From IMG/VR virus record IMGVR_UViG_3300027759_004238, positions 1 through 64,000 of that record: 64,000 bases of DNA. One strand, given 5' to 3'. Position 1 is the stretch's first letter; every line of letters begins with the position of its first letter. This document shows positions 1 through 64,000 of the stretch, one piece after another. Origin of the DNA: a virus. The notes beneath the pieces are model-generated. The model searched no databases. It was not told where the DNA came from and saw only the letters and a program-made list of their open reading frames with translations. The position numbers were made by a program, and so were the translations under genes.

Positions 1-789
1 ATCTGAATGAGAGAGTTGCTGGATTTTATAAGAAACAAATTTTAAAAAGGAAGAAAGAGGAAGGGCTTCATTCGGAGTCGGTGTATAGTTTTTAAAAACA
101 AAAGTATCTGAGCTTGAATCCTTATCTACCAGTATAGAAAAGTTTGTATCCGGTTTAAATAAACAAATACCATCATCGGACAATAGATAAGAAAATTTCT
201 GACTATTACTATCTGGATGTATTTTTGGTTGAAAAATTAATTTATTATTAATATTATTCCAAGTTAATAAAAATTGATGAGGAACTTCCTGAGTGTTTTT
301 GCTATAATAAGTGGTTTCTACCGAAACAAAATTTTCTTCTGCGTTGTTTAATACATGTGTGAAATCTTTAGAGAAAATAAAATTAAAATTATCTGAGGAT
401 TGAGCATTAGAATTTTTACCAAATAAATCCATAGCCACACGAGATGTGGCAGACAATTCATAGGTTGTAGATAGAGTTATTAATTTATTGTCTAGTGAAT
501 CAACTGTGCATATGGGTGTAAAAATTTGAGCCAGATTGCTAATATCGTCGGGGTTACTAGCATCTTCTAAAATGTTAGAACTAGTGTTAATGTCAGTTAA
601 GAACATTCCAGTGCTCTTATTAAATGATGCATCTTTAAAATTCTTTAAACATTCATTCAACCCAAAAGTTACTCCGTCTTGAAATTTTAAAGTAGTAAAT
701 TTAGTAACATAATCTTGGCCTACAGTTTTATAATTAACTGGGAGCCATTGAATAGTGTTGAGGTCTGGAAAATTAAAAGAAACGGACAT
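1..789 (-). CDS. Partial structural-type protein, C-terminus off the left edge
   Basis: An open frame runs from an ATG at 789 (cat at 787-789) leftwards to base 1 without a stop, giving 263 residues and continuing outside the window. It begins MSVSFNFPDLNTIQWLP. The sequence is rich in Ser, Asn, Thr and Phe, with no membrane segment, no catalytic motif and no family I recognise. A late-promoter-like GATAAATA lies 6 bases before the ATG. It is the next gene after the RCC1-like protein in a run of tail-fibre genes on the same strand, so a virion or tail role is likely. That rests on position and composition only. Confidence 0.7.
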   Translation of the reverse strand, partial: MSVSFNFPDLNTIQWLPVNYKTVGQDYVTKFTTLKFQDGVTFGLNECLKNFKDASFNKSTGMFLTDINTSSNILEDASNPDDISNLAQIFTPICTVDSLDNKLITLSTTYELSATSRVAMDLFGKNSNAQSSDNFNFIFSKDFTHVLNNAEENFVSVETTYYSKNTQEVPHQFLLTWNNINNKLIFQPKIHPDSNSQKFSYLLSDDGICLFKPDTNFSILVDKDSSSDTFVFKNYTPTPNEALPLSSFLKFVSYKIQQLSHSD

Positions 790-795
790 CTATAC

Positions 796-803
796 TATTT
801 ATC
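796..803 (-). promoter_or_regulatory. T4-late-type promoter element GATAAATA
   Basis: On the minus strand the octamer GATAAATA ends 6 bases before the ATG at 789. It matches the T4 late consensus TATAAATA at 7 of 8 positions. Confidence 0.55.
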
Positions 804-837
804 AAGAATGGTTAACTATGATAGTATAACTCTTCTG

Positions 838-2607
838 TTAAGTTAAAGATGCTGGAACAGTGGTTTGACCACTACTATTATTTCCCCAGGCAATTACAGA
901 GCCGTCACTTTTAAGGGCCATGGAATGCTCGCTGCCGCCAGCAATAGCCACTACACCAGAAAGTGCGCTGGATGGAATGGTGGTTTGACCATAATTATTA
1001 TATCCCCAGGCAATTACAGAGCCGTCACTTTTAAGTGCTAGATAATGGTTGCCACCACAAGCAATAGCCACTACACCAGAAAGCGCGCTGGATGGAATAA
1101 CGGGTGACGTCCCGTAAATATTGATTCCCCAACCAATCACAGAGCCGTCACTTTTAAGGGCCATGGAATACTCGACGCCACAAGCAATAGCCACCACACC
1201 AGAAGCAGCACTGGATGGAATGGGGGCTTGACCGACACTATTACGCCCCCAGGAGATTACAGAGCCGTCACTTTTAAGGGCTAGAGAATAATATTGGGCA
1301 CAAGCAATAGCCACCACACCAGAAGTGGCACTGGATGGAATGGTGGTTTGACCGTCAACACCATATCCCCAGGCAATTACAGAGCCGTCACTTTTAAGAG
1401 CTAGAGAATGGTAATCCCCACAATCAATAGCCACCACACCAGAGGTGGCACTAGAAGGAATAGTAGTTTGGTCATAAAAATTATCTCCCCAGGCAATTAC
1501 AGAGCCGTCACTTTTAAGAGCTAGAGAATGGCGCCAGCCGCCAGCAATAGCCACCACACCAGAAGTGGCACTAGAAGGAATAGTGGTTTGACCAAAATTA
1601 TTCAATCCCCAGGCAATTACAGATCCATCACTTTTAAGAGCTAGAGAATGGGTGCGGCCAGCAGCAATTCTTTTTGCACAGGCTGCTCTAGAAAGGGTTG
1701 TAGTAGAAATAGTAATTTGGCCGACACTATTATCCCCCCAACCAATTATAGAGCCATCACTTTTAATGGCTAAACAACTTCGACTAGAGGTATCAATAGT
1801 AACCACGCCAGAACTAACACTAGTGGGATTGGTGACCCCGACATAATACATTTGATTGGTATTGGCGTTGTAGAACGCCCATTGTCCGGCACTAATTACA
1901 GAGCCATCACTTTTAAGAGCCAAGGAAACATTCCCACTAGCAGCAATAGCCACCACATTAGAATCTGTAATGGCGAGCTCTCCATAAACATAGCTCCCCC
2001 AGCCAACTACAGTGCCATTACTTTTAAGAGCTAGAGAATGGAAGCCACCTGCAGCAATAGCAACCACATTAGAATTAGCACTAATAGGAATAGTGGTTTG
2101 ACCAAAATTATTAAATCCCCAGGCAATTACAGATCCATCACTTTTAAGAGCTAGAGAATGGTAATACCCACAAGCAATAGCCACCACACCAGAAGTGGCA
2201 CTAGAAGGAATAGTAATTTGGCCGTAACTATTATCCCCCCAGCCAACTACAGTGCCATCACTTTTAAGAGCTAGAGAATGATGGCCGCCCAGGGAAATAC
2301 TCACCACTTTAGAACTAACTCCAATAGGAATGGTGAATTCACCATACCAATTAGTGCCCCATCCTATCACTGAACCATCACTTTTAAGAGCCAAACAACC
2401 TTGCTGGCTTACTTTAATGTCCACCACCCCTGAATTAGCACTAGAAGGAATGATAAGGTGAGGGCCAATTCCCCATCCAATTAATGTGCCATCACTTTTA
2501 AGAGCCAAAGAACAGCCGTCGGTCGCTGCAATTCTATTAAATGTTCCGAGGCCTTTGACGGACAAAGAATTCGAAAAACTCCTGCGCTGGGCAAATAAGA
2601 AAGACAT
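838..2607 (-). CDS. RCC1-like repeat protein, 14 repeats (589 aa)
   Basis: After an N-terminal lead of about 30 residues the protein is 14 repeats of roughly 37-40 residues with the core HSLALKSDGSVIAWG, followed by N..GQTTIPSSA and VVAIACG. This is the RCC1/BLIP-II-type blade pattern, so the fold should be one or two beta-propellers. RCC1 proteins bind chromatin or proteins in eukaryotes, and bacterial relatives are often secreted. In a phage fibre cluster an adhesin or fibre-associated role is the best inference. Repeats 6 and 7 (VSLALKSDGSVISAG and CLAIKSDGSIIGWG) are separated by longer linkers, splitting the array into about 6 and 8 blades. The last eight repeats are nearly identical at DNA level, suggesting recent expansion. 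Start is ATG; no late-promoter element is seen, and it lies 4 bases after the next upstream gene's stop. Confidence 0.85.
   Translation of the reverse strand: MSFLFAQRRSFSNSLSVKGLGTFNRIAATDGCSLALKSDGTLIGWGIGPHLIIPSSANSGVVDIKVSQQGCLALKSDGSVIGWGTNWYGEFTIPIGVSSKVVSISLGGHHSLALKSDGTVVGWGDNSYGQITIPSSATSGVVAIACGYYHSLALKSDGSVIAWGFNNFGQTTIPISANSNVVAIAAGGFHSLALKSNGTVVGWGSYVYGELAITDSNVVAIAASGNVSLALKSDGSVISAGQWAFYNANTNQMYYVGVTNPTSVSSGVVTIDTSSRSCLAIKSDGSIIGWGDNSVGQITISTTTLSRAACAKRIAAGRTHSLALKSDGSVIAWGLNNFGQTTIPSSATSGVVAIAGGWRHSLALKSDGSVIAWGDNFYDQTTIPSSATSGVVAIDCGDYHSLALKSDGSVIAWGYGVDGQTTIPSSATSGVVAIACAQYYSLALKSDGSVISWGRNSVGQAPIPSSAASGVVAIACGVEYSMALKSDGSVIGWGINIYGTSPVIPSSALSGVVAIACGGNHYLALKSDGSVIAWGYNNYGQTTIPSSALSGVVAIAGGSEHSMALKSDGSVIAWGNNSSGQTTVPASLT
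960..2520 (-). repeat. Tandem RCC1-coding DNA repeats (~120 bp period)
   Basis: The DNA repeats about every 120 bases with the recurring string gagccgtcacttttaa (or gatccatcacttttaa), encoding LKSDGS. Similarity is highest over about 960-1640, where copies differ at few positions. The period matches the protein repeat, so this is coding repetition. Confidence 0.8.
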
Positions 2608-2611
2608 AAAA

Positions 2612-3097
2612 TTAAAGAACTGGAAAGTTTACTTCGGCAGGATCTTTGGTTAAATCTGGCAAGTCTCTTAAAGATTGACGATATGTGGATATCCTTTCTC
2701 TTTCAAATTCATTCATTTTTTCCCACTTGTCCACCATGACCATTTTATCAGATTCAGACAACAACTGATCTCTTTGTTTTCTCAAATCTTGCCATAGATA
2801 ATATTCTCTCTTTTCTTTATCAATGTTTAATTCTTCTTCGGTTTTATTTCTGGTTTCTATAATTTCAATTACTTTGTCTTCTAAAATTTCATATTTAGAA
2901 GAAACATAAACTTCTTTGTCTTCTGATTGCTTTTTATAAGGCAACCATCCCAATTCTTTAAGAGAGGTTTCGTCTAAAGAATTTAAATTAGAAACAAATG
3001 AAGTGTTTTGCGGCAATTCTGTGGGACCTTGGTTTATACTCTTATAAACATTACCTTCTTCATCTTTTCTGTCTTCTACTAAGCAATATAATTTCAT
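2612..3097 (-). CDS. Tail-fibre assembly chaperone-like protein (161 aa)
   Basis: A charged, soluble protein starting MKLYCLVEDRKDEEGN. The last 60 residues read LRKQRDQLLSESD, then ERISTYRQSLRDLPDLT and a terminal FPVL. This is the signature of the C-terminal domain of phage tail assembly chaperones (Phage_tail_APC type: lr..Rd.LL..sD, YRQ.LRDLP). Such proteins help fold or attach fibres, usually the neighbouring fibre. Here it lies 2 bases after the stop of the collagen-like fibre, which fits. The first 100 residues, including ELGWLPYKK, are not assigned. Exact client and necessity are inference. Confidence 0.65.
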   Translation of the reverse strand: MKLYCLVEDRKDEEGNVYKSINQGPTELPQNTSFVSNLNSLDETSLKELGWLPYKKQSEDKEVYVSSKYEILEDKVIEIIETRNKTEEELNIDKEKREYYLWQDLRKQRDQLLSESDKMVMVDKWEKMNEFERERISTYRQSLRDLPDLTKDPAEVNFPVL

Positions 3098-3099
3098 AA

Positions 3100-4977
3100 T
3101 TAATGTCCCTGATAACCTATATATCCATACCAGTTGGAGCCACCATCTGATGTGAGAAAGCTGTATGTATCTACTTTATTAAGAGTAGATGTTACGGTGG
3201 GTGCAACTCCTGTTGGCCATTTAATAGTAGTGGGCCAAGTAATGGCTCTAGCAGTTCCGTCTCCTATAGTCTGTAAAGCAAAACTATAAACTTTTGGAGC
3301 AGTTGGGGTGTTTGTAAAGGTTATAGTGACTGTAGAATTTAGAGTTAATCTAAATAAAGAGGCAGATGTTAAATCAAAAGCAACTGCATTGGATACAATG
3401 GAAGGGACTGCATATGTTTCTGTGACGTAGAGAAGATTTATCCCACCAGTCATGGTTCCACCTGCTAGAGGAAGTTTAGTACTGTCTAAGTTTGCACCAG
3501 TGGCTCCCTGAATACCAGTAGCACCTTGTATTCCTGTGGCTCCCTGAATACCAGTAGCACCTGTGGGTCCAGTTTGTCCTAGACTACCAGATAAACCAGA
3601 GACACCCTGTATTCCCGTGGCACCTGTGGGTCCTTGAATGCCGGTTGCTCCTAAACCAGTGGCACCCTGAATACCCGTGGCCCCGCTTGGACCTTGAATT
3701 CCTTGTATTCCTATAGTGCCCTGAAGTCCGGTGGCACCTATTCCAGTAGCACCTACAGGCCCGGCGGGACCCATGACTCCAGTAGCTCCTGGATTACCAC
3801 TAAGTCCCTGAACTCCTATTCCAGTGGCCCCTTGAATGCCGGCTGGCCCCTGAACTCCGGTGGCTCCTAATCCCGTGGCTCCTGTAGGACCCTGAAGCCC
3901 AGTGGCTCCTCCAGGAGTTCCTTGAATACCCTGAGGACCTGTCGCCCCACTCGGGCCTTGAATGCCTGTGGCGCCGGTGGCTCCAAGGCCGGTGGCACCA
4001 AAGGGTCCAGTGGCGCCGTTTGGACCTTGAATGCCAGTGGCTCCAGTAGCGCCCAATCCAGTGGCTCCAGTAGATCCTTGGGTCCCTGTTTGACCAGGAG
4101 AGCCCGAAAATCCGATAGGCCCGGAAGGTCCCGTAGCTCCAGTAATTCCTAGAGGTCCAGTGGCTCCAGAGGCTCCAATGGGACCCGTAGCTCCAGTGGC
4201 ACCGGTGAAAATATTGGCAATATTCAAAGCGCCGTTCGGATCCAAAGATAACCCAGCTCCTAATTTAAATACACCTGCAAGACCAGAGGTTGCCAAAGGC
4301 AATGTCAAAGAAGTTCCATCTCCTTTAAATTTACCAGAAGTGGTAATATCTGAGGTAGCACTGATTTCACCCACAACCGTTAAAGTTTTGTTGGGATTAG
4401 AGGTTTTAATCCCAATGACCCCAGATGGATCCAGCCCTGCTGTATTTTTTGCGTTTCCTATATGTAAAACTTCTATTCCGTCACCGTCATAGAAAGAAGC
4501 GACATCTCCAGATCCTTTGCCTTGATATACATAAAGAGCGGGGCCGTACCCAGTGTTGACCACACTTAAAGAAGAGGTTGTGGAAAATATGGTATTGGCA
4601 AAATGAACTCCTCCCTGTGCAGATATTCCTCCCGTGACTGTAAGATCTCCAACAATGGTACCTCCTACTAAATCTAATTTAGAATAAAGAGTTTGCTCAA
4701 TACTTTGTAAAGTTGTTTCCAGGTAATTAACATCCGGAATTTCTAAGGTTACATTGCCTCTTTTTCCTCCTACAGAGTTAACCATGCTACCATCAGTAAC
4801 TCCAAAAATTTTGCCAGAAGCACTTAAACTATTAACAAATAAAACATTTGCTGATGTTGACATCATGTTCGATCCGATAATGAAACTGTTATCATGATTG
4901 ACTACAGAGTTTTTACCGGCTAAAACTCCACTGAGTGGAATTTCAAACATATTTAAAGTGGCTTTGACGAAACTCAT
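3100..4977 (-). CDS. Collagen-like tail fibre (625 aa)
   Basis: Three parts are visible. Residues 1-257 form an N-terminal fibre region containing the stretch [18 protein letters not shown] through [16 protein letters not shown], which recurs in the 1574-aa fibre. Residues about 258-495 are Gly-X-Y triplets dominated by GATG, GIQG and GPxG, a trimeric collagen-like rod. Residues about 496-625 are a beta-rich tip ending [19 protein letters not shown]; a related tip ends the 205-aa protein at 49031. Collagen-like rods occur in many phage fibres. Start ATG at 4977 forms a TAATATG junction with the upstream S74 gene and also has GTTAAATA 6 bases before it. A receptor-binding or spacer role is inferred. 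Confidence 0.85.
3493..4206 (-). repeat. Collagen-like Gly-X-Y coding repeat
   Basis: About 79 consecutive Gly-X-Y triplets, with short nucleotide motifs such as ccagtggctcc and cctgaatacc recurring irregularly. Imperfect 9-18 bp repeats of this kind can slip or recombine with the similar array at 61.7-64 kb. Confidence 0.85.
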
Positions 4978-4978
4978 A

Positions 4979-5590
4979 TTATTTATTTAACTTAGTAACA
5001 ACCTTCTTTAAATCTTCTATTTGTTTTTGTTGTTCTTTAATAGCTTCTATAAGAAGAGCAACAATGTTGCCGTAACTAACTGATAAAATAGAATCTTCAT
5101 TCTCTGAATCAACGCAATGTACCACTTCTGGTAAAATTTCTTTAATTTCCTGGGCTATAACTCCAACATTTTGACGCTTCGTTTGATCATCTATTTTATT
5201 ATAATAGACTCCTCTTAATTTTAATGTTTTATCCAAAGCATTGTCAATAGTTTTTACATTTTCTTTAAGTTTAGCATCTGAATATGCGGTTACGTCTCCG
5301 GTGGCTGTTATGGACCCGTATGTGTCAGTTTGTACTATCGTACTAGCACCGGAAAGAGCTGCGAGTATGTATGCGGTGGTGGCAGCATTGCGCAATGCGG
5401 TTGCATTTGTAGCTGTAGCTGCGTTGCCGGTACAAGCACTAGCGGTTGCTGCATTTCCAGAACAAGAAGTAGAAACAAAAGTTCCACCGCTCCCAGGGGT
5501 CCAAGCGCCTGTGTAGGTGGCTCCGCCGGTGGCGGCGGCTATTGCTGAAAGATTTGTTAAATCTAATGTTGAACTTTTAACTTTTGTCAT
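4979..5590 (-). CDS. Short fibre protein with C-terminal peptidase S74 chaperone domain (203 aa)
   Basis: The N-terminal half is low-complexity Ala/Thr/Ser/Asn-rich, with GNAATAT-type repeats, typical of phage fibre stalks. From about residue 101 it reads [16 protein letters not shown], then [17 protein letters not shown] and a terminal coiled coil. This is the peptidase S74 intramolecular chaperone of tailspikes and fibres. The expected Ser-Lys dyad is present (Ser104 and Lys109 in SDAKLKEN). In the family, the domain trimerises the fibre, then cleaves itself off. Starts with ATG. Its upstream neighbour is a 1574-aa fibre ending in a related S74 domain. This gene could be an independent small fibre or a spare chaperone/tip. 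Confidence 0.85.
4980..4991 (-). promoter_or_regulatory. Late-promoter-like GTTAAATAAATA
   Basis: Two overlapping NNTAAATA elements (4984-4991 and 4980-4987) lie just before the ATG at 4977, inside the 3' end of the upstream gene. The more distal copy is 6 bases from the ATG. Confidence 0.45.
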
Positions 5591-5605
5591 AATTTAATAA
5601 ATTTA

Positions 5606-8600
5606 TTACTTTCTTTTTAACTCCTCTACTTCTTTTCTTAATTCTTTAATACCTTCAATTAATAGAGCCACAATTTTTTCATATTTTACCCCATTATATC
5701 CATCATGTCTGACGGCTACCACTTCGGGTAAGACTTTTTCTATTTCCTGGGCAATAACTCCCACATCCTTGCCTTTATAAAGTTGCTGTTTATTATTCCA
5801 TATAAATTCAACACCAGAAATTTTATCAATTTTGTTTAACGCATCGGATATAGGAACTATGTTAGATTTAAGTCTTATATCTGAGGGGGCATAAGCAGCA
5901 ATTACATCGCCTGTGGCATTTATGTCGCCGTAAACTAAAAGACTACCATTAGTTCCACTTACACCAATTTGGCAAGCTCCTGTGAAAGCAGGAGCTGCTT
6001 TAGGGGCATAAGATCCTAAGGCCGTGGTTACATAATCTTCTGTGGCCACTGTTTTTCTTGTAGGGCCCGCAGTATATGTGACATATAGTTTAGAACCGTC
6101 CCATTCCACGGCGCCAGCCAATAAACTACTAAGGGTTGCACCAGATGAAAACACTAAAGGCGGTTTAGTGGTAGTTCCTGCAGCTAAGGTTATTTTAGCA
6201 GCAGACATTGTTACATCCCCGGAAATAGGTCCCCCAGTTTTATCAAATTTTTCTGTATCTAGCTCTGCTATTGCAGATTGAACATTTATAGCAGCGACAT
6301 TGCCTGTGGGGCTAAACACTACTGCAGACGCTATGTTTGGATATGTATAATATCCATCCACCTCTGCTAAAACATAATCTCCAGCATTACAACCAACTGT
6401 TAATGTAAAAGAAGTTGTAGATGTTTCTGCGTAATCATTGGTGGTTTGGCGAACGCCATTAACATATACTCTTAATTGATTGGCTCCGGTTGTATAAGAA
6501 GGGGCCGTGAATACAGTTTGAGAGGCCGTGGCCGTCCATGCCGCCCGAGTAGAATTTATAAGAGTTCCTACTTGGACGGTGGCTCCCGTTTCTGCTGCCC
6601 AATAATAATTTCCAGCACCTCCTGTTTTTAAAACATAACCAGATGTACCAGTGCCTATCCCGTCTAATAAATTCTTTGCACCCGCTGAAGCGGTGGCGCC
6701 GCCTGTTCCGCCTTGAGAGGTTAAAAGAGTCCCGGCTATTTGATTTACATTTAAAGATCCATAAATGTTAGTTGCTTGGAAATCTCCGTTTACTTCTAAT
6801 GTTCTAGTAGGAGCAGCGGTTCCTATTCCAACTTTGCCATTGTTTAAAATGGTCATCTTTTCGTTAGAAGTAAAAAATCTTAAACGAGGAGATGCATCAT
6901 TTCCGAAAACATCAATGGTCCAAGCTTCTGTATTATCTAATGCTTTGGCAAAAGTTAATTGTCCTCCTTCCAATGAAGCGTCTTGTCTACCCAACCATAA
7001 CGGGCCATGGAGTAAGCTGGTACCTCCTATGTTGAGGGTGCCTGTGGCTCTAATATTACCAGTGACTGATAGCTTTTCAGAGGGAGCAGTATCGTTTATT
7101 CCTACATTGCCGTTTGAAGCAATGCGCATTGTTTCATTGGAAGAAGAGTTTCCAAATAATAATAAATTTGGATAACCAGTGTGAGCACTACCATACAATT
7201 GTACATAACCTCCATCTATAGCTCCATCTGTCCCTAAACCACCCCATATAGAATAAGCTCCAGAATTAGAAACCCCTCTAATATTAGCAACTCCGGCTAT
7301 AACTCCGGCATTAAGATCCAATTTACTGCGAGGAGTTAAAGTGCCTAATCCAACATTGCCGTTTATGTAATTAATACCCGAACCGGTTACATTAAGGTTT
7401 CCTGAAGAGAAAAGACTTCCGGTGGCACTAATTTCTCCCACTACAGTTAATGTTTTATTGGGAGTGGAAGTTAAAATACCAACATTTGGGTTAATACCGT
7501 TAATGCCTCCTACATGCAACACCTCTCTTTGTTGGTCTAAGTCATAAAAGGATGCTATGTCCCCAGCTGTACTATATTGACCCACCCACAGTGCTGGAGA
7601 AGGTCCGTAATTTATCACACTCAAAGCACTAGTGTTTGATATTATAGAACCCACGAAGGTCGTAGTCCCTAAAGTGGATAAATTACCTGTAATGGTAAGA
7701 TTTCCGCTGACAGTAGAACCCGCTATACGAGTGGCATTTATAAAAGGAGTATATATATCAGAAGTTGCTACTATATGAGCAGCTGTAATTCCAGGCGCGG
7801 TAAATGAAGATATGGGAATATTAAAATTACTAGCTGAGAGATAATTAAATATGGAATTAAAAATTGAAATTGTAGAAAATTTAAATGAATGTATGGTTAC
7901 TGCTCCATTTAAGGGTGGAGGGGCTACAAAATGTATAATGCCATTTAAGCCATCATTAGCACTTAACACTGTAAAGTCTGTAGTGGGTCTTTGGACCAAT
8001 CCAGTCACAGAAACCAAATATCCATTAGGGTCTGTGCCATTATATACTTCACTCGGAATAGAGTAATCCAAGGAGGTACCGTCCGCAATGAAGGTTGTAT
8101 ATTGAGGATTATAAAATCCAACAATACTCTTACCCACTTCACTACTTTGATTGGCGTATATATTAATTAATTGCCCAGCTGGTGGAGGTGAAGAAAATAC
8201 CACAGATCCTTTGTTGGATAAATTGCTGGTAAAATCTATATAAGGTCTTTGAATTAAACCCGCTATAGAAATTAAAAAATTATTTGGATTTATGCTGGGA
8301 AAATTTGAATCACTAAATTTTGTAGTGACACCATCTCCTATAAATTGAACCACATAAGGGGTTTTATAAAACCCCGATCCAGCTGTGTAAGAATTAAACA
8401 ATTCTAATAAATCTTGACCGCCCGATAAGAATCTTCCTGTAGTACCCACCACTATATCACTATTACTGCATATAGACCCAGTGGTGTTGCAGATAGTTCC
8501 TTCATTGTGGAAATATCCTGTATTGCACATGGTGCCAGTGTTGTTAAATGCTCCGTAATTGCAAATGGACCCAACACTTGTAAGTTGGCCCACATTTGTA

Positions 8601-10330
8601 AGAGTGCCTATATTGGTTATAGTGGAAGATTCTATATCTGTGGTGTGTACACACTTGTTAGCATATATTATATTGCCATACAACTTTTCTGAGATATATG
8701 CATACTGAGAACTGATTAAAGGGGTTGATGCACAAATAGAAGAAAATGAACGAGGGGTGCTTACACAAGATCTTCCACATATATAATTTCCACATATAGT
8801 ATTAGTGGCACATATGTTGTTACCCGAACCTATGCAATCTGTGGCACATTGATTAATACTACAAACATTGTTGGCTGCATATATTTCATTTCCTGAACTT
8901 AAATTGTTTACGTAAGTAAAATCAACCCTGGTGGCACTTATAGTTGATCCTAATATAAAAGTATTGTTATAGGAATTACTGCTATTATAGCTTCCACCAG
9001 CTATAAAAGAATGTACAGCACTTGCTGAGTTATGATGACCCCCTAGAATAGTTGAATATGCATTAGATGCTATGTTATAGCAGCCGCCACCAATTAAACT
9101 ACAATTTCCGGATGCAGTATTAACACACCCGTTAAGAACAGTTGAGTTAGATCCTAAAGCAACATTATTCTGCCCATTAAGAATTGCCGAAAACTCACCC
9201 AATGAATTGTTGCACCTGCCATTAAGAACTGAAGCATGGGTTTGAATGGCAGAATTACACAGACCGGTTCCTATAAAAGAATGATCACTTGCAATAAAGT
9301 TGCAAACACCTGCCACTACAGAAGAATTGTTCCCAGAGATATGATTATGATCTCCGGTGCCTATATAAGAATATTCACCAGTTATAGAATTAGTATAGCC
9401 ACCATTTACAACGGAGTAAATTCCATTAATATTATTGTGAGTTCCTCCTATTAATATAGAGGCGCCGCCGGATATAATGTTGGAACCTCCTCCTATTATA
9501 ACACTGCAATTACCAGATGCAATATTATTAAATTCTCCACCACCGATAAAGCTGTGGTGTGAATCTATATTGTTACATTCCCCAGCAACTATAACGGAGT
9601 GGTTGCCGGTGGAATCATTATGAAATCCGCCGCCAATAAATCCATAACATCCAGAAAGAGCGTTATTAGTGCCCCCAGAAATAACTCCTCCTCTGTATGT
9701 AATATTAGTCAATTCTGGAGTTGTAATCAGGTTGAGTTTACCACCGGCTATGGTGCTAGCTTCTTGATTTGCTACGTTGCAATTTCCTCCTCCAATAGTG
9801 GTGTATATTCCACATGATATATTATTACCGCCGCCACCTATTGAGGATTCACAGCAATTTATTATATTATTTTTACCACCGGCTATAACAGAATTACTGT
9901 CCATTACCGTATTATAGCAACCGCCGCCGATGGTGGATTCTGTACCCCATACCACATTACCAGTTCCTCCTCCTATGTTAGAATAGTAAGAATCAGTTGT
10001 GCAATTAGGTGCTTCAGGTTGGCTTTGAGATTGAGGCCATGCTGGGTTGCTGGGAATAATACTGTAATGTTTGGCATTAATATCACAAACAAAACATCCA
10101 TCGAGAGTTGGATTGGTGTGGACTCCTATACTGGATAAATTGGCTCCAAAATTATAGGGACCGTGTGAGAGAACATAATCAAGCAATACGCAAGAGGATA
10201 TGGCCTGGGTGGTTATATCAGCAGAACCGTCTAAATGGGTGGCGGCTACGAATAGATCACTAGATCTTAAAATCGGGGCCCTAGATAGGTCTGTAATTTT
10301 TATTTCGCCATTTGTGATTAAAGGATCCAT
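5606..10330 (-). CDS. Large tail fibre with YadA-like head repeats and C-terminal S74 domain (1574 aa)
   Basis: The N-terminus (ITNGEIKITDLSRAPIL.SSDLFVAA) resembles the attachment module of other phage fibres, including the 756-aa protein here. Residues about 110-480 are 13-16-residue repeats of the GGGxNNxxSGxxSxIxGG type, like the beta-roll heads of trimeric autotransporter adhesins. Next comes a Cys/Asn-rich stretch with repeated ICNTG and ICG. Two beta modules of about 75 residues follow (VVQFIGDGVTTKFS and TFIADGTSLDYSI). The [11 protein letters not shown] module is shared with the collagen-like fibre. The C-terminal S74 domain has APSDIRLKSNIVPIS and [17 protein letters not shown]. It is very probably the main long fibre or receptor-binding protein. 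The domain order looks mosaic. ATG start. Confidence 0.9.
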   Translation of the reverse strand: MDPLITNGEIKITDLSRAPILRSSDLFVAATHLDGSADITTQAISSCVLLDYVLSHGPYNFGANLSSIGVHTNPTLDGCFVCDINAKHYSIIPSNPAWPQSQSQPEAPNCTTDSYYSNIGGGTGNVVWGTESTIGGGCYNTVMDSNSVIAGGKNNIINCCESSIGGGGNNISCGIYTTIGGGNCNVANQEASTIAGGKLNLITTPELTNITYRGGVISGGTNNALSGCYGFIGGGFHNDSTGNHSVIVAGECNNIDSHHSFIGGGEFNNIASGNCSVIIGGGSNIISGGASILIGGTHNNINGIYSVVNGGYTNSITGEYSYIGTGDHNHISGNNSSVVAGVCNFIASDHSFIGTGLCNSAIQTHASVLNGRCNNSLGEFSAILNGQNNVALGSNSTVLNGCVNTASGNCSLIGGGCYNIASNAYSTILGGHHNSASAVHSFIAGGSYNSSNSYNNTFILGSTISATRVDFTYVNNLSSGNEIYAANNVCSINQCATDCIGSGNNICATNTICGNYICGRSCVSTPRSFSSICASTPLISSQYAYISEKLYGNIIYANKCVHTTDIESSTITNIGTLTNVGQLTSVGSICNYGAFNNTGTMCNTGYFHNEGTICNTTGSICSNSDIVVGTTGRFLSGGQDLLELFNSYTAGSGFYKTPYVVQFIGDGVTTKFSDSNFPSINPNNFLISIAGLIQRPYIDFTSNLSNKGSVVFSSPPPAGQLINIYANQSSEVGKSIVGFYNPQYTTFIADGTSLDYSIPSEVYNGTDPNGYLVSVTGLVQRPTTDFTVLSANDGLNGIIHFVAPPPLNGAVTIHSFKFSTISIFNSIFNYLSASNFNIPISSFTAPGITAAHIVATSDIYTPFINATRIAGSTVSGNLTITGNLSTLGTTTFVGSIISNTSALSVINYGPSPALWVGQYSTAGDIASFYDLDQQREVLHVGGINGINPNVGILTSTPNKTLTVVGEISATGSLFSSGNLNVTGSGINYINGNVGLGTLTPRSKLDLNAGVIAGVANIRGVSNSGAYSIWGGLGTDGAIDGGYVQLYGSAHTGYPNLLLFGNSSSNETMRIASNGNVGINDTAPSEKLSVTGNIRATGTLNIGGTSLLHGPLWLGRQDASLEGGQLTFAKALDNTEAWTIDVFGNDASPRLRFFTSNEKMTILNNGKVGIGTAAPTRTLEVNGDFQATNIYGSLNVNQIAGTLLTSQGGTGGATASAGAKNLLDGIGTGTSGYVLKTGGAGNYYWAAETGATVQVGTLINSTRAAWTATASQTVFTAPSYTTGANQLRVYVNGVRQTTNDYAETSTTSFTLTVGCNAGDYVLAEVDGYYTYPNIASAVVFSPTGNVAAINVQSAIAELDTEKFDKTGGPISGDVTMSAAKITLAAGTTTKPPLVFSSGATLSSLLAGAVEWDGSKLYVTYTAGPTRKTVATEDYVTTALGSYAPKAAPAFTGACQIGVSGTNGSLLVYGDINATGDVIAAYAPSDIRLKSNIVPISDALNKIDKISGVEFIWNNKQQLYKGKDVGVIAQEIEKVLPEVVAVRHDGYNGVKYEKIVALLIEGIKELRKEVEELKRK

Positions 10331-10339
10331 TTTTATTAC

Positions 10340-11278
10340 TTATTCCACAACAAGATAATTAGCGACAAGTTCTTCATCGGGATTGTAAGAGACTAAAGTT
10401 ATGAATTTGAGGTTATAAGCTGGGTCTGTTTTCTCACTAGCCACCGTTACAACTCGATAATGAGACAGGGCTCTGGGGTCATATGGATATGCTTCACATT
10501 TGGTGGGATCTAGCTCAAAAAATGGTAAATGGCCATTGACTTCTGTGATTTCAAAAGTTCCTTGCTGAACTGTGTCAGTTTGCTTGAAGTTTATACTCAC
10601 CAATCCAAATTGTCTAACAATATTTTTTAACAAGAAGGAAACATTAAAAGTACGAGTAGAGGAGTTGAAGGTAATTTTAGGAGCTTCTAATACATAATCA
10701 AATATATCCCAATTTATACTAGAATTAAATCCTAGGATAACCTTCCACAACATAATTGTTCTTATTAATCCGGTCTTGCAATCAAATTGATTTACTATTA
10801 AAGCAAATGCAAATCTGAGAGGAAAATCTTTGTTTTCATTTAAATTAGAAATATACGCAAAGTATACATAATTCTTTGATTCATCAAACCAATAATCTAC
10901 ATAACTATCATAAGACAAAAATCCTGGATTAACATTGTGCTTAGCTGTAAAATTATCTGCAACAGAAAAGGGTTTAATTACATCTTTATCAACATATATC
11001 TTTTCAAAAATACATCCAGATTTGGTCTCAATAAAAAGGCTATCATAAAATGTATCAAATCTAGTTATTTGATTGGAGGTTAATTCAGAATAAAATGTAT
11101 CATATATTTGTTGGTCATTGAGATATACAGAGCCGTTTAAGTTGGAAGTTATTGAGGGGTTTAATGTTTGGTATTTATTATAAACATTACTCAATAAAGT
11201 AGCTGCAGATGCCTTATTGCCTTTGGGATCTCGCAGCCAAAGTTCTCCTGGTGTGGTGTGGTTTTGAAAATTAAGCAT
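10340..11278 (-). CDS. Structural protein of the baseplate/fibre region, unrecognised (312 aa)
   Basis: The ATG at 11278 gives MLNFQNHTTPGELWLRDPKG and sits one base after the stop of the upstream gene (TAATATG). A longer frame using TTG at 11320 would overlap that gene by 41 bases and is less likely. The sequence is rich in Phe, Tyr and Asn with beta character (FNVSFLLKN, VSINFKQTDT), no signal peptide, no membrane segment and no catalytic motif. I do not recognise the family. Between the 206-aa PKD-like protein and the 1574-aa fibre, a baseplate-to-fibre connector is the natural guess. Confidence 0.7.
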   Translation of the reverse strand: MLNFQNHTTPGELWLRDPKGNKASAATLLSNVYNKYQTLNPSITSNLNGSVYLNDQQIYDTFYSELTSNQITRFDTFYDSLFIETKSGCIFEKIYVDKDVIKPFSVADNFTAKHNVNPGFLSYDSYVDYWFDESKNYVYFAYISNLNENKDFPLRFAFALIVNQFDCKTGLIRTIMLWKVILGFNSSINWDIFDYVLEAPKITFNSSTRTFNVSFLLKNIVRQFGLVSINFKQTDTVQQGTFEITEVNGHLPFFELDPTKCEAYPYDPRALSHYRVVTVASEKTDPAYNLKFITLVSYNPDEELVANYLVVE

Positions 11279-11279
11279 A

Positions 11280-11900
11280 TTATCTAGGGTATCTTCCTCT
11301 TGGAGAATATTCTGGATCAAAAAGAAAAGGTGCAGTGTTTAGGTTATTGAAAGGATCATGCCATTTGACCACTGTGGGCAACAAATAGTGAGGATTGGAG
11401 CTTTCAAAATTATATAAAAGTGTATTATCTAAATCAAACATCCTGGAATTTAATAAGTGAATTTCTTCAAAAAAATTACTGCTTAATTCTATCGATTTGG
11501 TATCAAGGGTGGGTGCTTGTAGGTGAAGAGTTATTATAAATTCACTGTAATTTGGGGTTTCTCCAGATCCAAAGATAGCATCCATGACCGAATATACTTT
11601 AACATTAATATAAAAAGTTTTAGAAGTTTCTTTTTGTAAAATAAACGTGTGGGAAACTATTTCATTGCGCGGGTCTGTTATTTCATAAGGAAATTTTAAA
11701 AGATCATTTTTTTGATATGGAGTGGCTTTTAATATCTTGGTAATTGTAGAGGTTCCGTCATTAAAATCATATACTATTTTATAAGACTTTGATAGAGGAT
11801 CTGTAAATTGTGGATTTATAGACAATACAAAGGGGGATACTCTGTTTAATGTTTGAGTGAGTTCCAACGGATTTAAGGTTATGGAGGAAGAATTAAACAT
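11280..11900 (-). CDS. Structural protein with PKD-like segment (206 aa)
   Basis: The stretch YKIVYDFNDGTSTITKILK followed by VSHTFILQ resembles the core of PKD/Ig-like domains (W/YdFGDG...HtY). A PKD-like start also occurs in the 1039-aa protein upstream. Nothing else is recognisable. The ATG at 11900 has an exact TATAAATA 6 bases upstream. It is the first of two coupled genes (TAATATG to the 312-aa gene). A virion, probably baseplate, protein is inferred from context. Confidence 0.65.
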   Translation of the reverse strand: MFNSSSITLNPLELTQTLNRVSPFVLSINPQFTDPLSKSYKIVYDFNDGTSTITKILKATPYQKNDLLKFPYEITDPRNEIVSHTFILQKETSKTFYINVKVYSVMDAIFGSGETPNYSEFIITLHLQAPTLDTKSIELSSNFFEEIHLLNSRMFDLDNTLLYNFESSNPHYLLPTVVKWHDPFNNLNTAPFLFDPEYSPRGRYPR

Positions 11901-11906
11901 TTTAGG

Positions 11907-11914
11907 TATTTATA
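11907..11914 (-). promoter_or_regulatory. T4-late-type promoter element TATAAATA (exact)
   Basis: Exact match to the T4 late -10 octamer on the minus strand, ending 6 bases before the ATG at 11900, in the 34-base gap between two structural genes. No Shine-Dalgarno sequence fits between it and the start codon. Confidence 0.7.
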
Positions 11915-11934
11915 GATAATTTATTTTTATCAAA

Positions 11935-14900
11935 TTAAGAACAGCAATTAGAAACTGCATCTTTCCAAAGCTTAGAAGGAGCATATTCTATAGGAAAATT
12001 CTTTTTAAGTTCTGTAAATGTAATAGGATTTACGTTGGCTACCTTAATAGATGGCAGGGTTAAATTGTGGCAAGCAGTTGATTTCCACGACCAACAAAAA
12101 TTTTCTTTAATAATAGACGCACTAGACAGAGACAGATCAGAAATATTTAAAAATAATCTCAATTGATCTAAGGCATTATAAATTTTTGTCAATTCTCTGT
12201 TAAATACTTGAGGAATATGTAATTCGTTGACTCCTATGTTTACAGATTCATTTTCCACATCTTTTTCAAATTGAGGTTGATCACCAACCGGTACTGGATC
12301 TAAAGCAAAGTAATATAAATCACCTATATCTGTTTTTTTATAAATTTTTACAAATCTAGAATTGAGATTGTTTCTAAATGTTTTAATATTTTGAGTTAAT
12401 CTGACAAGTGATTTGTTGTAATTTACATCAGACGCAAATTCTTGTTTATCAAGTAATAATTGATCTAAAGACCACATTTGATAAGGAAGACCATCCCCGA
12501 TTTTAAATAAAGACACAATGTCTTGGACCTTTGCCACTGCATTTGGAGTGGCAATTAATAAATTCTGATTTGTGGCTTTCTTAATTGCAGAAGACGGAAA
12601 TTTAAAATCTACTATTCCTATATAAGTCCCTATGTAGGTGGTTGTACTGTTTTTTATAGGAGTTGATGTATATTTAAAAATCTTTGTGGGAGTTGTAATA
12701 TACAAGAAACTTCCGTTTTCGTCTAATATCATTTTAATAGCATCTTCTTTATTAGACATCATTTCTAATAAAGAAAACTGGATAAGCGGGGTTGATGGGT
12801 TAGATTCTATGAAGATATATACTCTCATAGATTTAGTCAAAATATAAACGGTGCCACTGTTTGTACTAGCAATACTAATAGGTTGGTCTGTGTTAAAATC
12901 TTCTGTAAAATAAGTGTGAATCCAATTAAGGTCTGTGGTATACTCCTTAACACATTGGTTATTATAATCCAACACAAAAACACTATCACTAGAAACAATT
13001 ACTTGGGAAGGAGCATTAAATTTTCCGGAATCATTTTTAGAACCAAAACCTCCTATATTAACAGAAAAGTTTATTGCCGGAGTGCTATAATCTATATTTA
13101 AGCAAACCACTTTATTGCGCGGTGGGTCTACGACATATATATTTGAAGTTTTTGTATCTATATCCATGCTGCAAGGAGCAACCATTTCCAAGTCCCAAGA
13201 AGAAGAAATGTCAGAGGAAGATACAAAAAGAGTTTCTACTGGTTTATAATGTTTATTATAAAAACCTCTCAGTTTAAAATTATCCAACACAAATATATAA
13301 TCATCAGTGGCTGCCACGTCTTGAATATTGGAAAAACTAGAACTGCCAGAATTTGTGGCAAAATTTAAATCCTCATAAAACAATTCATCAAAATTCTTAG
13401 CATACCAACGTATGCCTTCAGATTTTTTAAAAGAATTACATCCCAACCAACCATAAAACATAGAAGGTGAATCTGTGTCAATAGTTTGAGAATTTTCTCG
13501 CAAATATTGTAAATTATCGTGAAGACGAGATATGGCTGTATTAAAAATATCAACATCACCCCATTCATTGGGTTGAATTTTTATTTGATCTAATGAATAA
13601 TTAAATGCAAGAGAAGCTTCATTAATTGTTCGAATGGCTTCCTGGTTATATACAGTCCATTGTGGAAATATTGTAATGGCGTCTGGAAGAAAATTAATCT
13701 TAGATGTGCCATCGTTATAAAAGACTTCATATTGTATAAAGAACGAGCCACTTGAATTGTATGTATACTTGGCCGGTTGATTTTTGTCAGAAGAGACTGA
13801 TTGGGTAAATGTTCCACTAAGCTCGCCAAAATTTGTAACACAATGAGTTATGTAATGGTGTTCTAATTCATCTGGAGAGGTGAATTCTATGTATATTTCC
13901 TGGCCAGTTAGAGCTATGTAAGTGGACAAAAATGCCTGTGGCATGGACCCTGTATAATATGCGACAAGAGTCTGCCATTCATTGGTAGCAGAAAGACTAG
14001 TTGTCTGGATATACGGACTCCATAGGTCTCTGGCACTGGCATAACTGAATATAGAATAATTATCAAAAGTTGAAGAAGGTATCTGATAAGGCATCGTGGC
14101 AAATAACGGCCTGAATGATAAATGGTTGGTTTTAGAGTTGCTAATATACCCTTCCTCAAACGGATCACCTATATTCAAGGAAATGGCGTCAAATGTGCCG
14201 TCAATAGAAGGAACTGTAATTTCCTTAGCCCAATAATCGGTGGATAGTAGATAGGTAATAGTCCCGAAATCCTTAAGAGGCTGAGCCGGTGCTTCTAGAG
14301 GAGAGGTTGTAATGTGCTGGGTTAAAGTTATTATTCTAGTATAATCTAAATCCAACGAGGTAGTCGCCAATGAAAAATTAAACACTGTGTCTATTTTATG
14401 AGGTACAATGTAAGGATTTGACTTAAAGACATTTAATGAGGGGTTACCGGATAAATTTTGAGTTTGAGCGGTGATAGGGAATGTAAATGTTTTTAAAACC
14501 CCATTTTCCGGTTTAACATAATATATAGATGCGTATGAAGGATATGCTAAACTAAACCCCGACAAAGAAATCATTAGTCCAGACACATCAGAAAGTTCTG
14601 TGGTATATGGAATGTCTATGAGGCCAATATTAGCATTGACCGATGATAAAAATTTATAAGAAGACCCTATGCAGTAATTATATTCGTTAAATTTTTTATT
14701 AGCACTAACCCAAAAAGTTTGGCTACTAGATTTTTTATGAGAATATGCTGAAGGTGCCTTGGAAAGGGTGTAATTAGAAGGAGTTAATAATGTTAATTGA
14801 CGACCACCCAACCAAGCATACTCGGGATAAATAACAAATTCTAATGGCTTATAAAATTCTGCAGAAGTGGGTGTATATATGTAAACACTAGTCTCTACAC

Positions 14901-17694
14901 TATGTTCCGGGGATGATAAAAATTCTGAATTATCAGTTATATTGACATTGCCCCAGGCGTCAACTACGGCTTTGACTGCACTTAATGAAATGTAGGTTGC
15001 AGTTGCAGCAGTTTTAATGTTATAATTAATAAAATGATTTGAATACGGAACCGTAACAGAAGACAAGGTGTTTGCATTATCAGAAATGGTCCATACATAG
15101 GTAGTAGAGGGACTGATGTGTGAATTAGCGTAACTAGACAAGGATAATATATTTGTTCCGTCTTGTGGCCTTGTTAAAACATATTGATCTAAACCAGTAT
15201 CTAAAATAGTTCCTGATGGGCTTTGAAAGCTTGTATATCCTATACGAAAATCTGAATTTAATACAGAGCGAGCAGGAAAATCATCAACAACGAATTCATA
15301 GGTTGAGTATATGGCAGGTACTCTGACTTTGCTGCTCAGGTGAGCCCTAACATGGTTGAGAACTGGAATTGAATCGTTGTCTGTGGGAGTTATTTCTAAA
15401 TAAATAGAACTTAAGACATTAACACTCATTTCAGTTGCATACACATATGGAGTCTTGTTAGGTCCGTAATATGCATTGATGGGTCCTCTAGAAGGGGCAG
15501 TGTTTGTGGTATAATCCCACGTCCAAGAGACTGGGGTGTTGTAAGGTATGCTATACAATTGATTCCCGTAAGGCAGCAATGCTGTTAAGCTTATTGTTCG
15601 AGTGCGGTTAACGTTAGATAAAACAGAATTGGGGCCTATAATAAATTTGTTTAAAACAAACGGGTCATATAAAGCAGAGTTGGAAGTGAGGGAAGTGGTT
15701 TGATTATATTTTTGGGAAGATAGATATATCACCACTGTCGAAAATCCTGTACCAGACAATCTAACATTTTGGGTAAGATCAGAAAAAGCAACTTTTTCAT
15801 TAGCAGAAAGTGCTAATAAAGGATTGCCTAAAGAATCTATAGAATAAAGTTGAGCTCCTATTGTTTTGGGAAAGAAATCCCAGGAAATAAAAGAACCTAT
15901 TAAATTTTTAGTAGGCCATTGTGGTGCTGCCGTTAGAAAGGCACTGGTAACGTCGAATGCATCTACGGGCTGATCTATTAAATCTAGAAAAATAGGACTA
16001 CCAACTGCAGATTGAGTTTGATTTGGTGCAAAAAAGATGTTTACGGCTTCTTTAGATGCCAAATATCCAGCGGGTGAGCTTAAAGTGGAACGAATTGTTA
16101 AAAATGTTTCACCATAAGGGGTGCCCGGATAATCTATAAACAGCTTACAAGCAGAAGATACCGGAACCCACGGAGAAATTTCTATATTATAAGGCACGTT
16201 TAATGAAGGACCATAATAAAAATTAATAGCACTTAAAGAATTGTTGTTTCTAAACAATGAATTATCTGATAATAATTCAAATTTAATATATTCATTTAAA
16301 TTGTTATCCGGGAGATTGTAAGTCAATGCATTATAATCTGATCCTATAAAAGAAGAAAGTAAAGCATTGGAAGTTGTTAAATTTAAAACAGATGTTTGTA
16401 GAAAGAATGTTAGATTACAGGTATCTGCTTTGCTATTGTAACCATTACTAGGAGAATATAAAGAGGTTTTATAACTATAATAATGTGGAGGATATTTTGT
16501 TATCCAGGTAGAACTGCTTGTCAGATTCTGGTAATTTACAGGTATTCCTAGGGTTTTAACACTGCCGTTAATTTGAAAAGAAGTAAACGTGCTTTGACAT
16601 GATTCATTTGAAAATAGAAATTTATCACTGTCTATTATATAAGAAGCACCTATTATGCTTCCGGCGCGGCCAGTAACCGCGTTTACATGAGTAAAATTTT
16701 CCTTAATAAACTGTAAATTAAAATATTGTAAATTTGTAGACGACAAATTAAAAACTGCACTGAGTATGCAATAAGAGGAATCTCCTAAATTTTTAGTGCC
16801 TTCTTGGGGCCTATTTTGAAGCAGTTGAAATTTTTGTAATTTACCAGAGGATAATTCTGATTGGTTGAGAATATAAGAAGTTTTAAATGCGTGAGATATT
16901 AAGGGGTCCGTGTCGGGCAACACTTGACCCAATGAAGAAGTGCTTCCAGTGGGTTGAGTGTAGTCAACATTATAAGAAATAAATGTAGAATCTGGTCTAA
17001 TACACCCACCTATCCGATCCAAAGATCTACTAGCACTGTAGGGATTAAAATCTCCTGTAAAAGAAACCACCGGAACATCTTTCATCATCCTACAGGCAGA
17101 TAATTCAAATATAAAATTATTTGCAGTGTCTATTGGGAGAGGGTAAAAAGTGGGTTTGGTGTTTATGTGTTGGGTGTGCTGAAGATATGAAGGAAATTCA
17201 TGACTAGACCCCGAAAAGAAATAGGTTTGAGGAGATACTAGAACCGTGCTTGTGGTGAGAGTCCAAGAAGAAGCATTTTTCTGCAAAGAAAGGGGTTTTA
17301 GAAATAAACGAGCTGGATATAAGAGATATGCATAATATTTGCGATAGTATGCATCAGTTCCTGGATTGGACAGAGCATAGAAATAATTAAATTGTGGTCC
17401 AAAATTATAATTTTTGCGGTGAGAGGTTAAATCCCATACAAACTTAGAGTTTGGAGTGGTGTCTATTGCATATTGACTAACTATTGGAGAAAAGTTGTAA
17501 GTTATGCCAGAATAATTTACAGTGTGAAAAGAGTCTGTTTCATTCAAGGAATTGTTTAAATACCGAAACATATTTTCCGCGGGTAAAAACCCAGCATTTG
17601 GATCTATGTATTGATCCAACGGATTTATTTGATACGTTTCATTAGGCCAGATGCCTATGGTCTGTATATTAAAAGCTTGAATGCTGTTAGACAT
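11935..17694 (-). CDS. Giant baseplate/tail protein with NHL-propeller-like C-terminal region (1919 aa)
   Basis: The largest gene in the window. The first ~1350 residues are Ser/Asn/Tyr/Thr-rich beta sequence consistent with many Ig-like domains. Around residues 1400-1650 it shows repeated blades such as DDYIFVLDNFKLRGF, SNIYVVDPPRNKVVCLN, DSVFVLDYNNQCVKEY and GTVYILTKSMRVYIF, the pattern of NHL/SMP-30-type beta-propellers. The C-terminus contains several cysteines (FCWSWKSTACHN and a terminal SNCCS). It lies third after gp25 and gp6, in the position occupied in T4 by the wedge genes gp7-gp10, so a peripheral baseplate protein is the best inference. No sequence match to those T4 proteins is visible. 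ATG start, GCTAAATA 6 bases upstream. Confidence 0.8.
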   Translation of the reverse strand: MSNSIQAFNIQTIGIWPNETYQINPLDQYIDPNAGFLPAENMFRYLNNSLNETDSFHTVNYSGITYNFSPIVSQYAIDTTPNSKFVWDLTSHRKNYNFGPQFNYFYALSNPGTDAYYRKYYAYLLYPARLFLKPLSLQKNASSWTLTTSTVLVSPQTYFFSGSSHEFPSYLQHTQHINTKPTFYPLPIDTANNFIFELSACRMMKDVPVVSFTGDFNPYSASRSLDRIGGCIRPDSTFISYNVDYTQPTGSTSSLGQVLPDTDPLISHAFKTSYILNQSELSSGKLQKFQLLQNRPQEGTKNLGDSSYCILSAVFNLSSTNLQYFNLQFIKENFTHVNAVTGRAGSIIGASYIIDSDKFLFSNESCQSTFTSFQINGSVKTLGIPVNYQNLTSSSTWITKYPPHYYSYKTSLYSPSNGYNSKADTCNLTFFLQTSVLNLTTSNALLSSFIGSDYNALTYNLPDNNLNEYIKFELLSDNSLFRNNNSLSAINFYYGPSLNVPYNIEISPWVPVSSACKLFIDYPGTPYGETFLTIRSTLSSPAGYLASKEAVNIFFAPNQTQSAVGSPIFLDLIDQPVDAFDVTSAFLTAAPQWPTKNLIGSFISWDFFPKTIGAQLYSIDSLGNPLLALSANEKVAFSDLTQNVRLSGTGFSTVVIYLSSQKYNQTTSLTSNSALYDPFVLNKFIIGPNSVLSNVNRTRTISLTALLPYGNQLYSIPYNTPVSWTWDYTTNTAPSRGPINAYYGPNKTPYVYATEMSVNVLSSIYLEITPTDNDSIPVLNHVRAHLSSKVRVPAIYSTYEFVVDDFPARSVLNSDFRIGYTSFQSPSGTILDTGLDQYVLTRPQDGTNILSLSSYANSHISPSTTYVWTISDNANTLSSVTVPYSNHFINYNIKTAATATYISLSAVKAVVDAWGNVNITDNSEFLSSPEHSVETSVYIYTPTSAEFYKPLEFVIYPEYAWLGGRQLTLLTPSNYTLSKAPSAYSHKKSSSQTFWVSANKKFNEYNYCIGSSYKFLSSVNANIGLIDIPYTTELSDVSGLMISLSGFSLAYPSYASIYYVKPENGVLKTFTFPITAQTQNLSGNPSLNVFKSNPYIVPHKIDTVFNFSLATTSLDLDYTRIITLTQHITTSPLEAPAQPLKDFGTITYLLSTDYWAKEITVPSIDGTFDAISLNIGDPFEEGYISNSKTNHLSFRPLFATMPYQIPSSTFDNYSIFSYASARDLWSPYIQTTSLSATNEWQTLVAYYTGSMPQAFLSTYIALTGQEIYIEFTSPDELEHHYITHCVTNFGELSGTFTQSVSSDKNQPAKYTYNSSGSFFIQYEVFYNDGTSKINFLPDAITIFPQWTVYNQEAIRTINEASLAFNYSLDQIKIQPNEWGDVDIFNTAISRLHDNLQYLRENSQTIDTDSPSMFYGWLGCNSFKKSEGIRWYAKNFDELFYEDLNFATNSGSSSFSNIQDVAATDDYIFVLDNFKLRGFYNKHYKPVETLFVSSSDISSSWDLEMVAPCSMDIDTKTSNIYVVDPPRNKVVCLNIDYSTPAINFSVNIGGFGSKNDSGKFNAPSQVIVSSDSVFVLDYNNQCVKEYTTDLNWIHTYFTEDFNTDQPISIASTNSGTVYILTKSMRVYIFIESNPSTPLIQFSLLEMMSNKEDAIKMILDENGSFLYITTPTKIFKYTSTPIKNSTTTYIGTYIGIVDFKFPSSAIKKATNQNLLIATPNAVAKVQDIVSLFKIGDGLPYQMWSLDQLLLDKQEFASDVNYNKSLVRLTQNIKTFRNNLNSRFVKIYKKTDIGDLYYFALDPVPVGDQPQFEKDVENESVNIGVNELHIPQVFNRELTKIYNALDQLRLFLNISDLSLSSASIIKENFCWSWKSTACHNLTLPSIKVANVNPITFTELKKNFPIEYAPSKLWKDAVSNCCS

Positions 17695-17700
17695 GACTAA

Positions 17701-17708
17701 TATTTAGC
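17701..17708 (-). promoter_or_regulatory. Late-promoter-like GCTAAATA
   Basis: Minus-strand octamer ending 6 bases before the ATG at 17694, in the 21-base gap after the 1039-aa gene. It keeps the TAAATA core of the T4 late element. Confidence 0.5.
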
Positions 17709-17715
17709 AAACAAG

Positions 17716-20700
17716 TTAATCGTTCAAGAGATTTAAACCTTTATAGAGTTCGTAACCAAAAACTGTTTCTAAAATTCCTTCATGTCCTGACCAAACATTG
17801 GAGGAGGAATTAGAAAAACTAATAGTTGTTTGAGGATTATTCCAGTCTATTATACCTTCTAATTGATCCCCCTCTGTTGAAGGCACGTAGGTATAAAATT
17901 CATATTCATTTCTCCACGGATAAGGAAGACCTAGGTAATCTGCCAATACGTCTATGTCATAATACCGTTTGCCTCCTATTCTCCCGGTGTATATCAATTT
18001 ATAAGGATTGTATGTTGTTTTGTTTCCTAGGACCAAGGGAATACCACCAGAAACTCTATAGGAAAAGGATGATATAAGAGTGCCTCTATTGAAGAATCCA
18101 GATTGATTGCGGGCATTAAATTCTAACCCAGCAGAATCTGTTGAACCTCTCAATCTACTTTGATTGATACTAGCAAGATCCATCAACCTTTGAATAGAAG
18201 CTGGATATTTTAAACGAAAATCATCTGTTAATAAATCTACCATTTCAGAATTACTATATAATTGATCAATATTGCAAGTATCTATGTCATTGTGGTTGGA
18301 TACAAAATTTGCAATTTTTTGATAAGTTTCAACTCCAGGATCATTAGGCTTAAATGGATACTGACCATATAAGGAACCAAAAAATTTATCAAACAATTCC
18401 GGACTTTCATTCAATTTGGGTGTAAAGGCATAGCCTTTTAGCGTCTTGGCTAGATCATAATTTTCATTCACCTTTAAAAAATTATAATTTGTAGCAGTGT
18501 CTACATAAAAATCTAAAGGTTCTGAATTGCCATATATGGTTTTATAAGTTTCTTCCACAGAAAATTCAGGGATAGAAGCACCATATTTGTTAATCCAATT
18601 AAATCCAGTCCAATCTCCCACCGCACAAGAAGAGGCTTTTATATAAAACGTATCTTCTATAACCATAGAATCATTAACTACATATACTAAATTTTCATCT
18701 GAATTAATGGCATATATCTTACCACTAAAATTAGAAGCCAGGCCGGTAATAGCATATCTGCTTTCTGGAACAATTGGTGATAATTCGCTGATTAATTCTA
18801 TGCTAGAAATTTCATATGTAATTGAAGATATTTTATATAAACTTTTATTGTTACAGGTAAACCACAAATTTTGATGTTTGTCTAATGTTAAATAATTTAC
18901 ATTATTATACGGCCCAAATTGAGCAGCACTGGTGGCACTGGCTGCTGTGTAATATACTAAATTGCCTTCTGCAGATTTTTTTTCTATTATGTCAAAATTA
19001 TTTACTGGATCCAAAGAATGTACAAACCAAACATGATTTGAATTATCACATTTTATATGATTGCACTTGGCTACAGGTTCTAAAAAATTTCTAGTTTCAC
19101 ATATAGTGCCGTCTGGAAAGTACTTTACCACAAAACCCGAAACCTCGGAAGAGTTTGTATAAGACACATATAAATTGCTCTGAGTGTCTGTTTCAACATT
19201 AACCGGCTTAGTGTGCTCTCGATATCCTCCGGAAATAAATGGATTGGTTGCTGTTAAAAAATTTCCAAAAGAATCCAATTTAAAAGAAGATATGCCATTC
19301 TTTAAAGAAACCCAGAGATTTTTATCCCTGTCAGTTATTAAAAAAGAGGGGGCGAGATAATTTTCAGCCAAACCAGACAAAGAAATAATCAGAGAATTTT
19401 CTAGTAATTTGGGTATATCTATTGATGTTAAAATTTGACCAAAGGAAGATACTCTATGTATTTTTTTAAATTTTTCATCTAACACCCAAGCATGATAATC
19501 CGGTAAAAGATTTGCTGCAATTGTATAGTTATTAGAAGCTGGAGTACTGGATAGAAATACTGTGCGAGTATAGACTGGGTCATTACTTGATATGTTGCGC
19601 AGTTCTGGAAATTTTTGATGTTCTGAAATATATAATTGATTTTTACAGGGCGTAGACAACCACAACAATGGACTGTAATAATTGCCGGATAGTGGTGGTA
19701 TATTGAATGTTAACCCTGCATTTATTTGTAAATTAGTAGCACTAACTTCTTGTAGGTTATAAACTCCTTTGTAGTATCCAGGTGTCTTATAATAAGAACT
19801 ATCTGTCCATTCTAAAGAGGGTTCAGGAAAAAATGCTACATTATGATTAGGACTTTGAAGATTTAAATATAAAGAATCTCTGTTGTCTACAGGAAAATTA
19901 TGAACGAAAAATGAATCTGGGTTTATTACTTTAACACCGTTACCTTCTTTAAATGGATCATAAACCTCCGTATTGAAATTGGAATTTACCATTATAGGCA
20001 CATTGCTAGATGTCCATCTAGGATTGGAGTGTTTGCGTATTCCATTTTCAGATATTTTTAAATAATCTGGAGTTCTCCATAAAAAAACATGAGGACAAGT
20101 AACAGATGCTAAACTATTTGCGAAGCTCGGGAGAAGGTTCTGTGAATCTGATTGTAAAGTAAAGTCTTTTGAATCTAAAGTGTCTAGGGTGGCTATAATT
20201 GTGGTGTATGGTTGATTGCTAGTCGCTAAATCAAAATTGTATATATCATCAGTGAAGTAAAAATCAGCATATCCAGAAACTCCTATTACATTGGTGCCTA
20301 GAGGGTCTATATTACCTGCACTGTTTGCCTTTATAAGTGTGTCTATTGTTTTGATTTTTTGAACTGGATTTCCTTTGACGTCAAAAAATCTCCACTGTGG
20401 CCTTAAGAAAGACCATTTATTCGGTATATCTTGAGGGGAGTCGGATCGAGAAAATTGGCACCCAAGATTTACATAATGGTCTTGTACATCAGGAGAGGTT
20501 ATATTGACTCTAAACGGATATCTATTATAATGTCCAGCAAATGTTGGAGGGGGTATAAAACTAAAACATATAGAATTGTTTAAATTTAAAGATATTTCAA
20601 CTTCTTTTTGTAAAAACACAGGTGCATCAGAGCCGTGATATATTATTGAAGAAATTATATATTTTCCAGGAGATGTATATGTATGAGAAGCTTTAAGCCC

Positions 20701-20835
20701 AGAGAAGGTGCTTCCGTCACCAAAATACCAAGTGACTTTGTAAGATGTATCTACAATACCAGAATCTAATTCAAAATTTGTGACCCCGGATTCACCGGAG
20801 GATGGACTAATAGAAAAGTCGGTAGGAGTTATCAT
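17716..20835 (-). CDS. Large baseplate protein with PKD-like N-terminus and propeller (1039 aa), gp7 position
   Basis: Residues about 5-75 form a PKD-like domain (SYKVTWYFGDGSTFSG, then ASHTYTSPGKYIISS). Residues about 430-740 hold blades such as NLWVSLKNGISSFKLD, SNLYVSYTNSSEVSG, NHVWFVHSLDPVNN and NLWFTCNNKSLYKI, a streptogramin-lyase/NHL-like propeller. The C-terminal ~250 residues are non-repetitive (DFRLKYPASIQRLMDLAS, YDIDVLADYLGLPYPW). It begins 2 bases after gp6 ends. Its length is close to T4 gp7 (about 1030 aa), which also follows gp6, so it may be the positional equivalent. I see no direct sequence identity. ATG start, no separate promoter, so probably co-transcribed with gp6. Confidence 0.8.
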   Translation of the reverse strand: MITPTDFSISPSSGESGVTNFELDSGIVDTSYKVTWYFGDGSTFSGLKASHTYTSPGKYIISSIIYHGSDAPVFLQKEVEISLNLNNSICFSFIPPPTFAGHYNRYPFRVNITSPDVQDHYVNLGCQFSRSDSPQDIPNKWSFLRPQWRFFDVKGNPVQKIKTIDTLIKANSAGNIDPLGTNVIGVSGYADFYFTDDIYNFDLATSNQPYTTIIATLDTLDSKDFTLQSDSQNLLPSFANSLASVTCPHVFLWRTPDYLKISENGIRKHSNPRWTSSNVPIMVNSNFNTEVYDPFKEGNGVKVINPDSFFVHNFPVDNRDSLYLNLQSPNHNVAFFPEPSLEWTDSSYYKTPGYYKGVYNLQEVSATNLQINAGLTFNIPPLSGNYYSPLLWLSTPCKNQLYISEHQKFPELRNISSNDPVYTRTVFLSSTPASNNYTIAANLLPDYHAWVLDEKFKKIHRVSSFGQILTSIDIPKLLENSLIISLSGLAENYLAPSFLITDRDKNLWVSLKNGISSFKLDSFGNFLTATNPFISGGYREHTKPVNVETDTQSNLYVSYTNSSEVSGFVVKYFPDGTICETRNFLEPVAKCNHIKCDNSNHVWFVHSLDPVNNFDIIEKKSAEGNLVYYTAASATSAAQFGPYNNVNYLTLDKHQNLWFTCNNKSLYKISSITYEISSIELISELSPIVPESRYAITGLASNFSGKIYAINSDENLVYVVNDSMVIEDTFYIKASSCAVGDWTGFNWINKYGASIPEFSVEETYKTIYGNSEPLDFYVDTATNYNFLKVNENYDLAKTLKGYAFTPKLNESPELFDKFFGSLYGQYPFKPNDPGVETYQKIANFVSNHNDIDTCNIDQLYSNSEMVDLLTDDFRLKYPASIQRLMDLASINQSRLRGSTDSAGLEFNARNQSGFFNRGTLISSFSYRVSGGIPLVLGNKTTYNPYKLIYTGRIGGKRYYDIDVLADYLGLPYPWRNEYEFYTYVPSTEGDQLEGIIDWNNPQTTISFSNSSSNVWSGHEGILETVFGYELYKGLNLLND

Positions 20836-20837
20836 TT

Positions 20838-22637
20838 TTAAAATTCAGGTACTTTGATGGAATTAGACAAATCTACAATTTCTATACGATTTGATAGATT
20901 GGCTATTTCATTAAATAGAGGAAATTGAAAATAATCTAACCGTATGGATTGAGTATACACATTTACGTCATCTGAAGGGTATTTGGAATTCCAAGCCATC
21001 AAAGAAATTTCGTTGACTCCACTGTCTATATCAGCTCTATAAGTTTCCAAAGATTTGATTCCGTCTATGGATAGAATGTCTGTTGATAATTGATGAGTAT
21101 TAATGTCTTGACCTAAGGATGATGTGCTTTTATTAAAGGCTTGGGTTATTACTTGAATAACATCATATAAAATGGCAGAATTAGATCTTCTGACATTTGA
21201 ATTTTTGTATATTCTCAATTTGCTTTGTTTTATATCGCTCGTGTCAAAAGAACCGTCTGCCCTTTTGGTGTAAAAATCAAAAAGTATGTATTCTGGATCC
21301 ATAAAAACTATTTGAGAGGTAATAGTTTTTAAATTATTGATTTCATTTAAGATGTATTCTTTTTGAGGTGAAGATAGGTATAATTGATCTCTGACCGGTA
21401 CAGAATATACGTAAATGTTATTAAAGTTACAACTGTTAGCAAATTTGACTTGATTGAATAACACCAAAGTTTCTGATTGAGGCTTGTTAAGTCCTATGTT
21501 ATACAAATACCTCATATGCCCCCTCAAATATTCATCATTACTGGCAATATGAGAAGTGGATATTAGATTGTTAAAATTTGTTTTAACAAAATATTGATAA
21601 TCTTGAGAGGAAACTAATCTATGTTGAGATCTAAAAGTTTTAGGTGAATTGTTTCTTATAGAGTCTACGGTTTCTTCGGGGGAATAATCAGAAGAGGGAA
21701 ACGTATTAGACATCTGGATGAAATTAAATTGATTAGCAGCTAGGTAGTTGCCGTAAGAATTTGCGGTATCATATAGAATTTCTTGAAATTGTATAGAATT
21801 AAACGGTATTAATCTGGCTCCGTCCAAAGCTCCAGCTCCGATGTTGATTGCAAGGGGGTCAATATTTAAATAATATACTGCTACCAGATCTCCTTGTTTG
21901 AGTTGTGAGCCGTTTATTCCATCACCAAAAGATAATTCATATCGTTTATTGGCATTAAATCTTGCTTCAAATAAGTTATCATTTGCTGTGTAGGTAGATC
22001 TGTCTTCAACTCGGGTATATTCTCTCCAGATTTTGTCCGTAGACTTTACATAGACGAAAATATTGAAGTGATCTATTTGAATAGACTCATTTAATGATAA
22101 AAATATTACTTCATTTTCAACTCCAATTGAGTTATACAGCGGATATTCTTCTATAGAGCCTTGATGCAATAAATAATTGTTGTTAACATCTGCTATTGTT
22201 TCTGCTGCATTGGTTAATTTAGAAAATGCTAAATCTGAAGTCAATGAAAATGTGGTATTTCCTGATGTGATGGAGCTAAAACGCGGAATAATATATGCGG
22301 CAGAATTTAAAAATTCATAGGCTAATAAATTAAAAGGTACATTTTGGGTTAATCTTCCAATAGGCTTATAATTGATTAATTTTACTATACGATTCATGTT
22401 TTCGTATATTTGGGACTCTGAAAACATGGACTCAGCGGATGTTTTGCTATTATAATACATCAATGTGCCGAAAACATACCCCAATATATCTATAATAGCA
22501 GATAAATTAGATCCCTGATAGTTTTGATCCGTAAAAACCTGGCCTTGGTTCAATCTATCAATAATTTTATTGCGCAATTCAGATGGATCAAACGCTATAT
22601 TGGGATTTAAGGTGGTTGGTTGAATAAAATTGGCCAT
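20838..22637 (-). CDS. 6: Baseplate wedge protein, T4 gp6-like (599 aa)
   Basis: The N-terminal region, with DPSELRNKIIDRLN, SNLSAIIDILGYVFGTLMYY and ENMNRIVKLINYKPIG, is characteristic of the T4 gp6/baseplate J family. The central part (RYELSFGDGINGSQLKQGD, VAVYYLNID) matches the conserved beta domain of the family. T4 gp6 is about 660 aa, so the size fits. In T4, gp6 dimers form the ring that holds the wedges together and binds gp25 and gp53. Here gp25 ends 4 bases upstream, the T4-like arrangement. ATG start. Function is assigned with good confidence; residue-level roles are not visible. Confidence 0.88.
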   Translation of the reverse strand: MANFIQPTTLNPNIAFDPSELRNKIIDRLNQGQVFTDQNYQGSNLSAIIDILGYVFGTLMYYNSKTSAESMFSESQIYENMNRIVKLINYKPIGRLTQNVPFNLLAYEFLNSAAYIIPRFSSITSGNTTFSLTSDLAFSKLTNAAETIADVNNNYLLHQGSIEEYPLYNSIGVENEVIFLSLNESIQIDHFNIFVYVKSTDKIWREYTRVEDRSTYTANDNLFEARFNANKRYELSFGDGINGSQLKQGDLVAVYYLNIDPLAINIGAGALDGARLIPFNSIQFQEILYDTANSYGNYLAANQFNFIQMSNTFPSSDYSPEETVDSIRNNSPKTFRSQHRLVSSQDYQYFVKTNFNNLISTSHIASNDEYLRGHMRYLYNIGLNKPQSETLVLFNQVKFANSCNFNNIYVYSVPVRDQLYLSSPQKEYILNEINNLKTITSQIVFMDPEYILFDFYTKRADGSFDTSDIKQSKLRIYKNSNVRRSNSAILYDVIQVITQAFNKSTSSLGQDINTHQLSTDILSIDGIKSLETYRADIDSGVNEISLMAWNSKYPSDDVNVYTQSIRLDYFQFPLFNEIANLSNRIEIVDLSNSIKVPEF

Positions 22638-22641
22638 GATA

Positions 22642-23157
22642 TTATAGTATTTGTATAGAAGAGTGGGTGGTGGTATTAAAGTTCATTTGTAATGTGTCTA
22701 CTAACCCATGATCAGGAATATCATAAGAAACATATATTTCATATTGTAAATCATTATAATTAGCATGTACCAACACTTTAGTCACATTTATACGAGGTTC
22801 ATATTTTGTGAGATTGTTTAAAATTAAATTTCCTATGATATTAGCTTTAAATTCAGACAAACTTTCAAATAAAAATTGTTCTAAAGAACTACCAAAACCG
22901 GGAGATAGTATTTTCTCGCCTGGTTTTGTAGTAAAGATGTTGTAAATAGAATTACGTATGGCTTGGATGTCATAATCTGCCGATATGTCTTTAGAATTTA
23001 CCTCATTTAACCCGTTGCCGATGTTTTTAAATATCTCTAAGTCTAAATGTAAGTCCCTGTATGTGTAATGTAGGGGCTCGGGTTCTGTGGCAATATTTGT
23101 AAATTGCGATTGGACCTTTTGAGGTTTAATCAAATTATCTAAATAAATAGTCGCCAT
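22642..23157 (-). CDS. 25: Baseplate wedge protein, T4 gp25-like (171 aa)
   Basis: Contains the GPW/gp25 family core DIQAIRNSIYNIFTTKPGE, then SPGFGSSLEQFLFE and YEPRINVTKVLV. This lysozyme-like fold protein sits at the inner baseplate and is thought to help start sheath polymerisation. The 171 aa length is slightly longer than T4 gp25 (132 aa), the extra being N-terminal (DNLIKPQKVQSQ). ATG start at 23157 with AATAAATA 11 bases upstream on the minus strand. It is first in the baseplate run gp25 - gp6 - 1039 aa - 1919 aa. Confidence 0.92.
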   Translation of the reverse strand: MATIYLDNLIKPQKVQSQFTNIATEPEPLHYTYRDLHLDLEIFKNIGNGLNEVNSKDISADYDIQAIRNSIYNIFTTKPGEKILSPGFGSSLEQFLFESLSEFKANIIGNLILNNLTKYEPRINVTKVLVHANYNDLQYEIYVSYDIPDHGLVDTLQMNFNTTTHSSIQIL

Positions 23158-23162
23158 ATTAA

Positions 23163-23176
23163 GGTAAATATTTATT
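23163..23176. promoter_or_regulatory. Divergent late-promoter-like elements GGTAAATA (+) and AATAAATA (-)
   Basis: The 37-base gap between gp25 (minus) and the 189-aa gene (plus) holds the near-palindrome GGTAAATATTTATT. The plus-strand element (23163-23170) is 24 bases from the ATG at 23195. The minus-strand element (23169-23176) is 11 bases from the ATG at 23157. Confidence 0.5.
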
Positions 23177-23194
23177 AGACAAACTCTATATTAT

Positions 23195-23764
23195 ATGAAA
23201 CAAAAATTTAACAAATTCGAAACTTTATTTGAAACTGCTTTTTCTCACTTTTCAAATGGAGGATTTAGAGAGGGTTCTGCCGTGGTACTCAAACCTTCAT
23301 TTTTAAAACATGCTTATTTTAAAAAGCATTATTCCGGCAGTGCTGCTTTTGCTAAATTTTTAAAAGAACTCATAGCAGATCAAGTTTTATTCTTCATAAA
23401 AAGAGTCGTTGCAGATGGTGCCAAACAAAATGTAAAAGATGCTAATGATAACGAGGGTGCTGGAGATTGCTATTTGGTTCTTCGGACTGATCCTCGTAAA
23501 GTTGAATGGCCTACAGAATTCAATGAATTTACTGTGCCAGGTGATTACGACTCCGTGGAGGTAAAAGATTATGGTATCAATCTTCCACCGTTAGAAAGTG
23601 TTCCAAACAGATATGAAAGACCTGTAGGGGATGTAACCGCTAAGGTCTATCGCATGGAATCTAAACTAGACAATCATTCTGTAGACAATTCTTTGCCTAC
23701 AAAAAATGTTACTTTGAAAAACTCTAAAGGAGCTTCTTCCGCTTCCTTTAAGAGGGTCAAATAA
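23195..23764 (+). CDS. Unrecognised phage protein (189 aa)
   Basis: A basic, soluble protein (MKQKFNKFETLFETAFSHF...). It has an aromatic/basic N-terminal half with FREGSAVVLKPSFLKHAYFKK and a Pro-containing centre (WPTEFNEFTVPGDYDSVEVK). The tail is polar and disordered (KNVTLKNSKGASSASFKRVK). I do not recognise the family. It is one of few plus-strand genes in this half, divergent from gp25 and ending exactly at the base before the gp44 stop codon. The tight packing and an upstream GGTAAATA support a real late gene. Confidence 0.7.
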   Translation: MKQKFNKFETLFETAFSHFSNGGFREGSAVVLKPSFLKHAYFKKHYSGSAAFAKFLKELIADQVLFFIKRVVADGAKQNVKDANDNEGAGDCYLVLRTDPRKVEWPTEFNEFTVPGDYDSVEVKDYGINLPPLESVPNRYERPVGDVTAKVYRMESKLDNHSVDNSLPTKNVTLKNSKGASSASFKRVK

Positions 23765-24706
23765 TTATTTGAGATGATTTTCTAAGGAGGCAATACACAT
23801 ATAAAAATTAATCTCGTGGTCTAGTACTGTGCAGTCTCTAAACATGTACTCTCCTATATCACACATTGCCATCTTTTTGGTCACCTCTTTTACATTTTTT
23901 GAATTGTAAAAGACCTCAAATAATTCCTTCATTAGAGTTTGATAATCACCGTTGAAAGTTTTTTCATTTTCAATAATTTTAGCTCGAATTTCTAAGCTTG
24001 AAGTTTTGCAAAGAAGATTATCATAAACATAATTTACTATGTCTGATATTTGATGCTGCTCTTTCATGATCAACTTTCCTGAAGTTGAAAACTTTTGCAA
24101 ATCATTAATGATCCTTCTTAAATCTGGATAATTGGTTTCAATGTGTGCAAGAAGAGCAGATTTTTGAGATTCTTCTACTGTTATTTTTTCTGCCTGAAGA
24201 ATGTGTATACACCTAATAACTATCTCTTTGAGATCTGGTTGTAATTTAAATAACAAACACCTTGATCTAATAGGTTCAATAACTTTGTTAAAGTAATTTG
24301 CTGTTAGAATGAACCGAGTGGTGCCTTCATAGTCTTCCATGACATTACGAAGTATACGGAGACTATCTCCTGTGAGACCATCAGCTTCTTCTAAGATGAC
24401 TACTTTCTTCTTTCCATCCACGGAGCGAGTTTGAGCAAAGCTGATGACTTTGTTTCTAATAGTATCTACTCCATTTTCATCTGAAGCATTAATGTAAAGG
24501 TATTGACACTTTAAAATGTCATTAACAATGACTTTTGCCATTGTACTTTTACCAGTTCCTGGTGATCCGTAAAATAAAAGATGAGGGGTGTCATCATTCA
24601 GGGATTCAAAATGCTCTTTGACCTCTGCGGAAAGAACCACATCATTTAAATTTTTGGGACGATATTTTTCTACCCAGAGTTTGTTGTAATGATTTGCTTG
24701 ACTCAT
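23765..24706 (-). CDS. 44: Sliding-clamp loader ATPase subunit, T4 gp44-like (313 aa)
   Basis: AAA+ clamp-loader of the RFC small-subunit type. It shows LWVEKYRPKNLNDVV near the N-terminus, Walker A GSPGTGKST (about residues 47-55), the EEAD Walker B in VVILEEADGL, sensor 1 LTANY and the arginine-finger SRC motif in IEPIRSRCLLF. T4 gp44 is 319 aa. The loader opens the clamp on primed DNA using ATP. The ATG at 24706 begins MSQANHYNK and sits in a TAATATG junction with dUTPase. A longer frame from GTG at 24739 would overlap dUTPase by 32 bases and is unlikely. The gp62-like partner is at 41593-41982, unlinked to this gene unlike in T4. Confidence 0.93.
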   Translation of the reverse strand: MSQANHYNKLWVEKYRPKNLNDVVLSAEVKEHFESLNDDTPHLLFYGSPGTGKSTMAKVIVNDILKCQYLYINASDENGVDTIRNKVISFAQTRSVDGKKKVVILEEADGLTGDSLRILRNVMEDYEGTTRFILTANYFNKVIEPIRSRCLLFKLQPDLKEIVIRCIHILQAEKITVEESQKSALLAHIETNYPDLRRIINDLQKFSTSGKLIMKEQHQISDIVNYVYDNLLCKTSSLEIRAKIIENEKTFNGDYQTLMKELFEVFYNSKNVKEVTKKMAMCDIGEYMFRDCTVLDHEINFYMCIASLENHLK

Positions 24707-24707
24707 A

Positions 24708-25160
24708 TTATTTTCCCGAATTGCCAAACCCCTTATCACCCCGGTCCGTGTTTTCTACTTCATCTGACCATTCTGGCTCTAGAGCCAGAAGAGGAAAGTA
24801 TGCTATCTGTGCAATGCGATCTCCTTTAGATATCTGGTAGTCTTTATCTGAAAAATTATACAACTTTACAGACAGGTCTCCTCTATAAGGATTATCAATA
24901 ACTCCTAGATGAGGTTGAATGCCGTGCTGGAATCCCATTCCGGATCGAGGCAAGATCAGGAACCACACCCCGAATGGAACCTTTGCTACGGTAATTCCGG
25001 TTGGAACTTCTGCATCTCCTTTTGCCGGAATTAATACGTCACTAATTGAAAATAAATCATATCCAGTATCATTGGTTCTCTTCCTGAAAGGAAGTTGGGC
25101 GTCTGGGTGGGACTTTTTAAAGGCAATCTTAGGAGCTTTGAGAATGTTTGGTTGTTCCAT
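24708..25160 (-). CDS. dut: dUTP diphosphatase, trimeric type (150 aa)
   Basis: All five dUTPase motifs are visible from the ATG at 25160. They are motif I TGYDLFS (about 32-38), II PRSG (71-74), III GVIDNPYRGDL (86-96), IV GDRIAQI (113-119) and V RGDKGFGNSGK (140-150) with the C-terminal aromatic. The enzyme hydrolyses dUTP to dUMP and PPi, limiting uracil in DNA and feeding dTMP synthesis. The ATG is in a TAATATG junction with a 53-aa gene. Earlier in-frame ATGs (25169, 25187) and a TTG (25217) exist but overlap that small gene. Family length (about 150 aa) supports this start. Confidence 0.93.
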   Translation of the reverse strand: MEQPNILKAPKIAFKKSHPDAQLPFRKRTNDTGYDLFSISDVLIPAKGDAEVPTGITVAKVPFGVWFLILPRSGMGFQHGIQPHLGVIDNPYRGDLSVKLYNFSDKDYQISKGDRIAQIAYFPLLALEPEWSDEVENTDRGDKGFGNSGK

Positions 25161-25161
25161 A

Positions 25162-25323
25162 TTAGCCATTAATAAGTTGATTGCCATTGATTGCTTGAAG
25201 ATTGACAACTTCACCAATAGAAGGATTTATATAATTTGCTTGTAGCCATTTAATCAATTCTCCAACTTTGTTTTGGTCTATAAAAAATGTTCCGTAATTT
25301 TCTATCGTTATTTTTGTAGTCAT
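25162..25323 (-). CDS. Small unrecognised protein (53 aa)
   Basis: ATG at 25323 opens MTTKITIENYGTFFIDQNKV and ends with a TAA that is one base from the dUTPase ATG (TAATATG). Residues 15-30 (IDQNKVGELIKWLQAN) look like an amphipathic helix and the N-terminus a beta strand (KITIENYGTFFI). No family is recognised. It fills the gap between dUTPase and the divergent 155-aa gene exactly, which supports a real gene and argues against longer dUTPase starts. Confidence 0.6.
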   Translation of the reverse strand: MTTKITIENYGTFFIDQNKVGELIKWLQANYINPSIGEVVNLQAINGNQLING

Positions 25324-25361
25324 ATAGCTAAATAATATAGTACCTTCAATTTAAAAGCAAC

Positions 25362-25829
25362 ATGGAATCCAATTCAGAAATAGATAATATCATCAGTGAG
25401 CTAAAAAGTACATCAGCTCCTGCTATGCTAATGGCTGTGCGGCCAGAACCGGAAATAATAACAGATAACAATGTAAATACCTATGTATATCAAAAAACTG
25501 CAGAGATTATACAAGCGGGATTGGATGCTATAGCCACATTGTCTAATAACATATCCATGGGAGCAGATCCTAAAGAAATATCTGCGATGGCTTCTTTAAT
25601 GGGTGCTACCACTAAAGCTATAGATTCTTTAAATAATATTAATCTACAGCAAAAACAAGCCACGGTGGCAGTTGAATTAAAGAAAATGGACATAGCCGGT
25701 AAAAAGGAAATTGTTTCCAAATTACCAGCAGCCAATAACATCCTTATTGCTACGAGGGATGAAGTAATTAATCGCTTTGTAGATGGAAAATCTAAAAGGA
25801 ATCAATTAGATATACTAGAAGGCTGTTAG
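25362..25829 (+). CDS. Candidate small terminase subunit, gp16-like (155 aa)
   Basis: The central part (YVYQKTAEIIQAGLDAIATL, then DPKEISAMASLMGATTKAID, SLNNINLQQKQA) follows the helical pattern of T4-type gp16 proteins (a helix hairpin, then L..a..d....Ll.l.k). T4 gp16 is 164 aa and this is 155 aa. Small terminase forms a ring that directs the large subunit to concatemeric DNA. The match is pattern-level only, and the large terminase gene is not in the window. It is plus-strand, with GCTAAATA 27 bases upstream, and overlaps the convergent 155-aa minus gene by 4 bases. Confidence 0.5.
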   Translation: MESNSEIDNIISELKSTSAPAMLMAVRPEPEIITDNNVNTYVYQKTAEIIQAGLDAIATLSNNISMGADPKEISAMASLMGATTKAIDSLNNINLQQKQATVAVELKKMDIAGKKEIVSKLPAANNILIATRDEVINRFVDGKSKRNQLDILEGC

Positions 25830-26293
25830 TCTTGAGGATCAGGAGGTAGAGGGATGCCTCTTTTTTTAGCAACACTTTGCATTTGAGATAGATATTGGCT
25901 CATAGAAACCGGTCTTTTTCCTCCGTGTTGAAAATCATTCTTTCTATGAACTAAATCTTTATAGACAGCCACAAATTTGTCCATTGGTAAATCATTTAAA
26001 TCTATATCCTTATCTTCTTCCACAAATTTGAGTTTATTCAATTCTAAATAATCAAGAAAATGTTCAAATTTTTGAGCACTTTCTATGGAACTATTCTTGT
26101 AACCCAATTTTGTCATTCGGGTCCAGTTTGCCACTCTTCCAAAATTAGCAGAAGAGGGATTGTCTATTAAAAATTTCTTGACATGAGATATCTTAGTATC
26201 TACATCTTTAATTTTCTTTGCTTCTTCTCTAGTAACCTGCCATTCTGTGTTAAATTTATTAACCGCTTCTGAGTAAAATTGCACAAAATTCAT
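25826..26293 (-). CDS. Unrecognised charged helical protein (155 aa)
   Basis: MNFVQFYSEAVNKFNTEWQV opens a Lys/Asp/Glu-rich, mostly helical protein with TWYK-free, cysteine-free composition. Features include WTRMTKLGYKNSSIESAQKF and a C-terminal QYLSQMQSVAKKRGIPLPPD. No family is recognised. Its ATG has GATAAATA only 5 bases upstream. The last 4 bases overlap the convergent plus-strand gene (TTAG shared by both stops). Confidence 0.65.
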   Translation of the reverse strand: MNFVQFYSEAVNKFNTEWQVTREEAKKIKDVDTKISHVKKFLIDNPSSANFGRVANWTRMTKLGYKNSSIESAQKFEHFLDYLELNKLKFVEEDKDIDLNDLPMDKFVAVYKDLVHRKNDFQHGGKRPVSMSQYLSQMQSVAKKRGIPLPPDPQD

Positions 26294-26297
26294 ATTT

Positions 26298-26831
26298 TTA
26301 TTTATCCTTGAAGAAGTAAGGCACTTCTCTTTTAGTCCAATTTGCCTTTACAATTTTATTACCAAATTTAAATTCTCTTTTGGCAGCATTATAATAATTT
26401 TGATATCCTTGGACTGGATCGCCAGGCACAATACACTGAGGAAAAGATACCGCAAAACATTGTGGATGTTCTGTCATTTCATCGTGAGGCAACTCTGGAG
26501 GATTATTCCACACCCAATCTATAAAGTCTTTGCTAAAATGTTCTTTTTCAAATCTATACAATCTTTCTTGATACAAACCATCTAAATGATTTAGAGTCCA
26601 TACAAAATTTGTCATATTTGTCCTTACCCATTTAGTCATAGGATGATTGTAATGTCCATGTTTACGTGGTGTGCCTTTTTGGGTACGAGGACAATCATCT
26701 TGTGACAGTCTATCAAGAGGATATGCAGCAGCTAATAGCTGTGTTCCTTCAATGATAATTTTATTTATATGAAGGTCTTGGTAGTAATTGGCCGCTTTTT
26801 TAGGATCTAAATCAAGAATGAATAAGTTCAT
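26298..26831 (-). CDS. Conserved phage protein of the 'LDxDPxxAAxyyxDxHxxK' family (177 aa)
   Basis: N-terminus FILDLDPKKAANYYQDLHINKIIIEGTQLL, shown in part as LDLDPKKAANYYQDLHINK, is typical of a conserved phage family with an acidic/His cluster. NHPMTKWVRTNMTNFVWTL and a terminal ANWTKREVPYFF also match that family's conserved blocks. Members are sometimes labelled pyrimidine-dimer glycosylase-like in databases, but I know of no firm function and see no DenV-type active site. The gene overlaps the upstream kinase by 20 bases (ATG at 26831 within it), implying translational coupling and perhaps a shared nucleotide or DNA-metabolism role. Confidence 0.65.
   Translation of the reverse strand: MNLFILDLDPKKAANYYQDLHINKIIIEGTQLLAAAYPLDRLSQDDCPRTQKGTPRKHGHYNHPMTKWVRTNMTNFVWTLNHLDGLYQERLYRFEKEHFSKDFIDWVWNNPPELPHDEMTEHPQCFAVSFPQCIVPGDPVQGYQNYYNAAKREFKFGNKIVKANWTKREVPYFFKDK
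26299..26306 (-). promoter_or_regulatory. T4-late-type promoter element GATAAATA
   Basis: Minus-strand octamer 5 bases before the ATG at 26293, overlapping the stop codon of the upstream gene. The sequence between element and start is AAAAT. Confidence 0.55.
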
Positions 26832-27363
26832 GGATATATTTTAACACAATATTCTTACGTTCTTCACGACTTCCTTTGAGTACGGTGACATTATTATAAC
26901 TTGTTAGAGTGTTGGACATATAACTATCTATTTCCTTCTGATATTCTATGTCATCTTTTCGTACTACGTCACTTTCCATTTCAAATTCAATAGGAACATA
27001 GAATATCTGTGTGTATAAAGGAGTGAAAAACCTCATCATACTGGACACAGCATCCCTACACTGAGGATCAATTATTCCCTTTTGATCCGAAGCATTCATA
27101 TAAGCCCATCCATCAACAACACATCGGTCAGCGAACCAATTTTCTTCTGCAAAACGACTAACGTGGCTGGCTTGTACTACATATTGTACAAAATTTCCAC
27201 CTTTATCATTTAATTCTTCTCCTAATTTGAACAATTTGCGTGCATTGCTAGTGTTAAAAATGGGTTTAATGTTGTAGACGTCTAGGAGATCATTTGATAT
27301 ATCCTTTAAAACTGTGGTTTTACCTGTTCCGTGAGTTCCACAAAGAGCAAATCTTAAATTCAT
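26812..27363 (-). CDS. P-loop nucleotide kinase-like protein (183 aa)
   Basis: Starting at the ATG at 27363, MNLRFALCGTHGTGKTTVLK carries a Walker A (GTHGTGKT, residues about 9-16). It is followed by VDGWAYMNASD and FFTPLYTQIFYVPIEFEME, the layout of AAA_28/NadR-type small-molecule kinases. Substrate cannot be told; a (deoxy)nucleoside or nucleotide is the usual guess. An in-frame ATG at 27414 would extend it by 17 residues, but that start sits inside the capsid gene terminator and is rejected. A second member of this family is at 47353-47985. Confidence 0.7.
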   Translation of the reverse strand: MNLRFALCGTHGTGKTTVLKDISNDLLDVYNIKPIFNTSNARKLFKLGEELNDKGGNFVQYVVQASHVSRFAEENWFADRCVVDGWAYMNASDQKGIIDPQCRDAVSSMMRFFTPLYTQIFYVPIEFEMESDVVRKDDIEYQKEIDSYMSNTLTSYNNVTVLKGSREERKNIVLKYIHELIHS

Positions 27364-27400
27364 ATGCCTATAATAAGGTGTAAAACCGGGAAATCCAAGC

Positions 27401-27435
27401 AAAAAAATACCCATCCCTTGTGAGGATGGGTATTT
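27401..27435 (-). terminator. Rho-independent terminator of the capsid gene
   Basis: A perfect 12-bp stem (27405-27416 with 27424-27435: AAATACCCATCC / GGATGGGTATTT) encloses a 7-base loop. On the minus strand it is followed by a run of T (complement of a7 at 27401-27407). It lies 18 bases past the capsid stop codon. It is the only strong terminator I can see in the window, consistent with the capsid gene being the most heavily transcribed. Confidence 0.85.
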
Positions 27436-27453
27436 AAAGACTAACTCAATGGT

Positions 27454-28944
27454 TTACATATAGAGCTTACCACCGTTGCCGTTTACATTGTCTGTGCCAA
27501 GGCCCTTGATAATGATGGTGTGGTAGTAGAGGGAAGCACCGAAGATGTAATCAACCACGCCGTAGCGGGTCATCAACCCAACGCGTGGGCTGAAATCGGT
27601 AGGTCCAACTGTACGTTGAATCATAACTGGGATATATGGACAATAGACGATACCTGTATCATAATACTCGGTACCTTTGTAACCTAACAAGGCATACTCT
27701 AGTGTAGTGTTATTAGCTGCACGGGTCGTAAGATTCTGGGCTTCTGTACGTGTATCACGATAGACGGTGAAACGACCACCGAGAGTACCGACTTTGGCAA
27801 TGCCAGAGCCTTGGGTATTCACGTTGCCATTCACGGGCATCCATTGAAATTCAGGTAACATTTCCATGATTGCACAAACCTTCGGAGTCGCGATAATAAA
27901 ATTAGCGGAACCACGGCGGTTACGAATTGCAATACGGTTGGCTTCCACGATAACCTTGGCGTAGAAGTCGCGGTTGCGTTCTCCTAACCAACGGGCATCA
28001 GCGGAAGCTGCATACCAGAAACTATATCCAGTGCCTTTACCAGCGTTAAGTGAGATCTGAAGCATTCTGATAATCATTTCACGGTCGATTTCGGCCTGAA
28101 TTTCATAGCTCATCGCATTTGTCAATTCAGAATCGATATCCAATCCGTTCATGTTCTTCAAATCCTGTTCCAATTCAATGGACCAACGAGCTGCGAGACG
28201 GCGTGTGCCGGCTTCAACTGCGGTCTTAGAGAATTCAACAGTGACCTGAGGAATATTACCAGTAAGTTCATACTGACTGAGAATAGCGGCGATACCAGTG
28301 TCTTCTGGGCTGATGTAGACGCCATCTCCGGCGGCACCATTCAACCAAGTTGCACTTGTACCAGTGAAGCGTGTATCAAGGTATTGATAACCCATTTCAC
28401 CTGTAACTGCTCCTGGAATGGTAGATTGGGAGGCGGTTCCGGCAACACGAGGTGTTGCTTCTCTGCCTACTCCACCGTAGTTGCCTACGGATGTACCACC
28501 AGGGTTAGCTTGGCCATCTTGGCCAAGAGCTGCATTCTCATACTTATAACGCAAAGCAAATGCTAATCCAACGGGCCCACTCATAGGTTGAACGCCAACG
28601 ATTTCGTTAGTGATCAATTCTGGGAAGGTACGTCTTACCATCGGTATTAATACCTTAGGCATACGGGCGTCGCCGCCTGCATACCAGTCTGATGCGCTTT
28701 GAGCACCACCGTAAGCGCCAGTGGAATTACCACCAAAAACGCCGCCGCCGATGCTGTTGCCGCCTTCATTAATGCACCATTGCTCTTGGTTTTCCATCAA
28801 CATGGCTGTGGCCAAACGTTGATGTTCACCTTCGATGGGTGCTACTTTGTCGCTTGAAAAATCAAGCATAGGTGCCCACTTCTCAAGGAGCTGTGATGCA
28901 CGGTTTGTGTTGATATAACCGGGTGCGGAACTTACATTACTCAT
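27454..28944 (-). CDS. 23: Major capsid protein, T4 gp23-like (496 aa)
   Basis: HK97-fold T4-type capsid protein. Recognisable blocks are SQLLEKWAPMLDF near the N-terminus, LIPMVRRTFPELITNEIVGVQ (shown as VRRTFPELITNEIVG), VEAGTRRLAARWSIELEQDL, then IIATPKVCAIMEM and YVYCP-like GIVYCPYIPVMIQR. T4 gp23 is 521 aa and is cleaved by gp21 after assembly. A Glu-Gly-type cleavage site should lie in the first ~60-70 residues, and CINEGG at about 57-62 is a candidate. Base composition is visibly more GC-rich than its neighbours, as in highly expressed genes. It is followed by a strong terminator and preceded by scaffold gp22, as in T4. Confidence 0.95.
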   Translation of the reverse strand: MSNVSSAPGYINTNRASQLLEKWAPMLDFSSDKVAPIEGEHQRLATAMLMENQEQWCINEGGNSIGGGVFGGNSTGAYGGAQSASDWYAGGDARMPKVLIPMVRRTFPELITNEIVGVQPMSGPVGLAFALRYKYENAALGQDGQANPGGTSVGNYGGVGREATPRVAGTASQSTIPGAVTGEMGYQYLDTRFTGTSATWLNGAAGDGVYISPEDTGIAAILSQYELTGNIPQVTVEFSKTAVEAGTRRLAARWSIELEQDLKNMNGLDIDSELTNAMSYEIQAEIDREMIIRMLQISLNAGKGTGYSFWYAASADARWLGERNRDFYAKVIVEANRIAIRNRRGSANFIIATPKVCAIMEMLPEFQWMPVNGNVNTQGSGIAKVGTLGGRFTVYRDTRTEAQNLTTRAANNTTLEYALLGYKGTEYYDTGIVYCPYIPVMIQRTVGPTDFSPRVGLMTRYGVVDYIFGASLYYHTIIIKGLGTDNVNGNGGKLYM

Positions 28945-28963
28945 AATTTGTTATTTGTTTTTC

Positions 28964-28971
28964 TATTTACT
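28964..28971 (-). promoter_or_regulatory. Late-promoter-like AGTAAATA before the capsid gene
   Basis: Minus-strand octamer 19 bases upstream of the capsid ATG at 28944, inside the 71-base gap after gp22. The leader between has A-rich runs (AAAAACAAATAACAAATT) and no clear Shine-Dalgarno. Confidence 0.45.
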
Positions 28972-29015
28972 GCATATATTTTCGAGAATACGCCGTGTAT
29001 TACTCCAACTTAAAA

Positions 29016-29906
29016 TTACCGAACTCTTTTCAATCCAGATAAATAATCATTTACTGAACTAGAAATAGGTGATTGGACAGATTCGGTCATCACCTGAGGG
29101 TAAACTACTTTAGCATCCTTGGAGACAGCTGTCTTGGATGCTTCTTTAACTAATTCATTTGATGAGACTCTATCTTCTCTTTCAAACATATTAGTTACAT
29201 AACTAAAATTTTCTTTGATGTACTCAACTGACTTATCACTTAATATTTTAGTGATAAATTCTTTTTTAGAAGAGGCCATGCCCTTTGTTTTTTGTTCAAT
29301 CAAAAGGGATGCTTTAGCAGCCTTTGCTTGTTCATTTAAAGCAATGTTCTCTTTATAGGTTTCATTGAGTTGAGCTTGGAGATTATCAATCTTGGACTTT
29401 CCTTGGAGAACAATTCTCTTGAAATCTTCATTAAGAGCGGAAGGATCCATCGATATAATCTTTTTGATTTGTTCTAATTGTTGCTTGGCGGAAGTATTTG
29501 CCACTGCTTCACTCAATTGTTCTCTTGGAATCACCTTGTCCAAATACAAGTCTAAATAATTGCTCATTTCCGCAACAATCTTGTTGCTGAATGTGCCGGC
29601 CTTTTCATTAATGGCCTTGCGGTAATGAGAAACAACCTTTTGAAGCTTGGCTGCATGATTAGTGCTAACTGCTTCCACAACCTTTTGAAGTTTGGAAGAG
29701 TGATCAGCATCAATGGTTTCGAGTAAAGTTTTAAGTTTTACAGAATGGTCTACGTCTTGCTCATTTAAAGCCTTTTCAATTTCAAGACCAATACGAGTTG
29801 AAACCTTTTCATTAACGGCAGATTCAAAAGCTTCAGCAATTGCTGTTGCAGATTCTTCGTTTAAAACTTCTTTGTCAATATTCTTAAGAATAGCGGCTAT
29901 GTTCAT
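29016..29906 (-). CDS. 22: Prohead core scaffold protein, T4 gp22-like (296 aa)
   Basis: A Lys/Glu/Ala-rich, almost wholly helical protein with long coiled-coil stretches (KLQKVVEAVSTNHAAKLQK, KIDNLQAQLNETYKENIAL). T4 gp22 (269 aa) is the main internal scaffold and is degraded by gp21. Position directly upstream of gp23 and downstream of gp21 matches T4 order. A three-fold internal repeat of about 18-21 residues is visible (DVDHSVKLKTLLE, DADHSSKLQKVVE, STNHAAKLQKVVS). Assignment rests on synteny and composition as much as on sequence. ATG start, AATAAATA 15 bases upstream. Confidence 0.8.
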   Translation of the reverse strand: MNIAAILKNIDKEVLNEESATAIAEAFESAVNEKVSTRIGLEIEKALNEQDVDHSVKLKTLLETIDADHSSKLQKVVEAVSTNHAAKLQKVVSHYRKAINEKAGTFSNKIVAEMSNYLDLYLDKVIPREQLSEAVANTSAKQQLEQIKKIISMDPSALNEDFKRIVLQGKSKIDNLQAQLNETYKENIALNEQAKAAKASLLIEQKTKGMASSKKEFITKILSDKSVEYIKENFSYVTNMFEREDRVSSNELVKEASKTAVSKDAKVVYPQVMTESVQSPISSSVNDYLSGLKRVR

Positions 29907-29920
29907 ACAATTGTTATAAT

Positions 29921-30175
29921 TTATTTATTCTTTCCAGATGCCCCTTTAGAGTTTTTTTTACTTTTTGCCATTCTGGCAAGAAATTCTTTCTTTTTATCTG
30001 CCTTAGACTGAGCCTTGGCTGGCGTTTTTTTACCTGAAAGTTTCTTTGCTTCCTTTTTGATCTTTTCTTTTAACTTCGCTTCAACGATAGTTCCAAGAGT
30101 GGAATTAGCAAATGCAAATTGCTTTTCACAAAGCTGTGCTATAAATTTTGAAATTAATTGGTTAGTGGAATGCAT
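29921..30175 (-). CDS. Small Lys-rich prohead-core-type protein (84 aa)
   Basis: Between protease gp21 and scaffold gp22. The N-terminal half is neutral (LISKFIAQLCEKQFAFANS). The C-terminal half is extremely basic (KKLSGKKTPAKAQSKADKKK and KSKKNSKGASGKNK), suggesting DNA or acidic-scaffold binding. T4 has the small core proteins gp67 and gp68 in this neighbourhood, so a core or internal protein is likely. No direct sequence match is claimed. GATAAATA lies 12 bases before the ATG. Confidence 0.65.
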   Translation of the reverse strand: MHSTNQLISKFIAQLCEKQFAFANSTLGTIVEAKLKEKIKKEAKKLSGKKTPAKAQSKADKKKEFLARMAKSKKNSKGASGKNK

Positions 30176-30207
30176 AAAATATAATGATATTTATCTAGTA
30201 GTTGTCC

Positions 30208-30882
30208 TTAAGCGGATTTAAGTGCATTAATAAATGCAATTATTTGTTCTTTTAAAAAGGCGTTTGTGTTTTTAAGAGGCAAAGAAGCAATGCTCTTTTC
30301 AAATTTTTCATAAGAAGGTTCAAAACTTCCGTCTTCTGCCAATACCCATTGCTTTGATTCCAAGATCCCATTTACAAAGGCGGTGGGCACTGAAGGATCG
30401 GCAACAACATCTACTGCTACCAATTTAAAATCTGAAACTCTGTTGGTGCCATTGCTGCCGGGTTCTAATTTTCCCAACGCTCTGCTTGAAACTCCAAGCT
30501 TGACTCCATCTAATATTAAAGAGCGAACCAATTGACCCATCGGGTTTGAGAGAATTTTAGATTTGCCTTCAAATATGTTACCGTTTTGTTTCATCTCAGT
30601 AACCATGTGACACACCCTTTCAAGATTAATGTCTGGAGTTTGAGGATGATTTAATTCACCAGTGGCTCGATGATTATCAATCATCTCTGAAGTATATCGG
30701 TTAACTTCCTTCACCATTTCTTCTAGGGGATAAACTCTCTTGTTTTTATTAGCCTCATTGGCCATGAGAAAGGGGCCGTGAATAAACATGTTAGAAGGGG
30801 TATTACGATTTTTCTCTTCTATTAGATACTTTACCTCGTAAGTGGGTTCTTCAACCAATAAACGGTACATGTTGTTACTCAT
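30208..30882 (-). CDS. 21: Prohead core protease, T4 gp21-like (224 aa)
   Basis: Shows the conserved blocks of phage prohead proteases: NKNKRVYPLEEMVKEVNRY, the catalytic-His block ATGELNHPQTPDINLERV, and the catalytic-Ser block KLGVSSRALGKLE. T4 gp21 is 212 aa. After head assembly it cleaves capsid and scaffold proteins and itself. An exact TATAAATA is 17 bases upstream of the ATG at 30882. Neighbours on both sides are head genes in T4-like order. Confidence 0.93.
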   Translation of the reverse strand: MSNNMYRLLVEEPTYEVKYLIEEKNRNTPSNMFIHGPFLMANEANKNKRVYPLEEMVKEVNRYTSEMIDNHRATGELNHPQTPDINLERVCHMVTEMKQNGNIFEGKSKILSNPMGQLVRSLILDGVKLGVSSRALGKLEPGSNGTNRVSDFKLVAVDVVADPSVPTAFVNGILESKQWVLAEDGSFEPSYEKFEKSIASLPLKNTNAFLKEQIIAFINALKSA

Positions 30883-30899
30883 ATATGAATTATAAAAGA

Positions 30900-30907
30900 T
30901 ATTTATA
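30900..30907 (-). promoter_or_regulatory. T4-late-type promoter element TATAAATA (exact)
   Basis: Exact octamer on the minus strand, 17 bases upstream of the prohead protease ATG, in a 93-base intergenic region. Confidence 0.7.
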
Positions 30908-30975
30908 CCTGAAAGATGTCATATTAAGAAAATCATTTTTTAATCTCAAAATAAAAGAGATTTTAGATGCATTAA

Positions 30976-31209
30976 ATGTATAATTATATTCAGATGCAAT
31001 CTATATCTTCCGTTAATCAATATGAAACACTCCAGCCTTTAATGGCTGCCATGAAAAGTCAGACAGATCATTTGCCCAAGAATGATTTACCAGTGGATAC
31101 AATGGGCACTATACAAGAAAATGCTCATAATATGCCTGCAGTAACCCTTTATAATGCTCATGGTATTTTAAGCAAAACTTCTCCTAATTCTCTTATAGGG
31201 TATGCTTAG
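30976..31209 (+). CDS. Small unrecognised protein (77 aa)
   Basis: Plus-strand frame beginning MYNYIQMQSISSVNQYETLQ. A second ATG six codons in (30994) may be the true start. Polar, no motif, no membrane segment. It is flanked by the divergent gp21 start and the convergent gp4-like gene, whose stop it overlaps by 4 bases (TTAG), the same arrangement as at 25826 and 45373. The repeated tight convergent packing supports a real gene. Function unknown. Confidence 0.5.
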   Translation: MYNYIQMQSISSVNQYETLQPLMAAMKSQTDHLPKNDLPVDTMGTIQENAHNMPAVTLYNAHGILSKTSPNSLIGYA

Positions 31210-31673
31210 TCTTTTAGGTGTTTTTCTGTGAGTATTATGAATGTATAATCATTCTTGTCACACCAAGCCCTAGCAGCTTCCCACTTAGCAGTATTAATTA
31301 AAAACTGTGTCTGTTCATACAGCACAGTTTTTTTTCCTTTACGAGGACTGTAAGTGGGAGCAGATACTTGTTTATGTGGTTTAACTTCTATTAATAATTT
31401 TTTAATAGTACCATCTTTACTTTTTAAGTGAGCCACCAAATCCACAAAATATCTGTGGATTTTTTTTTCTAATTCGATAGGTGAATAATATGGTATTATT
31501 ACAGACTCAGAACCCCAACTAATAATGTTAGGATTTCTGTCCATCCACCTAAATGATTTAAGTTCTAAACTAGATCTGTATATAATTGGCAAAGATCCTT
31601 TGTATTTGCCAATATTTTGAGGATGGAATTTGCCTTGATTGTATCTAGAATCTTTATGAAGGTGTTTACGCAT
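31206..31673 (-). CDS. 4: Head completion nuclease-like protein, T4 gp4-like (155 aa)
   Basis: The sequence reads YNQGKFHPQNIGKYKG, IIYRSSLELKSFRWMD, IISWGSESVIIPYYSP, HRYFVDLVAHLKSK and KLLIEVKPHKQV. This is the T4 gp4 (gp50/65) head-completion family, related to TnsA-type endonucleases. The E (SSLELK), D (YFVDL) and E-x-K (IEVKP) positions form a PD-(D/E)XK-like site. T4 gp4 is 150 aa and is needed to finish DNA-filled heads before tail joining. ATG in a TAATATG junction with the upstream neck gene. Confidence 0.88.
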   Translation of the reverse strand: MRKHLHKDSRYNQGKFHPQNIGKYKGSLPIIYRSSLELKSFRWMDRNPNIISWGSESVIIPYYSPIELEKKIHRYFVDLVAHLKSKDGTIKKLLIEVKPHKQVSAPTYSPRKGKKTVLYEQTQFLINTAKWEAARAWCDKNDYTFIILTEKHLKD

Positions 31674-31674
31674 A

Positions 31675-33057
31675 TTAACCTACGAAAAATCTTGTAGGCA
31701 TGGAGTCAACGTGTTTGTTCATTAATTCATCTTCTAGCTTATCTCTTTCGGATATGCCCTGAGACATAAGATCTTGATAAGACACCACCTGGCCACCAAA
31801 TAAATTGGTGCCGCCAAACTTAGATCTTACATGAGCTGTGGTCATTTTAACCAATGCCATTGCATATCTATAAACCCATAATTGATTGACTATGTCTTTA
31901 ATGGGTTTTTGTAAATGACATCCAACTAAACCGTAATATGCAGCAGAGTTTTGGCTAGGCTCGGGAATAATTCTCAACATTTGAGTATCTGGATTAAACC
32001 TCAATAGAGGAGTGAGGGCCAACACTTTATCTCTCATATCTAACCATCCTTTTAAAGATTGCCATGTAATTAAATCATAACCCACATTACCCAACAAATG
32101 TCCAAAATATGCTTGTTGAGCCACTGTGTGTTCTATTGAGAATAAAGTGTTAATACCTGAATTATTTCCTTCAGCAAAGGAATATACATCAACTACTTTG
32201 CGGTAACAATTTAAATCAAGATCCCATCCAGCACTGTGGGTCTTTGCAAAAATAGGATTAACTCCTGGTGAGGCAGCACTGACCAACATAACAACTCTGT
32301 AAGCATTCAATGCAATGGGGTGTTTAAAGGACACCAAGCTCTGATTAGGAGAAATGTTTGATATAGAAGGATACACCAATTCATTTGTTACTTGGTCATA
32401 TACCTGTATTATTATGTTTTGAGAATTTAAATTATGTGATATTACGAACACATTGTCTACTCCATTACCTAATAGAGACATATAGGTTGACGCAGATATA
32501 CCAGAAAAAATAACAACCCTAAAAGAATTGACATTAATGGCTTCGTTAAATATTATCCGACAAATTGTAGGTGAAACAATTACAACTTCCGTAAACACCA
32601 CTTCATTGGTAACATTATCATATACTTGAACAATAATATTTTCTGTGTTTAGATTATGTAACACTTCATAAGATTCTCGAATTCCGTCACCTATTATAGC
32701 TGTGTATTGTGATCCGTGGTTGGCACCTATTTGTTGATATATCTGAGGAAATTGTTGTTGATCCGGATTTTCGGCATTTGTTAATTCGGGAGTAATATTA
32801 AGTAAACGGCCAATAGGAAGACCGTTTCCGGGTATATACAAATCTGAGCGGAATATTAAAAATTCTTCAGTAGTGCCTGCAAATTTAGTAAAAAATTCAC
32901 AGGCAGTGTCTATGCATTCATACATCTGAGCGTCACTTATTTCCACTTGTATCAGTGGTTCTCCTAGCATGTGTTTTATACGAGAAGATAATAAGTCGTA
33001 ACTAGAGATTCTATTATTAAAAGTGGTGCTTCCGAAGTTGACGGGTAGAACAGACAT
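31675..33057 (-). CDS. Neck/head-tail connector-type protein with two inserted beta repeats (460 aa)
   Basis: The N-terminus (SRIKHMLGEPLIQVEISDAQMYECID, part) is typical of phage connector proteins (R.k..LG.P...vEltd.q....ID.a.e.f). Residues about 120-275 hold two ~75-residue repeats with GSQYTAIIGDGIRESYEVLH and STYMSLLGNGVDNVFVISHN. Both continue as LNTENIIVQVYDNVTNEVV and LNSQNIIIQVYDQVTNELV. Similar beta modules occur in the 1574-aa fibre. The C-terminal ~170 residues (WQSLKGWLDMRDKVLAL, HLQKPIKDIVNQLWVYRYAM) look like the connector core again. So a neck protein carrying a decorative insertion is inferred. T4 gene number is uncertain (gp13/gp14 position not shown). Confidence 0.7.
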   Translation of the reverse strand: MSVLPVNFGSTTFNNRISSYDLLSSRIKHMLGEPLIQVEISDAQMYECIDTACEFFTKFAGTTEEFLIFRSDLYIPGNGLPIGRLLNITPELTNAENPDQQQFPQIYQQIGANHGSQYTAIIGDGIRESYEVLHNLNTENIIVQVYDNVTNEVVFTEVVIVSPTICRIIFNEAINVNSFRVVIFSGISASTYMSLLGNGVDNVFVISHNLNSQNIIIQVYDQVTNELVYPSISNISPNQSLVSFKHPIALNAYRVVMLVSAASPGVNPIFAKTHSAGWDLDLNCYRKVVDVYSFAEGNNSGINTLFSIEHTVAQQAYFGHLLGNVGYDLITWQSLKGWLDMRDKVLALTPLLRFNPDTQMLRIIPEPSQNSAAYYGLVGCHLQKPIKDIVNQLWVYRYAMALVKMTTAHVRSKFGGTNLFGGQVVSYQDLMSQGISERDKLEDELMNKHVDSMPTRFFVG

Positions 33058-33076
33058 ATAAACTACTACTTATCCT

Positions 33077-34954
33077 TTAAGTAGCAGGACTAGGAGGAGC
33101 AGCAGCTACTGGAGTTCCTCCGGGAGCGGCACCAGCTTCTGGAGTTTCTCCGGCTTCTGGAGTGGCGGCCGGTGTGCCACCTGCTGAACCAAATTCTGGT
33201 ATAGCTGATGATCCACCTCCGCCGCCTCCTCCGCCTCCGCCTGTGTCGGCAGCGACGCCACCCGCAGAAGCTGCCTGTTGAGCCGCTTCTATCTGCTCCC
33301 TCCAATTAGGTCCTGCATTTTGAATTTGAGCAAGCTCCCATTTAAAGGCCGCTTCTTTGCGCTGCCATTCCATATTTTCACTAATTTTAGCATCACTGAA
33401 TTGGAGATAGTGTCTTTGAGCAAATATATTAGATATCCCTTCATTTAGAGACATGTCAGAGAAATTCTTCTGTTTAAGTTCTACCATTTGCTGCTGTCTA
33501 ATAGCAAAATAGTTTGATGGCGGATTAAATTCAAAATTTAAATAGGACTCGTGTAATTTATATTCATTCCACCATCCTTTAATTTTTAAGTGACTAATGA
33601 AAGCATTTTTAATGCCTGCGGCTACTTGATTCTGCAACCTGACAATAAATTTTGCAAATCTTAATTCTTCTTTAAGAATTTCACCACCGTCTTTGAATGC
33701 TTCATTGGGGTTGAGTCTTGAAATAGGAACTTTAAGGCTCTTATATAATTTGCCCACAAAGTACATCAAATCATCTAACTTACCCAAGTTGTCGCCACCT
33801 TGTAGCACTGATACATCAGATCCGGTTTCACCTGGTTTCCTTGCAAACCAGTAGCTATCTAACATAGACTGTGGATTATAAGAATTACTAACCGGACCAG
33901 TAGAGTTTGCTCCACCGTCATACACTTGTTTGGAGTAATACTGCTGCATTAATCCCTTCATATAGGATTCTGCTTTGGCGGGTGGCATGTTGCCTACGTC
34001 TATAGTGAATTTTAACCTTTCGGGTGCTCTTACTAGACGATATATAATGATGGCATCTTCACAAAGAGAAAGCATCTTATATGCTCTTCTACAATTTTCA
34101 ATAAACGGAATACGGATGCTATGATCTTCGTTCCATAAACCAGAATGCATATAAGTTACCTGGTTTGATTGAAGAGTAACTATTTGTTGCTGAAGAGCAT
34201 TTACTGGACTCTTGTTTGCTTGCATCTGAGACAAAGGAGTCGCCGCGGTTTGCTGTAAATTAATGGGTTTTTGAAATGTAAAATTTTCTATAACATTGTT
34301 TTGAATGTTATCATATGCCGGATTGATCAATTCTCCTGGAATGGTCAATACACCTATAATGCCATATTCATGCTTGTCTTTATAAGTGATATTTTCAAAG
34401 AATAACTCACCCTCTACAAGCAGTTGTCTACAATATCCCCATCCCTTGTGTTCTAAATCATATATGGTAACAAATTTTTCAAATTCTTTTTGCAATTCAA
34501 TCTTTTCTTCAGAAGCCAAGTCGCAGAAATTAGAAAAATCAAAGTGTAATATATGATTGTTTTCATCCTTGACGATAAATTCATCACATATTTCATCTAA
34601 ACAATCTGCAACTTCTGCAAAAGAAGCCATTCTTCTGTATTCAGATATTCTTCTGATTTTGTCTGTATCTATATTTGCATACAAATACTTGTGATATGGG
34701 CTGTGAGAAGTAATAGATCCATGTCCACCCGGACCAGATCCATATTCACTCTGCATGGCCCCGCCGGTTATGACTGATTGTTTTAGTAAACGATATTCAG
34801 TTCTTTTAGAAAGTCTATCAAATAATTCATATTTTGGATTATTTGTATCTGTCTCTATTTCTGTAGAAACGTAAGGTAATCTCTGTAATATACTGGATAT
34901 AAAATTACGATTAGAACTAGCATTTCTATTGGATGAAGCAAGAAGGTCGGCCAT
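33077..34954 (-). CDS. 20: Portal vertex protein, T4 gp20-like (625 aa)
   Basis: T4-type portal. Conserved blocks include RLLKQSVITGGAMQSEYG, EYRRMASFAEVADCLDEICDE (part), IYRLVRAPERLKFTIDVGNM, AESYMKGLMQQYYSKQVYD, VLQGGDNLGKLDDLMYFVGK and LKVPISRLNP. It forms the dodecameric ring for DNA entry. T4 gp20 is 524 aa. The extra length is mainly a C-terminal Gly/Ala/Pro low-complexity tail of about 75 residues with a run of ten Gly, probably disordered and exposed. ATG start. CTTAAATA lies 20 bases upstream. Confidence 0.94.
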   Translation of the reverse strand: MADLLASSNRNASSNRNFISSILQRLPYVSTEIETDTNNPKYELFDRLSKRTEYRLLKQSVITGGAMQSEYGSGPGGHGSITSHSPYHKYLYANIDTDKIRRISEYRRMASFAEVADCLDEICDEFIVKDENNHILHFDFSNFCDLASEEKIELQKEFEKFVTIYDLEHKGWGYCRQLLVEGELFFENITYKDKHEYGIIGVLTIPGELINPAYDNIQNNVIENFTFQKPINLQQTAATPLSQMQANKSPVNALQQQIVTLQSNQVTYMHSGLWNEDHSIRIPFIENCRRAYKMLSLCEDAIIIYRLVRAPERLKFTIDVGNMPPAKAESYMKGLMQQYYSKQVYDGGANSTGPVSNSYNPQSMLDSYWFARKPGETGSDVSVLQGGDNLGKLDDLMYFVGKLYKSLKVPISRLNPNEAFKDGGEILKEELRFAKFIVRLQNQVAAGIKNAFISHLKIKGWWNEYKLHESYLNFEFNPPSNYFAIRQQQMVELKQKNFSDMSLNEGISNIFAQRHYLQFSDAKISENMEWQRKEAAFKWELAQIQNAGPNWREQIEAAQQAASAGGVAADTGGGGGGGGGGSSAIPEFGSAGGTPAATPEAGETPEAGAAPGGTPVAAAPPSPAT

Positions 34955-34999
34955 ATATACTATGTATAATTACATATTTAAGTCAATATACAACTGTTA

Positions 35000-37270
35000 T
35001 TAGTCTCTGCCACCAGTAGAAACGTTCCAGGCTCCGTCTGTAAAGATAGCTGTGGTTATTGTTGGAAGTATGTCATAGACCGGATCTAGGCGATGATCAC
35101 GAAGTATCCAGGGAACCCAATAAATGGATGAAGAGACCGCAAATTTGTGTCCCAGTCCGTCTATAATCCAATATCGAGCATTTGGGATATAAACCTGAGT
35201 GGAAGTGTCTCCTACAGAATTAGTCTTGGGTACAAAATACATAATTTGGCCTTCGGAGCCGTTAGACAGTCTATATATTCCTGAATTTAATTTTTGTACA
35301 GATAAAGATAAGTCTAATTCTATAGGGCTTACATAAGGACCCCCGTTTGCTGCGGCACTTGAAAATATTAAAGTGCCGGGCAGAGTTAATTGCCCACTAC
35401 AATCAAAAGACCATGTTTTTGTGTTGATTGAATCACTAGTTTGAATTAACAAATTACTAGAGGGTGATATAGTTAAAGATCCTCTCCCGAGTATTTCATC
35501 CGTTAAAAAGTTAATGTGACTGTCCAATATACCAGTAGCAGAAATGAGGTCTACAGTGACTGATAAAGAATTTAAACCCAAAACATTTCCGCTCAGAGAA
35601 ATAATATTTGCACTTAAAGATAAAATATCACTGGAGTTTAACAAGTAACCAGCACTTAGAGAGGTGTTGTTTGCACTTAAAGTTAGAATGTCACCAGTGT
35701 TTAACAAGTAACCAGCACTTAAAGATGTATTGTTTGCACTTAAAGTTAGAATGTCACCAGTGTTTAACAAGTAACTAGCAGTTAAAGATGAAACATTTGC
35801 ACTTAAAGATAAAATATCACCAGTGTTTAACAAGTAACCAGCACTTAGTGAGGTAATATCAGAATACATGGAAGATGAAGTTGAACTAACTGCATCTATT
35901 TGAGTTTGTAACCACTGAATGGTGGGGTTTGTGGGTGATGTAAAGTCTAAAGAATCTACCCAGGCACTTAAAAAAGATGTTCCAGATTCCAGTTTTAAAT
36001 AACTGGAACTCAGGGTTAGAATGTCGCCGGAGTTCAACAAGTAACTAGCACTTAAAGATGCATAGTCTGCACTTAAAGTCAAAATGTCACTCGTGTTTAA
36101 CAAGTAACTAGCACTTAAAGATGAAATATCTAAACTCTGGGAATATCCCATTGAACTTAAAGCATCATTCCATGAGGATAAATTTAATATTACAGAATCA
36201 TGAGTTGAACTAACAGCATCTATTTGAGTTTGTAACAACTGAATGGTGGGATTTGTGGGTGATGTAAAGTCTAAAGAATCTACCCAGGCACTTAAAAAAG
36301 ATGTTCCAGATTCTAACCTTAAATAGCCAGAGCTTAAAAACAAAATATCACCTGTGTTTAACAAGTAACCAGCACTTAGAGAGGTGTTGTTTGCACTTAA
36401 AGTTAGAATGTCACCAGTGTTTAACAAGTAACTAGCAGTTAAAGATGAAACATTTGCACTTAAAGTTAGAATGTCACCTGAGTTTATCCAGTAACTAGCA
36501 CTTAAAGATAAATTGTCAGCACTTAGGGATAAAATGTCAATAGAATTCAACAAATAACCAGCACTTAAAGAAGCATTGTCTGCACTTAAAGTTAGAATGT
36601 CACTAGAATTTAACAAATAACTAGCACTTAAGGATGAAACATTTGCACTTAATTCAGTTGTAGAAGTGATTAACAAATCTACAGAAGCACTTAAGGTGTG
36701 ATAAAATCCACTAAGAGAATTAATATCAGATGCAAATTCCTTGCTGCTGAGGTGCAATGTTTCACTATCAGCACTTAAGGCGTCTAAATATGTATTATTG
36801 TAAAGGATGGTCGCAAGGAGGGTCTCTTTTACAGCAGTTACTTGATCTTGAAGAGTTATTATATTGCCAGAAGAGTTATTCTTAAATAAAATATAATCTG
36901 TATTTAATAGATCAATATTTGAGCTTACGTTTAAAACATTAGAATTTAATGAAACAATATCTAAATGTTCTAGAGAACTTAATCTCAATATATTAGCATT
37001 TATTAATGTGCTTTCATCCTTTAAAGAATTAATATCAGCACTTAAAGTTAAAACATTGGAACCTATAGTGACTGTGTCTAGATGTTCTAGCGCACTTAAT
37101 CTAGAAATGTTGGAATTTATTGAGTTGATGCTGCCTGATATTAAAGAATTTGTATACAATGCAACCGTGTTAAGGCTCATATTAGCTGTCATCCCACTAT
37201 GGCTTATTAAAAGTAGGTCTGTTGGTAACGGAACATTAACCGTAGGAAATTCAGATATCTGTTTTTGCAT
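35000..37270 (-). CDS. Repeat-rich fibre/whisker-type protein (756 aa)
   Basis: The N-terminus (ISEFPTVNVPLPTDLLLISH) resembles the attachment module of the 1574-aa fibre. Residues about 40-560 are dominated by ~20-residue repeats of the form LSASYLLNTGDILTLSANVS, with heptad-like spacing of Leu/Ile, suggesting a trimeric coiled-coil or beta-helical rod. A longer block (YLKLESGTSFLSAWVDSLDF, then TSPTNPTIQWLQTQIDAVSS) occurs twice. The last ~180 residues form a globular tip with GRGSLTISPSSNLLIQTSDS and IIDGLGHKFAVSSSIYWVPW. A neck whisker (fibritin-like) or tail fibre is inferred from repeats and from its place between portal and sheath-terminator genes. ATG start, TCTAAATA 11 bases upstream. 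Confidence 0.75.
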   Translation of the reverse strand: MQKQISEFPTVNVPLPTDLLLISHSGMTANMSLNTVALYTNSLISGSINSINSNISRLSALEHLDTVTIGSNVLTLSADINSLKDESTLINANILRLSSLEHLDIVSLNSNVLNVSSNIDLLNTDYILFKNNSSGNIITLQDQVTAVKETLLATILYNNTYLDALSADSETLHLSSKEFASDINSLSGFYHTLSASVDLLITSTTELSANVSSLSASYLLNSSDILTLSADNASLSAGYLLNSIDILSLSADNLSLSASYWINSGDILTLSANVSSLTASYLLNTGDILTLSANNTSLSAGYLLNTGDILFLSSGYLRLESGTSFLSAWVDSLDFTSPTNPTIQLLQTQIDAVSSTHDSVILNLSSWNDALSSMGYSQSLDISSLSASYLLNTSDILTLSADYASLSASYLLNSGDILTLSSSYLKLESGTSFLSAWVDSLDFTSPTNPTIQWLQTQIDAVSSTSSSMYSDITSLSAGYLLNTGDILSLSANVSSLTASYLLNTGDILTLSANNTSLSAGYLLNTGDILTLSANNTSLSAGYLLNSSDILSLSANIISLSGNVLGLNSLSVTVDLISATGILDSHINFLTDEILGRGSLTISPSSNLLIQTSDSINTKTWSFDCSGQLTLPGTLIFSSAAANGGPYVSPIELDLSLSVQKLNSGIYRLSNGSEGQIMYFVPKTNSVGDTSTQVYIPNARYWIIDGLGHKFAVSSSIYWVPWILRDHRLDPVYDILPTITTAIFTDGAWNVSTGGRD
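35640..36660 (-). repeat. 60-bp coding repeats with an internal duplication
   Basis: The ~60-bp unit encoding LSA..SLSASYLLNTGDILT recurs more than ten times. A larger near-identical block containing the LESGTSFLSAWVDSLDF segment is present at about 35870-36010 and about 36200-36340, so several units were duplicated together. Confidence 0.75.
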
Positions 37271-37281
37271 ATGCTATGATA

Positions 37282-37289
37282 TATTTAGA
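37282..37289 (-). promoter_or_regulatory. Late-promoter-like TCTAAATA
   Basis: Minus-strand octamer 11 bases before the ATG at 37270, overlapping the end of the gp15-like gene. Confidence 0.4.
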
Positions 37290-38544
37290 TCCAAATTACA
37301 TCATTTCCGTATTCATCTATAATGGTTGTATGATCTTCTGAATATATTTGACCCGCAATTGGATCTATTTCGGTAACTTCATATACAGAAACCACAATTC
37401 CCTGTACATAAGGAGGCTGTTCTAATGTCCATCCACACCAGGAACTCAAAGGAGGTCTCAGACTGCCTAATGTTAATTTGCCGTATCCAGCTTCATTTTC
37501 TGCTATTACATCAATTGTGCCACTTTTATTAGGTATTTGGGGCATTTTAAATGATATATAGTGATCAGAATCTAAATTAAAATTTGAAAGTTTTACACCG
37601 TAAAATGGAGGGTTGTCTGCAGAGAGTCGTGGTCTATCGCTAAACAGATCCCACCTCTCTGTGTTGTCTAGCATGTCTATCTTTGAAGCGCTTAAGTATA
37701 TATTCTTTATATCAAAGAAATATTTGCCGTATATGTCAATGTCAAAGTAATTGGTACCTGAAAGATTGCCAATACCTGTCCAAAAAGACATATTATAAGG
37801 ACTGACACTCTTTATTAAAGGAGTGGCGGATAAATGGAAAGTTTCTGTTTGTAAATCTTCTAGTAAAAAATTTTGATCTATTGGAGTAAAGTCACTGTCT
37901 ATATAATAAATCTTTTTATATATTTCCTCCATGCTCTTAAAGAGCCATCCTTTTATGGTAAAGGATGTATCTGCAGTCATCCTGTATGGCTGATTGGCAT
38001 TTAATTCTGTGGGGTAAGTGGTTCGTATATTACCATCCCATAAAACCTCAGAACGAATTTCATAAGGTACACTAGAATCTTTTAAACCTGGGCACTTCCA
38101 AGAGATTATAATATAAGGATCACAATAAGGAACAAAATTACTAATAATTTGATCCATGTGTTCCTGGTATTTTGTCATTATAGACATGTTTACAGTTAGG
38201 TTAACTGGAACCGGCTGAGGAATATTCTTAATTAATTGATCTGGATTCTCTAAAGTGTGAAAAGGAACCGTAAATCCTTGGTTTTTATTAAAGACCCGAG
38301 TTTTGTCTCTGGTCAATGCTGCCATACTTATAGAAACAACTGGAACAGAAATACCACCGGGTCCTGGGGTGTTGAGAGTTTCATATACTCTTTGTTTAGG
38401 AGCATATACAAATCGAACTTTTTTGTTACTATCTGCTATAACACTTCCATTTTTATCATATCCCTTAATAATAATATCATTAAAAGCAGCGGTAAACTGC
38501 TCTATCATGGTCATTATCTCCGCATGATATGTATATTGCTTCAT
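37285..38544 (-). CDS. 15: Tail sheath terminator/stabiliser, T4 gp15-like, with extra C-terminal domain (419 aa)
   Basis: The first ~220 residues follow the T4 gp15 pattern: FNDIIIKGYDKNG, KKVRFVYAPKQRVYETL, VPVVSISMAALTRDKTRVFN, PVPVNLTVNMSIMTKYQEHM, DQIISNFVPYCDPYIIISWK and TADTSFTIKGWLFKSME. gp15 caps the contracted-tail tube and sheath at the head-proximal end and bridges to the neck. T4 gp15 is 272 aa. Here ~180 additional residues follow, with beta-rich Ig-like character (YFDIDIYGKYFFDIKNIYL, SGTIDVIAENEAGYGKLTLG), so an added decorating domain is inferred. ATG start. Confidence 0.75.
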   Translation of the reverse strand: MKQYTYHAEIMTMIEQFTAAFNDIIIKGYDKNGSVIADSNKKVRFVYAPKQRVYETLNTPGPGGISVPVVSISMAALTRDKTRVFNKNQGFTVPFHTLENPDQLIKNIPQPVPVNLTVNMSIMTKYQEHMDQIISNFVPYCDPYIIISWKCPGLKDSSVPYEIRSEVLWDGNIRTTYPTELNANQPYRMTADTSFTIKGWLFKSMEEIYKKIYYIDSDFTPIDQNFLLEDLQTETFHLSATPLIKSVSPYNMSFWTGIGNLSGTNYFDIDIYGKYFFDIKNIYLSASKIDMLDNTERWDLFSDRPRLSADNPPFYGVKLSNFNLDSDHYISFKMPQIPNKSGTIDVIAENEAGYGKLTLGSLRPPLSSWCGWTLEQPPYVQGIVVSVYEVTEIDPIAGQIYSEDHTTIIDEYGNDVIWI

Positions 38545-38556
38545 TTATTATATTAC

Positions 38557-40251
38557 TTACATAAATCTATCTAAAAAGTATTTAGGTAAATGATCTTTAT
38601 TTGTTGTTATTGCCTTGACCGCTGATCCATCAAGAATATAAGTGACTGAATGGTCGTCTTTTGAACGAGTACACCTGCCAGACATTTGTATTAATGTGTC
38701 TAGCATAGACATACTGTAATGTCGAGGACTTTTATCAAACATTTTTTTGATTCTCTTAGAACCCAAAGGCAGATAAGGGGCTTTAATAATGATTTGAAAT
38801 CTACCCAGGTCATCATCTAAGCTCACTCCTGTGTCGAGAGAAGGACTTACAAGAACAGTGTCTTCGTCTACTCGGATTCGGTGTTCAGATATAATGTCTT
38901 GATTAGACACACCAACCTCTCGGAACAAAAATCTTTTGTTTTTACCTAATTTTCTCCGAACTACTTCTGTAATCTGATTGGTGTGTGTGTGAATTAGTCC
39001 TTTCTGACCCTTGTGCAACTCACATATCTTTGATACCATATCTATAACCTTAGGAAGATTGGCTTCTAGGGTTTTAAATGACAGACTATACTTGGAAGAA
39101 CAGTAGATGGGTGATTTTAAAGGATCAAATATAGAAGATATGTCTACAACTGCATATTCACTCTTCTTAATACCCAAGCTTTTAGCATATTCTTCTGGAT
39201 CACTGATTGTTGCAGACGTGAGGATAATTTTTTCTGCTCTGCTAAAAATGCGTTGAGCAATTGGTTTGATATTAAAAGGAACAAAAATGACAGATTTGGC
39301 ATCTTTGCTTTCTACTAGATATTCACACTCATGCCAATTGTCCACTACATCCCAAACCGAGTTGTATAAATTATTTAATTTTCCAAGTCTCTGTACGGTT
39401 TTATATACAATGCCTTCTAATGCACTTCCTTTATTATTCATTAACGACAATTTATGCTTGAGGTCTGCGCATTGATTTTTAAGCTGTAGAAAAATATCCT
39501 GTAGCCACAAAAAAGCTTCCTCGCTGTCGTCTGATATGATTTTTTTAAAAGAAATCTCTTCTGCTAGTAATTGAGCATAATTAAGTGTAATTGAATATTG
39601 ACCCACCAGTTCTTTTTCTATCTCCTTGGCCTCATCACAAATAATATATTCTCTTCTCTGAAGAAATTTGGGAAGATTAAAAAATACCCTATAATTTAAC
39701 ACAGAATCTTGAGAGGCGATGGCGTTTTTGCGGGCCTTGTGATACGGACATCTGTCTAATTTGAGACACTCTTGTTTTAGTTCTGGAGTAAATAAGCAAG
39801 GCGCAAAATCAATGGTTAAATTTTTATCAACGGCACATTGGTAATTGTTTTGTCCCTTAACCGCTAATTGATCCGGAAACAGGTCCAAATATTGATCCTG
39901 CAATGATCTAGTTATTGTCAGAATATAAGCTCCAAATGCAGGAGCTTCCTCAAAGGTGTTTTCGTGGAGCCATGTTCCGTTTTTATCTTTGCGAAACGCT
40001 TCATAACTTTCCAGTAAACCTCTACATTGGGGGTTTACTGGTCTGGAGGAACGAGCAATGGCTGTTGCCATATGAGATTTACCAGACCCCGTAGGAAGAC
40101 GGGCTATGACATATTTTTTACCGGCATCAAATGCCTTTCTAATTGCATTCAGTCCTTCAATTTGTTGTCCGCGAGGCGTCTCACCTTTGGCTGAAGGAAA
40201 GTAATCAAGAAAGTTTGGTGTGTTTGTTTTCAATCTTCTTAAGAATATCAA
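38557..40251 (-). CDS. DinG/XPD-type superfamily 2 helicase with Fe-S cysteines (564 aa)
   Basis: Motif I is ARLPTGSGKSHMA, motif II is EYIICDEAKEIEK (DEAH-like, DEAK here) and motif VI is QMSGRCTRSKDDHS. Between I and II are four cysteines (NYQC, APC, QEC, RCPYH) spaced as in the Fe-S domain of XPD/DinG helicases. It should unwind DNA 5'-3', perhaps removing R-loops or replication blocks. The frame has no upstream ATG before motif I. Likely starts are TTG at 40251 or TTG at 40233, inside the preceding Zn-protein gene (overlap up to 47 bases), so translation is probably coupled. Confidence 0.85.
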   Translation of the reverse strand: MIFLRRLKTNTPNFLDYFPSAKGETPRGQQIEGLNAIRKAFDAGKKYVIARLPTGSGKSHMATAIARSSRPVNPQCRGLLESYEAFRKDKNGTWLHENTFEEAPAFGAYILTITRSLQDQYLDLFPDQLAVKGQNNYQCAVDKNLTIDFAPCLFTPELKQECLKLDRCPYHKARKNAIASQDSVLNYRVFFNLPKFLQRREYIICDEAKEIEKELVGQYSITLNYAQLLAEEISFKKIISDDSEEAFLWLQDIFLQLKNQCADLKHKLSLMNNKGSALEGIVYKTVQRLGKLNNLYNSVWDVVDNWHECEYLVESKDAKSVIFVPFNIKPIAQRIFSRAEKIILTSATISDPEEYAKSLGIKKSEYAVVDISSIFDPLKSPIYCSSKYSLSFKTLEANLPKVIDMVSKICELHKGQKGLIHTHTNQITEVVRRKLGKNKRFLFREVGVSNQDIISEHRIRVDEDTVLVSPSLDTGVSLDDDLGRFQIIIKAPYLPLGSKRIKKMFDKSPRHYSMSMLDTLIQMSGRCTRSKDDHSVTYILDGSAVKAITTNKDHLPKYFLDRFM

Positions 40252-40465
40252 AATTTAACACTTTATGCACGCACAAACACGGGGAATAGGTGAGATTGAC
40301 AGAATCTCTTCCGCTGTATCCCCTGTTGTAACACTTATTACATTTTTTAGGCTTTCCGGTTAACGGAAGATGGCCAACTTCTAGTAAGCTTGCATCAGAT
40401 TCTGGCAGATCATAAAAAGAACCAGAAAAAACACTATAAATTAAAATAGAATTAATTGTTTGCAT
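40205..40465 (-). CDS. Small zinc-binding protein (86 aa)
   Basis: Centre reads KPKKCNKCYNRGYSGRDS, followed by YSPCLCVHKV. The CxxC...CxC pair plus the GYSGRD loop resembles a DnaJ-type zinc ribbon (CxxCxGxG). Its 3' end overlaps the helicase gene start, so a role as helicase partner or loader is possible but unproven. It overlaps the upstream 118-aa gene by 14 bases. ATG at 40465 within MQTINSILIYSVF. Confidence 0.65.
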   Translation of the reverse strand: MQTINSILIYSVFSGSFYDLPESDASLLEVGHLPLTGKPKKCNKCYNRGYSGRDSVNLTYSPCLCVHKVLNFDILKKIENKHTKLS

Positions 40466-40808
40466 TAATTGTTAATATGGTATCCCAGTATTTGTTTCCG
40501 ATTACTTTGGTTGGATATATTTTTAAATAATTTTCCATGTCAGGGGCCAATTTACTTAAAGTTTTAATTCTGTAATCAAAATAAATTAGATCATCTTCTA
40601 TGTGCATTTCTGTGTCATAGGGTATAGGTATTTCTACCTTATCTCTTTCCTTTTTATTTGAATTTAATACAAAAGTTAAAAAGAAATTTTTCTGGTAAAA
40701 CAATAACATTTTTCCAGACTTAAAAATTTTATTGTTAATTTCTAGTGATATATTTTTTTGTAAAAGAAATTTACAGGCTTCTTCTAAGTTGGTGTTGTTA
40801 ATATTCAT
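40452..40808 (-). CDS. Unrecognised small protein (118 aa)
   Basis: MNINNTNLEEACKFLLQKNI opens a mixed alpha/beta protein with strands (KMLLFYQKNFFLTFVLNS) and no known motif. Its ATG shares a base with the stop of the upstream gene (TAATG), and its end overlaps the zinc-protein gene, so it is part of a tightly coupled run 41579 to 38557. Function unknown. Confidence 0.65.
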   Translation of the reverse strand: MNINNTNLEEACKFLLQKNISLEINNKIFKSGKMLLFYQKNFFLTFVLNSNKKERDKVEIPIPYDTEMHIEDDLIYFDYRIKTLSKLAPDMENYLKIYPTKVIGNKYWDTILTINANN

Positions 40809-41191
40809 TATTGATCCATGAAAGCTGCTTTTTGTGAAGAGGACATTTTAGCAAGAGAGACTGAAAAATACTCCCAGAAATCTGAAACTGGGTCTGAAGG
40901 TAATACTCTTATTACTTCAGTTTTATCTATTGGTATAGCTCTCCAATCTTGCATAAACAAGTCAAAGACTACTAATAAATTGTAATTACTGGCGGTATAA
41001 GGAGGTGTACCAATTGGTGGCTTGAAGTTTAAAATTGTTCTGCCTAAATCAGAATCTAATATAGAAGAATTTAAAGATGCTATCATTCTTCTGGTTGTTG
41101 GTCTATTTTTAATAGGATGTTTCCTTACAAATTTTAATTCTACAACATTTGCTTGTAGAAGAGAAGCAAGACCAGAAGAAGATAAATTCAC
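40808..41191 (-). CDS. WYL_2/DUF2693-like SH3-fold protein (127 aa)
   Basis: NVVELKFVRKHPIKNRPTTR, RMIASLNSSIL and later VVFDLFMQDWRAIPIDKTEV match the layout of the phage DUF2693 (WYL_2) family: a v.FtK..g..R.m.aTL core, then a Wr.i.l..i strand. Family members are small Sm/SH3-like barrels of unknown function. No ATG is available. GTG at 41191 is one base after the upstream stop (TAAAGTG) and fits the local pattern better than TTG at 41242, which would overlap 50 bases. Confidence 0.6.
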   Translation of the reverse strand: MNLSSSGLASLLQANVVELKFVRKHPIKNRPTTRRMIASLNSSILDSDLGRTILNFKPPIGTPPYTASNYNLLVVFDLFMQDWRAIPIDKTEVIRVLPSDPVSDFWEYFSVSLAKMSSSQKAAFMDQ

Positions 41192-41192
41192 T

Positions 41193-41579
41193 TTATTCGG
41201 GTTTGGGGCTGCAGATGCCGAAGATGCGATCTTCGTTAACAAATGCTACATTCTTAAGACCATTGAGATTGGCTACCTGTAATCCTCTGTCATTAGGAAA
41301 TACTACGTAATTGCCTTCCTCAACTAGCTTACAATCAGGACCCGCTTTGATCACTCGAGCAACTCTCCAGGTGTGCTGAACTGCACCAAGTGGTACCCAA
41401 ATACTGCCTCTTTTGACTTCAGTGCCTGCATCATTAACATCCACATACTGAACCATAAGAATATTATCCAATACCTTATCTAAAAACCAATCTTCCATTT
41501 CAAATTCGCCGCCAACATAGTGTTCAATTTGAACCTTTCCTCCGATACGATCTTCTAAATTACTGGGTCTATCTATCAT
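41193..41579 (-). CDS. GroES/gp31-like co-chaperonin (128 aa)
   Basis: The C-terminal two thirds follow the GroES barrel pattern: RGSIWVPLGAVQHTWRVARV, KAGPDCKLVEEGNYVVFPND and FVNEDRIFGICSPK (in GroES: G.V.avG.G...v..GD.V.f, and .v.E.dilai). A stretch GGEFEMEDWFLDKVLDN occupies the N-terminal strand region. T4 gp31 replaces GroES with host GroEL to fold gp23, so this gene may do the same for the capsid protein here. The mobile loop is not clearly conserved. ATG with TTTAAATA 5 bases upstream. Confidence 0.65.
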   Translation of the reverse strand: MIDRPSNLEDRIGGKVQIEHYVGGEFEMEDWFLDKVLDNILMVQYVDVNDAGTEVKRGSIWVPLGAVQHTWRVARVIKAGPDCKLVEEGNYVVFPNDRGLQVANLNGLKNVAFVNEDRIFGICSPKPE

Positions 41580-41584
41580 AAAAT

Positions 41585-41592
41585 TATTTAAA
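41585..41592 (-). promoter_or_regulatory. Late-promoter-like TTTAAATA
   Basis: Minus-strand element filling most of the 13-base gap after the gp62-like gene, 5 bases before the co-chaperonin ATG at 41579. Confidence 0.4.
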
Positions 41593-41982
41593 TTAAAACT
41601 TCAATAAATCAAGGGTTTGATTATACATCTCTATCTCTTTTTGTGACATTTCTAAATTTTTGGCTAGATTGGAAATGTCTTCACAATCTTTGGAACTGTC
41701 TGCTGTGGGTTTCTTAATATAAGAAATTCTTTTATTATTAAAAGGCATTAATGTTCTATAGAATTTTCCTGCCATTAAATTATCTGAACTAAATGCTTTG
41801 TTTATCAACCACCTATTAAATGTTACATTAATAATATTGGCTGTACTGGCATCTACCATAGACAGCCACCTATTAGTTATGTAGGTAGATGGAGTGTTTT
41901 GAACTTGTAATTCCTTAACTGGTTTTTTAAGGATCCAGTTAAGGTACACAAATAGATCATCATTATACTTTTTCTTAACCAT
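41593..41982 (-). CDS. Clamp-loader small subunit candidate, gp62-like (129 aa)
   Basis: The sequence reads FVYLNWILKKPVKELQ, STYITNRWLSMVDASTANII, FYRTLMPFNNKRISYIKK. It follows the pattern of T4-like clamp-loader A subunits (..f.wI...k.....y..fi.NRwLS......a...n, ...lp.kk...YIKK). T4 gp62 is 187 aa; cyanophage relatives are shorter, near this size. It would join four gp44 subunits (23765-24706). Assignment is by pattern, so moderate. Translation starts at ATG 41982. The ~96 bases upstream hold a possible 26-codon frame. Confidence 0.55.
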   Translation of the reverse strand: MVKKKYNDDLFVYLNWILKKPVKELQVQNTPSTYITNRWLSMVDASTANIINVTFNRWLINKAFSSDNLMAGKFYRTLMPFNNKRISYIKKPTADSSKDCEDISNLAKNLEMSQKEIEMYNQTLDLLKF

Positions 41983-41993
41983 TAAATTTTATT

Positions 41994-42074
41994 TCAAATA
42001 TTAAAAAATTCACAAAATAGTTGTGCCACTGTTATAGAGAGTTCTGCTAGTAGGGTATATAGGGTTACTATCAT
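41994..42074 (-). CDS. Possible 26-aa hydrophobic peptide
   Basis: ATG at 42074 starts a short frame, MIVTLYTLLAELSITVAQLF and six more residues, ending TGA at 41994. It fills the 96-base gap between the gp62-like and DUF366-like genes and lies 4 bases after the latter's stop. The hydrophobic helix could be a membrane peptide. No family support, so this may be chance. Confidence 0.25.
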   Translation of the reverse strand: MIVTLYTLLAELSITVAQLFCEFFNI

Positions 42075-42078
42075 AATA

Positions 42079-42672
42079 TTAAATTACTTTGGTGGTTGCT
42101 GTAAAACAATCCCGAACAATTTCATAAAAAATGTCATCAATTTTGCTAGCCAACTTTTCAACCAACTCATCTGTTAAGAAAAGAGAAAATGCAAAACTAG
42201 GTGCTCTTTCACCCGCACTAATATTGATTCCAAAATGACCCAAGGCAACTGTGTCTGTTACTTTGGTAATGCTTACACTAGCTTTGCCCCATTCTTCTCT
42301 ATTATTCTCCCCCATGCCCTTTTTGCGAAGCATTAAATCATCTCCATTTACTTCAACATCATAAAGACCAAACTTGTCTGTTCTGAAAAGGTTAGCAATT
42401 TCTTGCACAAATAGACGCTGAAAGAATACAGCTCCGATAGCATTCATGTTAGGAATCTCCCAGCAAATGCTCAATGCATCATCAGAATAAATAAAATCAT
42501 CAGATAGTTTATCCTCTAAATCAATCAGATTATCTTTAACGTCCATATTGCCTCTGGTAATATAAAGGACACCAAGTGGATTGTATTCTTTACGAAAGAT
42601 TCTGTAACCAAATCGTTCGTGGATCAAAGATCCGTCATAGTCTTCATCATTATAAATTCTAGATCTGCTCAT
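42079..42672 (-). CDS. DUF366-like protein near queC (197 aa)
   Basis: Start taken at ATG 42672 (MSRSRIYNDEDYDGSL), after the upstream gene's stop. Key blocks are GNMDVKDNLIDLEDKL, FIYSDDALSICWEIPNMN, FFQRLFVQEIANLF, VNGDDLMLRKK, then KASVSITKVTDTVALGHFGI. The order DlED - S(D).l.f..E - QRL - GDDL - SVSI - HFGiN is that of the mainly archaeal DUF366/COG2029 proteins as I recall them. The fold and reaction are unknown to me. Conserved His, Asp and Glu suggest an enzyme. It is the last of four adjacent genes QueC - amidotransferase - glycosyltransferase - this, so a role in base or nucleotide modification is possible. Confidence 0.5.
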   Translation of the reverse strand: MSRSRIYNDEDYDGSLIHERFGYRIFRKEYNPLGVLYITRGNMDVKDNLIDLEDKLSDDFIYSDDALSICWEIPNMNAIGAVFFQRLFVQEIANLFRTDKFGLYDVEVNGDDLMLRKKGMGENNREEWGKASVSITKVTDTVALGHFGINISAGERAPSFAFSLFLTDELVEKLASKIDDIFYEIVRDCFTATTKVI

Positions 42673-42694
42673 ATTTTTATTATATAGTTTGTTT

Positions 42695-43393
42695 TTAATT
42701 TGTACCGTAGGTTTGCTTGAATATTTCAGCACTGATCTTCCAATCTTCAGAAAGCATACTATCACCTAGACCGTGGTGGATTGCTCTTATAGGCAACACA
42801 CCAATTTTTACTTTTGCTTTATTACACTCAAGACAGAAGGCTAAATCATAATGATGAAATTCAAACTTTTCATTAAATTTAACAGATTTATCCCTTAAAG
42901 CTTTGACGTCTACTGCAATAAAAAGTCCGTCTATCAAAAGGGCTCTGGAATCTGTGGATCCAAAACTAGTTGTCCAAACATTTTTTTTGCCCTCTTTAAT
43001 TTCTGCATGAGCCACTTCCCCAACCCAATCTTCTTTGCCACTCATTAAATGCCAACCAGAAGGTTTACTCAAGTCTGCCTTTTTTGTTCCTGCCAGACCA
43101 GTTACCTCATAAGGAGATTCTCTCAATTTTTCAATTAAAAACACATCTTCTAGTTCAACATCATCATGTACAAACAAAAGTATATCCTTTGAATACTTTG
43201 GGTCTTCTAAAAATTTGTTATAAACCTTAGACAAACCTTCTTTGTTGTTTTTTACGACAACAAAATCAAATTTATTCAAAGTAAAAAGATCTTTAGAGTC
43301 ATAATGTCTCTGTAGAGATTTAAAAATTGGACGTTTTTCAAATTCTTGCATTGACTTGGCTTCTGTTGCAATAATTGCAGTTACTTTTTTCAT
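42695..43393 (-). CDS. GT-A fold glycosyltransferase, StrF/Glyco_tranf_2_5-like (232 aa)
   Basis: Starts VTAIIATEAKSMQEFEKRPI. LLFVHDDVELEDVFLIEKL carries the DDxE-type metal/sugar-nucleotide motif. Next are ALLIDGLFIAVDVKALRD and FHHYDLAFCLECNKAKVKIG, then AIHHGLGDS, all typical of the StrF-type GT2-like family. It should transfer a sugar from an NDP-sugar; acceptor unknown. Its ATG overlaps the amidotransferase stop (4 bases, ATGA), so the two are probably translated together. Placement beside queC-like genes leaves open that the acceptor is modified DNA, but virion or host glycans are equally possible. Confidence 0.7.
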   Translation of the reverse strand: MKKVTAIIATEAKSMQEFEKRPIFKSLQRHYDSKDLFTLNKFDFVVVKNNKEGLSKVYNKFLEDPKYSKDILLFVHDDVELEDVFLIEKLRESPYEVTGLAGTKKADLSKPSGWHLMSGKEDWVGEVAHAEIKEGKKNVWTTSFGSTDSRALLIDGLFIAVDVKALRDKSVKFNEKFEFHHYDLAFCLECNKAKVKIGVLPIRAIHHGLGDSMLSEDWKISAEIFKQTYGTN

Positions 43394-44031
43394 ATAAAAT
43401 AAGTGTTGGTGTACGGAAAGGTTCCACTCTTTTCAAATTTTCCGTCTTTATAATCAAATATAACACCATCATCTTCCACACATTCTGCACCTTCAAACTT
43501 GGAAGAAGAAAAGGAATTTTCATCCATCCATAGAGAACTGCCCGCTTTAACTAATTGTATTCTATCCCTGTTTACTATCCAACAGGTAAACAATCCTTCG
43601 TATTTTGAAAATGTTTCAACAATGTTTTGAGTTTTCGATAGATGTTCTGGAATTATTTGAGAATCTATTGTTAGATGTTTACTTTCTTCAAAAGAAGAAA
43701 AATTTGTTATAATTCCATTATGTGCTACGAGATAATCTGGGCCACTGGAAGACGCAAACGGGTGTGTAGTTTCTTGGCTCCAGGTTGTTACTGTACTATT
43801 TGTAGGAGCCCTGGAATGGAATAAAAAATAATGATAGTTGAAAGGGCTTTGAGCAAATTGTTTTTTAAAATGAGATATATAATCCTCATCATATGTATTT
43901 GCTATTCTGCTTACATTGGATCCTCTGGAGCCAACTGCTAGCATACCCGAGGACTGGGCACCTCTTTGTAAATTAAGTTTATAAAGAGCAAACGCCTTTT
44001 CTAAATTGTTAGATCCACTAATTGCACACAT
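43390..44031 (-). CDS. Class II glutamine amidotransferase (213 aa), QueC partner
   Basis: MCAISGSNNLEKAFALYKLN has the N-terminal-nucleophile Cys at position 2. LFHSRAPTNSTVTTWSQETT gives the conserved Arg strand, DYLVAHNGIITNFSSFEE the HNG oxyanion motif and LTIDSQIIPEHL the Asp-Ser pair. The domain releases ammonia from glutamine. In some archaea and in phages such as 9g a domain of this type is fused to QueC (Gat-QueC) and converts preQ0 to the archaeosine base. Here it is a separate gene 3 bases after queC. No synthetase domain other than QueC is nearby, which supports that pairing. Confidence 0.8.
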   Translation of the reverse strand: MCAISGSNNLEKAFALYKLNLQRGAQSSGMLAVGSRGSNVSRIANTYDEDYISHFKKQFAQSPFNYHYFLFHSRAPTNSTVTTWSQETTHPFASSSGPDYLVAHNGIITNFSSFEESKHLTIDSQIIPEHLSKTQNIVETFSKYEGLFTCWIVNRDRIQLVKAGSSLWMDENSFSSSKFEGAECVEDDGVIFDYKDGKFEKSGTFPYTNTYFI

Positions 44032-44034
44032 ATC

Positions 44035-44778
44035 TTAATATAATGGTTCACAATTCCAATTTTGCCACGGTATATCTCTAGAATATTTTAGAGGATCAAT
44101 TTTTTTGGAGTGAATAAACCCTGCAATTCTTGCTGAACAACTAGGACACTCTCCACAGGATTTTTCGTGTTCTGTGTAACATGTCCTCGTCAGTGCAAAC
44201 TCAACTCCTAATTCAATACCGTATTCTATAATTTCTTTTTTTGTTTTATCTATTAGAGGTGTTTTAATCTCTATTAAATTCCTACGATTTAAGGATAAAA
44301 TGGTATTTAGATAATTTCTAAAGTCAGCTGTACAATCCCAGAACCCTGATGTATCATCTGCTTTTGCTGCTCCGTATAGTACGTGAGTTGCACCCACACT
44401 CTCTGCCATTCCAACGGCCAATGATAAAAATATCATATTTCGATTGGGTACATAAGCATTATTTTGAGGATCTCCAATAACCTCTTTCATTTTAGGCACC
44501 TCTATCTCATCATTTGTTAATGCTGAATTAAAATTCAATAGCTTAACTGGAAGGGGCAAGCGTGAATATTTGATTTTTTCTGCATATGAAGATTTTAAAA
44601 TGTAACTGGTAAGATAATCTTCTGCATTTGTTAATTCTCTAATATTACGTTGCCCATAATCAATAGCTAAAGCATACACTTTATCATAATTGGCTAATGC
44701 ATGATGCAGTACAACGGTACTGTCCATGCCTCCGCTAAATAAAACTACACAAGACTTCAATGTATTTGTACTGTCCAT
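44035..44778 (-). CDS. queC: QueC-like 7-cyano-7-deazaguanine (preQ0) synthase (247 aa)
   Basis: The PP-loop CVVLFSGGMDSTVVLHHAL (SGGMDS at about 15-20) binds ATP. YALAIDYGQRN, PNRNMIFLSLA and YGAAKADDTSGFWDC are QueC blocks. The C-terminal zinc site reads TRTCYTEHEKSCGECPSC, with four Cys as in the family. QueC turns 7-carboxy-7-deazaguanine into preQ0. With the adjacent amidotransferase it may instead act as Gat-QueC on preQ0. QueD, QueE, FolE and a DpdA-type inserting enzyme are not in this window. ATG start at 44778, divergent from the 191-aa gene 22 bases away. Confidence 0.9.
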   Translation of the reverse strand: MDSTNTLKSCVVLFSGGMDSTVVLHHALANYDKVYALAIDYGQRNIRELTNAEDYLTSYILKSSYAEKIKYSRLPLPVKLLNFNSALTNDEIEVPKMKEVIGDPQNNAYVPNRNMIFLSLAVGMAESVGATHVLYGAAKADDTSGFWDCTADFRNYLNTILSLNRRNLIEIKTPLIDKTKKEIIEYGIELGVEFALTRTCYTEHEKSCGECPSCSARIAGFIHSKKIDPLKYSRDIPWQNWNCEPLY

Positions 44779-44780
44779 GA

Positions 44781-44788
44781 GGTAAATA
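44781..44788 (+). promoter_or_regulatory. Late-promoter-like GGTAAATA
   Basis: Plus-strand octamer 12 bases before the ATG at 44801. No matching element is visible for queC on the opposite strand, suggesting the two divergent genes are timed differently. Confidence 0.45.
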
Positions 44789-44800
44789 TACTATAAATCA

Positions 44801-45376
44801 ATGAAGAATTCAATCAAAAACACGAAAAATAATTCAAATGTGCATGCCAAAGAGGTTGCAAGAATTCTAAAAGCTAATCAGGCAAGCTGCGAGTATGATG
44901 AATCATATGTTCCGTTTTTGAAAAGTTTTATATCTCACTTAGTAAGAGAAGCCGAAGGGGATGTGGCCGCCGCCGCCCAAGCGGTGGATCCAAAGACTCC
45001 AGAAGATTTTACACCAGACCAAAATCAAAAAGATTTTGGTGATTCTTTAGAAAAAGAAACTCCAGGGGATAATTTTGACACAGAAGGCACTGATCCTAAT
45101 GTAACCGCCAATGCTATCACGGCAATAAGAGAATGGTCCAAGAAATTAGATGATTTTGCAGACTTCATGAACAACCCTGACAGCCAGTCCTTGCACAAAA
45201 TACTTGCAGCAGAAGACCGGCCGGGTTCTTTATTACGCGGAGTCACTCGTAAGGCCTCCGACAGTATTACTCGCATTGCTGGTGAAATTGAAAAGTTGAA
45301 AGAAGTTCTTAACTCTTTCATTATTATGGCACCCAAAAAACAAAGAGATTTTGAACAAACTCAGGTTGGTGGTTAG
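44801..45376 (+). CDS. Unrecognised acidic protein (191 aa)
   Basis: A basic N-terminus (MKNSIKNTKNNSNVHAKEVA) leads to a helical segment, then an acidic linker (DPKTPEDFTPDQNQKDFGDS, LEKETPGDNFDTEGTDP). A C-terminal helical part follows (SITRIAGEIEKLKEVLNSF). The layout looks like a virion or scaffold accessory protein rather than an enzyme. No family recognised. It ends convergently with the primase gene with a 4-base overlap (TTAG). Confidence 0.65.
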   Translation: MKNSIKNTKNNSNVHAKEVARILKANQASCEYDESYVPFLKSFISHLVREAEGDVAAAAQAVDPKTPEDFTPDQNQKDFGDSLEKETPGDNFDTEGTDPNVTANAITAIREWSKKLDDFADFMNNPDSQSLHKILAAEDRPGSLLRGVTRKASDSITRIAGEIEKLKEVLNSFIIMAPKKQRDFEQTQVGG

Positions 45377-46332
45377 TATAAAGAATTTAAAATAAAATCA
45401 ATAGGTATTTCGTTGATTCCTTCTTTAACCGCCCATTCATTGAAATCTTTATAGGGCTTGTCGAGAGGCCACCGGAATACCTTTTGTTTTGTGCTTAACA
45501 AGCTAAAAAGCTTCTCTTTGGAGGCCTTGTCTATTCTTGGATTGTCTAATACCCATATTTTGTCATGAAAAGGAAATTCTGATAATTGTTTCTCTTGGGT
45601 ATTGGTGAGGGAAAGGCCGGCTAAAGATACTCCATTCTTTACAAACATGGCATCAATAGGTCCTTCAAATAGAAAAATTTTATCCAACTCACTATCAACT
45701 CTGTCTATACCAAAAACAGTTTTGTCATATCCTATTTTATTTAAATAACGAGGTTCTGAACCGTCTAAAGATCTTGTTTGATAGAATACTATTTTACGAT
45801 TGCGATCAAAATAGGGAATACATAACCTATTTTTATGAAAGTGGTCTGTTAAACTTATATAAAAATTAACACTTCGGTTGATTGCTACATCTAATTTTCT
45901 ACTTTTTAAGTATTCAAGAGCATTATTAAAGTGATTAGAAGATCTATAAAATTTTTGTTGTTGTAAATCACTCAAATTAACTGAATCATGAGGAAGATTT
46001 GGTTTTTCTTTGCGAATTTGTTTAACTAATCCTATATGATCAGTGACATCTGTTGAGGTGTTGCCATTGAATGCTTCTATTTCAATCTCTTCTCTAGTAA
46101 GACCAGAGGATTCAGTGATCCATCTCCAGGCATTCCATGATTTATTGCAATTGAAGCAATAAAAAGAGCTGGTTGAAGGATAGAAGAAAAGTCTTTTCTT
46201 TTTCAACCAGCTCTTACCTTCACGACATATTGGACAAGAGGCATTATAATTGCCGTCAAATTTACGAAAAGAAGGTTCTCCTGCTAAGGTATAGAATTTG
46301 CTTAAAACATAAGTTCCCGGTAGAGCCCTCAT
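45373..46332 (-). CDS. 61: DNA primase, T4 gp61-like (319 aa)
   Basis: N-terminal zinc ribbon ASCPICREGKSWLKK with the second pair in FYCFNCNKSWNAWRW. A Toprim domain follows: IFLFEGPIDAMFVKNGVSLA (EGxxDAM) and KIWVLDNPRIDKASKE (DxxxD). The end reads FRWPLDKPYKDFNEWAVKEG. T4 gp61 is 342 aa and makes pentaribonucleotide primers with helicase gp41. The middle (NRLCIPYFDRNRKIVFYQTR) is the DnaG-like catalytic core N-part. ATG start at 46332. Function is confident; specificity of priming is unknown. Confidence 0.85.
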   Translation of the reverse strand: MRALPGTYVLSKFYTLAGEPSFRKFDGNYNASCPICREGKSWLKKKRLFFYPSTSSFYCFNCNKSWNAWRWITESSGLTREEIEIEAFNGNTSTDVTDHIGLVKQIRKEKPNLPHDSVNLSDLQQQKFYRSSNHFNNALEYLKSRKLDVAINRSVNFYISLTDHFHKNRLCIPYFDRNRKIVFYQTRSLDGSEPRYLNKIGYDKTVFGIDRVDSELDKIFLFEGPIDAMFVKNGVSLAGLSLTNTQEKQLSEFPFHDKIWVLDNPRIDKASKEKLFSLLSTKQKVFRWPLDKPYKDFNEWAVKEGINEIPIDFILNSLY

Positions 46333-46359
46333 GTAACCAGTATAACGGATTTTTAAGTA

Positions 46360-47337
46360 TTACTCACGACTTTTTGCCTTAAAGACATCTACAAAAGATT
46401 TCATAATGTCATAATTCTCAAATTGTGACCCGAATTCTTGCTTATCTCCGTAATGAGATGCATATTTAGATATGGTGTCTTTGGCACCATAATCTTCTCC
46501 TCCTTCTTCTCTATCAAAAACGGCTTCAGAATCAGCAGATTCTTTTTCTTTGATGGACCAGCCGGTGTCGCCTCTGCTAATAAGGCCTTCTCGGGCCATT
46601 TTTCCTAAAACTTCTCTCAATTTAGAAGGATCATCTCTTAATTTGAAAGGGGTCGAAGAATCCGCCAAAATTTGTTTATTAGAAACTTCATTACCTCCTA
46701 AATTTTTAATTACATCCAACAAAGTTTCTTCATCAGGGTTCAAGTTTAATTCAGCAGTGGCCTCCAAGTCTTTATCTGCGGAAGGAGATTCTTGTTCTCC
46801 TTCAACGTGTTCTTCATCAGACTCTTCTGATTCTGGAGTACCTTCTGTTTCTGCCTCTTCTCCTGAAGGTTCTTCTCCCGATGGTTCTGTGGATGCTTCC
46901 GGTGCCACATTAATAGGAGATTTATCTGATGAATCATTTGTAATTGCAGGATTACTGTCTGGTGCCTTTGAAGCTGCATTAACTCCTTTTAATAATTTAA
47001 ACAAGACATCTGATAAATGCTGAGTCCATTTATCAGCAAAAGTTGGTCCCATGCCCATTCCTCCGCGTTCTTTGCCTTTTAGTAAAATGTTTTTAATAGC
47101 TGTTGAAACTTCTGCATATGTAATTTTCTTATTATCTCTAGATAGGAAGTCCTGCACAACTGCTTGAAAGAATGGTTGGACATCTGAATTTTGATGCCTG
47201 CCAAAACGATTAGCTGTTCCTCTGCTCGGGACTGCTTTGCTGGGGAAGTCTTCTGGCACACTTCCAAAATCTGCAACATCTGAGGATCTTGCCATTTCTT
47301 CCAATTGCTCAGTATAAAGAGAATTAAATAAATTCAT
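46360..47337 (-). CDS. Protein with acidic linker and winged-helix-like C-terminus (325 aa)
   Basis: Residues 1-130 are a globular helical part (FFQAVVQDFLSRDNKKITYA, AEVSTAIKNILLKGKERGG). Residues about 140-200 form a Glu/Ser/Pro-rich linker (EPSGEEPSGEEAETEGTPES). Residues about 205-275 look like a winged helix (TLLDVIKNLGGNEVSNKQIL, DPSKLREVLGKMAREGLISR). No family is recognised. It could be a DNA-binding regulator or a virion protein. It has GGTAAATA 6 bases before the ATG, so is probably late. Confidence 0.6.
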   Translation of the reverse strand: MNLFNSLYTEQLEEMARSSDVADFGSVPEDFPSKAVPSRGTANRFGRHQNSDVQPFFQAVVQDFLSRDNKKITYAEVSTAIKNILLKGKERGGMGMGPTFADKWTQHLSDVLFKLLKGVNAASKAPDSNPAITNDSSDKSPINVAPEASTEPSGEEPSGEEAETEGTPESEESDEEHVEGEQESPSADKDLEATAELNLNPDEETLLDVIKNLGGNEVSNKQILADSSTPFKLRDDPSKLREVLGKMAREGLISRGDTGWSIKEKESADSEAVFDREEGGEDYGAKDTISKYASHYGDKQEFGSQFENYDIMKSFVDVFKAKSRE

Positions 47338-47343
47338 ATCTTT

Positions 47344-47351
47344 TATTTACC
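47344..47351 (-). promoter_or_regulatory. Late-promoter-like GGTAAATA
   Basis: Minus-strand octamer 6 bases before the ATG at 47337, filling the 15-base gap to the upstream kinase gene. Confidence 0.5.
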
Positions 47352-47352
47352 A

Positions 47353-47985
47353 TTAATATAGTTCAGATATAAGACTTTGTTCTTCACCAAAGGCTTTACC
47401 TTCTTCATTAAGGTATAAAGCGGTCAAAGACAAGCGCTGTTCTGGACTTCCGTAAATTTCTATAATCGGGGGACTGTCACCTTTAGGAAACACTCTCCCG
47501 TCTTCTTGATGATAGGACTTTAAGAAAGCTTTAAATATGTTGTCTATTTCTTCCCTATATACGGGATCTGTGTCTCTCACACCGTCTTCAACTAAAGCAA
47601 CTGGTGACATCTTTGTAATAGGCAAAAAGAAAATGATGTCAAACATCTTTAAAGTTTCTCTTACCAATAGTCGGGACTTGTCTAAAAATTTTTCTGATAC
47701 TTTATCATTAAGATGAAGCCAGGAAGAGTATGCTAGATTGTCTAATATACAACGATCGAATATTACATTTTCAGTTTTAGAACAAGACATGGCCTGATCA
47801 ATCAGAAAGTCTAATATAATTTGTTGTGATTCTTCATCTCCTAATCTGTTAATCGGTATGTTTTTTTCTTTGACTACATCTCTGTATGTTTTTTCAGGAG
47901 TTGTATACATTTTCCACTTATTTAAAAAATCTTTAATGTAAGTGCTTTTGCCTATGCACTGAGTGCCTACTACTGCTAATTTCAT
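47353..47985 (-). CDS. P-loop nucleotide kinase-like protein (210 aa)
   Basis: MKLAVVGTQCIGKSTYIKDF has a Walker A variant (GTQCIGKST). NVIFDRCILDNLAYSSW is the DR(x)xxD lid/base motif of thymidylate- and NadR-type kinases. IIFFLPITKMSPVALVEDGV then matches AAA_28. Same superfamily as the 183-aa protein at 26812-27363. The substrate is probably a (deoxy)nucleoside or nucleotide. Which one cannot be told. ATG at 47985; 4-base gap to the 83-aa gene upstream. Confidence 0.7.
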   Translation of the reverse strand: MKLAVVGTQCIGKSTYIKDFLNKWKMYTTPEKTYRDVVKEKNIPINRLGDEESQQIILDFLIDQAMSCSKTENVIFDRCILDNLAYSSWLHLNDKVSEKFLDKSRLLVRETLKMFDIIFFLPITKMSPVALVEDGVRDTDPVYREEIDNIFKAFLKSYHQEDGRVFPKGDSPPIIEIYGSPEQRLSLTALYLNEEGKAFGEEQSLISELY

Positions 47986-47989
47986 ATGT

Positions 47990-48241
47990 TTATATAATTT
48001 GTATTTCTGGAAAGAATTTTAATAATTCATGAGTGAATTGTGAAGTGAAAGGATTTTCCTTAACAAATGTAATATTTGATACAGGAATTTCCTGGTGTAA
48101 TAGTCTCAACCTGATTGCTAATTGAGATATTTCAATAAGATCTTCACAATACTGAGAGTGATCGAAGTCTGATGAAGCACAGTACAATAGAGATTCAAGT
48201 GTTAATTGAATCTCTTTTTTAGAAAGGCATACATCTGGCAT
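47990..48241 (-). CDS. Unrecognised small protein (83 aa)
   Basis: MPDVCLSKKEIQLTLESLLY opens a helical, soluble protein with DLIEISQLAIRLRLLHQEIP in the centre. No motif is recognised. It lies 4 bases upstream of the kinase on the same strand and 21 bases after the 236-aa gene, so it is in the same transcription unit. Confidence 0.6.
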   Translation of the reverse strand: MPDVCLSKKEIQLTLESLLYCASSDFDHSQYCEDLIEISQLAIRLRLLHQEIPVSNITFVKENPFTSQFTHELLKFFPEIQII

Positions 48242-48262
48242 GACTTATTTTAGTCATTTATA

Positions 48263-48973
48263 TTATATAGTCAAGTCTGCAGATGGAAGAATATCGTTAT
48301 TTATTTTTTGGATAATTTCACCGGCAATTTTAACGGCCGCTGCCGGATCTGACTGTTCTATGGGTTTTATTTGTGATAATAAAGTTCCTATGCTATCTAT
48401 TACCCCTCTCAATGAATCATTATTTTGGAGAATTTTATCTTTAGAGATGAACAAAACTTTAACTATTAAATTTGTTATTGCATCATTGGCCGCTGGATCA
48501 AATTTGTCTATAAAATTTTGATTTATGTCAAAATTTACAGTATTGCCTCCTAATTTTACAATTTTTAAGATTTTTTGCAAGACTTTTATACTATCTTCTC
48601 CTCCTGTGACTCCACTATTTTTTAGTCTAGATAAAAATATTTCATCTTGCCTCATTTCTTCGTGGTCCTCCACCACCTTGTCCATATTTGTTAATAAAGC
48701 TAATGCTGCTAGTTTGGCTAATTTGATTTGAATATCTGCATTTTCCGGCGGCAATTCTGTTTGATCATCTGCTTGGGGCATTATTGGGTTATTATTGGGT
48801 ACCGTTGGGGGTCCACCGGCTGAAGTGTCAGGGGGAGAAGATACCGTACCAGTGGCTATCTCATCTTCTCTTAAAATGTGTTCCAACAACGTATCAAATT
48901 TAGAATTAATTCTATTTTTGGCTATGCTGATTTGTTCTTGAATAAGTTTTTGTACAAAAGAGGCCTGAGACAT
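48263..48973 (-). CDS. Unrecognised helical protein with Pro-rich linker (236 aa)
   Basis: N-terminal helix (FVQKLIQEQISIAKNRINSK). A Pro/Ser/Thr/Gly linker (SPPDTSAGGPPTVPNNNPIM) is followed by a long helical part (LAKLAALALLTNMDKVVEDH, SIKVLQKILKIVKLGGNTVN). The design (helix, linker, helical body) resembles the 191-aa and 325-aa proteins nearby. That suggests structural or scaffold-type late genes. An exact TATAAATA stands 5 bases before the ATG. Confidence 0.6.
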   Translation of the reverse strand: MSQASFVQKLIQEQISIAKNRINSKFDTLLEHILREDEIATGTVSSPPDTSAGGPPTVPNNNPIMPQADDQTELPPENADIQIKLAKLAALALLTNMDKVVEDHEEMRQDEIFLSRLKNSGVTGGEDSIKVLQKILKIVKLGGNTVNFDINQNFIDKFDPAANDAITNLIVKVLFISKDKILQNNDSLRGVIDSIGTLLSQIKPIEQSDPAAAVKIAGEIIQKINNDILPSADLTI

Positions 48974-48978
48974 ATTTT

Positions 48979-48986
48979 TATTTATA
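48979..48986 (-). promoter_or_regulatory. T4-late-type promoter element TATAAATA (exact)
   Basis: Exact octamer on the minus strand, with only AAAAT between it and the ATG at 48973. By T4 geometry transcription would begin at or next to the start codon. Confidence 0.7.
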
Positions 48987-49004
48987 GGAAAACTGAATGT
49001 TTAA

Positions 49005-49012
49005 CGTAAATA
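49005..49012 (+). promoter_or_regulatory. Late-promoter-like CGTAAATA
   Basis: Plus-strand octamer 18 bases before the ATG at 49031. It could drive the fibre-tip gene and the glycosyltransferase genes behind it. Confidence 0.4.
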
Positions 49013-49030
49013 AATTATTAACCCTATTAT

Positions 49031-49648
49031 ATGAGCATTAGATTTCTAAACAACATAGATGCTACGACCGGGCCAGAAGATTTCTCGGCTTTTGATGATA
49101 TTATAGTCGATAATGATTTATTTGTAGGAAATACCCTAACTGCTAAATACATAAACGGAACTGAATATGATTATATAAATGCAGAGGTGCCTGCGGCCAC
49201 CGGCATAAGGATGGTTTTAAATTATTTAATTTATACATTACATCATGCTATAATGACAGATAATATATTTGCAAGGGAAGCAACACTAGAAAACACCAGT
49301 GTTAGAACTGTAAATTATTCAGAAACAACTACCTACCTTCCTATATTAAACAATACAGTTACTTTAGATCTTTCTAAGGGTAATACATTTCACATTGATT
49401 TAAATAATAATATTACAAGCTTTGTATTAATTCATACACCACAGGAAACTTATACCTTTAGCTTAATAATAAAACAACGAGGTCTACGAAGTGTTAGTTG
49501 GAATTTTGACAACAATGTTGTTAAGTGGTCAAATAATGATATACCTCAAATGTCTCAGGATGCTTACACAGAAGACATATACTCATTTACAACTTTTACG
49601 GGCGGTGGCTCTTGGTACGGATTTGTAGGAGGACAAAATTTTGTTTAA
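49031..49648 (+). CDS. Fibre-tip-like structural protein (205 aa)
   Basis: The C-terminal ~90 residues (NTFHIDLNNNITSFVLIHTP, ETYTFSLIIKQRGLRSVSWN, then DIYSFTTFTGGGSWYGFVGG) parallel the tip of the collagen-like fibre at 3100-4977 ([11 protein letters not shown]...[19 protein letters not shown]). The first half (FDDIIVDNDLFVGNTLTAKY) resembles fibre shaft. A small fibre or tip protein is inferred. It opens the plus-strand glycosyltransferase cassette, which may glycosylate it or other fibres. Confidence 0.7.
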   Translation: MSIRFLNNIDATTGPEDFSAFDDIIVDNDLFVGNTLTAKYINGTEYDYINAEVPAATGIRMVLNYLIYTLHHAIMTDNIFAREATLENTSVRTVNYSETTTYLPILNNTVTLDLSKGNTFHIDLNNNITSFVLIHTPQETYTFSLIIKQRGLRSVSWNFDNNVVKWSNNDIPQMSQDAYTEDIYSFTTFTGGGSWYGFVGGQNFV

Positions 49649-49661
49649 TACAGTCGGAAGA

Positions 49662-49790
49662 ATGAGTATGATAAGAACCAAGCAATTGGTAAAAACTATA
49701 AATCCTCATTATTATGGAGCCAATAGTCAAAACACACCTCAAATTGTAAAAAATATTAGAAAGTCTGGAATAACCATTGTTAAAAAATGA
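49662..49790 (+). CDS. Small basic protein (42 aa)
   Basis: ATG at 49662 gives MSMIRTKQLVKTINPHYYGA, a 42-residue basic peptide ending IVKK. Its TGA overlaps the ATG of the next glycosyltransferase (ATGA). A GGAAG just upstream would suit the second ATG at 49668, one of few Shine-Dalgarno-like sites in the window. The sequence is too short to assign. It fills the whole gap between neighbours, which supports translation. Confidence 0.45.
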   Translation: MSMIRTKQLVKTINPHYYGANSQNTPQIVKNIRKSGITIVKK

Positions 49791-50860
49791 TTACAGAAGA
49801 AGAACTTTTAAAAGAAATTAAAAAAGGAGTTGAAGACTGTAGAACTTTACATTATGTGATAATAGACTCTACGGTGTGCAAGGATTCTAATATCAATATA
49901 GCAGAAGAATTATTAAGTGATAAAAATTTAGCCTGGTTAGAGCCACAAGATGGTGTTTATGTTATAAACACCCATTTATTGTCACATTTTATCAATTATT
50001 TTGACAATTTATTTGGCTTGATACAAAAATTGGTAAATTGTGGATATGTTGTAAACTCTTTGCGTTTTGGAAGAGTAATGTCTCAAAGAAAATTTAATTT
50101 TGAAGATAAACCAGAAGATTCTCTGGTTCGTATTGCTATTGTTACAATGTTTTCCAATAAAGCATTTGTAGAATATTGGAAAACCTTTTTAAGAGAAACT
50201 TGTCTACCAGAAAATATCATAGTAGATGTAATTCTAGGAGATAATAGTGATGATAATAAAATTAGAGATTTATTATATGATGTAATGTCTCAATGTGGTC
50301 GCAAATATAACAACTATTATATTTGTGATTTAGGAAAATCTTATCAAATAAAAGAAGGAGAACACTATCTGGCTATAGATAAACACGTTCATGTAGCAGT
50401 TAATTATTCAGAATTGCTTAGAGAACCTTCTTTACATTATGATTATATATTGAAAATAGAAGATGACATGGAGCCACCTAATGATGGTTTTCAAAAATTA
50501 TATAAACACATGAAAAATTTGAAAAAACAAAAAAAGAAAGTGGCATGTGTGGCTGGATATTATCCACAAAAATTAAATCCATTAACTACTTGCATATCAA
50601 TGCAGCCCGAATTGTGGGGTAAAATTCCTAGAGTTGATGAAATGCAACCTCGATTGATACGAGTAGAGATGCAAGGCGGTGGCTTTGCTTTATATAATTG
50701 CAAGGCACTTCAAGAGGTTCTTCCTTATAAATTAACCTATAAATTGCCTCACGGAAATTATTATATGACTGGGTGGGATGGAACTATAGGTGAAGAGTGG
50801 GCTGAAGATGGCTGGGAACAGTATGTAGACGGGTCAATGTATTGCGCACATCATTTTTAA
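49787..50860 (+). CDS. Glycosyltransferase with GT-A domain (357 aa)
   Basis: An N-terminal ~110 residues of unknown type (HYVIIDSTVCKDSNINIAEE) precede a GT-A domain. The domain reads VRIAIVTMFSNKAFVEYWKT, VDVILGDNSDD, YDYILKIEDDMEPPNDG (IEDDM as the DxD motif) and MQGGGFALYNCKALQEV. It ends with a WDG...EEWAEDGW block that looks catalytic. Acceptor unknown. First of the plus-strand glycosyltransferase genes, overlapping the preceding 42-aa frame by 4 bases and 1 base from the next gene. Confidence 0.7.
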   Translation: MITEEELLKEIKKGVEDCRTLHYVIIDSTVCKDSNINIAEELLSDKNLAWLEPQDGVYVINTHLLSHFINYFDNLFGLIQKLVNCGYVVNSLRFGRVMSQRKFNFEDKPEDSLVRIAIVTMFSNKAFVEYWKTFLRETCLPENIIVDVILGDNSDDNKIRDLLYDVMSQCGRKYNNYYICDLGKSYQIKEGEHYLAIDKHVHVAVNYSELLREPSLHYDYILKIEDDMEPPNDGFQKLYKHMKNLKKQKKKVACVAGYYPQKLNPLTTCISMQPELWGKIPRVDEMQPRLIRVEMQGGGFALYNCKALQEVLPYKLTYKLPHGNYYMTGWDGTIGEEWAEDGWEQYVDGSMYCAHHF

Positions 50861-50861
50861 T

Positions 50862-51209
50862 ATGTCAGAAGAATCATTAGAAGATATAGATTGGGAATTA
50901 TACAAATTGTATAACGAAGACCTCTCTCATATGAATGAAGAACAATTGATTATACACTACACCAGATTTGGTGTGCACGAAAATCGTAAACATAAACACA
51001 TTTTACCTGAAAAATTTGACTCTAATAATTACAAAATAATGAATAATGATTTGGAAAAATTAACAGATTTAGAACTTAAAAAACATTACACATTACACGG
51101 TAAAAGAGAACAAAGGTCTTATTTGTTAACAGATGAACCTAATAGAAAAGTTTCTACCAGAACTGTTGAAAATGTAAAAATTCAGGGAATTACATACGTT
51201 AGTGTATAA
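50862..51209 (+). CDS. Small protein with two 'HYxxxGxxExR' repeats (115 aa)
   Basis: Two copies of a ~45-residue repeat are visible: DWELYKLYNEDLSHMNEEQL with IIHYTRFGVHENRKH, then NYKIMNNDLEKLTDLELKKH with YTLHGKREQRSY. This HY...G..E.R motif is common as an appendix to bacterial and giant-virus glycosyltransferases, where its role is unknown. Here it is a stand-alone gene between two glycosyltransferase genes, so a targeting or scaffolding partner is plausible. It begins 1 base after its upstream neighbour's stop. Confidence 0.65.
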   Translation: MSEESLEDIDWELYKLYNEDLSHMNEEQLIIHYTRFGVHENRKHKHILPEKFDSNNYKIMNNDLEKLTDLELKKHYTLHGKREQRSYLLTDEPNRKVSTRTVENVKIQGITYVSV

Positions 51210-51214
51210 TTTTT

Positions 51215-52000
51215 ATGGAATATCTTTCTCTTACAACCTGTGTTAAAAACGAATCTCATTACATCCAGGAATGGTTGACCTATTACAAGACCCTTGGCGT
51301 TGAAAAATTTTATGTTTTTAATGATAAGAGTACTGATGACACAGAAGATAAAATAAATGATCTATCTTTCCGAGATGATATACTTTTAATAGATTTTGAT
51401 TCACCAAGCCCAGATAGACAGGGTTATGCTTATCAAGTTTCTTATAAAAATTACGGAAGAAACAACACTGAATGGATGATATATTGTGATGCAGATGAAT
51501 ATTTCATGCCAGAAGAACCAACAGATTTAAGGACTTTTCTAGAAGATTATAAAAATTATTCCGGGCTGGGTGTCAGCTGGCGTATATACGGTTCTTCCGG
51601 AAATATATTAAGAAAACCTGGTACTTGTTTAGAAAATTTTTTATACAGAGCTCGTGATGACTGGCATCCTAATACTCATGTAAAAGTAATAGTTAAACCC
51701 AATGAAATAAAAGGTTATATGACACCTCATATGTTTTCTACCACCAAAGGAATAGTAAATGAAAACGGCGATTTAATAGATGAAACTCAAGAAGGTAGAA
51801 TAGAAAAATCAATAGCAAATAAAATAAGAGTTAATCATTATTTTAACAGATCTTATGAAGACTGGATAGAAAAAAGACGAAGAGGAAGAGCCACTGTTAA
51901 TGAAAAAAGGCCTATAGAAATGTTTGATACATATGATAAAAATGATGTCTATGATGACCTAGCTCTTAAATATGTAGAAAAAGTTAAAAAATTGTTATGA
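51215..52000 (+). CDS. Glycosyltransferase, GT92/GT2-like (261 aa)
   Basis: YLSLTTCVKNESHYIQEWLT, YYKTLGVEKFYVFNDKSTDD and WMIYCDADEYFMPEEPTD are hallmark blocks of Glyco_tranf_2_4/GT92: KNE..yi.EWl.y....Gv..fyi.d..S.Dd, and D.DEF. DADEY is the metal-binding DxD. The C-terminus contains IRVNHYFNRSYEDWIEKRRR, also typical. It transfers a sugar (galactose in many relatives). The stop overlaps the next ATG by 4 bases (ATGA). Confidence 0.85.
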   Translation: MEYLSLTTCVKNESHYIQEWLTYYKTLGVEKFYVFNDKSTDDTEDKINDLSFRDDILLIDFDSPSPDRQGYAYQVSYKNYGRNNTEWMIYCDADEYFMPEEPTDLRTFLEDYKNYSGLGVSWRIYGSSGNILRKPGTCLENFLYRARDDWHPNTHVKVIVKPNEIKGYMTPHMFSTTKGIVNENGDLIDETQEGRIEKSIANKIRVNHYFNRSYEDWIEKRRRGRATVNEKRPIEMFDTYDKNDVYDDLALKYVEKVKKLL

Positions 52001-52791
52001 AAAAAATAAATTGGTTTTTTTGTTTGAATGAAAATAGGTCCGGGGCCTTTATGGACATGGCTAAAGTTGCAGTTCTAAGTTCATTGAGTTACAATTTTAA
52101 TGCTTACTGCTTATATGATGGTGATAATAAAGAATTCATTAATTTTCTAAAAGAAAATGGAGTGACTGTAATATTACACGAATCTTCTTTTAAAAATAAA
52201 ATAACAGAAATGGTTGAAGAGGTTGCTCACAAAACTTTTTATGGGGCCTTTTTGCGCATAGATATACCTTTAATAATTAAACAGCTAAACTTGGATATAG
52301 AGTATTATTTGTATACAGACTGTGACGTTATTTTTACCAGAGATCCTACAGATTTTTTATTGAAACTTACTCCAGAAACCATAGCAGCCACTGGAGAATT
52401 TAATCAAAATGATGTAAAGATGTTCAACTCCGGTGTAATGTGGTGTAATACCAAAAATATGCTTGATACATATCAGGAATTTTATGATTTTGTAATTTCC
52501 AAACAATTTAAATTTGTAGCGACAGATCAAGGAGCATTAAATGAATTTTATAAACATCAAAAAATATCAGATGAAATAAATTGGAAACCTTATTGGGGCA
52601 TAAATGAAAGTGCCTATTTAATTCATTTCCACGGACCTAAACCCTATCATTTTAAAATATACCTTAATGAAAGTAGAAAATTAACAAACCCTCACATTAA
52701 AAACTACGGTAGTTTTCTTAATGAAAAGCATGAGCTAGAATACAAATACTGCGTTAATCTATACAACGGCTTTTTAAGACAGACCTATTAA
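51997..52791 (+). CDS. Glycosyltransferase family 8-like (264 aa)
   Basis: INWFFCLNENRSGAFMDMAK leads a GT-A domain with TFYGAFLRIDIPLIIKQLNL, then EYYLYTDCDVIFTRDPTDFL, in which DCD is the DxD motif. KMFNSGVMWCNTKNMLDTY and TDQGALNEFYK follow, and YLIHFHGPKPYHF near the end. This is the glycogenin/LgtC-like GT8 layout (retaining). Overlaps the GT92-like gene by 4 bases. In other systems GT8 enzymes act on lipopolysaccharide or on protein-linked glycans. Confidence 0.8.
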   Translation: MKKINWFFCLNENRSGAFMDMAKVAVLSSLSYNFNAYCLYDGDNKEFINFLKENGVTVILHESSFKNKITEMVEEVAHKTFYGAFLRIDIPLIIKQLNLDIEYYLYTDCDVIFTRDPTDFLLKLTPETIAATGEFNQNDVKMFNSGVMWCNTKNMLDTYQEFYDFVISKQFKFVATDQGALNEFYKHQKISDEINWKPYWGINESAYLIHFHGPKPYHFKIYLNESRKLTNPHIKNYGSFLNEKHELEYKYCVNLYNGFLRQTY

Positions 52792-52796
52792 ACATT

Positions 52797-53798
52797 ATGA
52801 AAAAAACAAAATACTTTGATAAATCCTCTAGTTTGCACTTTCAACCAGATCCATATTTTTTATATGAGCTTCCTAAAGGATCTTTTATGTCCATGGATGG
52901 GGATATAGATGTAGCTAAAGACTCTTTTGGAGAAATAATACGTTCGTGTTCTGGTAATAGGATTAAAGATAGTAAAAAAGAAGCTATACCGGAAAAAATT
53001 CCAAAACATACTATAAAGAGTGATAAAAATTTGCTTCAGTTAAATACTGGTAGCCATTACTGGCATCTTCATCATGAGACTATCGGGCAATTTTTGCTTT
53101 ATAAAGATTTGGGTGTTCTTGAAAAATATACACCAGAGAACACTGCCATACTTATGACGTGGTGCAGAGCAGGTAACGTTTTAAAAGAAGTCCTGCGACA
53201 CATTTTTAATTTTAATATAGATAGTTATGAGCTAATTTTTGCGGAACGTGATGTTCTATATACTACAAAAGAAAATCTTGTAATTTCAACCAAAACATCC
53301 ACGGCTGGGTGCCTACCTTTATCCTATTTTTCAGAAAAATTAGAAAAATACTTAATTCCTGAAGAGAACCCAACAGATTTTATATATGTAGGCAGGGATG
53401 ACTCCGATTGCAGGCTTTTGCTAAATCAAGAAGAAATACTACAGTTTTTAAATGAAAACGATATACCAATTAGAAAAATTACATTAACCGGAATGCCTTA
53501 TATAGAACAAGTACAACTATTCAGAAACGCAAAATTTGTAATGGTTATCGGCGGTACAGGAAGTACAAACCAAATATACTGCAACCCAAACAAAGCTAAA
53601 ATACTATTTGTATCTCCTAAGAACGGAGCTTTACAGTGCAGTCAACGCACAGCAAAGGGGATGAATATGGCCTATAGTGGCCTTGAGATCGGAGAAAATT
53701 TTACTCCCACTAATAAAGCCAGAGCCTCGGATCCTACTTGTGCAAATTTTAAACTCAGAAAAGAGGATGTACTCAAAAAAATACAAAGTTTGTTATAA
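52797..53798 (+). CDS. Glycosyltransferase family 61-like (333 aa)
   Basis: NTGSHYWHLHHETIGQFLLY, CLPLSYFSEKLEKYL, then PTDFIYVGRDDSDCRLLLNQ, LTGMPYIEQVQLFRNAKFVM and VIGGTGSTNQIYCNP. These follow the GT61 (DUF563) pattern: yi.R.....R...Ne.e, l...s..eQi.lf..A..vvg.hGagl.N..F. GT61 enzymes add xylose, arabinose or GlcNAc in other systems. Substrate here unknown. Translation starts at ATG 52797, 5 bases after the GT8-like gene. Confidence 0.75.
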   Translation: MKKTKYFDKSSSLHFQPDPYFLYELPKGSFMSMDGDIDVAKDSFGEIIRSCSGNRIKDSKKEAIPEKIPKHTIKSDKNLLQLNTGSHYWHLHHETIGQFLLYKDLGVLEKYTPENTAILMTWCRAGNVLKEVLRHIFNFNIDSYELIFAERDVLYTTKENLVISTKTSTAGCLPLSYFSEKLEKYLIPEENPTDFIYVGRDDSDCRLLLNQEEILQFLNENDIPIRKITLTGMPYIEQVQLFRNAKFVMVIGGTGSTNQIYCNPNKAKILFVSPKNGALQCSQRTAKGMNMAYSGLEIGENFTPTNKARASDPTCANFKLRKEDVLKKIQSLL

Positions 53799-53805
53799 AT
53801 CCAAT

Positions 53806-54783
53806 ATGAAAAAAAATAAAATATGTCTAATATTTCACATGCACGGACAACTGCATCCGTTTTTTAATTTATTTTTGTACAGCTTGGCACAAAATAAGAA
53901 TATAGACTTTTTGTTTATCAATGACATAAAAAATAAACCGGAACTACCTTCTAATGTAATAGATAAATTTTTAACTGCTGAAGATTTAAATCCCATGTTA
54001 ACTGCTACTTTAAAAGATTGGTTTGATTTAGATATCCCGGATCCTTTGCTTTTAAACGTTAGAGAAAAAGAAACTGTATTTAAAGCAAAAACTCCAATGT
54101 ATAAATTTGCCGATTATAGGTGTTATTTTGATGACATTTTTAAAAAAGACTTAGAGGGGTATGAATATTGTGGTTATTTTGATAATGATACCATAATGGG
54201 TGATATTGAAAATATAATACAACCTTTAATGGATAAAAACTATAATTTTATAGGTTCTAGAGGGCATTTTTGTCTATATAAAAATGATGGGTTTATTAAA
54301 CAAATTCTCACAAATATTGGTGTTTGGCCTGAAAATGGGCATAAAAATTATTTAAACCTTAGTTTAAATAAACATAAAGATGAACTTATTAACAAAAATC
54401 ATAAACATCTTTTAACTTGTGAAGGGTGGTCACAGGGCACTGTAAAGGTGTATTCTACGTTGATTCCAACTTATAAATTTTATAAGTTGACGGAAAACGG
54501 TGAAATGTGTGATTTGTTTAACCCCGCAGAAAATGCTTCTTATAAAGATGTTTTCATACCAAGACATTTTGAAGAAAATAATATTAAAAATTACACCAAC
54601 CAGTATTTTTCTTATCAAAAAGGAAAATTATTTAGAATTCAGGACGAGCGGGGCATTAAAACCGAACATCTGTATTTGCACTTAATAGGCAGAACCAAGC
54701 TCATGATTAACAACATTAACATAACTAGTTATAATGAGGGACTGAGTTTTAACATAAAACCTAATTATTTTGAATTAATATGA
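53806..54783 (+). CDS. DUF6625-like putative glycosyltransferase (325 aa)
   Basis: The ATG at 53806 gives MKKNKICLIFHMHGQLHPFF, 7 bases after the previous stop. A longer frame from 53677 runs inside the GT61-like gene and is rejected. Key segments are FADYRCYFDDIFKKDLEGYE, YCGYFDNDTIMGDIENIIQP (DNDT replacing DxD) and IGSRGHFCLYKND. This matches the DUF6625 layout (k..DfrP.fg.if...l..y.fwGy.D.D...Gdi). Such proteins sit in bacterial polysaccharide and LPS gene clusters. Catalytic function unproven. Last gene of the cassette. Confidence 0.7.
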   Translation: MKKNKICLIFHMHGQLHPFFNLFLYSLAQNKNIDFLFINDIKNKPELPSNVIDKFLTAEDLNPMLTATLKDWFDLDIPDPLLLNVREKETVFKAKTPMYKFADYRCYFDDIFKKDLEGYEYCGYFDNDTIMGDIENIIQPLMDKNYNFIGSRGHFCLYKNDGFIKQILTNIGVWPENGHKNYLNLSLNKHKDELINKNHKHLLTCEGWSQGTVKVYSTLIPTYKFYKLTENGEMCDLFNPAENASYKDVFIPRHFEENNIKNYTNQYFSYQKGKLFRIQDERGIKTEHLYLHLIGRTKLMINNINITSYNEGLSFNIKPNYFELI

Positions 54784-54824
54784 ATCCAATGATGATTCTA
54801 AAGTGCAAGAGAATGAACTAAATT

Positions 54825-54832
54825 AATAAATA
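54825..54832 (+). promoter_or_regulatory. Late-promoter-like AATAAATA
   Basis: Plus-strand octamer 7 bases before the ATG at 54840, in the 56-base gap after the glycosyltransferase cassette. It suggests that the AAA ATPase pair is a separate transcription unit. Confidence 0.5.
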
Positions 54833-54839
54833 TAACTAT

Positions 54840-55892
54840 ATGGAAAATTATACAATAAAACAACTTGATGAATTGATTAAAGAAAAAAGTAAATTGATGC
54901 ATGAAATAAGTGATCAGTTTACCGCCACTTTGACACCGGAACAACAAATACTTAGAGCAAATATTCACATAGTTCGATCTAGAGATGTAGAAGATTTACA
55001 TAAACAAAGAGAAGAATTGAGAATACAAGAACTTATTAAGAAGGCAAAGGAAGAAGATCCTCTTATTAAAGAAATTATTAAAGAAGTGTCTTCACCTTTG
55101 GCGGCTACTTTGGAGATTAAACCAGACAAAGTTCGTCATCACTATTTATTTCCCCTTGTTACAAAAGTATTAAATGCTCGTTGTCATGTGTGGCTTGTGG
55201 GGCCGGCTGGAAGCGGAAAATCTACCTTAGCTGCCGCTACTGCTGCTAAATTGAATCTACCATATGCTGCCTTAAGTGTGTGTAGTCAAACTACTAAAAC
55301 AGATCTCTTGGGATATATGGACGCCCAGGGTGTTTATAGGTCTACTAGTTTTAGGCAGGCCTATGAAAATGGTGGTATATTTTGTCTCGATGAAATAGAC
55401 AACGGCAATGCTAATGTTTTGGCGGTACTTAATAGTGCGTTGGCCAATGATTCAAATGAGTTTCCTGACAGAGCAGTTAAACGCCATGCAGATTTTGTGG
55501 TTATTGCATGTGCTAACACTTTTGGTTTAGGAGCAACCAGTGGATATGTAGGCAGAGTTCAGATAGATGCCGCAACGCTGGATCGTTTCTTTTTTATTGA
55601 AATGCCGTATGATGATGGATTAGAATCTCATGTTGCTGGTTACCCAGGAATTTCTTCACCTCAATGGGATAATGCTGGTCAAAAAGTTCCAACAGTAGAA
55701 TCCTGGCTTGAAACTGTTAAGAAAACACGAGATACAATAGTAGAATTGGGTATTAAGGCTATTATTTCGCCGAGAGCCACTTATATAGGAATTGCTTTAA
55801 TTAAGCAGGGAGTTCCTATTCAATTTTTAGAAAAGGGTCTTTTGTATAAAGCCATGTCACCAAATACAATTGACAAAATACGTCAGGCTTAA
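54840..55892 (+). CDS. MoxR/CobS-like AAA+ ATPase (350 aa)
   Basis: An N-terminal coiled-coil region (residues 1-100, with KEKSKLMHEISDQFTATLTP) precedes the AAA domain. Walker A is VWLVGPAGSGKSTLAAATAA and Walker B is GGIFCLDEIDNGNANVL. VVIACANTFGLGATSGYVGR gives sensor 1, then ATLDRFFFIEMPYDDGLE. This is the MoxR/CobS (AAA_5) type, which remodels partners usually bearing a VWA domain. The next gene encodes a VWA-like protein, so the two likely form a module. Target unknown. T4 has no such pair. Confidence 0.85.
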   Translation: MENYTIKQLDELIKEKSKLMHEISDQFTATLTPEQQILRANIHIVRSRDVEDLHKQREELRIQELIKKAKEEDPLIKEIIKEVSSPLAATLEIKPDKVRHHYLFPLVTKVLNARCHVWLVGPAGSGKSTLAAATAAKLNLPYAALSVCSQTTKTDLLGYMDAQGVYRSTSFRQAYENGGIFCLDEIDNGNANVLAVLNSALANDSNEFPDRAVKRHADFVVIACANTFGLGATSGYVGRVQIDAATLDRFFFIEMPYDDGLESHVAGYPGISSPQWDNAGQKVPTVESWLETVKKTRDTIVELGIKAIISPRATYIGIALIKQGVPIQFLEKGLLYKAMSPNTIDKIRQA

Positions 55893-55896
55893 TTGC

Positions 55897-56682
55897 ATGG
55901 AAACTATTCTCAACTTTGAATCTACACAAGATCTTATAGATTTTATAGATTATGGTAGTGACTCATCTGTTCTGAGTAATGCTCGGGGTGGGTGGTCTGA
56001 TGGGATGTCCTATATAGTTGATTTACTTCAAAATCTGCCGCTACAAATAGAACCAGAAAAATTCTGGAAGGAATTTTTTCCTGCTACAGCTGGCTTATTT
56101 TTTGATATAGGTTTAGTTTGTTCTGGTGCGCCAGAGTGCTGGCTTGATCCTCAGCAATCTTTTAATAAGGGATCTTTTATATCTAAAGACCCGGATGATG
56201 AAAGAAAAATCATTAAAATAGGAATAAACTCCACCGCTCCTTCTGGTTTCTCTAAAAATGCCATGATTGAAAGGGGTGCTATTGTTGCGGTGTTGGCTTA
56301 TTTGATAGAACAGTCGGGGCGGGCGGTTTCTATAACTCAATATTGTTCAATATCAAAAAATAATCATACATTTCGGGGTTCTGTAATTCTCAAAACCGCC
56401 GAACAGACCCTGGATATGAATTTATTATCTTTTTGGTTAGTTTGTCCGGACGCGTTTAGACAATGCTGGATGAGAGTTATTGAAAGTTTACCTAATGCAG
56501 CTGCGTTGGGTGTTATTCATGGTAGGTATGGAACACCGGAAATTAATTTTGGTGAAAATTTCTCCGATGTGTTTATTAAAGGAATTCGCACTAAAACTCA
56601 GGAGTGGACTAGAGATGATAGTGTTGCGTGGGTATGCGATAGTCTGTCCAAGTTAAAAATTAATTTCTTTTATGAAGAGTAA
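55897..56682 (+). CDS. VWA-like partner of the AAA ATPase, DUF7192-like (261 aa)
   Basis: ATG at 55897 (METILNFESTQDLIDFIDYG) is 4 bases after the ATPase stop. The central part, IIKIGINSTAPSGFSKNAMI then ERGAIVAVLAYLIEQSGRAV, follows the VWA/CobT-like layout: a beta strand ending in a weak MIDAS-like loop, then a helix R.GA...L...LE..G..V. The classical DxSxS MIDAS is not intact (GINSTAPS instead). The N-terminal half (GGWSDGMSYIVDLLQNLPL, FFDIGLVCSGAPECWLDP) is family-like for DUF7192 proteins of phages. Function unknown; partner of the MoxR-like ATPase by linkage. Confidence 0.65.
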   Translation: METILNFESTQDLIDFIDYGSDSSVLSNARGGWSDGMSYIVDLLQNLPLQIEPEKFWKEFFPATAGLFFDIGLVCSGAPECWLDPQQSFNKGSFISKDPDDERKIIKIGINSTAPSGFSKNAMIERGAIVAVLAYLIEQSGRAVSITQYCSISKNNHTFRGSVILKTAEQTLDMNLLSFWLVCPDAFRQCWMRVIESLPNAAALGVIHGRYGTPEINFGENFSDVFIKGIRTKTQEWTRDDSVAWVCDSLSKLKINFFYEE

Positions 56683-56684
56683 AA

Positions 56685-58052
56685 TTAAGAAATAATTTCT
56701 TTAACCACGTTTCCAAAGTTATCAGTTAATCGAAACTCTCTTCCGTTATAATTGTAAGTCAATTTTTTATGATCAAATCCCATAAGGGCTAAAATTGTAG
56801 CATGTAAATCATGAATATGTACTACATCTTTAATTGATTTGGAGCCGGTTTCATCTGTTTCGCCATATCGCTGGCCGCCTTTAACACCTCCACCAGCCAT
56901 CCACACAGAAAATGCCTTACCATTATGATCTCTTCCAGGGGCACCCGCGCCGCCGCCTGCCGTGACAGTACGACCAAACTCTCCACCCCAGATTACAAGA
57001 GTGGAATCTAGCTGTCCTCGCTGTTTAAGGTCAGTAAGAAGAGCAGAGAAGGCTTGGTCATATCTACCAGCGGTCCGGGTCATAGCTGTTTTTATATCCA
57101 TATGATGATCATAACCACCAACTTGGACTTGAACATACCGAACTCCTCTCTCTACCAGGCGCCGAGCAACCATCATTTTATTTCCTTCTTCGTTTTTGCC
57201 ATATAACTCATGGGTAGCTTCTGATTCTTTAGATATATCAAAAGCGTCTGTTGCTTCTGTTTGCATCTTAAATGCAGTTTCAAATGTTTCGATTCTAGAT
57301 TCCAGCTGAATGTCCTTCTGTAGGCGACTCATGTGATCATAATTCATCATCTTGGCTAAATCTAACTGCCGGCGCTGGCGGTCTAATGTAGAAAACTGAC
57401 TGGTTAGATTAGAAAGGATCTGATCTGACTTCATGTTATTTTTATATTGAACATTGCAACCCTGAAACATTCCGGGTAAAAAAGCACACTGTCTCCATTC
57501 TGGACTCCCATTTAAAGAAATGAATGCCGGCATATTTTGATTAGTGGTTCCTAGTCCATATGCCAACCAACTTCCTAAACTAGGCTTGGGCAATTGTGCT
57601 GATCCGGTATTAAACATTTTTTGGGCAATGTTGTGATCAGGAATTTCGGTAAACATGGAATTGATGATCGCCATATCATCAGCATGAGCTCCTAACTTGG
57701 ACCATACTTCAGAAATGTGCAATCCAGATTTACCAAATCGAGGAAACTCGAAAGGTGAAGCAAGAAGATTGCCATTGTCTCCTTTTTGGCCATCTCTTTT
57801 TTGCAGTTCGGGTTTGTAATCAAACGTATCAACATGGCTTGGAGCACCACTTGCTACTAGTTGAATGACTGCTCTTGCCTTTACAGGAAAGTGTGGATTT
57901 TTTGCTGCAAGAGGAGATACGGCTTCGGCTGTATTAGGACATACTCCCAACAAAGAAGCTAAAGACAATCCTCCCATACCCCACCCAAAATTAGTTAATA
58001 ATTCTCTCCTAGTAGTAGGAACGGACTCGATATGATTACCACAGTCTTTCAT
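56685..58052 (-). CDS. DUF1501 family protein with Tat-type N-terminus (455 aa)
   Basis: The N-terminus carries a twin-arginine motif (SVPTTRRELLTNFGWGMGGL) followed by a hydrophobic stretch and likely Ala cleavage region. DUF1501 blocks then follow: IQLVASGAPSHVDTFDYKP, PFEFPRFGKSGLHISEVWSK, AQKMFNTGSAQLPKPSLGSW, VIWGGEFGRTVTAGGGAGAP and PGRDHNGKAFSVWMAGGGVK. Length is typical (430-480 aa). The family is exported, related to sulfatases/alkaline phosphatases, and abundant in Planctomycetota and relatives; function is poorly known. Finding it in a T4-like phage is unusual. GC looks higher than in neighbouring genes. ATG in a TAATATG junction with the other DUF1501 gene. Confidence 0.88.
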   Translation of the reverse strand: MKDCGNHIESVPTTRRELLTNFGWGMGGLSLASLLGVCPNTAEAVSPLAAKNPHFPVKARAVIQLVASGAPSHVDTFDYKPELQKRDGQKGDNGNLLASPFEFPRFGKSGLHISEVWSKLGAHADDMAIINSMFTEIPDHNIAQKMFNTGSAQLPKPSLGSWLAYGLGTTNQNMPAFISLNGSPEWRQCAFLPGMFQGCNVQYKNNMKSDQILSNLTSQFSTLDRQRRQLDLAKMMNYDHMSRLQKDIQLESRIETFETAFKMQTEATDAFDISKESEATHELYGKNEEGNKMMVARRLVERGVRYVQVQVGGYDHHMDIKTAMTRTAGRYDQAFSALLTDLKQRGQLDSTLVIWGGEFGRTVTAGGGAGAPGRDHNGKAFSVWMAGGGVKGGQRYGETDETGSKSIKDVVHIHDLHATILALMGFDHKKLTYNYNGREFRLTDNFGNVVKEIIS

Positions 58053-58053
58053 A

Positions 58054-59325
58054 TTATGCTATAAGTTCTTTTACTGCTGTTCCGTTATAAACAACCGCAA
58101 CGGGCCGGCCATCTTGTGTCATAAGCTTAGAATCTGGATCAATTCCAAGCTGAGTATACAGAGTTGCCGCTAGGTTTTCAATAGTTAGAGGTGAATTATC
58201 CACATCTCCTCCAGTTGCATCAGAAGCACCGTGAATATATCCACGTTTAAAGCCTCCACCCGCAAATACTACTGAAAATACTCGAGGCCAATGATCTCTT
58301 CCGCCGTCTTTATTAATTTTTGGAGTACGACCAAACTCAGAAGATACCATTACAATGGTGTCATTAAGCATTCCTCTTTGATCTAAGTCGTTAATTAAAG
58401 TAGAATAAGCCTGATCAAAGGGAGGCAATGTCTTGCTGATCCCTGAACCAATACCAGTATGCATATCCCATCCTCCATATGTTACAGATACAAATCGAAC
58501 TCCTGATTCAACTAGGCGGCGAGCCATTAACAAACGCTGGCCGGCTTGATTGCGGCCGTAAGCGTCTCGGAGCATATCTTTTTCCTGGGTCAGATCAAAA
58601 GCTCCTCTTGCTTTCGGCGAAGCAATAAGATCATACGCCTGTTGGTAGAACGTATCCATGGCAGTAAGATTGTCACTCTTTTCTAGATATTTAAAGTGAC
58701 TATCAACTGTGTCAAGAATTCCTAGTCTTTTGCTAAAGCGCTCATCACTAACTGTGGTTTGAAGATCTCTTACTTTAAATCCAGGAGCTGCAGGGTCACT
58801 GCCTAAGCTAAAAGGACCAAATGCATTAGAAAGATATCCGGTCCCTGCCACATCGCTACCATTGTTGTCTAATTTTTGTGGAATACAAACGTATGCTGGC
58901 AAATTATTTTTGCTACCAAATTGATGAGACGTAACTGCACCAAAAGATGGGTAGTTAACTGCTGGAGAAGGCCTATATCCGGTAAACATGGTACTGGTTC
59001 CTCTCTCGTGAGCGGCATCACCATGGGTCATAGATCGAACTACTGTAATCTTATCTGCAATCTTTGCTGTCTTGGCCAAGTGTTCAGAAAAATGTACACC
59101 AGGAATTACAGTTTGTACGGAACCTAAGGGTCCTCTATACTCTGCAGGTGCTAATGGTTTTGGATCCCACATTTCTTGAGCGGCAGCTCCGCCGGGCAAA
59201 TAGATATGTATTACTGACTGTGCCTTCGGAACCAACCCAGACTGCGCTTGCAGTTTGAGCATGTCACCCGTAGCTAAACCCAAACCCCCAAACAACCCAG
59301 TGTATAAAAAATCACGTCTGTTCAT
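58054..59325 (-). CDS. DUF1501 family protein with Tat-type N-terminus, second copy (423 aa)
   Basis: Begins MNRRDFLYTGLFGGLGLATG, a short Tat-type signal. Then IHIYLPGGAAAQEMWDPKPL, PAEYRGPLGSVQTVIPGVHF, SEHLAKTAKIADKITVVRSM and THGDAAHERGTSTMFTGYRP. Later blocks are VMVSSEFGRTPKINKDGGRD, HWPRVFSVVFAGGGFKRGYI and NLAATLYTQLGIDPDS. These are the standard DUF1501 blocks, and all appear intact. It is only distantly similar to the neighbouring copy, so the pair is not a recent duplication. ATG at 59325 with ACTAAATA 5 bases upstream, so it is under phage-type late control. Confidence 0.9.
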   Translation of the reverse strand: MNRRDFLYTGLFGGLGLATGDMLKLQAQSGLVPKAQSVIHIYLPGGAAAQEMWDPKPLAPAEYRGPLGSVQTVIPGVHFSEHLAKTAKIADKITVVRSMTHGDAAHERGTSTMFTGYRPSPAVNYPSFGAVTSHQFGSKNNLPAYVCIPQKLDNNGSDVAGTGYLSNAFGPFSLGSDPAAPGFKVRDLQTTVSDERFSKRLGILDTVDSHFKYLEKSDNLTAMDTFYQQAYDLIASPKARGAFDLTQEKDMLRDAYGRNQAGQRLLMARRLVESGVRFVSVTYGGWDMHTGIGSGISKTLPPFDQAYSTLINDLDQRGMLNDTIVMVSSEFGRTPKINKDGGRDHWPRVFSVVFAGGGFKRGYIHGASDATGGDVDNSPLTIENLAATLYTQLGIDPDSKLMTQDGRPVAVVYNGTAVKELIA

Positions 59326-59330
59326 ATAGG

Positions 59331-59338
59331 TATTTAGT
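59331..59338 (-). promoter_or_regulatory. Late-promoter-like ACTAAATA before the DUF1501 pair
   Basis: Minus-strand octamer ending 5 bases before the ATG at 59325, overlapping the end of the 93-aa gene. It has the same element and spacing as phage structural genes in this window. Confidence 0.5.
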
Positions 59339-59615
59339 CCGCGCTAGGAACTTTTAGAATATATTGAGCCCCATCTTCTTTCATGGTTTCAAAAAACTTC
59401 ATAGTCATTTCATAAAATTCTATTTGTTTATCATCTGGAACACATCCAGTATATCTGTCTAGAACCAAATACATTACTGCTGCAACCCACATAGGATCTA
59501 TATCATGTGTGGCTTCATCTTTCAAACAAGGCATCCACATGTTTTCCTTTTCGGAAAAAATTCTACCTATGCTAACGATGGTTTCAACTGTTTCAGGATT
59601 TATATCTTGGCTCAT
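59334..59615 (-). CDS. Unrecognised acidic protein (93 aa)
   Basis: MSQDINPETVETIVSIGRIF opens an acidic alpha-helical protein with WVAAVMYLVLDRYTGCVPDD and DKQIEFYEMTMKFFETMKED. No family recognised. Its ATG overlaps the upstream GT9-like gene stop by 4 bases (ATGA), so they are co-translated. It sits immediately before the DUF1501 pair on the same strand. Confidence 0.6.
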   Translation of the reverse strand: MSQDINPETVETIVSIGRIFSEKENMWMPCLKDEATHDIDPMWVAAVMYLVLDRYTGCVPDDKQIEFYEMTMKFFETMKEDGAQYILKVPSAD

Positions 59616-60508
59616 AATTTACAATATTCTAAAAATTCTTTTTCATCAAAAATGTGATTAATGTCTTCATAAGGACATTCGTGATATCTTTTTCCAGTCC
59701 AATCCAACTCTTCCATGTAAGAATCAATGGAATGTCTAAAGGCAGGTCTTTGTTGTGGTGGTACATTTGTGTGAATTTTATGCCCAAATACATTTGGAGA
59801 ATTGCCTATCCATCCAACCACCGCTGGTTTGTTTAAAGCTGCTGCTATATGCTGAATCATAGAGTCCATGGCTATGATCTTATCTGAAAGATGAACATAA
59901 CAAAATAAATTTCTCAAATTGTCTGTTACACTTACAGTATTTTCTAATAAAATCTGCTTATCTCTCCTTACTTGAAGAACTTTATCGAATTGTTTGTACA
60001 ACTTGTTAACCAGGGATTGAGCAAATGCTGGTGGTAGATCTCTGGCCCATGAATAGGAATTTGGTTCATTATCTCCCCCACCAAATGGATGAATCATTAA
60101 TATAGATTTCTTTTTGTCAAGTACACTTTGAGCATTTACAATTTCTCTTTGAGACAACACTATAGTGGGTTGTAGAGTCGAGCAAGGAATGTGCAGTAAA
60201 TCACACCAGATTTCAATTAAAGATTTAGATTGATGTACAAAATCATGAGCATGATAGGGCTCTAGTCGAAAAATTAAAGAGTCTTTATTTTTAATAAAAT
60301 CTTCATAAAAATATGCAAAATTACCAGCTTTATAAACTCTATAAATTAAGGGATTGTGTAAAAATACTTCTGGCCACGCAGAAATAACAATTAATTTTCT
60401 GTTTGGATGAGCTGCTTTTATAGAAGTGCAAACTGCGGTGGCTAACACACTTTTGCCTACACCACCATCTATGTGAAATATAATATATTTTTCAGACATG
60501 TTAATCAT
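59612..60508 (-). CDS. GT9-like (heptosyltransferase-type) glycosyltransferase (298 aa)
   Basis: Blocks: YIIFHIDGGVGKSVLATAVC, RKLIVISAWPEVFLHNPLIY, SILMIHPFGGGDNEPNSYSW and DKIIAMDSMIQHIAAALNKP, then AVVGWIGNSPNVFGHKIHTN. The order GG.Gk.v...., hP.G, and D(S).iqHiAaAl..P.v..wg..p..fGh follows the GT-B fold of GT9/ADP-heptose transferases, and similar proteins occur in other myoviruses. The GGVGKS at the start is the glycine loop, not a true Walker A. ATG at 60508 (MINM) or 60499 (MSEK). Overlaps the next gene by up to 8 bases. Confidence 0.75.
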   Translation of the reverse strand: MINMSEKYIIFHIDGGVGKSVLATAVCTSIKAAHPNRKLIVISAWPEVFLHNPLIYRVYKAGNFAYFYEDFIKNKDSLIFRLEPYHAHDFVHQSKSLIEIWCDLLHIPCSTLQPTIVLSQREIVNAQSVLDKKKSILMIHPFGGGDNEPNSYSWARDLPPAFAQSLVNKLYKQFDKVLQVRRDKQILLENTVSVTDNLRNLFCYVHLSDKIIAMDSMIQHIAAALNKPAVVGWIGNSPNVFGHKIHTNVPPQQRPAFRHSIDSYMEELDWTGKRYHECPYEDINHIFDEKEFLEYCKL

Positions 60509-60974
60509 TTGTTAGTTTAACTAGGAATTCCAACTCTTCACCAGTTAAAACTCCGCATTTTATATTTTTAAAACTTTTTTCAGATGGTTTAAAATAAATA
60601 TTTTTGGGTATATTTTTAATAAAATATTTTCCACACACTTTGTTGAAGGTTTTTAAAACTTTTTTAATTACACAATTGTCTAAAGATAAAAATTCTTGAT
60701 TTGTTTCAGAAATATTACATTTAATATAAAAGGTAAATATTTTAAGGTTTAAATCTTTGTAAACTATTTTAATTTCAGAAAGAATGTCTAATATTTCTTT
60801 TTCTAAAAAATGATTAAAATATTTTTCTTTGCCAGAAATTTTTTTGCTAGTGTGTATATCCCATTCATACAATCTATTTAACACCCTTGTTATTAGTGAA
60901 TTAATGTATAGATGTAGGGGAAACATGATGATTCTCTGGGGGAGGTAAACCACCAGAGAATCTTTAATCTTCAT
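60501..60974 (-). CDS. Unrecognised protein (157 aa), start uncertain
   Basis: From ATG 60974 the product is 157 aa, basic, Lys/Ile/Asn-rich (MKIKDSLVVYLPQRIIMFPL). The codons for residues 5-15 lie in a perfect 10-bp hairpin, and a second ATG (60926, MFPLHLYINSL) follows that hairpin, so the true start may be there (141 aa). No family is recognised. It is followed by the GT9-like gene with an 8-base overlap. Confidence 0.5.
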   Translation of the reverse strand: MKIKDSLVVYLPQRIIMFPLHLYINSLITRVLNRLYEWDIHTSKKISGKEKYFNHFLEKEILDILSEIKIVYKDLNLKIFTFYIKCNISETNQEFLSLDNCVIKKVLKTFNKVCGKYFIKNIPKNIYFKPSEKSFKNIKCGVLTGEELEFLVKLTND

Positions 60975-60990
60975 GCCTAATATTATTAGG
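60930..60990. other. Two hairpins around the 157-aa gene start
   Basis: A 10-bp perfect stem GATTCTCTGG (60930-60939) pairs with CCAGAGAATC (60953-60962) around a 13-base loop. A second inverted repeat CCTAATA/TATTAGG (60976-60990) sits directly before the ATG at 60974 (minus) and is followed on the plus strand by five T. Neither is a classical minus-strand terminator, since no T-tract follows on that strand. They could shape mRNA ends or translation of this gene. Confidence 0.45.
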
Positions 60991-61012
60991 TTTTTGTTAA
61001 AAAATCAACTCT

Positions 61013-64000
<2,988 letters not shown>

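Follow-up and report, generated by a model that had tools for sequence, protein, structure and literature searches.

A phage cassette linking QueC and an amidotransferase to a glycosyltransferase and a DUF366 protein points to a probable 7-deazaguanine DNA modification with an added step

Introduction

Replacement by 7-deazaguanine is one of the few known guanine changes in DNA, and the forms known in DNA carry, to our knowledge, small groups. In Enterobacteria phage 9g, a fused Gat-QueC protein makes the amidine in a deoxyarchaeosine pathway with DpdA (PMC6884629). The DNA of Vibrio phage nt-1 contains dPreQ0, dG+ and dADG (PMC6884629), and the two activities are encoded there by separate genes: behind DpdA2 and QueC lies ORF392, a class II amidotransferase gene that starts at the QueC stop.

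Here we describe a cassette with a similar layout in an uncultured phage, in which QueC and a stand-alone amidotransferase (Gat) are joined by a glycosyltransferase (GT) and a DUF366 protein. We analysed a 64-kb stretch (the window) of a virus record of 81,289 bp. We favor the reading, with a probability of roughly 0.7, that these genes belong to a pathway that modifies DNA with a 7-deazaguanine and that includes a further hypermodification step, one that has not been described.

Results

A conserved four-gene cassette

A preliminary description of this DNA had reported QueC, a class II amidotransferase, a glycosyltransferase and a DUF366-like gene side by side, and we found all four there on the minus strand (Table 1). 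The genes are tightly packed on one strand throughout, with 3 bp between QueC and Gat and a 4-bp overlap of Gat and GT, both as first described, and 22 bp between GT and DUF366. More than 20 non-identical environmental loci preserve the cassette, which is therefore not a chance arrangement. No Rfam elements or tRNAs were found within the 64-kb window.

Table 1. Coordinates of the cassette and of other features in the window, its record and related loci
Feature	Sequence	Position	Strand	Evidence or remark
QueC, 7-cyano-7-deazaguanine synthase, 247 aa	window	44035..44778	minus	PF06508 6.6e-55; TIGR00364 above cut-off
Gat, stand-alone class II glutamine amidotransferase, 213 aa	window	43390..44031	minus	active-site residues conserved; weak GATase_6/7
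GT, GT-A/family-2 type glycosyltransferase, 232 aa	window	42695..43393	minus	PF13712 7.4e-9
DUF366 protein, 197 aa	window	42079..42672	minus	PF04017 2.6e-17; predicted biotin/lipoate-protein-ligase fold
QueE	record, beyond window	78028-78780		
Glycosyltransferase/sugar gene run	window	49787-54783		varies between relatives
Glycosyltransferase/sugar gene run	L002	7655-14171		varies between relatives
Two adjacent DUF1501 proteins	window	56685-59325	minus	PF07394, 9e-129 and 1e-110; Tat-like N-termini
Collagen-like G-x-y repeat protein, 1301 aa	window, on to record 64918	61013-64000	minus	GC 0.555 vs ~0.35 around
IMPDH/GMP reductase, cassette insert	L262	6108-7085		
Sugar epimerase, cassette insert	L009	8305-9336		
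GIY-YIG-like homing endonuclease frame, cassette insert	L139	6669-7565		recognized by eye
Divergent DpdA, GT and degenerate DUF366-like protein	L272	9808-11794		three-gene unit in QueC-less phages

The original identification of QueC holds. The protein scores 186.3 bits against PF06508 (cut-off 22) and 166.9 bits against the NCBIfam equivalog TIGR00364 (cut-off 150.3), and it carries the SGGMDS loop, a VPNRN motif and a Cys4 zinc site. The canonical QueC signature comprises SGGxDS, VPxRN, C(x)8CxxCxxC, YxQxHxxE and YPDC (PMC13329287). SGGMDS and VPNRN fit this signature, and the remaining elements are present as the variants C(x)7CxxCxxC, YGQRNIRE and FWDC; the WDC variant also occurs in nt-1 QueC. 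The closest isolate homologues are those of KVP40/nt-1-type Vibrio phages, at 36-38% identity.

These features bear on the idea that QueC joins 7-carboxy-7-deazaguanine (CDG) to a protein, as proposed for type IV CBASS Cap9 and for QatC, and yields no free base. QueC-family enzymes have been repurposed for such deazaguanylation (PMC13329287), and DUF366 has a protein-ligase fold. However, the window QueC scores above the canonical equivalog cut-off, its SGGxDS and VPxRN motifs and a four-Cys zinc site are retained, QueC co-occurs with QueD, QueE and DpdA, and none of the neighbors searched is a CBASS or Qat partner. We consider deazaguanylation extremely improbable at this locus.

Gat matches Pfam GATase_6/7 at only 1e-3, under the curated cut-off, and a PHROG aminotransferase family at 5.9e-10. 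Cys2, RG, HP, HNG and D123 are kept across seven aligned sequences including Vibrio phage nt-1 ORF392, and the N-terminal Cys nucleophile and RG/HNG motifs mark the protein, on sequence grounds, as the class II glutamine amidotransferase that had been proposed. A scan with this one protein returned no viral relatives; its patterns were too strict. The PF13712 score of GT exceeds the cut-off, in agreement with its first annotation, and HDD is invariant and HHYD nearly invariant among 10 homologues.

The 197-aa protein, initially called DUF366-like, is a true DUF366 member in an HMM comparison (PF04017, 63.3 bits, cut-off 29.9). Its ATG at 42672 is conserved in relatives. A longer frame runs to a GTG at 42765 without conservation, and judged from this the GTG is not the likely start.

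The missing pathway enzymes lie on the record and in syntenic relatives

The record carries T4-type genes for capsid, portal, protease, baseplate, clamp loader, an SbcC-like protein and polymerase, a gene content that identifies it as a fragment of a T4-like phage. DpdA, QueD, QueE and FolE had been reported as absent from the window, which is correct for the 64 kb, and were expected elsewhere. This expectation held for QueE, which is encoded farther along the same record; DpdA, QueD and FolE2 were found in syntenic relatives, and DpdA is not on the 81-kb fragment, the last frame of which is a DNA polymerase gene cut short by the record end.

A DUF366 scan gave 13 relatives, most of which share the gene order around the cassette, and the large relatives among these records were examined over their full length. 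The order in G001, G002, G003, G005, G008 and G009 is DNA polymerase, DpdA, ThyX (in most) and UvsX, with QueD following where the record extends far enough. The six relatives that span this position all encode, directly after the polymerase, a DpdA-type transglycosylase of the TGT fold (271-303 aa). FolE2 (PF02649, 2.3e-63) lies farther along in G001, G002, G005 and G009. Because the window's record ends roughly one gene before the expected position of DpdA, we infer by synteny that its phage encodes this enzyme as well. We detected no DpdA in G007, G022, G025 and G032, all four of which may be fragments. Proteins of G002 at 99962-101775 were considered as DpdA and dropped.

The relatives' transglycosylase matches phrog_19058 (1.3e-39), the annotated DpdA ("DNA guanine transglycosylase") of Flavobacterium immuto phages (4e-52) and a Campylobacter CP220-type phage protein (2e-36), and it shares conserved Asp and His residues with the CP220 and immuto proteins. 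An AlphaFold model of moderate confidence (pLDDT 72) has its best PDB matches among tRNA-guanine transglycosylases (3hfy, 6.7e-8). The CP220/immuto-type group was reportedly named DpdA3 by Cui et al. 2023. Searched with PF01702 (TGT), 12 records gave no transglycosylase, and Pfam likewise gives nothing for the known DpdA2 of nt-1. We therefore discarded this negative and relied on position and PHROG to find DpdA.

The window alone holds just QueC and an amidotransferase, a content that would also suit a boost to host tRNA queuosine through preQ0 supply during infection, with no DNA modification. Hutinet et al. (PMC6884629) proposed such a boost for phages that have pathway genes and no DpdA. 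Set against this, six of the six syntenic relatives encode a DpdA with homology to proteins annotated as DNA transglycosylases, without a PF01702 TGT, and the upstream pathway is probably phage-encoded too, which makes a role confined to tRNA very unlikely. QueE on the record and DpdA, QueD and FolE2 in the relatives argue instead for the 7-deazaguanine DNA modification suggested at the outset, and we regard the core pathway as well supported.

No QueF was found in the window's group, and we rejected conversion of preQ0 to preQ1 by QueF there for this reason. We therefore place the base of the window's phage most probably at the stage of ADG, preQ0 or G+, to which a sugar and an acyl group may be added. 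QueF is present in a distant marine group, so the product may differ between groups. In these marine relatives (L268-L273), DpdA adjoins an AAA_28 kinase, a bimodular QueF and, in some, a formyltransferase-like gene, and the end product there is perhaps another one.

DUF366 is a predicted ligase-fold protein that is lost together with QueC

The model of the 197-aa DUF366 protein (pLDDT 86) resembles the DUF366 structure 2ddz from Pyrococcus horikoshii (Foldseek 1.5e-11, TM 0.77-0.80), and the two share the sequence family (PF04017) as well as the fold. Further matches are the biotin protein ligase 2ej9 (2.1e-6, prob 1.00, TM 0.50-0.59) and LplA 1x2g (1.3e-5). By its modeled fold, DUF366 belongs to the biotin/lipoate protein ligase superfamily, and the lysine of its KxSVSI motif is presumably the lysine of that superfamily.

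Using an alignment of the phage copies, we found at least 585 viral stretches that encode DUF366 relatives. Many of these loci have no QueC alongside, so whole records were checked for it. Among the large records (n=18), all 12 with intact DUF366 encode QueC and none of the six without it does (Fisher 5e-5, uncorrected for kinship), and DpdA is present in nine of those 12. The same pattern was observed on the GT tree, where DUF366 is intact at each of the 32 QueC loci and at none of the 33 GT loci in which neither QueC nor Gat was seen; well-supported branches force at least seven changes of the QueC+DUF366 label. QueC-less loci carry a DUF366-like protein without DxED, GDD, the KxSVSI lysine and HxGxN. 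Nothing else argues as strongly for a role of DUF366 in the 7-deazaguanine pathway as this repeated joint loss. Some QueC-less phages carry a three-gene unit, as at L272 (Table 1).

Outside phages, DUF366 of Vampirovibrionales adjoins glyS and a peptidoglycan glycosyltransferase gene, and no que genes lie near the bacterial copies examined. The family is thus not specific to 7-deazaguanine, and its cellular role may differ. Genuine isolate phage records gave no DUF366 match at E 0.01. "Microcystis phage MaAM05" (L044, MW495066.1) was rejected as such an isolate, since its neighborhood and best matches are those of Vampirovibrio-like bacterial DNA. The stretch examined carries SecDF, glyS, fabI, flagellar and Pom genes, and the GenBank entry MW495066.1 is likely misassigned. 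Cui et al. 2023 are said to have assigned the decarboxylase DpdL from isolates; DUF366 is unlikely to be DpdL, as no genuine isolate matches it. Our literature searches returned nothing that links DUF366 to 7-deazaguanine.

GT moves with QueC and Gat

Nine distant marine records, six of which are non-redundant, hold QueC, Gat and GT side by side at a different locus, next to UvsX and DnaB; in these records DUF366 has kept its original position. GT lies directly after a divergent DpdA, in place of QueC-Gat, at 16 non-identical loci, and the order is QueC-GT-Gat at 7 loci. The gene order of the cassette thus varies and its membership holds. Some cassettes contain additional genes, among them an IMPDH/GMP reductase between QueC and Gat, an NAD-dependent sugar epimerase (PF01370) between Gat and GT, a GNAT-like acetyltransferase (a weak match, under cut-off) and a homing endonuclease-like frame (Table 1). 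The relocation of GT and the inserted genes would fit a decorating role.

Another account is that the modification is of a known type only: DpdA inserts dADG, dPreQ0 or dG+, Gat feeds ammonia, and GT and DUF366 are unrelated neighbors, such as an enzyme for surface sugars and a ligase that acts on proteins. The same bases occur in nt-1, where Gat is also directly behind QueC, and further glycosyltransferase-like genes are numerous in the window's phage, at 49.8-55 kb and 69.6-76 kb. Moreover, G030 and G031 keep GT at the same locus without QueC, DpdA and DUF366; GT can therefore have another job, and shared position alone proves little. Against this account, QueC, Gat and GT move as a group, the DUF366 active site is lost repeatedly whenever QueC is lost, and membership stays constant as the order shifts. 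We judge this account less likely and continue to favor a 7-deazaguanine pathway with an added step.

Other genes in the window

Two adjacent DUF1501 genes lie in the window, and one or both are also present in the relatives G002 and G005. DUF1501 genes are typical of Planctomycetota/Verrucomicrobiota, and the pair therefore hints at a host in these groups. The collagen-like repeat protein that runs past the window's end is probably a virion fiber. Runs of glycosyltransferase/sugar genes occur in the window and in L002 (Table 1).

Discussion

How might these genes work together? In the scheme that we propose, FolE2, QueD and QueE would convert GTP to CDG, which QueC, with glutamine-derived ammonia from the separate Gat, would turn into the amide (ADG) or the nitrile (preQ0). 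Supplying ammonia would be the simple role of Gat; by analogy with Gat-QueC of 9g, it may instead carry the reaction on to archaeosine (G+), the amidine. The 7-deazaguanine base would then be exchanged for guanine in phage DNA by a DpdA of the CP220/immuto type. GT would add a sugar in the same pathway. DUF366, with its ligase fold and conserved lysine, probably handles an acyl or aminoacyl group, which it would activate or transfer; the acceptor would be the base itself or an intermediate of the pathway. The modified DNA would presumably serve as a shield against host nucleases.

Co-evolution and mobility suggest that GT and DUF366 decorate the product. We put forward only tentatively the most specific form of this proposal, a hypermodified 7-deazaguanine in DNA that is glycosylated by GT and acylated or amidated by DUF366, which would give DUF366 its first function and add a new class to the known DNA bases. 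A widespread environmental lineage with a co-evolving ligase-fold enzyme and GT points to guanines with bulkier decorations. DUF366, so far without a function, gains a testable pathway, and the cassette offers specific enzymes to follow up by mass spectrometry or to develop into tools for blocking restriction enzymes. A pathway with GT and DUF366 was not found described in the searchable literature, a scope that did not take in Cui et al. 2023.

Several described systems share parts of this locus. Phage 9g resembles the window's lineage in its Gat and QueC chemistry, FolE, QueD, QueE and a DNA transglycosylase (PMC6884629). It differs in its fused Gat-QueC, which is split here, and in its DpdA group, and GT and DUF366 are not described for it. 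Since the two window genes are 3 bp apart, the pair may act like Gat-QueC outside the fused family. CP220-type and immuto phages share with the window's relatives a homologous transglycosylase, QueC and QueD, and a thymidylate-kinase-like neighbor of DpdA. Unlike the window, they have no annotated amidotransferase adjoining QueC and no DUF366, and the immuto phages have an extra QueF and a formyltransferase-like gene near DpdA. For DUF366, a working analogy may be drawn with CmoA/CmoX/CmoY of phage carboxymethylcytosine hypermodification, in which a carboxylated base is the handle for an ATP-dependent ligase (PMC12783734); the base and the enzymes are different, and we claim no homology.

The nt-1/KVP40-type Vibrio phages, which have the closest isolate QueC homologues, are likewise T4-like and carry FolE and QueD-type genes. 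Their transglycosylase is DpdA2 rather than the CP220/immuto type of the window's relatives, and they have no DUF366 match and no cassette GT adjoining QueC. The split Gat-QueC layout emphasized in the preliminary description is real, but nt-1 has one too, and it is less unusual than was implied. What is already known from nt-1 is the split QueC/amidotransferase pair; what is new in the window's lineage is its two partners, GT and DUF366.

Follow-up and report, generated by a model that had tools for sequence, protein, structure and literature searches.

Tandem DUF1501 genes with Tat-type leaders in a T4-like phage and their possible capture from Verrucomicrobiota

Genes for DUF1501 proteins are abundant, together with PSCyt/PSD genes, in PVC genomes. 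In the PSCyt/PSD modules of Verrucomicrobiota and Planctomycetota the DUF1501 gene has an adjacent partner, PSCyt1-DUF1549-DUF1553, in which PSCyt2 corresponds to DUF1549 and PSD1 to DUF1553. He et al. 2017 (PMC5615132), in its passages on these modules, ties the PSCyt genes to carbohydrate use, with sulfatase genes nearby, and treats the function of the modules themselves as unknown. A second setting is the DUF1501-DUF1800 operon of Proteobacteria, which the corresponding passages of PMC5122149 describe as transferred, glycan-related and associated with chitin synthase.

The presence of DUF1501 in a phage is already on record, since an entry in BFVD/UniProt, A0A6J5M742, is annotated as "DUF1501 domain-containing protein [uncultured Caudovirales phage]" (Foldseek E 1.2e-10; compared here by name only). 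The literature that we searched held no description of the pairing of such genes in phages, their host origin, a late-type motif or a partner gene. The auxiliary metabolic genes of phages are, in general, host-derived genes that the phage has kept. Here we describe two adjacent DUF1501 genes, A and B, in a 64,000-nucleotide stretch of viral DNA (the window; positions 1 to 64,000 of IMG/VR record IMGVR_UViG_3300027759_004238), which is part of an 81,289-base phage record that is possibly a fragment.

Gene organization of the locus

Both open reading frames were intact, as the preliminary description had proposed, and each covered the full Pfam DUF1501 profile (PF07394, positions 1-390 of 390) far above its curated cut-off of 27 bits, gene A with E 9e-129 and 430 bits, and gene B with E 1e-110 and 371 bits (Table 1). 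The two proteins are no close paralogues, with an identity of 33%. The TAATATG junction that had been pointed out between them was also found at four other ORF starts in the window (4977, 23157, 31673 and 50862). The phage has the gp23 capsid protein (E 3e-90), portal protein (phrog_213, E 3e-97) and baseplate wedge that define T4-like phages, and also SbcC/D.

Table 1. Features of the DUF1501 locus, in window coordinates
Feature	Position	Strand	Basis
Gene A, DUF1501 protein, 455 aa	56685..58052	-	Pfam, model, tree, host neighbours
Gene B, DUF1501 protein, 423 aa	58054..59325	-	Pfam, model, tree
Tat-type leader of A (MKDCGNH...TTRRELL...AEA), residues ~1-45	57918..58052	-	Sequence; conservation among orthologues
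Tat-type leader of B (MNRRDFL...LQA), residues ~1-27	59245..59325	-	Conservation, alignment A3
TAATATG junction: B stop, one base, A start	58050..58056	-	
ACTAAATA, T4-late-promoter-like element, 5 nt 5' of B ATG	59331..59338	-	
93-aa ORF directly upstream of B, same direction, no assigned function	59334..59615	-	Cluster members in 7 sources including the window
298-aa protein, same gene run, upstream	59612..60508	-	Glycosyltransferase-9 match weak, below cut-off; phrog_8954 E 2e-13

The partner gene had been described as absent. This was borne out for the window's record, where a search of the 81,289 bases (possibly a fragment) gave no match to PSD1 and A and B thus lack the adjacent partner of a PSCyt-PSD-DUF1501 module, but not for its viral relatives: of 25 close viral loci, 4 (G042, G043, G045 and G046) have the partner directly 3' of A, in the host gene order. 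A homologue of the partner follows A in 5 of 9 host loci, and bacterial B orthologues share an operon with genes for PPC, PSCyt2/PSD1 and PSCyt1-WD40, PSD1 being the member that we sought in the window record. The phage proteins resemble the bacterial DUF1501 proteins of these modules in the full-length domain, the Tat-type leader and the invariant residues, the best orthologues being 59-67% identical, and some phages share the A-then-PSCyt order with some hosts; the window differs in that the partner is missing, A and B are stacked, the composition is phage-like and a late-promoter-like element is present. The proteobacterial operon of PMC5122149 is similar in that a DUF1501 gene with a Tat-type leader occurs in a transferred, glycan-related setting, and differs, as described there, in being bacterial, with a DUF1800 partner and no phage.

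Fold, active site and leaders

In the structural models (A, pLDDT 79.1; B, pLDDT 88.6 and pTM 0.87) both proteins have the fold of the alkaline phosphatase superfamily, which includes NPP, PafA and the sulfatases, with VIA Z scores of 21.1 for A to PafA and 19.9 for B to NPP, while Foldseek TM-scores for B were low (0.31-0.41). Sequence searches of B against PDB chains using phmmer yielded two matches with a best E of 0.065, and the best profile match in PDB had an E of 0.18, the matches being mostly to sulfatases, LtaS and ENPP4.

The putative active site appears unlike that of the classical enzymes of the superfamily. The slot of the classical Ser/Thr/Cys nucleophile, located 9 residues before the helix T-G by the spacing in two Verrucomicrobiota sulfatases (CGPSRNSFLTG and CNPSRVSLLTG, both matching Pfam Sulfatase), contains His in all 56 phage and host sequences of the alignment, in which T115 is present in 56 and G116 in 53. 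The classical Asp-His metal pair (SDHG) aligns to EF(GRT) in 56/56, although hhalign gave only weak matches, with probabilities of 7.6% and 59%, and a Gly-Gly-type turn stands at the position where sulfatases have Asp-Asp. Because of the His in the nucleophile slot and the Glu-Phe in place of Asp-His, neither protein resembles a classical phosphatase or sulfatase, and we reject that assignment on these residues, though the profile alignments are weak. With His in the slot, the chemistry is probably not a phosphatase or sulfatase reaction based on Thr, Ser or formylglycine. The comparison with alkaline phosphatase and sulfatase sites proposed earlier thus agreed in the modelled fold and disagreed, in weak alignments, in the nucleophile and metal ligands.

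The substitutions could also mean that activity has been lost. A and B might act non-catalytically, as decoys for PSCyt/PSD complexes of the host or for envelope polymers, in line with the replaced nucleophile and metal residues; we consider this improbable, as one set of His, Asp, Glu and Arg residues is strictly invariant over the 56 phage and host sequences and looks catalytic.

The twin-arginine N-termini TTRRELL (A) and NRRDFL (B) were both as first read and match the motif RRx[FLMI]. In A, the residues C4, G5, H7, R15 and R16 of the leader are invariant across 10 orthologues; in B, R4 is found in all 56 rows of alignment A3 and R3 in all but one. Among 167 non-redundant viral copies of at least 380 aa, the motif occurs within the first 60 residues in 166, with starts trimmed by a script that was aided by the motif; of the 167 ORFs before trimming, 156 have RR among residues 1-45. 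By their leaders, A and B are predicted Tat substrates. The suggestion of an exported hydrolase is thereby upheld as regards the leaders and the fold, but "hydrolase" follows from the fold only, given the substituted nucleophile and metal-ligand positions in the weak alignments.

Ancestry, distribution and expression signals

Phylogenies including bacterial DUF1501 proteins, as had been called for, placed the phage copies of both genes beside Verrucomicrobiota orthologues. The A tree unites 21 phage sequences with support of 90/86 (not starred), and 19 of these with 100/98; the clade of 21 is sister to A of the host genomes G116 and G118 (96/95). The gp23 clades I and II are interleaved in this tree, and the window A groups with G044 A (100/94). 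The 13 phage sequences of the B tree likewise form one clade (100/97), positioned beside a Chthoniobacteraceae/Spartobacteria-like set with weak support (89/64). We drew 37 genomes from the 80 B-scan loci and searched them for A: the eight genomes behind the top eight B matches (L090-L097) also have the best A matches (59-65%, E 4e-179 or better), the next-best host genome having 55% and E 4e-154. At a threshold of E 1e-70, all but one of the 37 host-type genomes contained from 3 to at least 45 hits for A, scoring being capped at 45; the exception, behind L154 (61% for B), had none at that threshold. Trees and orthologue search thus give A and B the host ancestry expected of auxiliary metabolic genes, from which they differ in their exported-type leader, in the several copies in some records and in the late-type element of the gp23-positive ones. 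We suggest that both were captured from the Chthoniobacteraceae/Spartobacteria-like set of Verrucomicrobiota and kept as working phage genes, and that the T4-like window virus probably infects members of this phylum.

DUF1501 had been placed outside known phage modules. It is no oddity of this phage, as it recurs in several phage lineages: viral scans with A and B returned DUF1501 genes at 86 loci, some of which lie on long contigs that also carry gp23. PHROGs contains no family for A or B, and a search of INPHARED turned up a single, weak match to B (31%, E 2e-6) and nothing for A. Both gp23 and phrog_2 matches are missing from the records of L010-L013, two of which (G003 and G004) also lack a phrog_213 match; their tail-fibre, exonuclease and peptidase matches do not fix the phage class. 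In a terminase-based check of a second group (13 records taken from 80 loci), DUF1501 was present in 4/4 records >90 kb, three of them already known as carriers and the fourth, G153, new and cut by the contig end, and in 0/9 records <62 kb; a record this short is likely to miss it, as DUF1501 lies ~78-95 kb from the terminase gene. Matches to phrog_2 of ~234 aa were PhoH-like and were left out of the terminase count.

A PF07394 search of 44 records drawn from 80 gp23 relatives found DUF1501 only in G006, a carrier that was already known; 7 of the 43 others are >100 kb. This rules out a T4-like core gene and indicates that such phages can dispense with A and B. Relatives without the pair had been named as a warning of host contamination if combined with bacterial flanks, and the first part was seen, yet the flanks here are phage. 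Because most of the gp23 relatives searched lack DUF1501 and the flanks are phage rather than bacterial chromosome, a gain in certain clades is indicated. Among the related contigs, a separate one of 227 kb that is likewise gp23-positive carries the B-A pair too, and its genes upstream of the pair are homologous to those in the window. GC3 is 0.31 for A and 0.30 for B, near the window mean of 0.27, compared to 0.59-0.87 for five host orthologues. Hence, while the 43 negative records would suit host contamination or a chimeric assembly, the independent viral contigs, the phage-like GC3 and the late-type motif make that explanation highly improbable, in agreement with the original view of A and B as phage genes.

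The dN/dS ratios for close pairs show purifying selection on both genes, at 0.02-0.14 for A and 0.06-0.17 for B (pairs with dS <0.05 or >2.5 left out); comparisons with the distant L199 and L208 gave 0.24-0.34.

T4-type late genes are marked by a TATAAATA-like element; at B the candidate is ACTAAATA, a short AT-rich word in a genome of 36.5% GC. The element reported 5 bases before the B start was indeed present, as its single occurrence in the window, and shares bases with the stop codon (TAA) of the 93-aa ORF just upstream. Its core TAAATA precedes 21 of 56 window ORFs, compared to 2.35% of 2000 random 30-mers, and 11 of 12 first-gene starts in ten gp23-positive records with DUF1501; in the other group it stands before 2 of 141. 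It precedes B in 5 of the 12 relatives listed (the remaining seven include L010 and L011, without gp23), is located 5 nt from the true ATG of B in G002, and is absent at the A start in G049. A and B are probably switched on late in infection. Exclusion genes are usually early-expressed, which renders superinfection exclusion, whereby exported A and B would change or mask a receptor against related phages, quite unlikely, despite the exported-type leaders and the exchange of copies among phage clades.

Proposed role

A and B would be produced late, at the same stage as the virion proteins, be exported in folded form by the host Tat system, and act at the periplasm or cell surface, where A may work with a PSCyt-PSD partner supplied by host or phage. 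Their most likely role there would be the chemical modification, late in infection, of an ester-bearing glycan in the envelope or on the surface of the PVC host, which would make release easier and/or keep progeny from attaching to debris. We put forward this role tentatively; for the explanation as a whole, captured Verrucomicrobiota genes that are late, Tat-exported and envelope- or glycan-altering, we consider the chances about even.

Auxiliary metabolism is a more doubtful alternative, in which exported A and B would supply phage synthesis with phosphate, sulfate or sugar released from glycans, either dissolved or on surfaces, while PSCyt passes on electrons. Their host origin, the many DUF1501 copies per host, fold relatives that include the PafA phosphatase and a carrageenan sulfatase, and the link of PSCyt to carbohydrates with sulfatase genes nearby, as given in the PSCyt passages of PMC5615132, are all in its favour, but late-type promoter elements are odd for a nutrient gene and the canonical phosphatase and sulfatase residues are replaced.

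Extending late glycan alteration to PVC phages in general is more speculative still: these may share a recurring exported enzyme of alkaline-phosphatase fold (late in T4-like members), with a new active site formed by the nucleophile-slot His and an Asp/His/Glu/Arg cluster, sometimes with a phage-encoded c-type cytochrome (PSCyt1-PSCyt2-PSD1), that performs a redox-linked reaction modifying the envelope or a glycan; its genes would have been acquired on more than one occasion and passed from one phage lineage to another.

To our knowledge, few phages of Verrucomicrobiota and Planctomycetota have been described; phage P8625 is reported as the first lytic one for Verrucomicrobia. DUF1501 genes may mark phages of these two phyla. 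The genes also suggest that late phage proteins could be exported by way of the host Tat system. Finally, the one or two paralogues kept under strong selection in phages may flag those that matter during infection, and would be a small set worth assaying.

The gene pair in this and other viral contigs

The preliminary description had placed two full-length DUF1501 (PF07394) genes at 56685-59325, and both A and B were found to be intact, with a single base separating the stop codon of B from the A start and with products that are 33% identical. The T4-like marks of the whole record, 81,289 bases in size, are gp23 (the T4-type capsid protein, E 3e-90), a portal protein (E 3e-97), SbcC/D and a baseplate wedge protein. 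Genes for proteins of 93, 157 and 298 aa are co-directional with the pair, as is that for the collagen-like protein, which is perhaps a fibre.

Features of the gene pair and other parts of the window
Feature	Position	Strand	Remarks
589-aa protein	841-2607	minus	Matches phage 'regulator of chromosome condensation' (RCC1-like repeat) and tail-protein families
Glycosyltransferase-like run	51215-54783	plus	GT2/GT92, Nucleotid_trans, GT61 and DUF6625 by Pfam for four genes
AAA_5 ATPase	54840-55892	plus	phrog_249, labelled porphyrin biosynthesis
DUF7192/phrog_1909 protein	55894-56682	plus	After the AAA_5 ATPase gene; the two converge on A
A	56685-58052	minus	Intact, full-length DUF1501 protein
B	58054-59325	minus	Intact, full-length DUF1501 protein
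900-aa collagen-like protein	61013-63715	minus	Gly-X-Y repeats; Pfam Collagen E 1e-57; upstream of the A-B pair

Scans of viral contigs yielded 101 loci with B, the best 80 of which were used, and 6 loci with A. Together with the window these make 87 sources, some of them overlapping or near-copies, such as L003 and L083, which belong to one contig, and all 87 contained DUF1501 ORFs: one in 12, two in 41, three in 22 and four in 12, counts that take in fragments at contig ends. The Pfam DUF1501 model matched all 46 virus records picked from these sources, and gp23 was present in 6 of the 46 and in 4 of 27 further records. The arrangement differs by record, with A and B being neighbours in the loci L010 and L015, flanking a deaminase-like gene on opposite strands in L014, and separated by 46 kb in the record G002. 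Host contamination, against which the preliminary description had argued, was rejected since viral contigs carry relatives of the genes, some of these contigs being gp23-positive, and since one gp23-positive contig of 227 kb (L003) has the B-A pair after homologous upstream genes.

Among records that carry DUF1501 genes, L199 encodes an rIIA lysis-inhibition-like protein (629-3280, phrog_612 E 2e-110), a 35% relative of which lies in L049 (2951-4867). L089 contains a run of glycosyltransferase-like genes, identified by eye (6655-12528), and a Radical-SAM-like protein (15028-15777; record 78028-78777) for which a Fer4_12 match below the cut-off was the sole Pfam result; judged by eye, it looks QueE-like and might fit 7-deazaguanine DNA modification.

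Distribution, ancestry and the partner gene

DUF1501 was found in 1 of the 44 records searched among 80 gp23-related records chosen without regard to DUF1501, and in none of the 7 of those 44 exceeding 100 kb. A gp23 tree (89 rows) placed the ten DUF1501-positive records in three positions: clade I, clade II and G062 alone. Clade I, which includes the window (11 rows, support 100/99), had DUF1501 in all 4 records >20 kb; its other seven rows are fragments <17 kb, and the three of these that were searched gave no DUF1501 match. Clade II holds five positive records, all clade members having been found via DUF1501. With fragments scored as lacking the gene, presence changes five times on the tree. 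In a second group of DUF1501-carrying records, which lack gp23, there are up to four paralogues per record. Terminase-sized phrog_2 matches occur in five of these (G020, G028, G029, G030 and G037), and among 13 searched terminase relatives DUF1501 was present in all 4 of >90 kb. The distribution among gp23 and terminase relatives thus ties DUF1501 genes to certain phage clades rather than to all. Small proteins with exported-looking N-termini lie near DUF1501 in the second group (L053 4969-5457, cluster 36; L031 12554-12979, cluster 18; L047 12502-12882, cluster 34), that of L053 being Tat-type with an EF-hand match below the cut-off.

Among the best 80 of 575 bacterial relatives of B, the top eight were Verrucomicrobiota assemblies (63-67% identity), titled Chthoniobacteraceae (3), Spartobacteria, Verrucomicrobiota, Verrucomicrobiaceae, Prosthecobacter and Akkermansia, followed by Gemmata (Planctomycetota) at 61%. 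A was searched for in 37 of the genomes behind these 80 loci, and its best matches were in the genomes of the same eight rows (59-65%, E 4e-179 or better), the next genome reaching 55%. The A tree (60 rows) grouped 21 phage rows in one clade (90/86), 19 of them at 100/98, with the host genomes G116 and G118 as sister (96/95); distant A-like phage genes were set apart, some on long branches of unsure placement. Within the phage clade the window's A pairs with that of G044 (100/94), and gp23 clades I and II are intermixed, which suggests that A was passed between phages. The B tree (67 rows) had one clade of 13 phage rows (100/97) beside a Chthoniobacteraceae/Spartobacteria-like host set (89/64) and one of 16 second-group copies (100/98) next to a planctomycete (100/99), with three more phage copies placed elsewhere. 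The GC3 values of A (0.31) and B (0.30) are phage-like, the window mean being 0.27 (sd 0.04, 50 ORFs) and five host genes ranging from 0.59 to 0.87. The dN/dS ratios were low, with dS near 2, and so close to saturation, in many pairs.

The DUF1549/DUF1553 partner gene had been described as absent, which holds for the window's record, where the PSD1 (DUF1553) profile gave no match, and fails for some of its relatives. PSD1 was found in 3 of the 46 virus records (G042, G043 and G045, the first two apparently near-copies), each with a 987-aa PSCyt1-PSCyt2-PSD1 protein directly after A, and G046 is a fourth case. This amounts to 4 of the 25 further viral loci whose A is ≥67% identical; B is in the same record for at least 12 of the 25, some records having been searched in part. 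The gp23-positive G062 has PSCyt2-PSD1, B-like and A-like genes in one run; at L200 (7036-11392), a locus of a gp23-positive record, such a run has them in that order, its first ATG preceded at 5 nt by TATAAATA and its 577-aa PSCyt2-PSD1 protein lacking a PSCyt1 match. Ten distant viral A-like genes are adjacent to a PSCyt-PSD gene or at most about 1.2 kb from one (L191, L192, L194, L197, L199, L205, L207, L208, L210 and L211), and three of their records have terminase-sized phrog_2 matches (G061, G066 and G067). Of 9 host-genome loci examined, 5 have a homologue of the partner gene (42-55% identical, one confirmed by Pfam) after the A orthologue and 4 have no such homologue there. Bacterial orthologues of B, checked at two loci, belong to a separate operon that also encodes a PPC-domain protein, PSCyt2/PSD1 and PSCyt1-WD40.

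Expression, fold and proposed role

TAAATA forms the core of TATAAATA, the late promoter of T4. Of 56 window ORFs (≥90 aa), 21 have this core within the 30 nt ahead of their start, as compared to 2.35% of 2000 random 30-mers, and it stands before 11 of 12 first-gene starts in the ten DUF1501-positive gp23 records, 9 at exactly 5 nt; the one exception is the A start of G049. Late expression of DUF1501 in gp23-positive phages is therefore likely, judging from these upstream elements. Before the window's B the element overlaps a stop codon, and it is kept in 5 of 12 listed relatives and missing in 7. In the second group it precedes 2 of 141 DUF1501 starts, some of which were possibly called too far upstream.

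The structures closest to the AlphaFold models of A (pLDDT 79.1, pTM 0.80) and B (88.6 and 0.87) were NPP phosphodiesterases, PafA and sulfatases, with best matches of Z 21.1 (rmsd 4.5 over 283 residues) for A and Z 19.9 (3.2 over 247) for B; Foldseek on B gave a best E of 1.8e-7 at TM-score 0.41. Across 56 sequences from phages and hosts, fifteen residues (B numbering) are invariant: H106, T115, E248, R269, R270, D287, H289, D304, D313, E330, F331, R333, R343, D344 and H345. Position 51 is Glu or Asp throughout. H106 precedes the T of T-G by 9 residues, a place that holds Cys in two Verrucomicrobiota sulfatases, and EF aligned with the sulfatase DH, a weak correspondence given hhalign probabilities of 7.6% and 59%. 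Where sulfatases have the Cys nucleophile and DH, A and B would have His and EF.

In published work, DUF1501 is named as a weak match to a phage protein of 61 aa (PMC5418858), PSCyt/PSD function is stated as unknown with carbohydrate metabolism proposed (PMC5615132), and a redox role is proposed for a PSD1/PSC2 protein (PMC2754498). Neither DUF1501 pairs nor PSCyt genes of phages were found described in the literature searched, which left aside bioRxiv preprints and most subscription papers. The ancestry, selection, leaders and fold of A and B were established computationally, and the ancestry would point to Verrucomicrobiota as the phage host. We infer that A and B may be made late in infection, would be exported via Tat and may act at the envelope.
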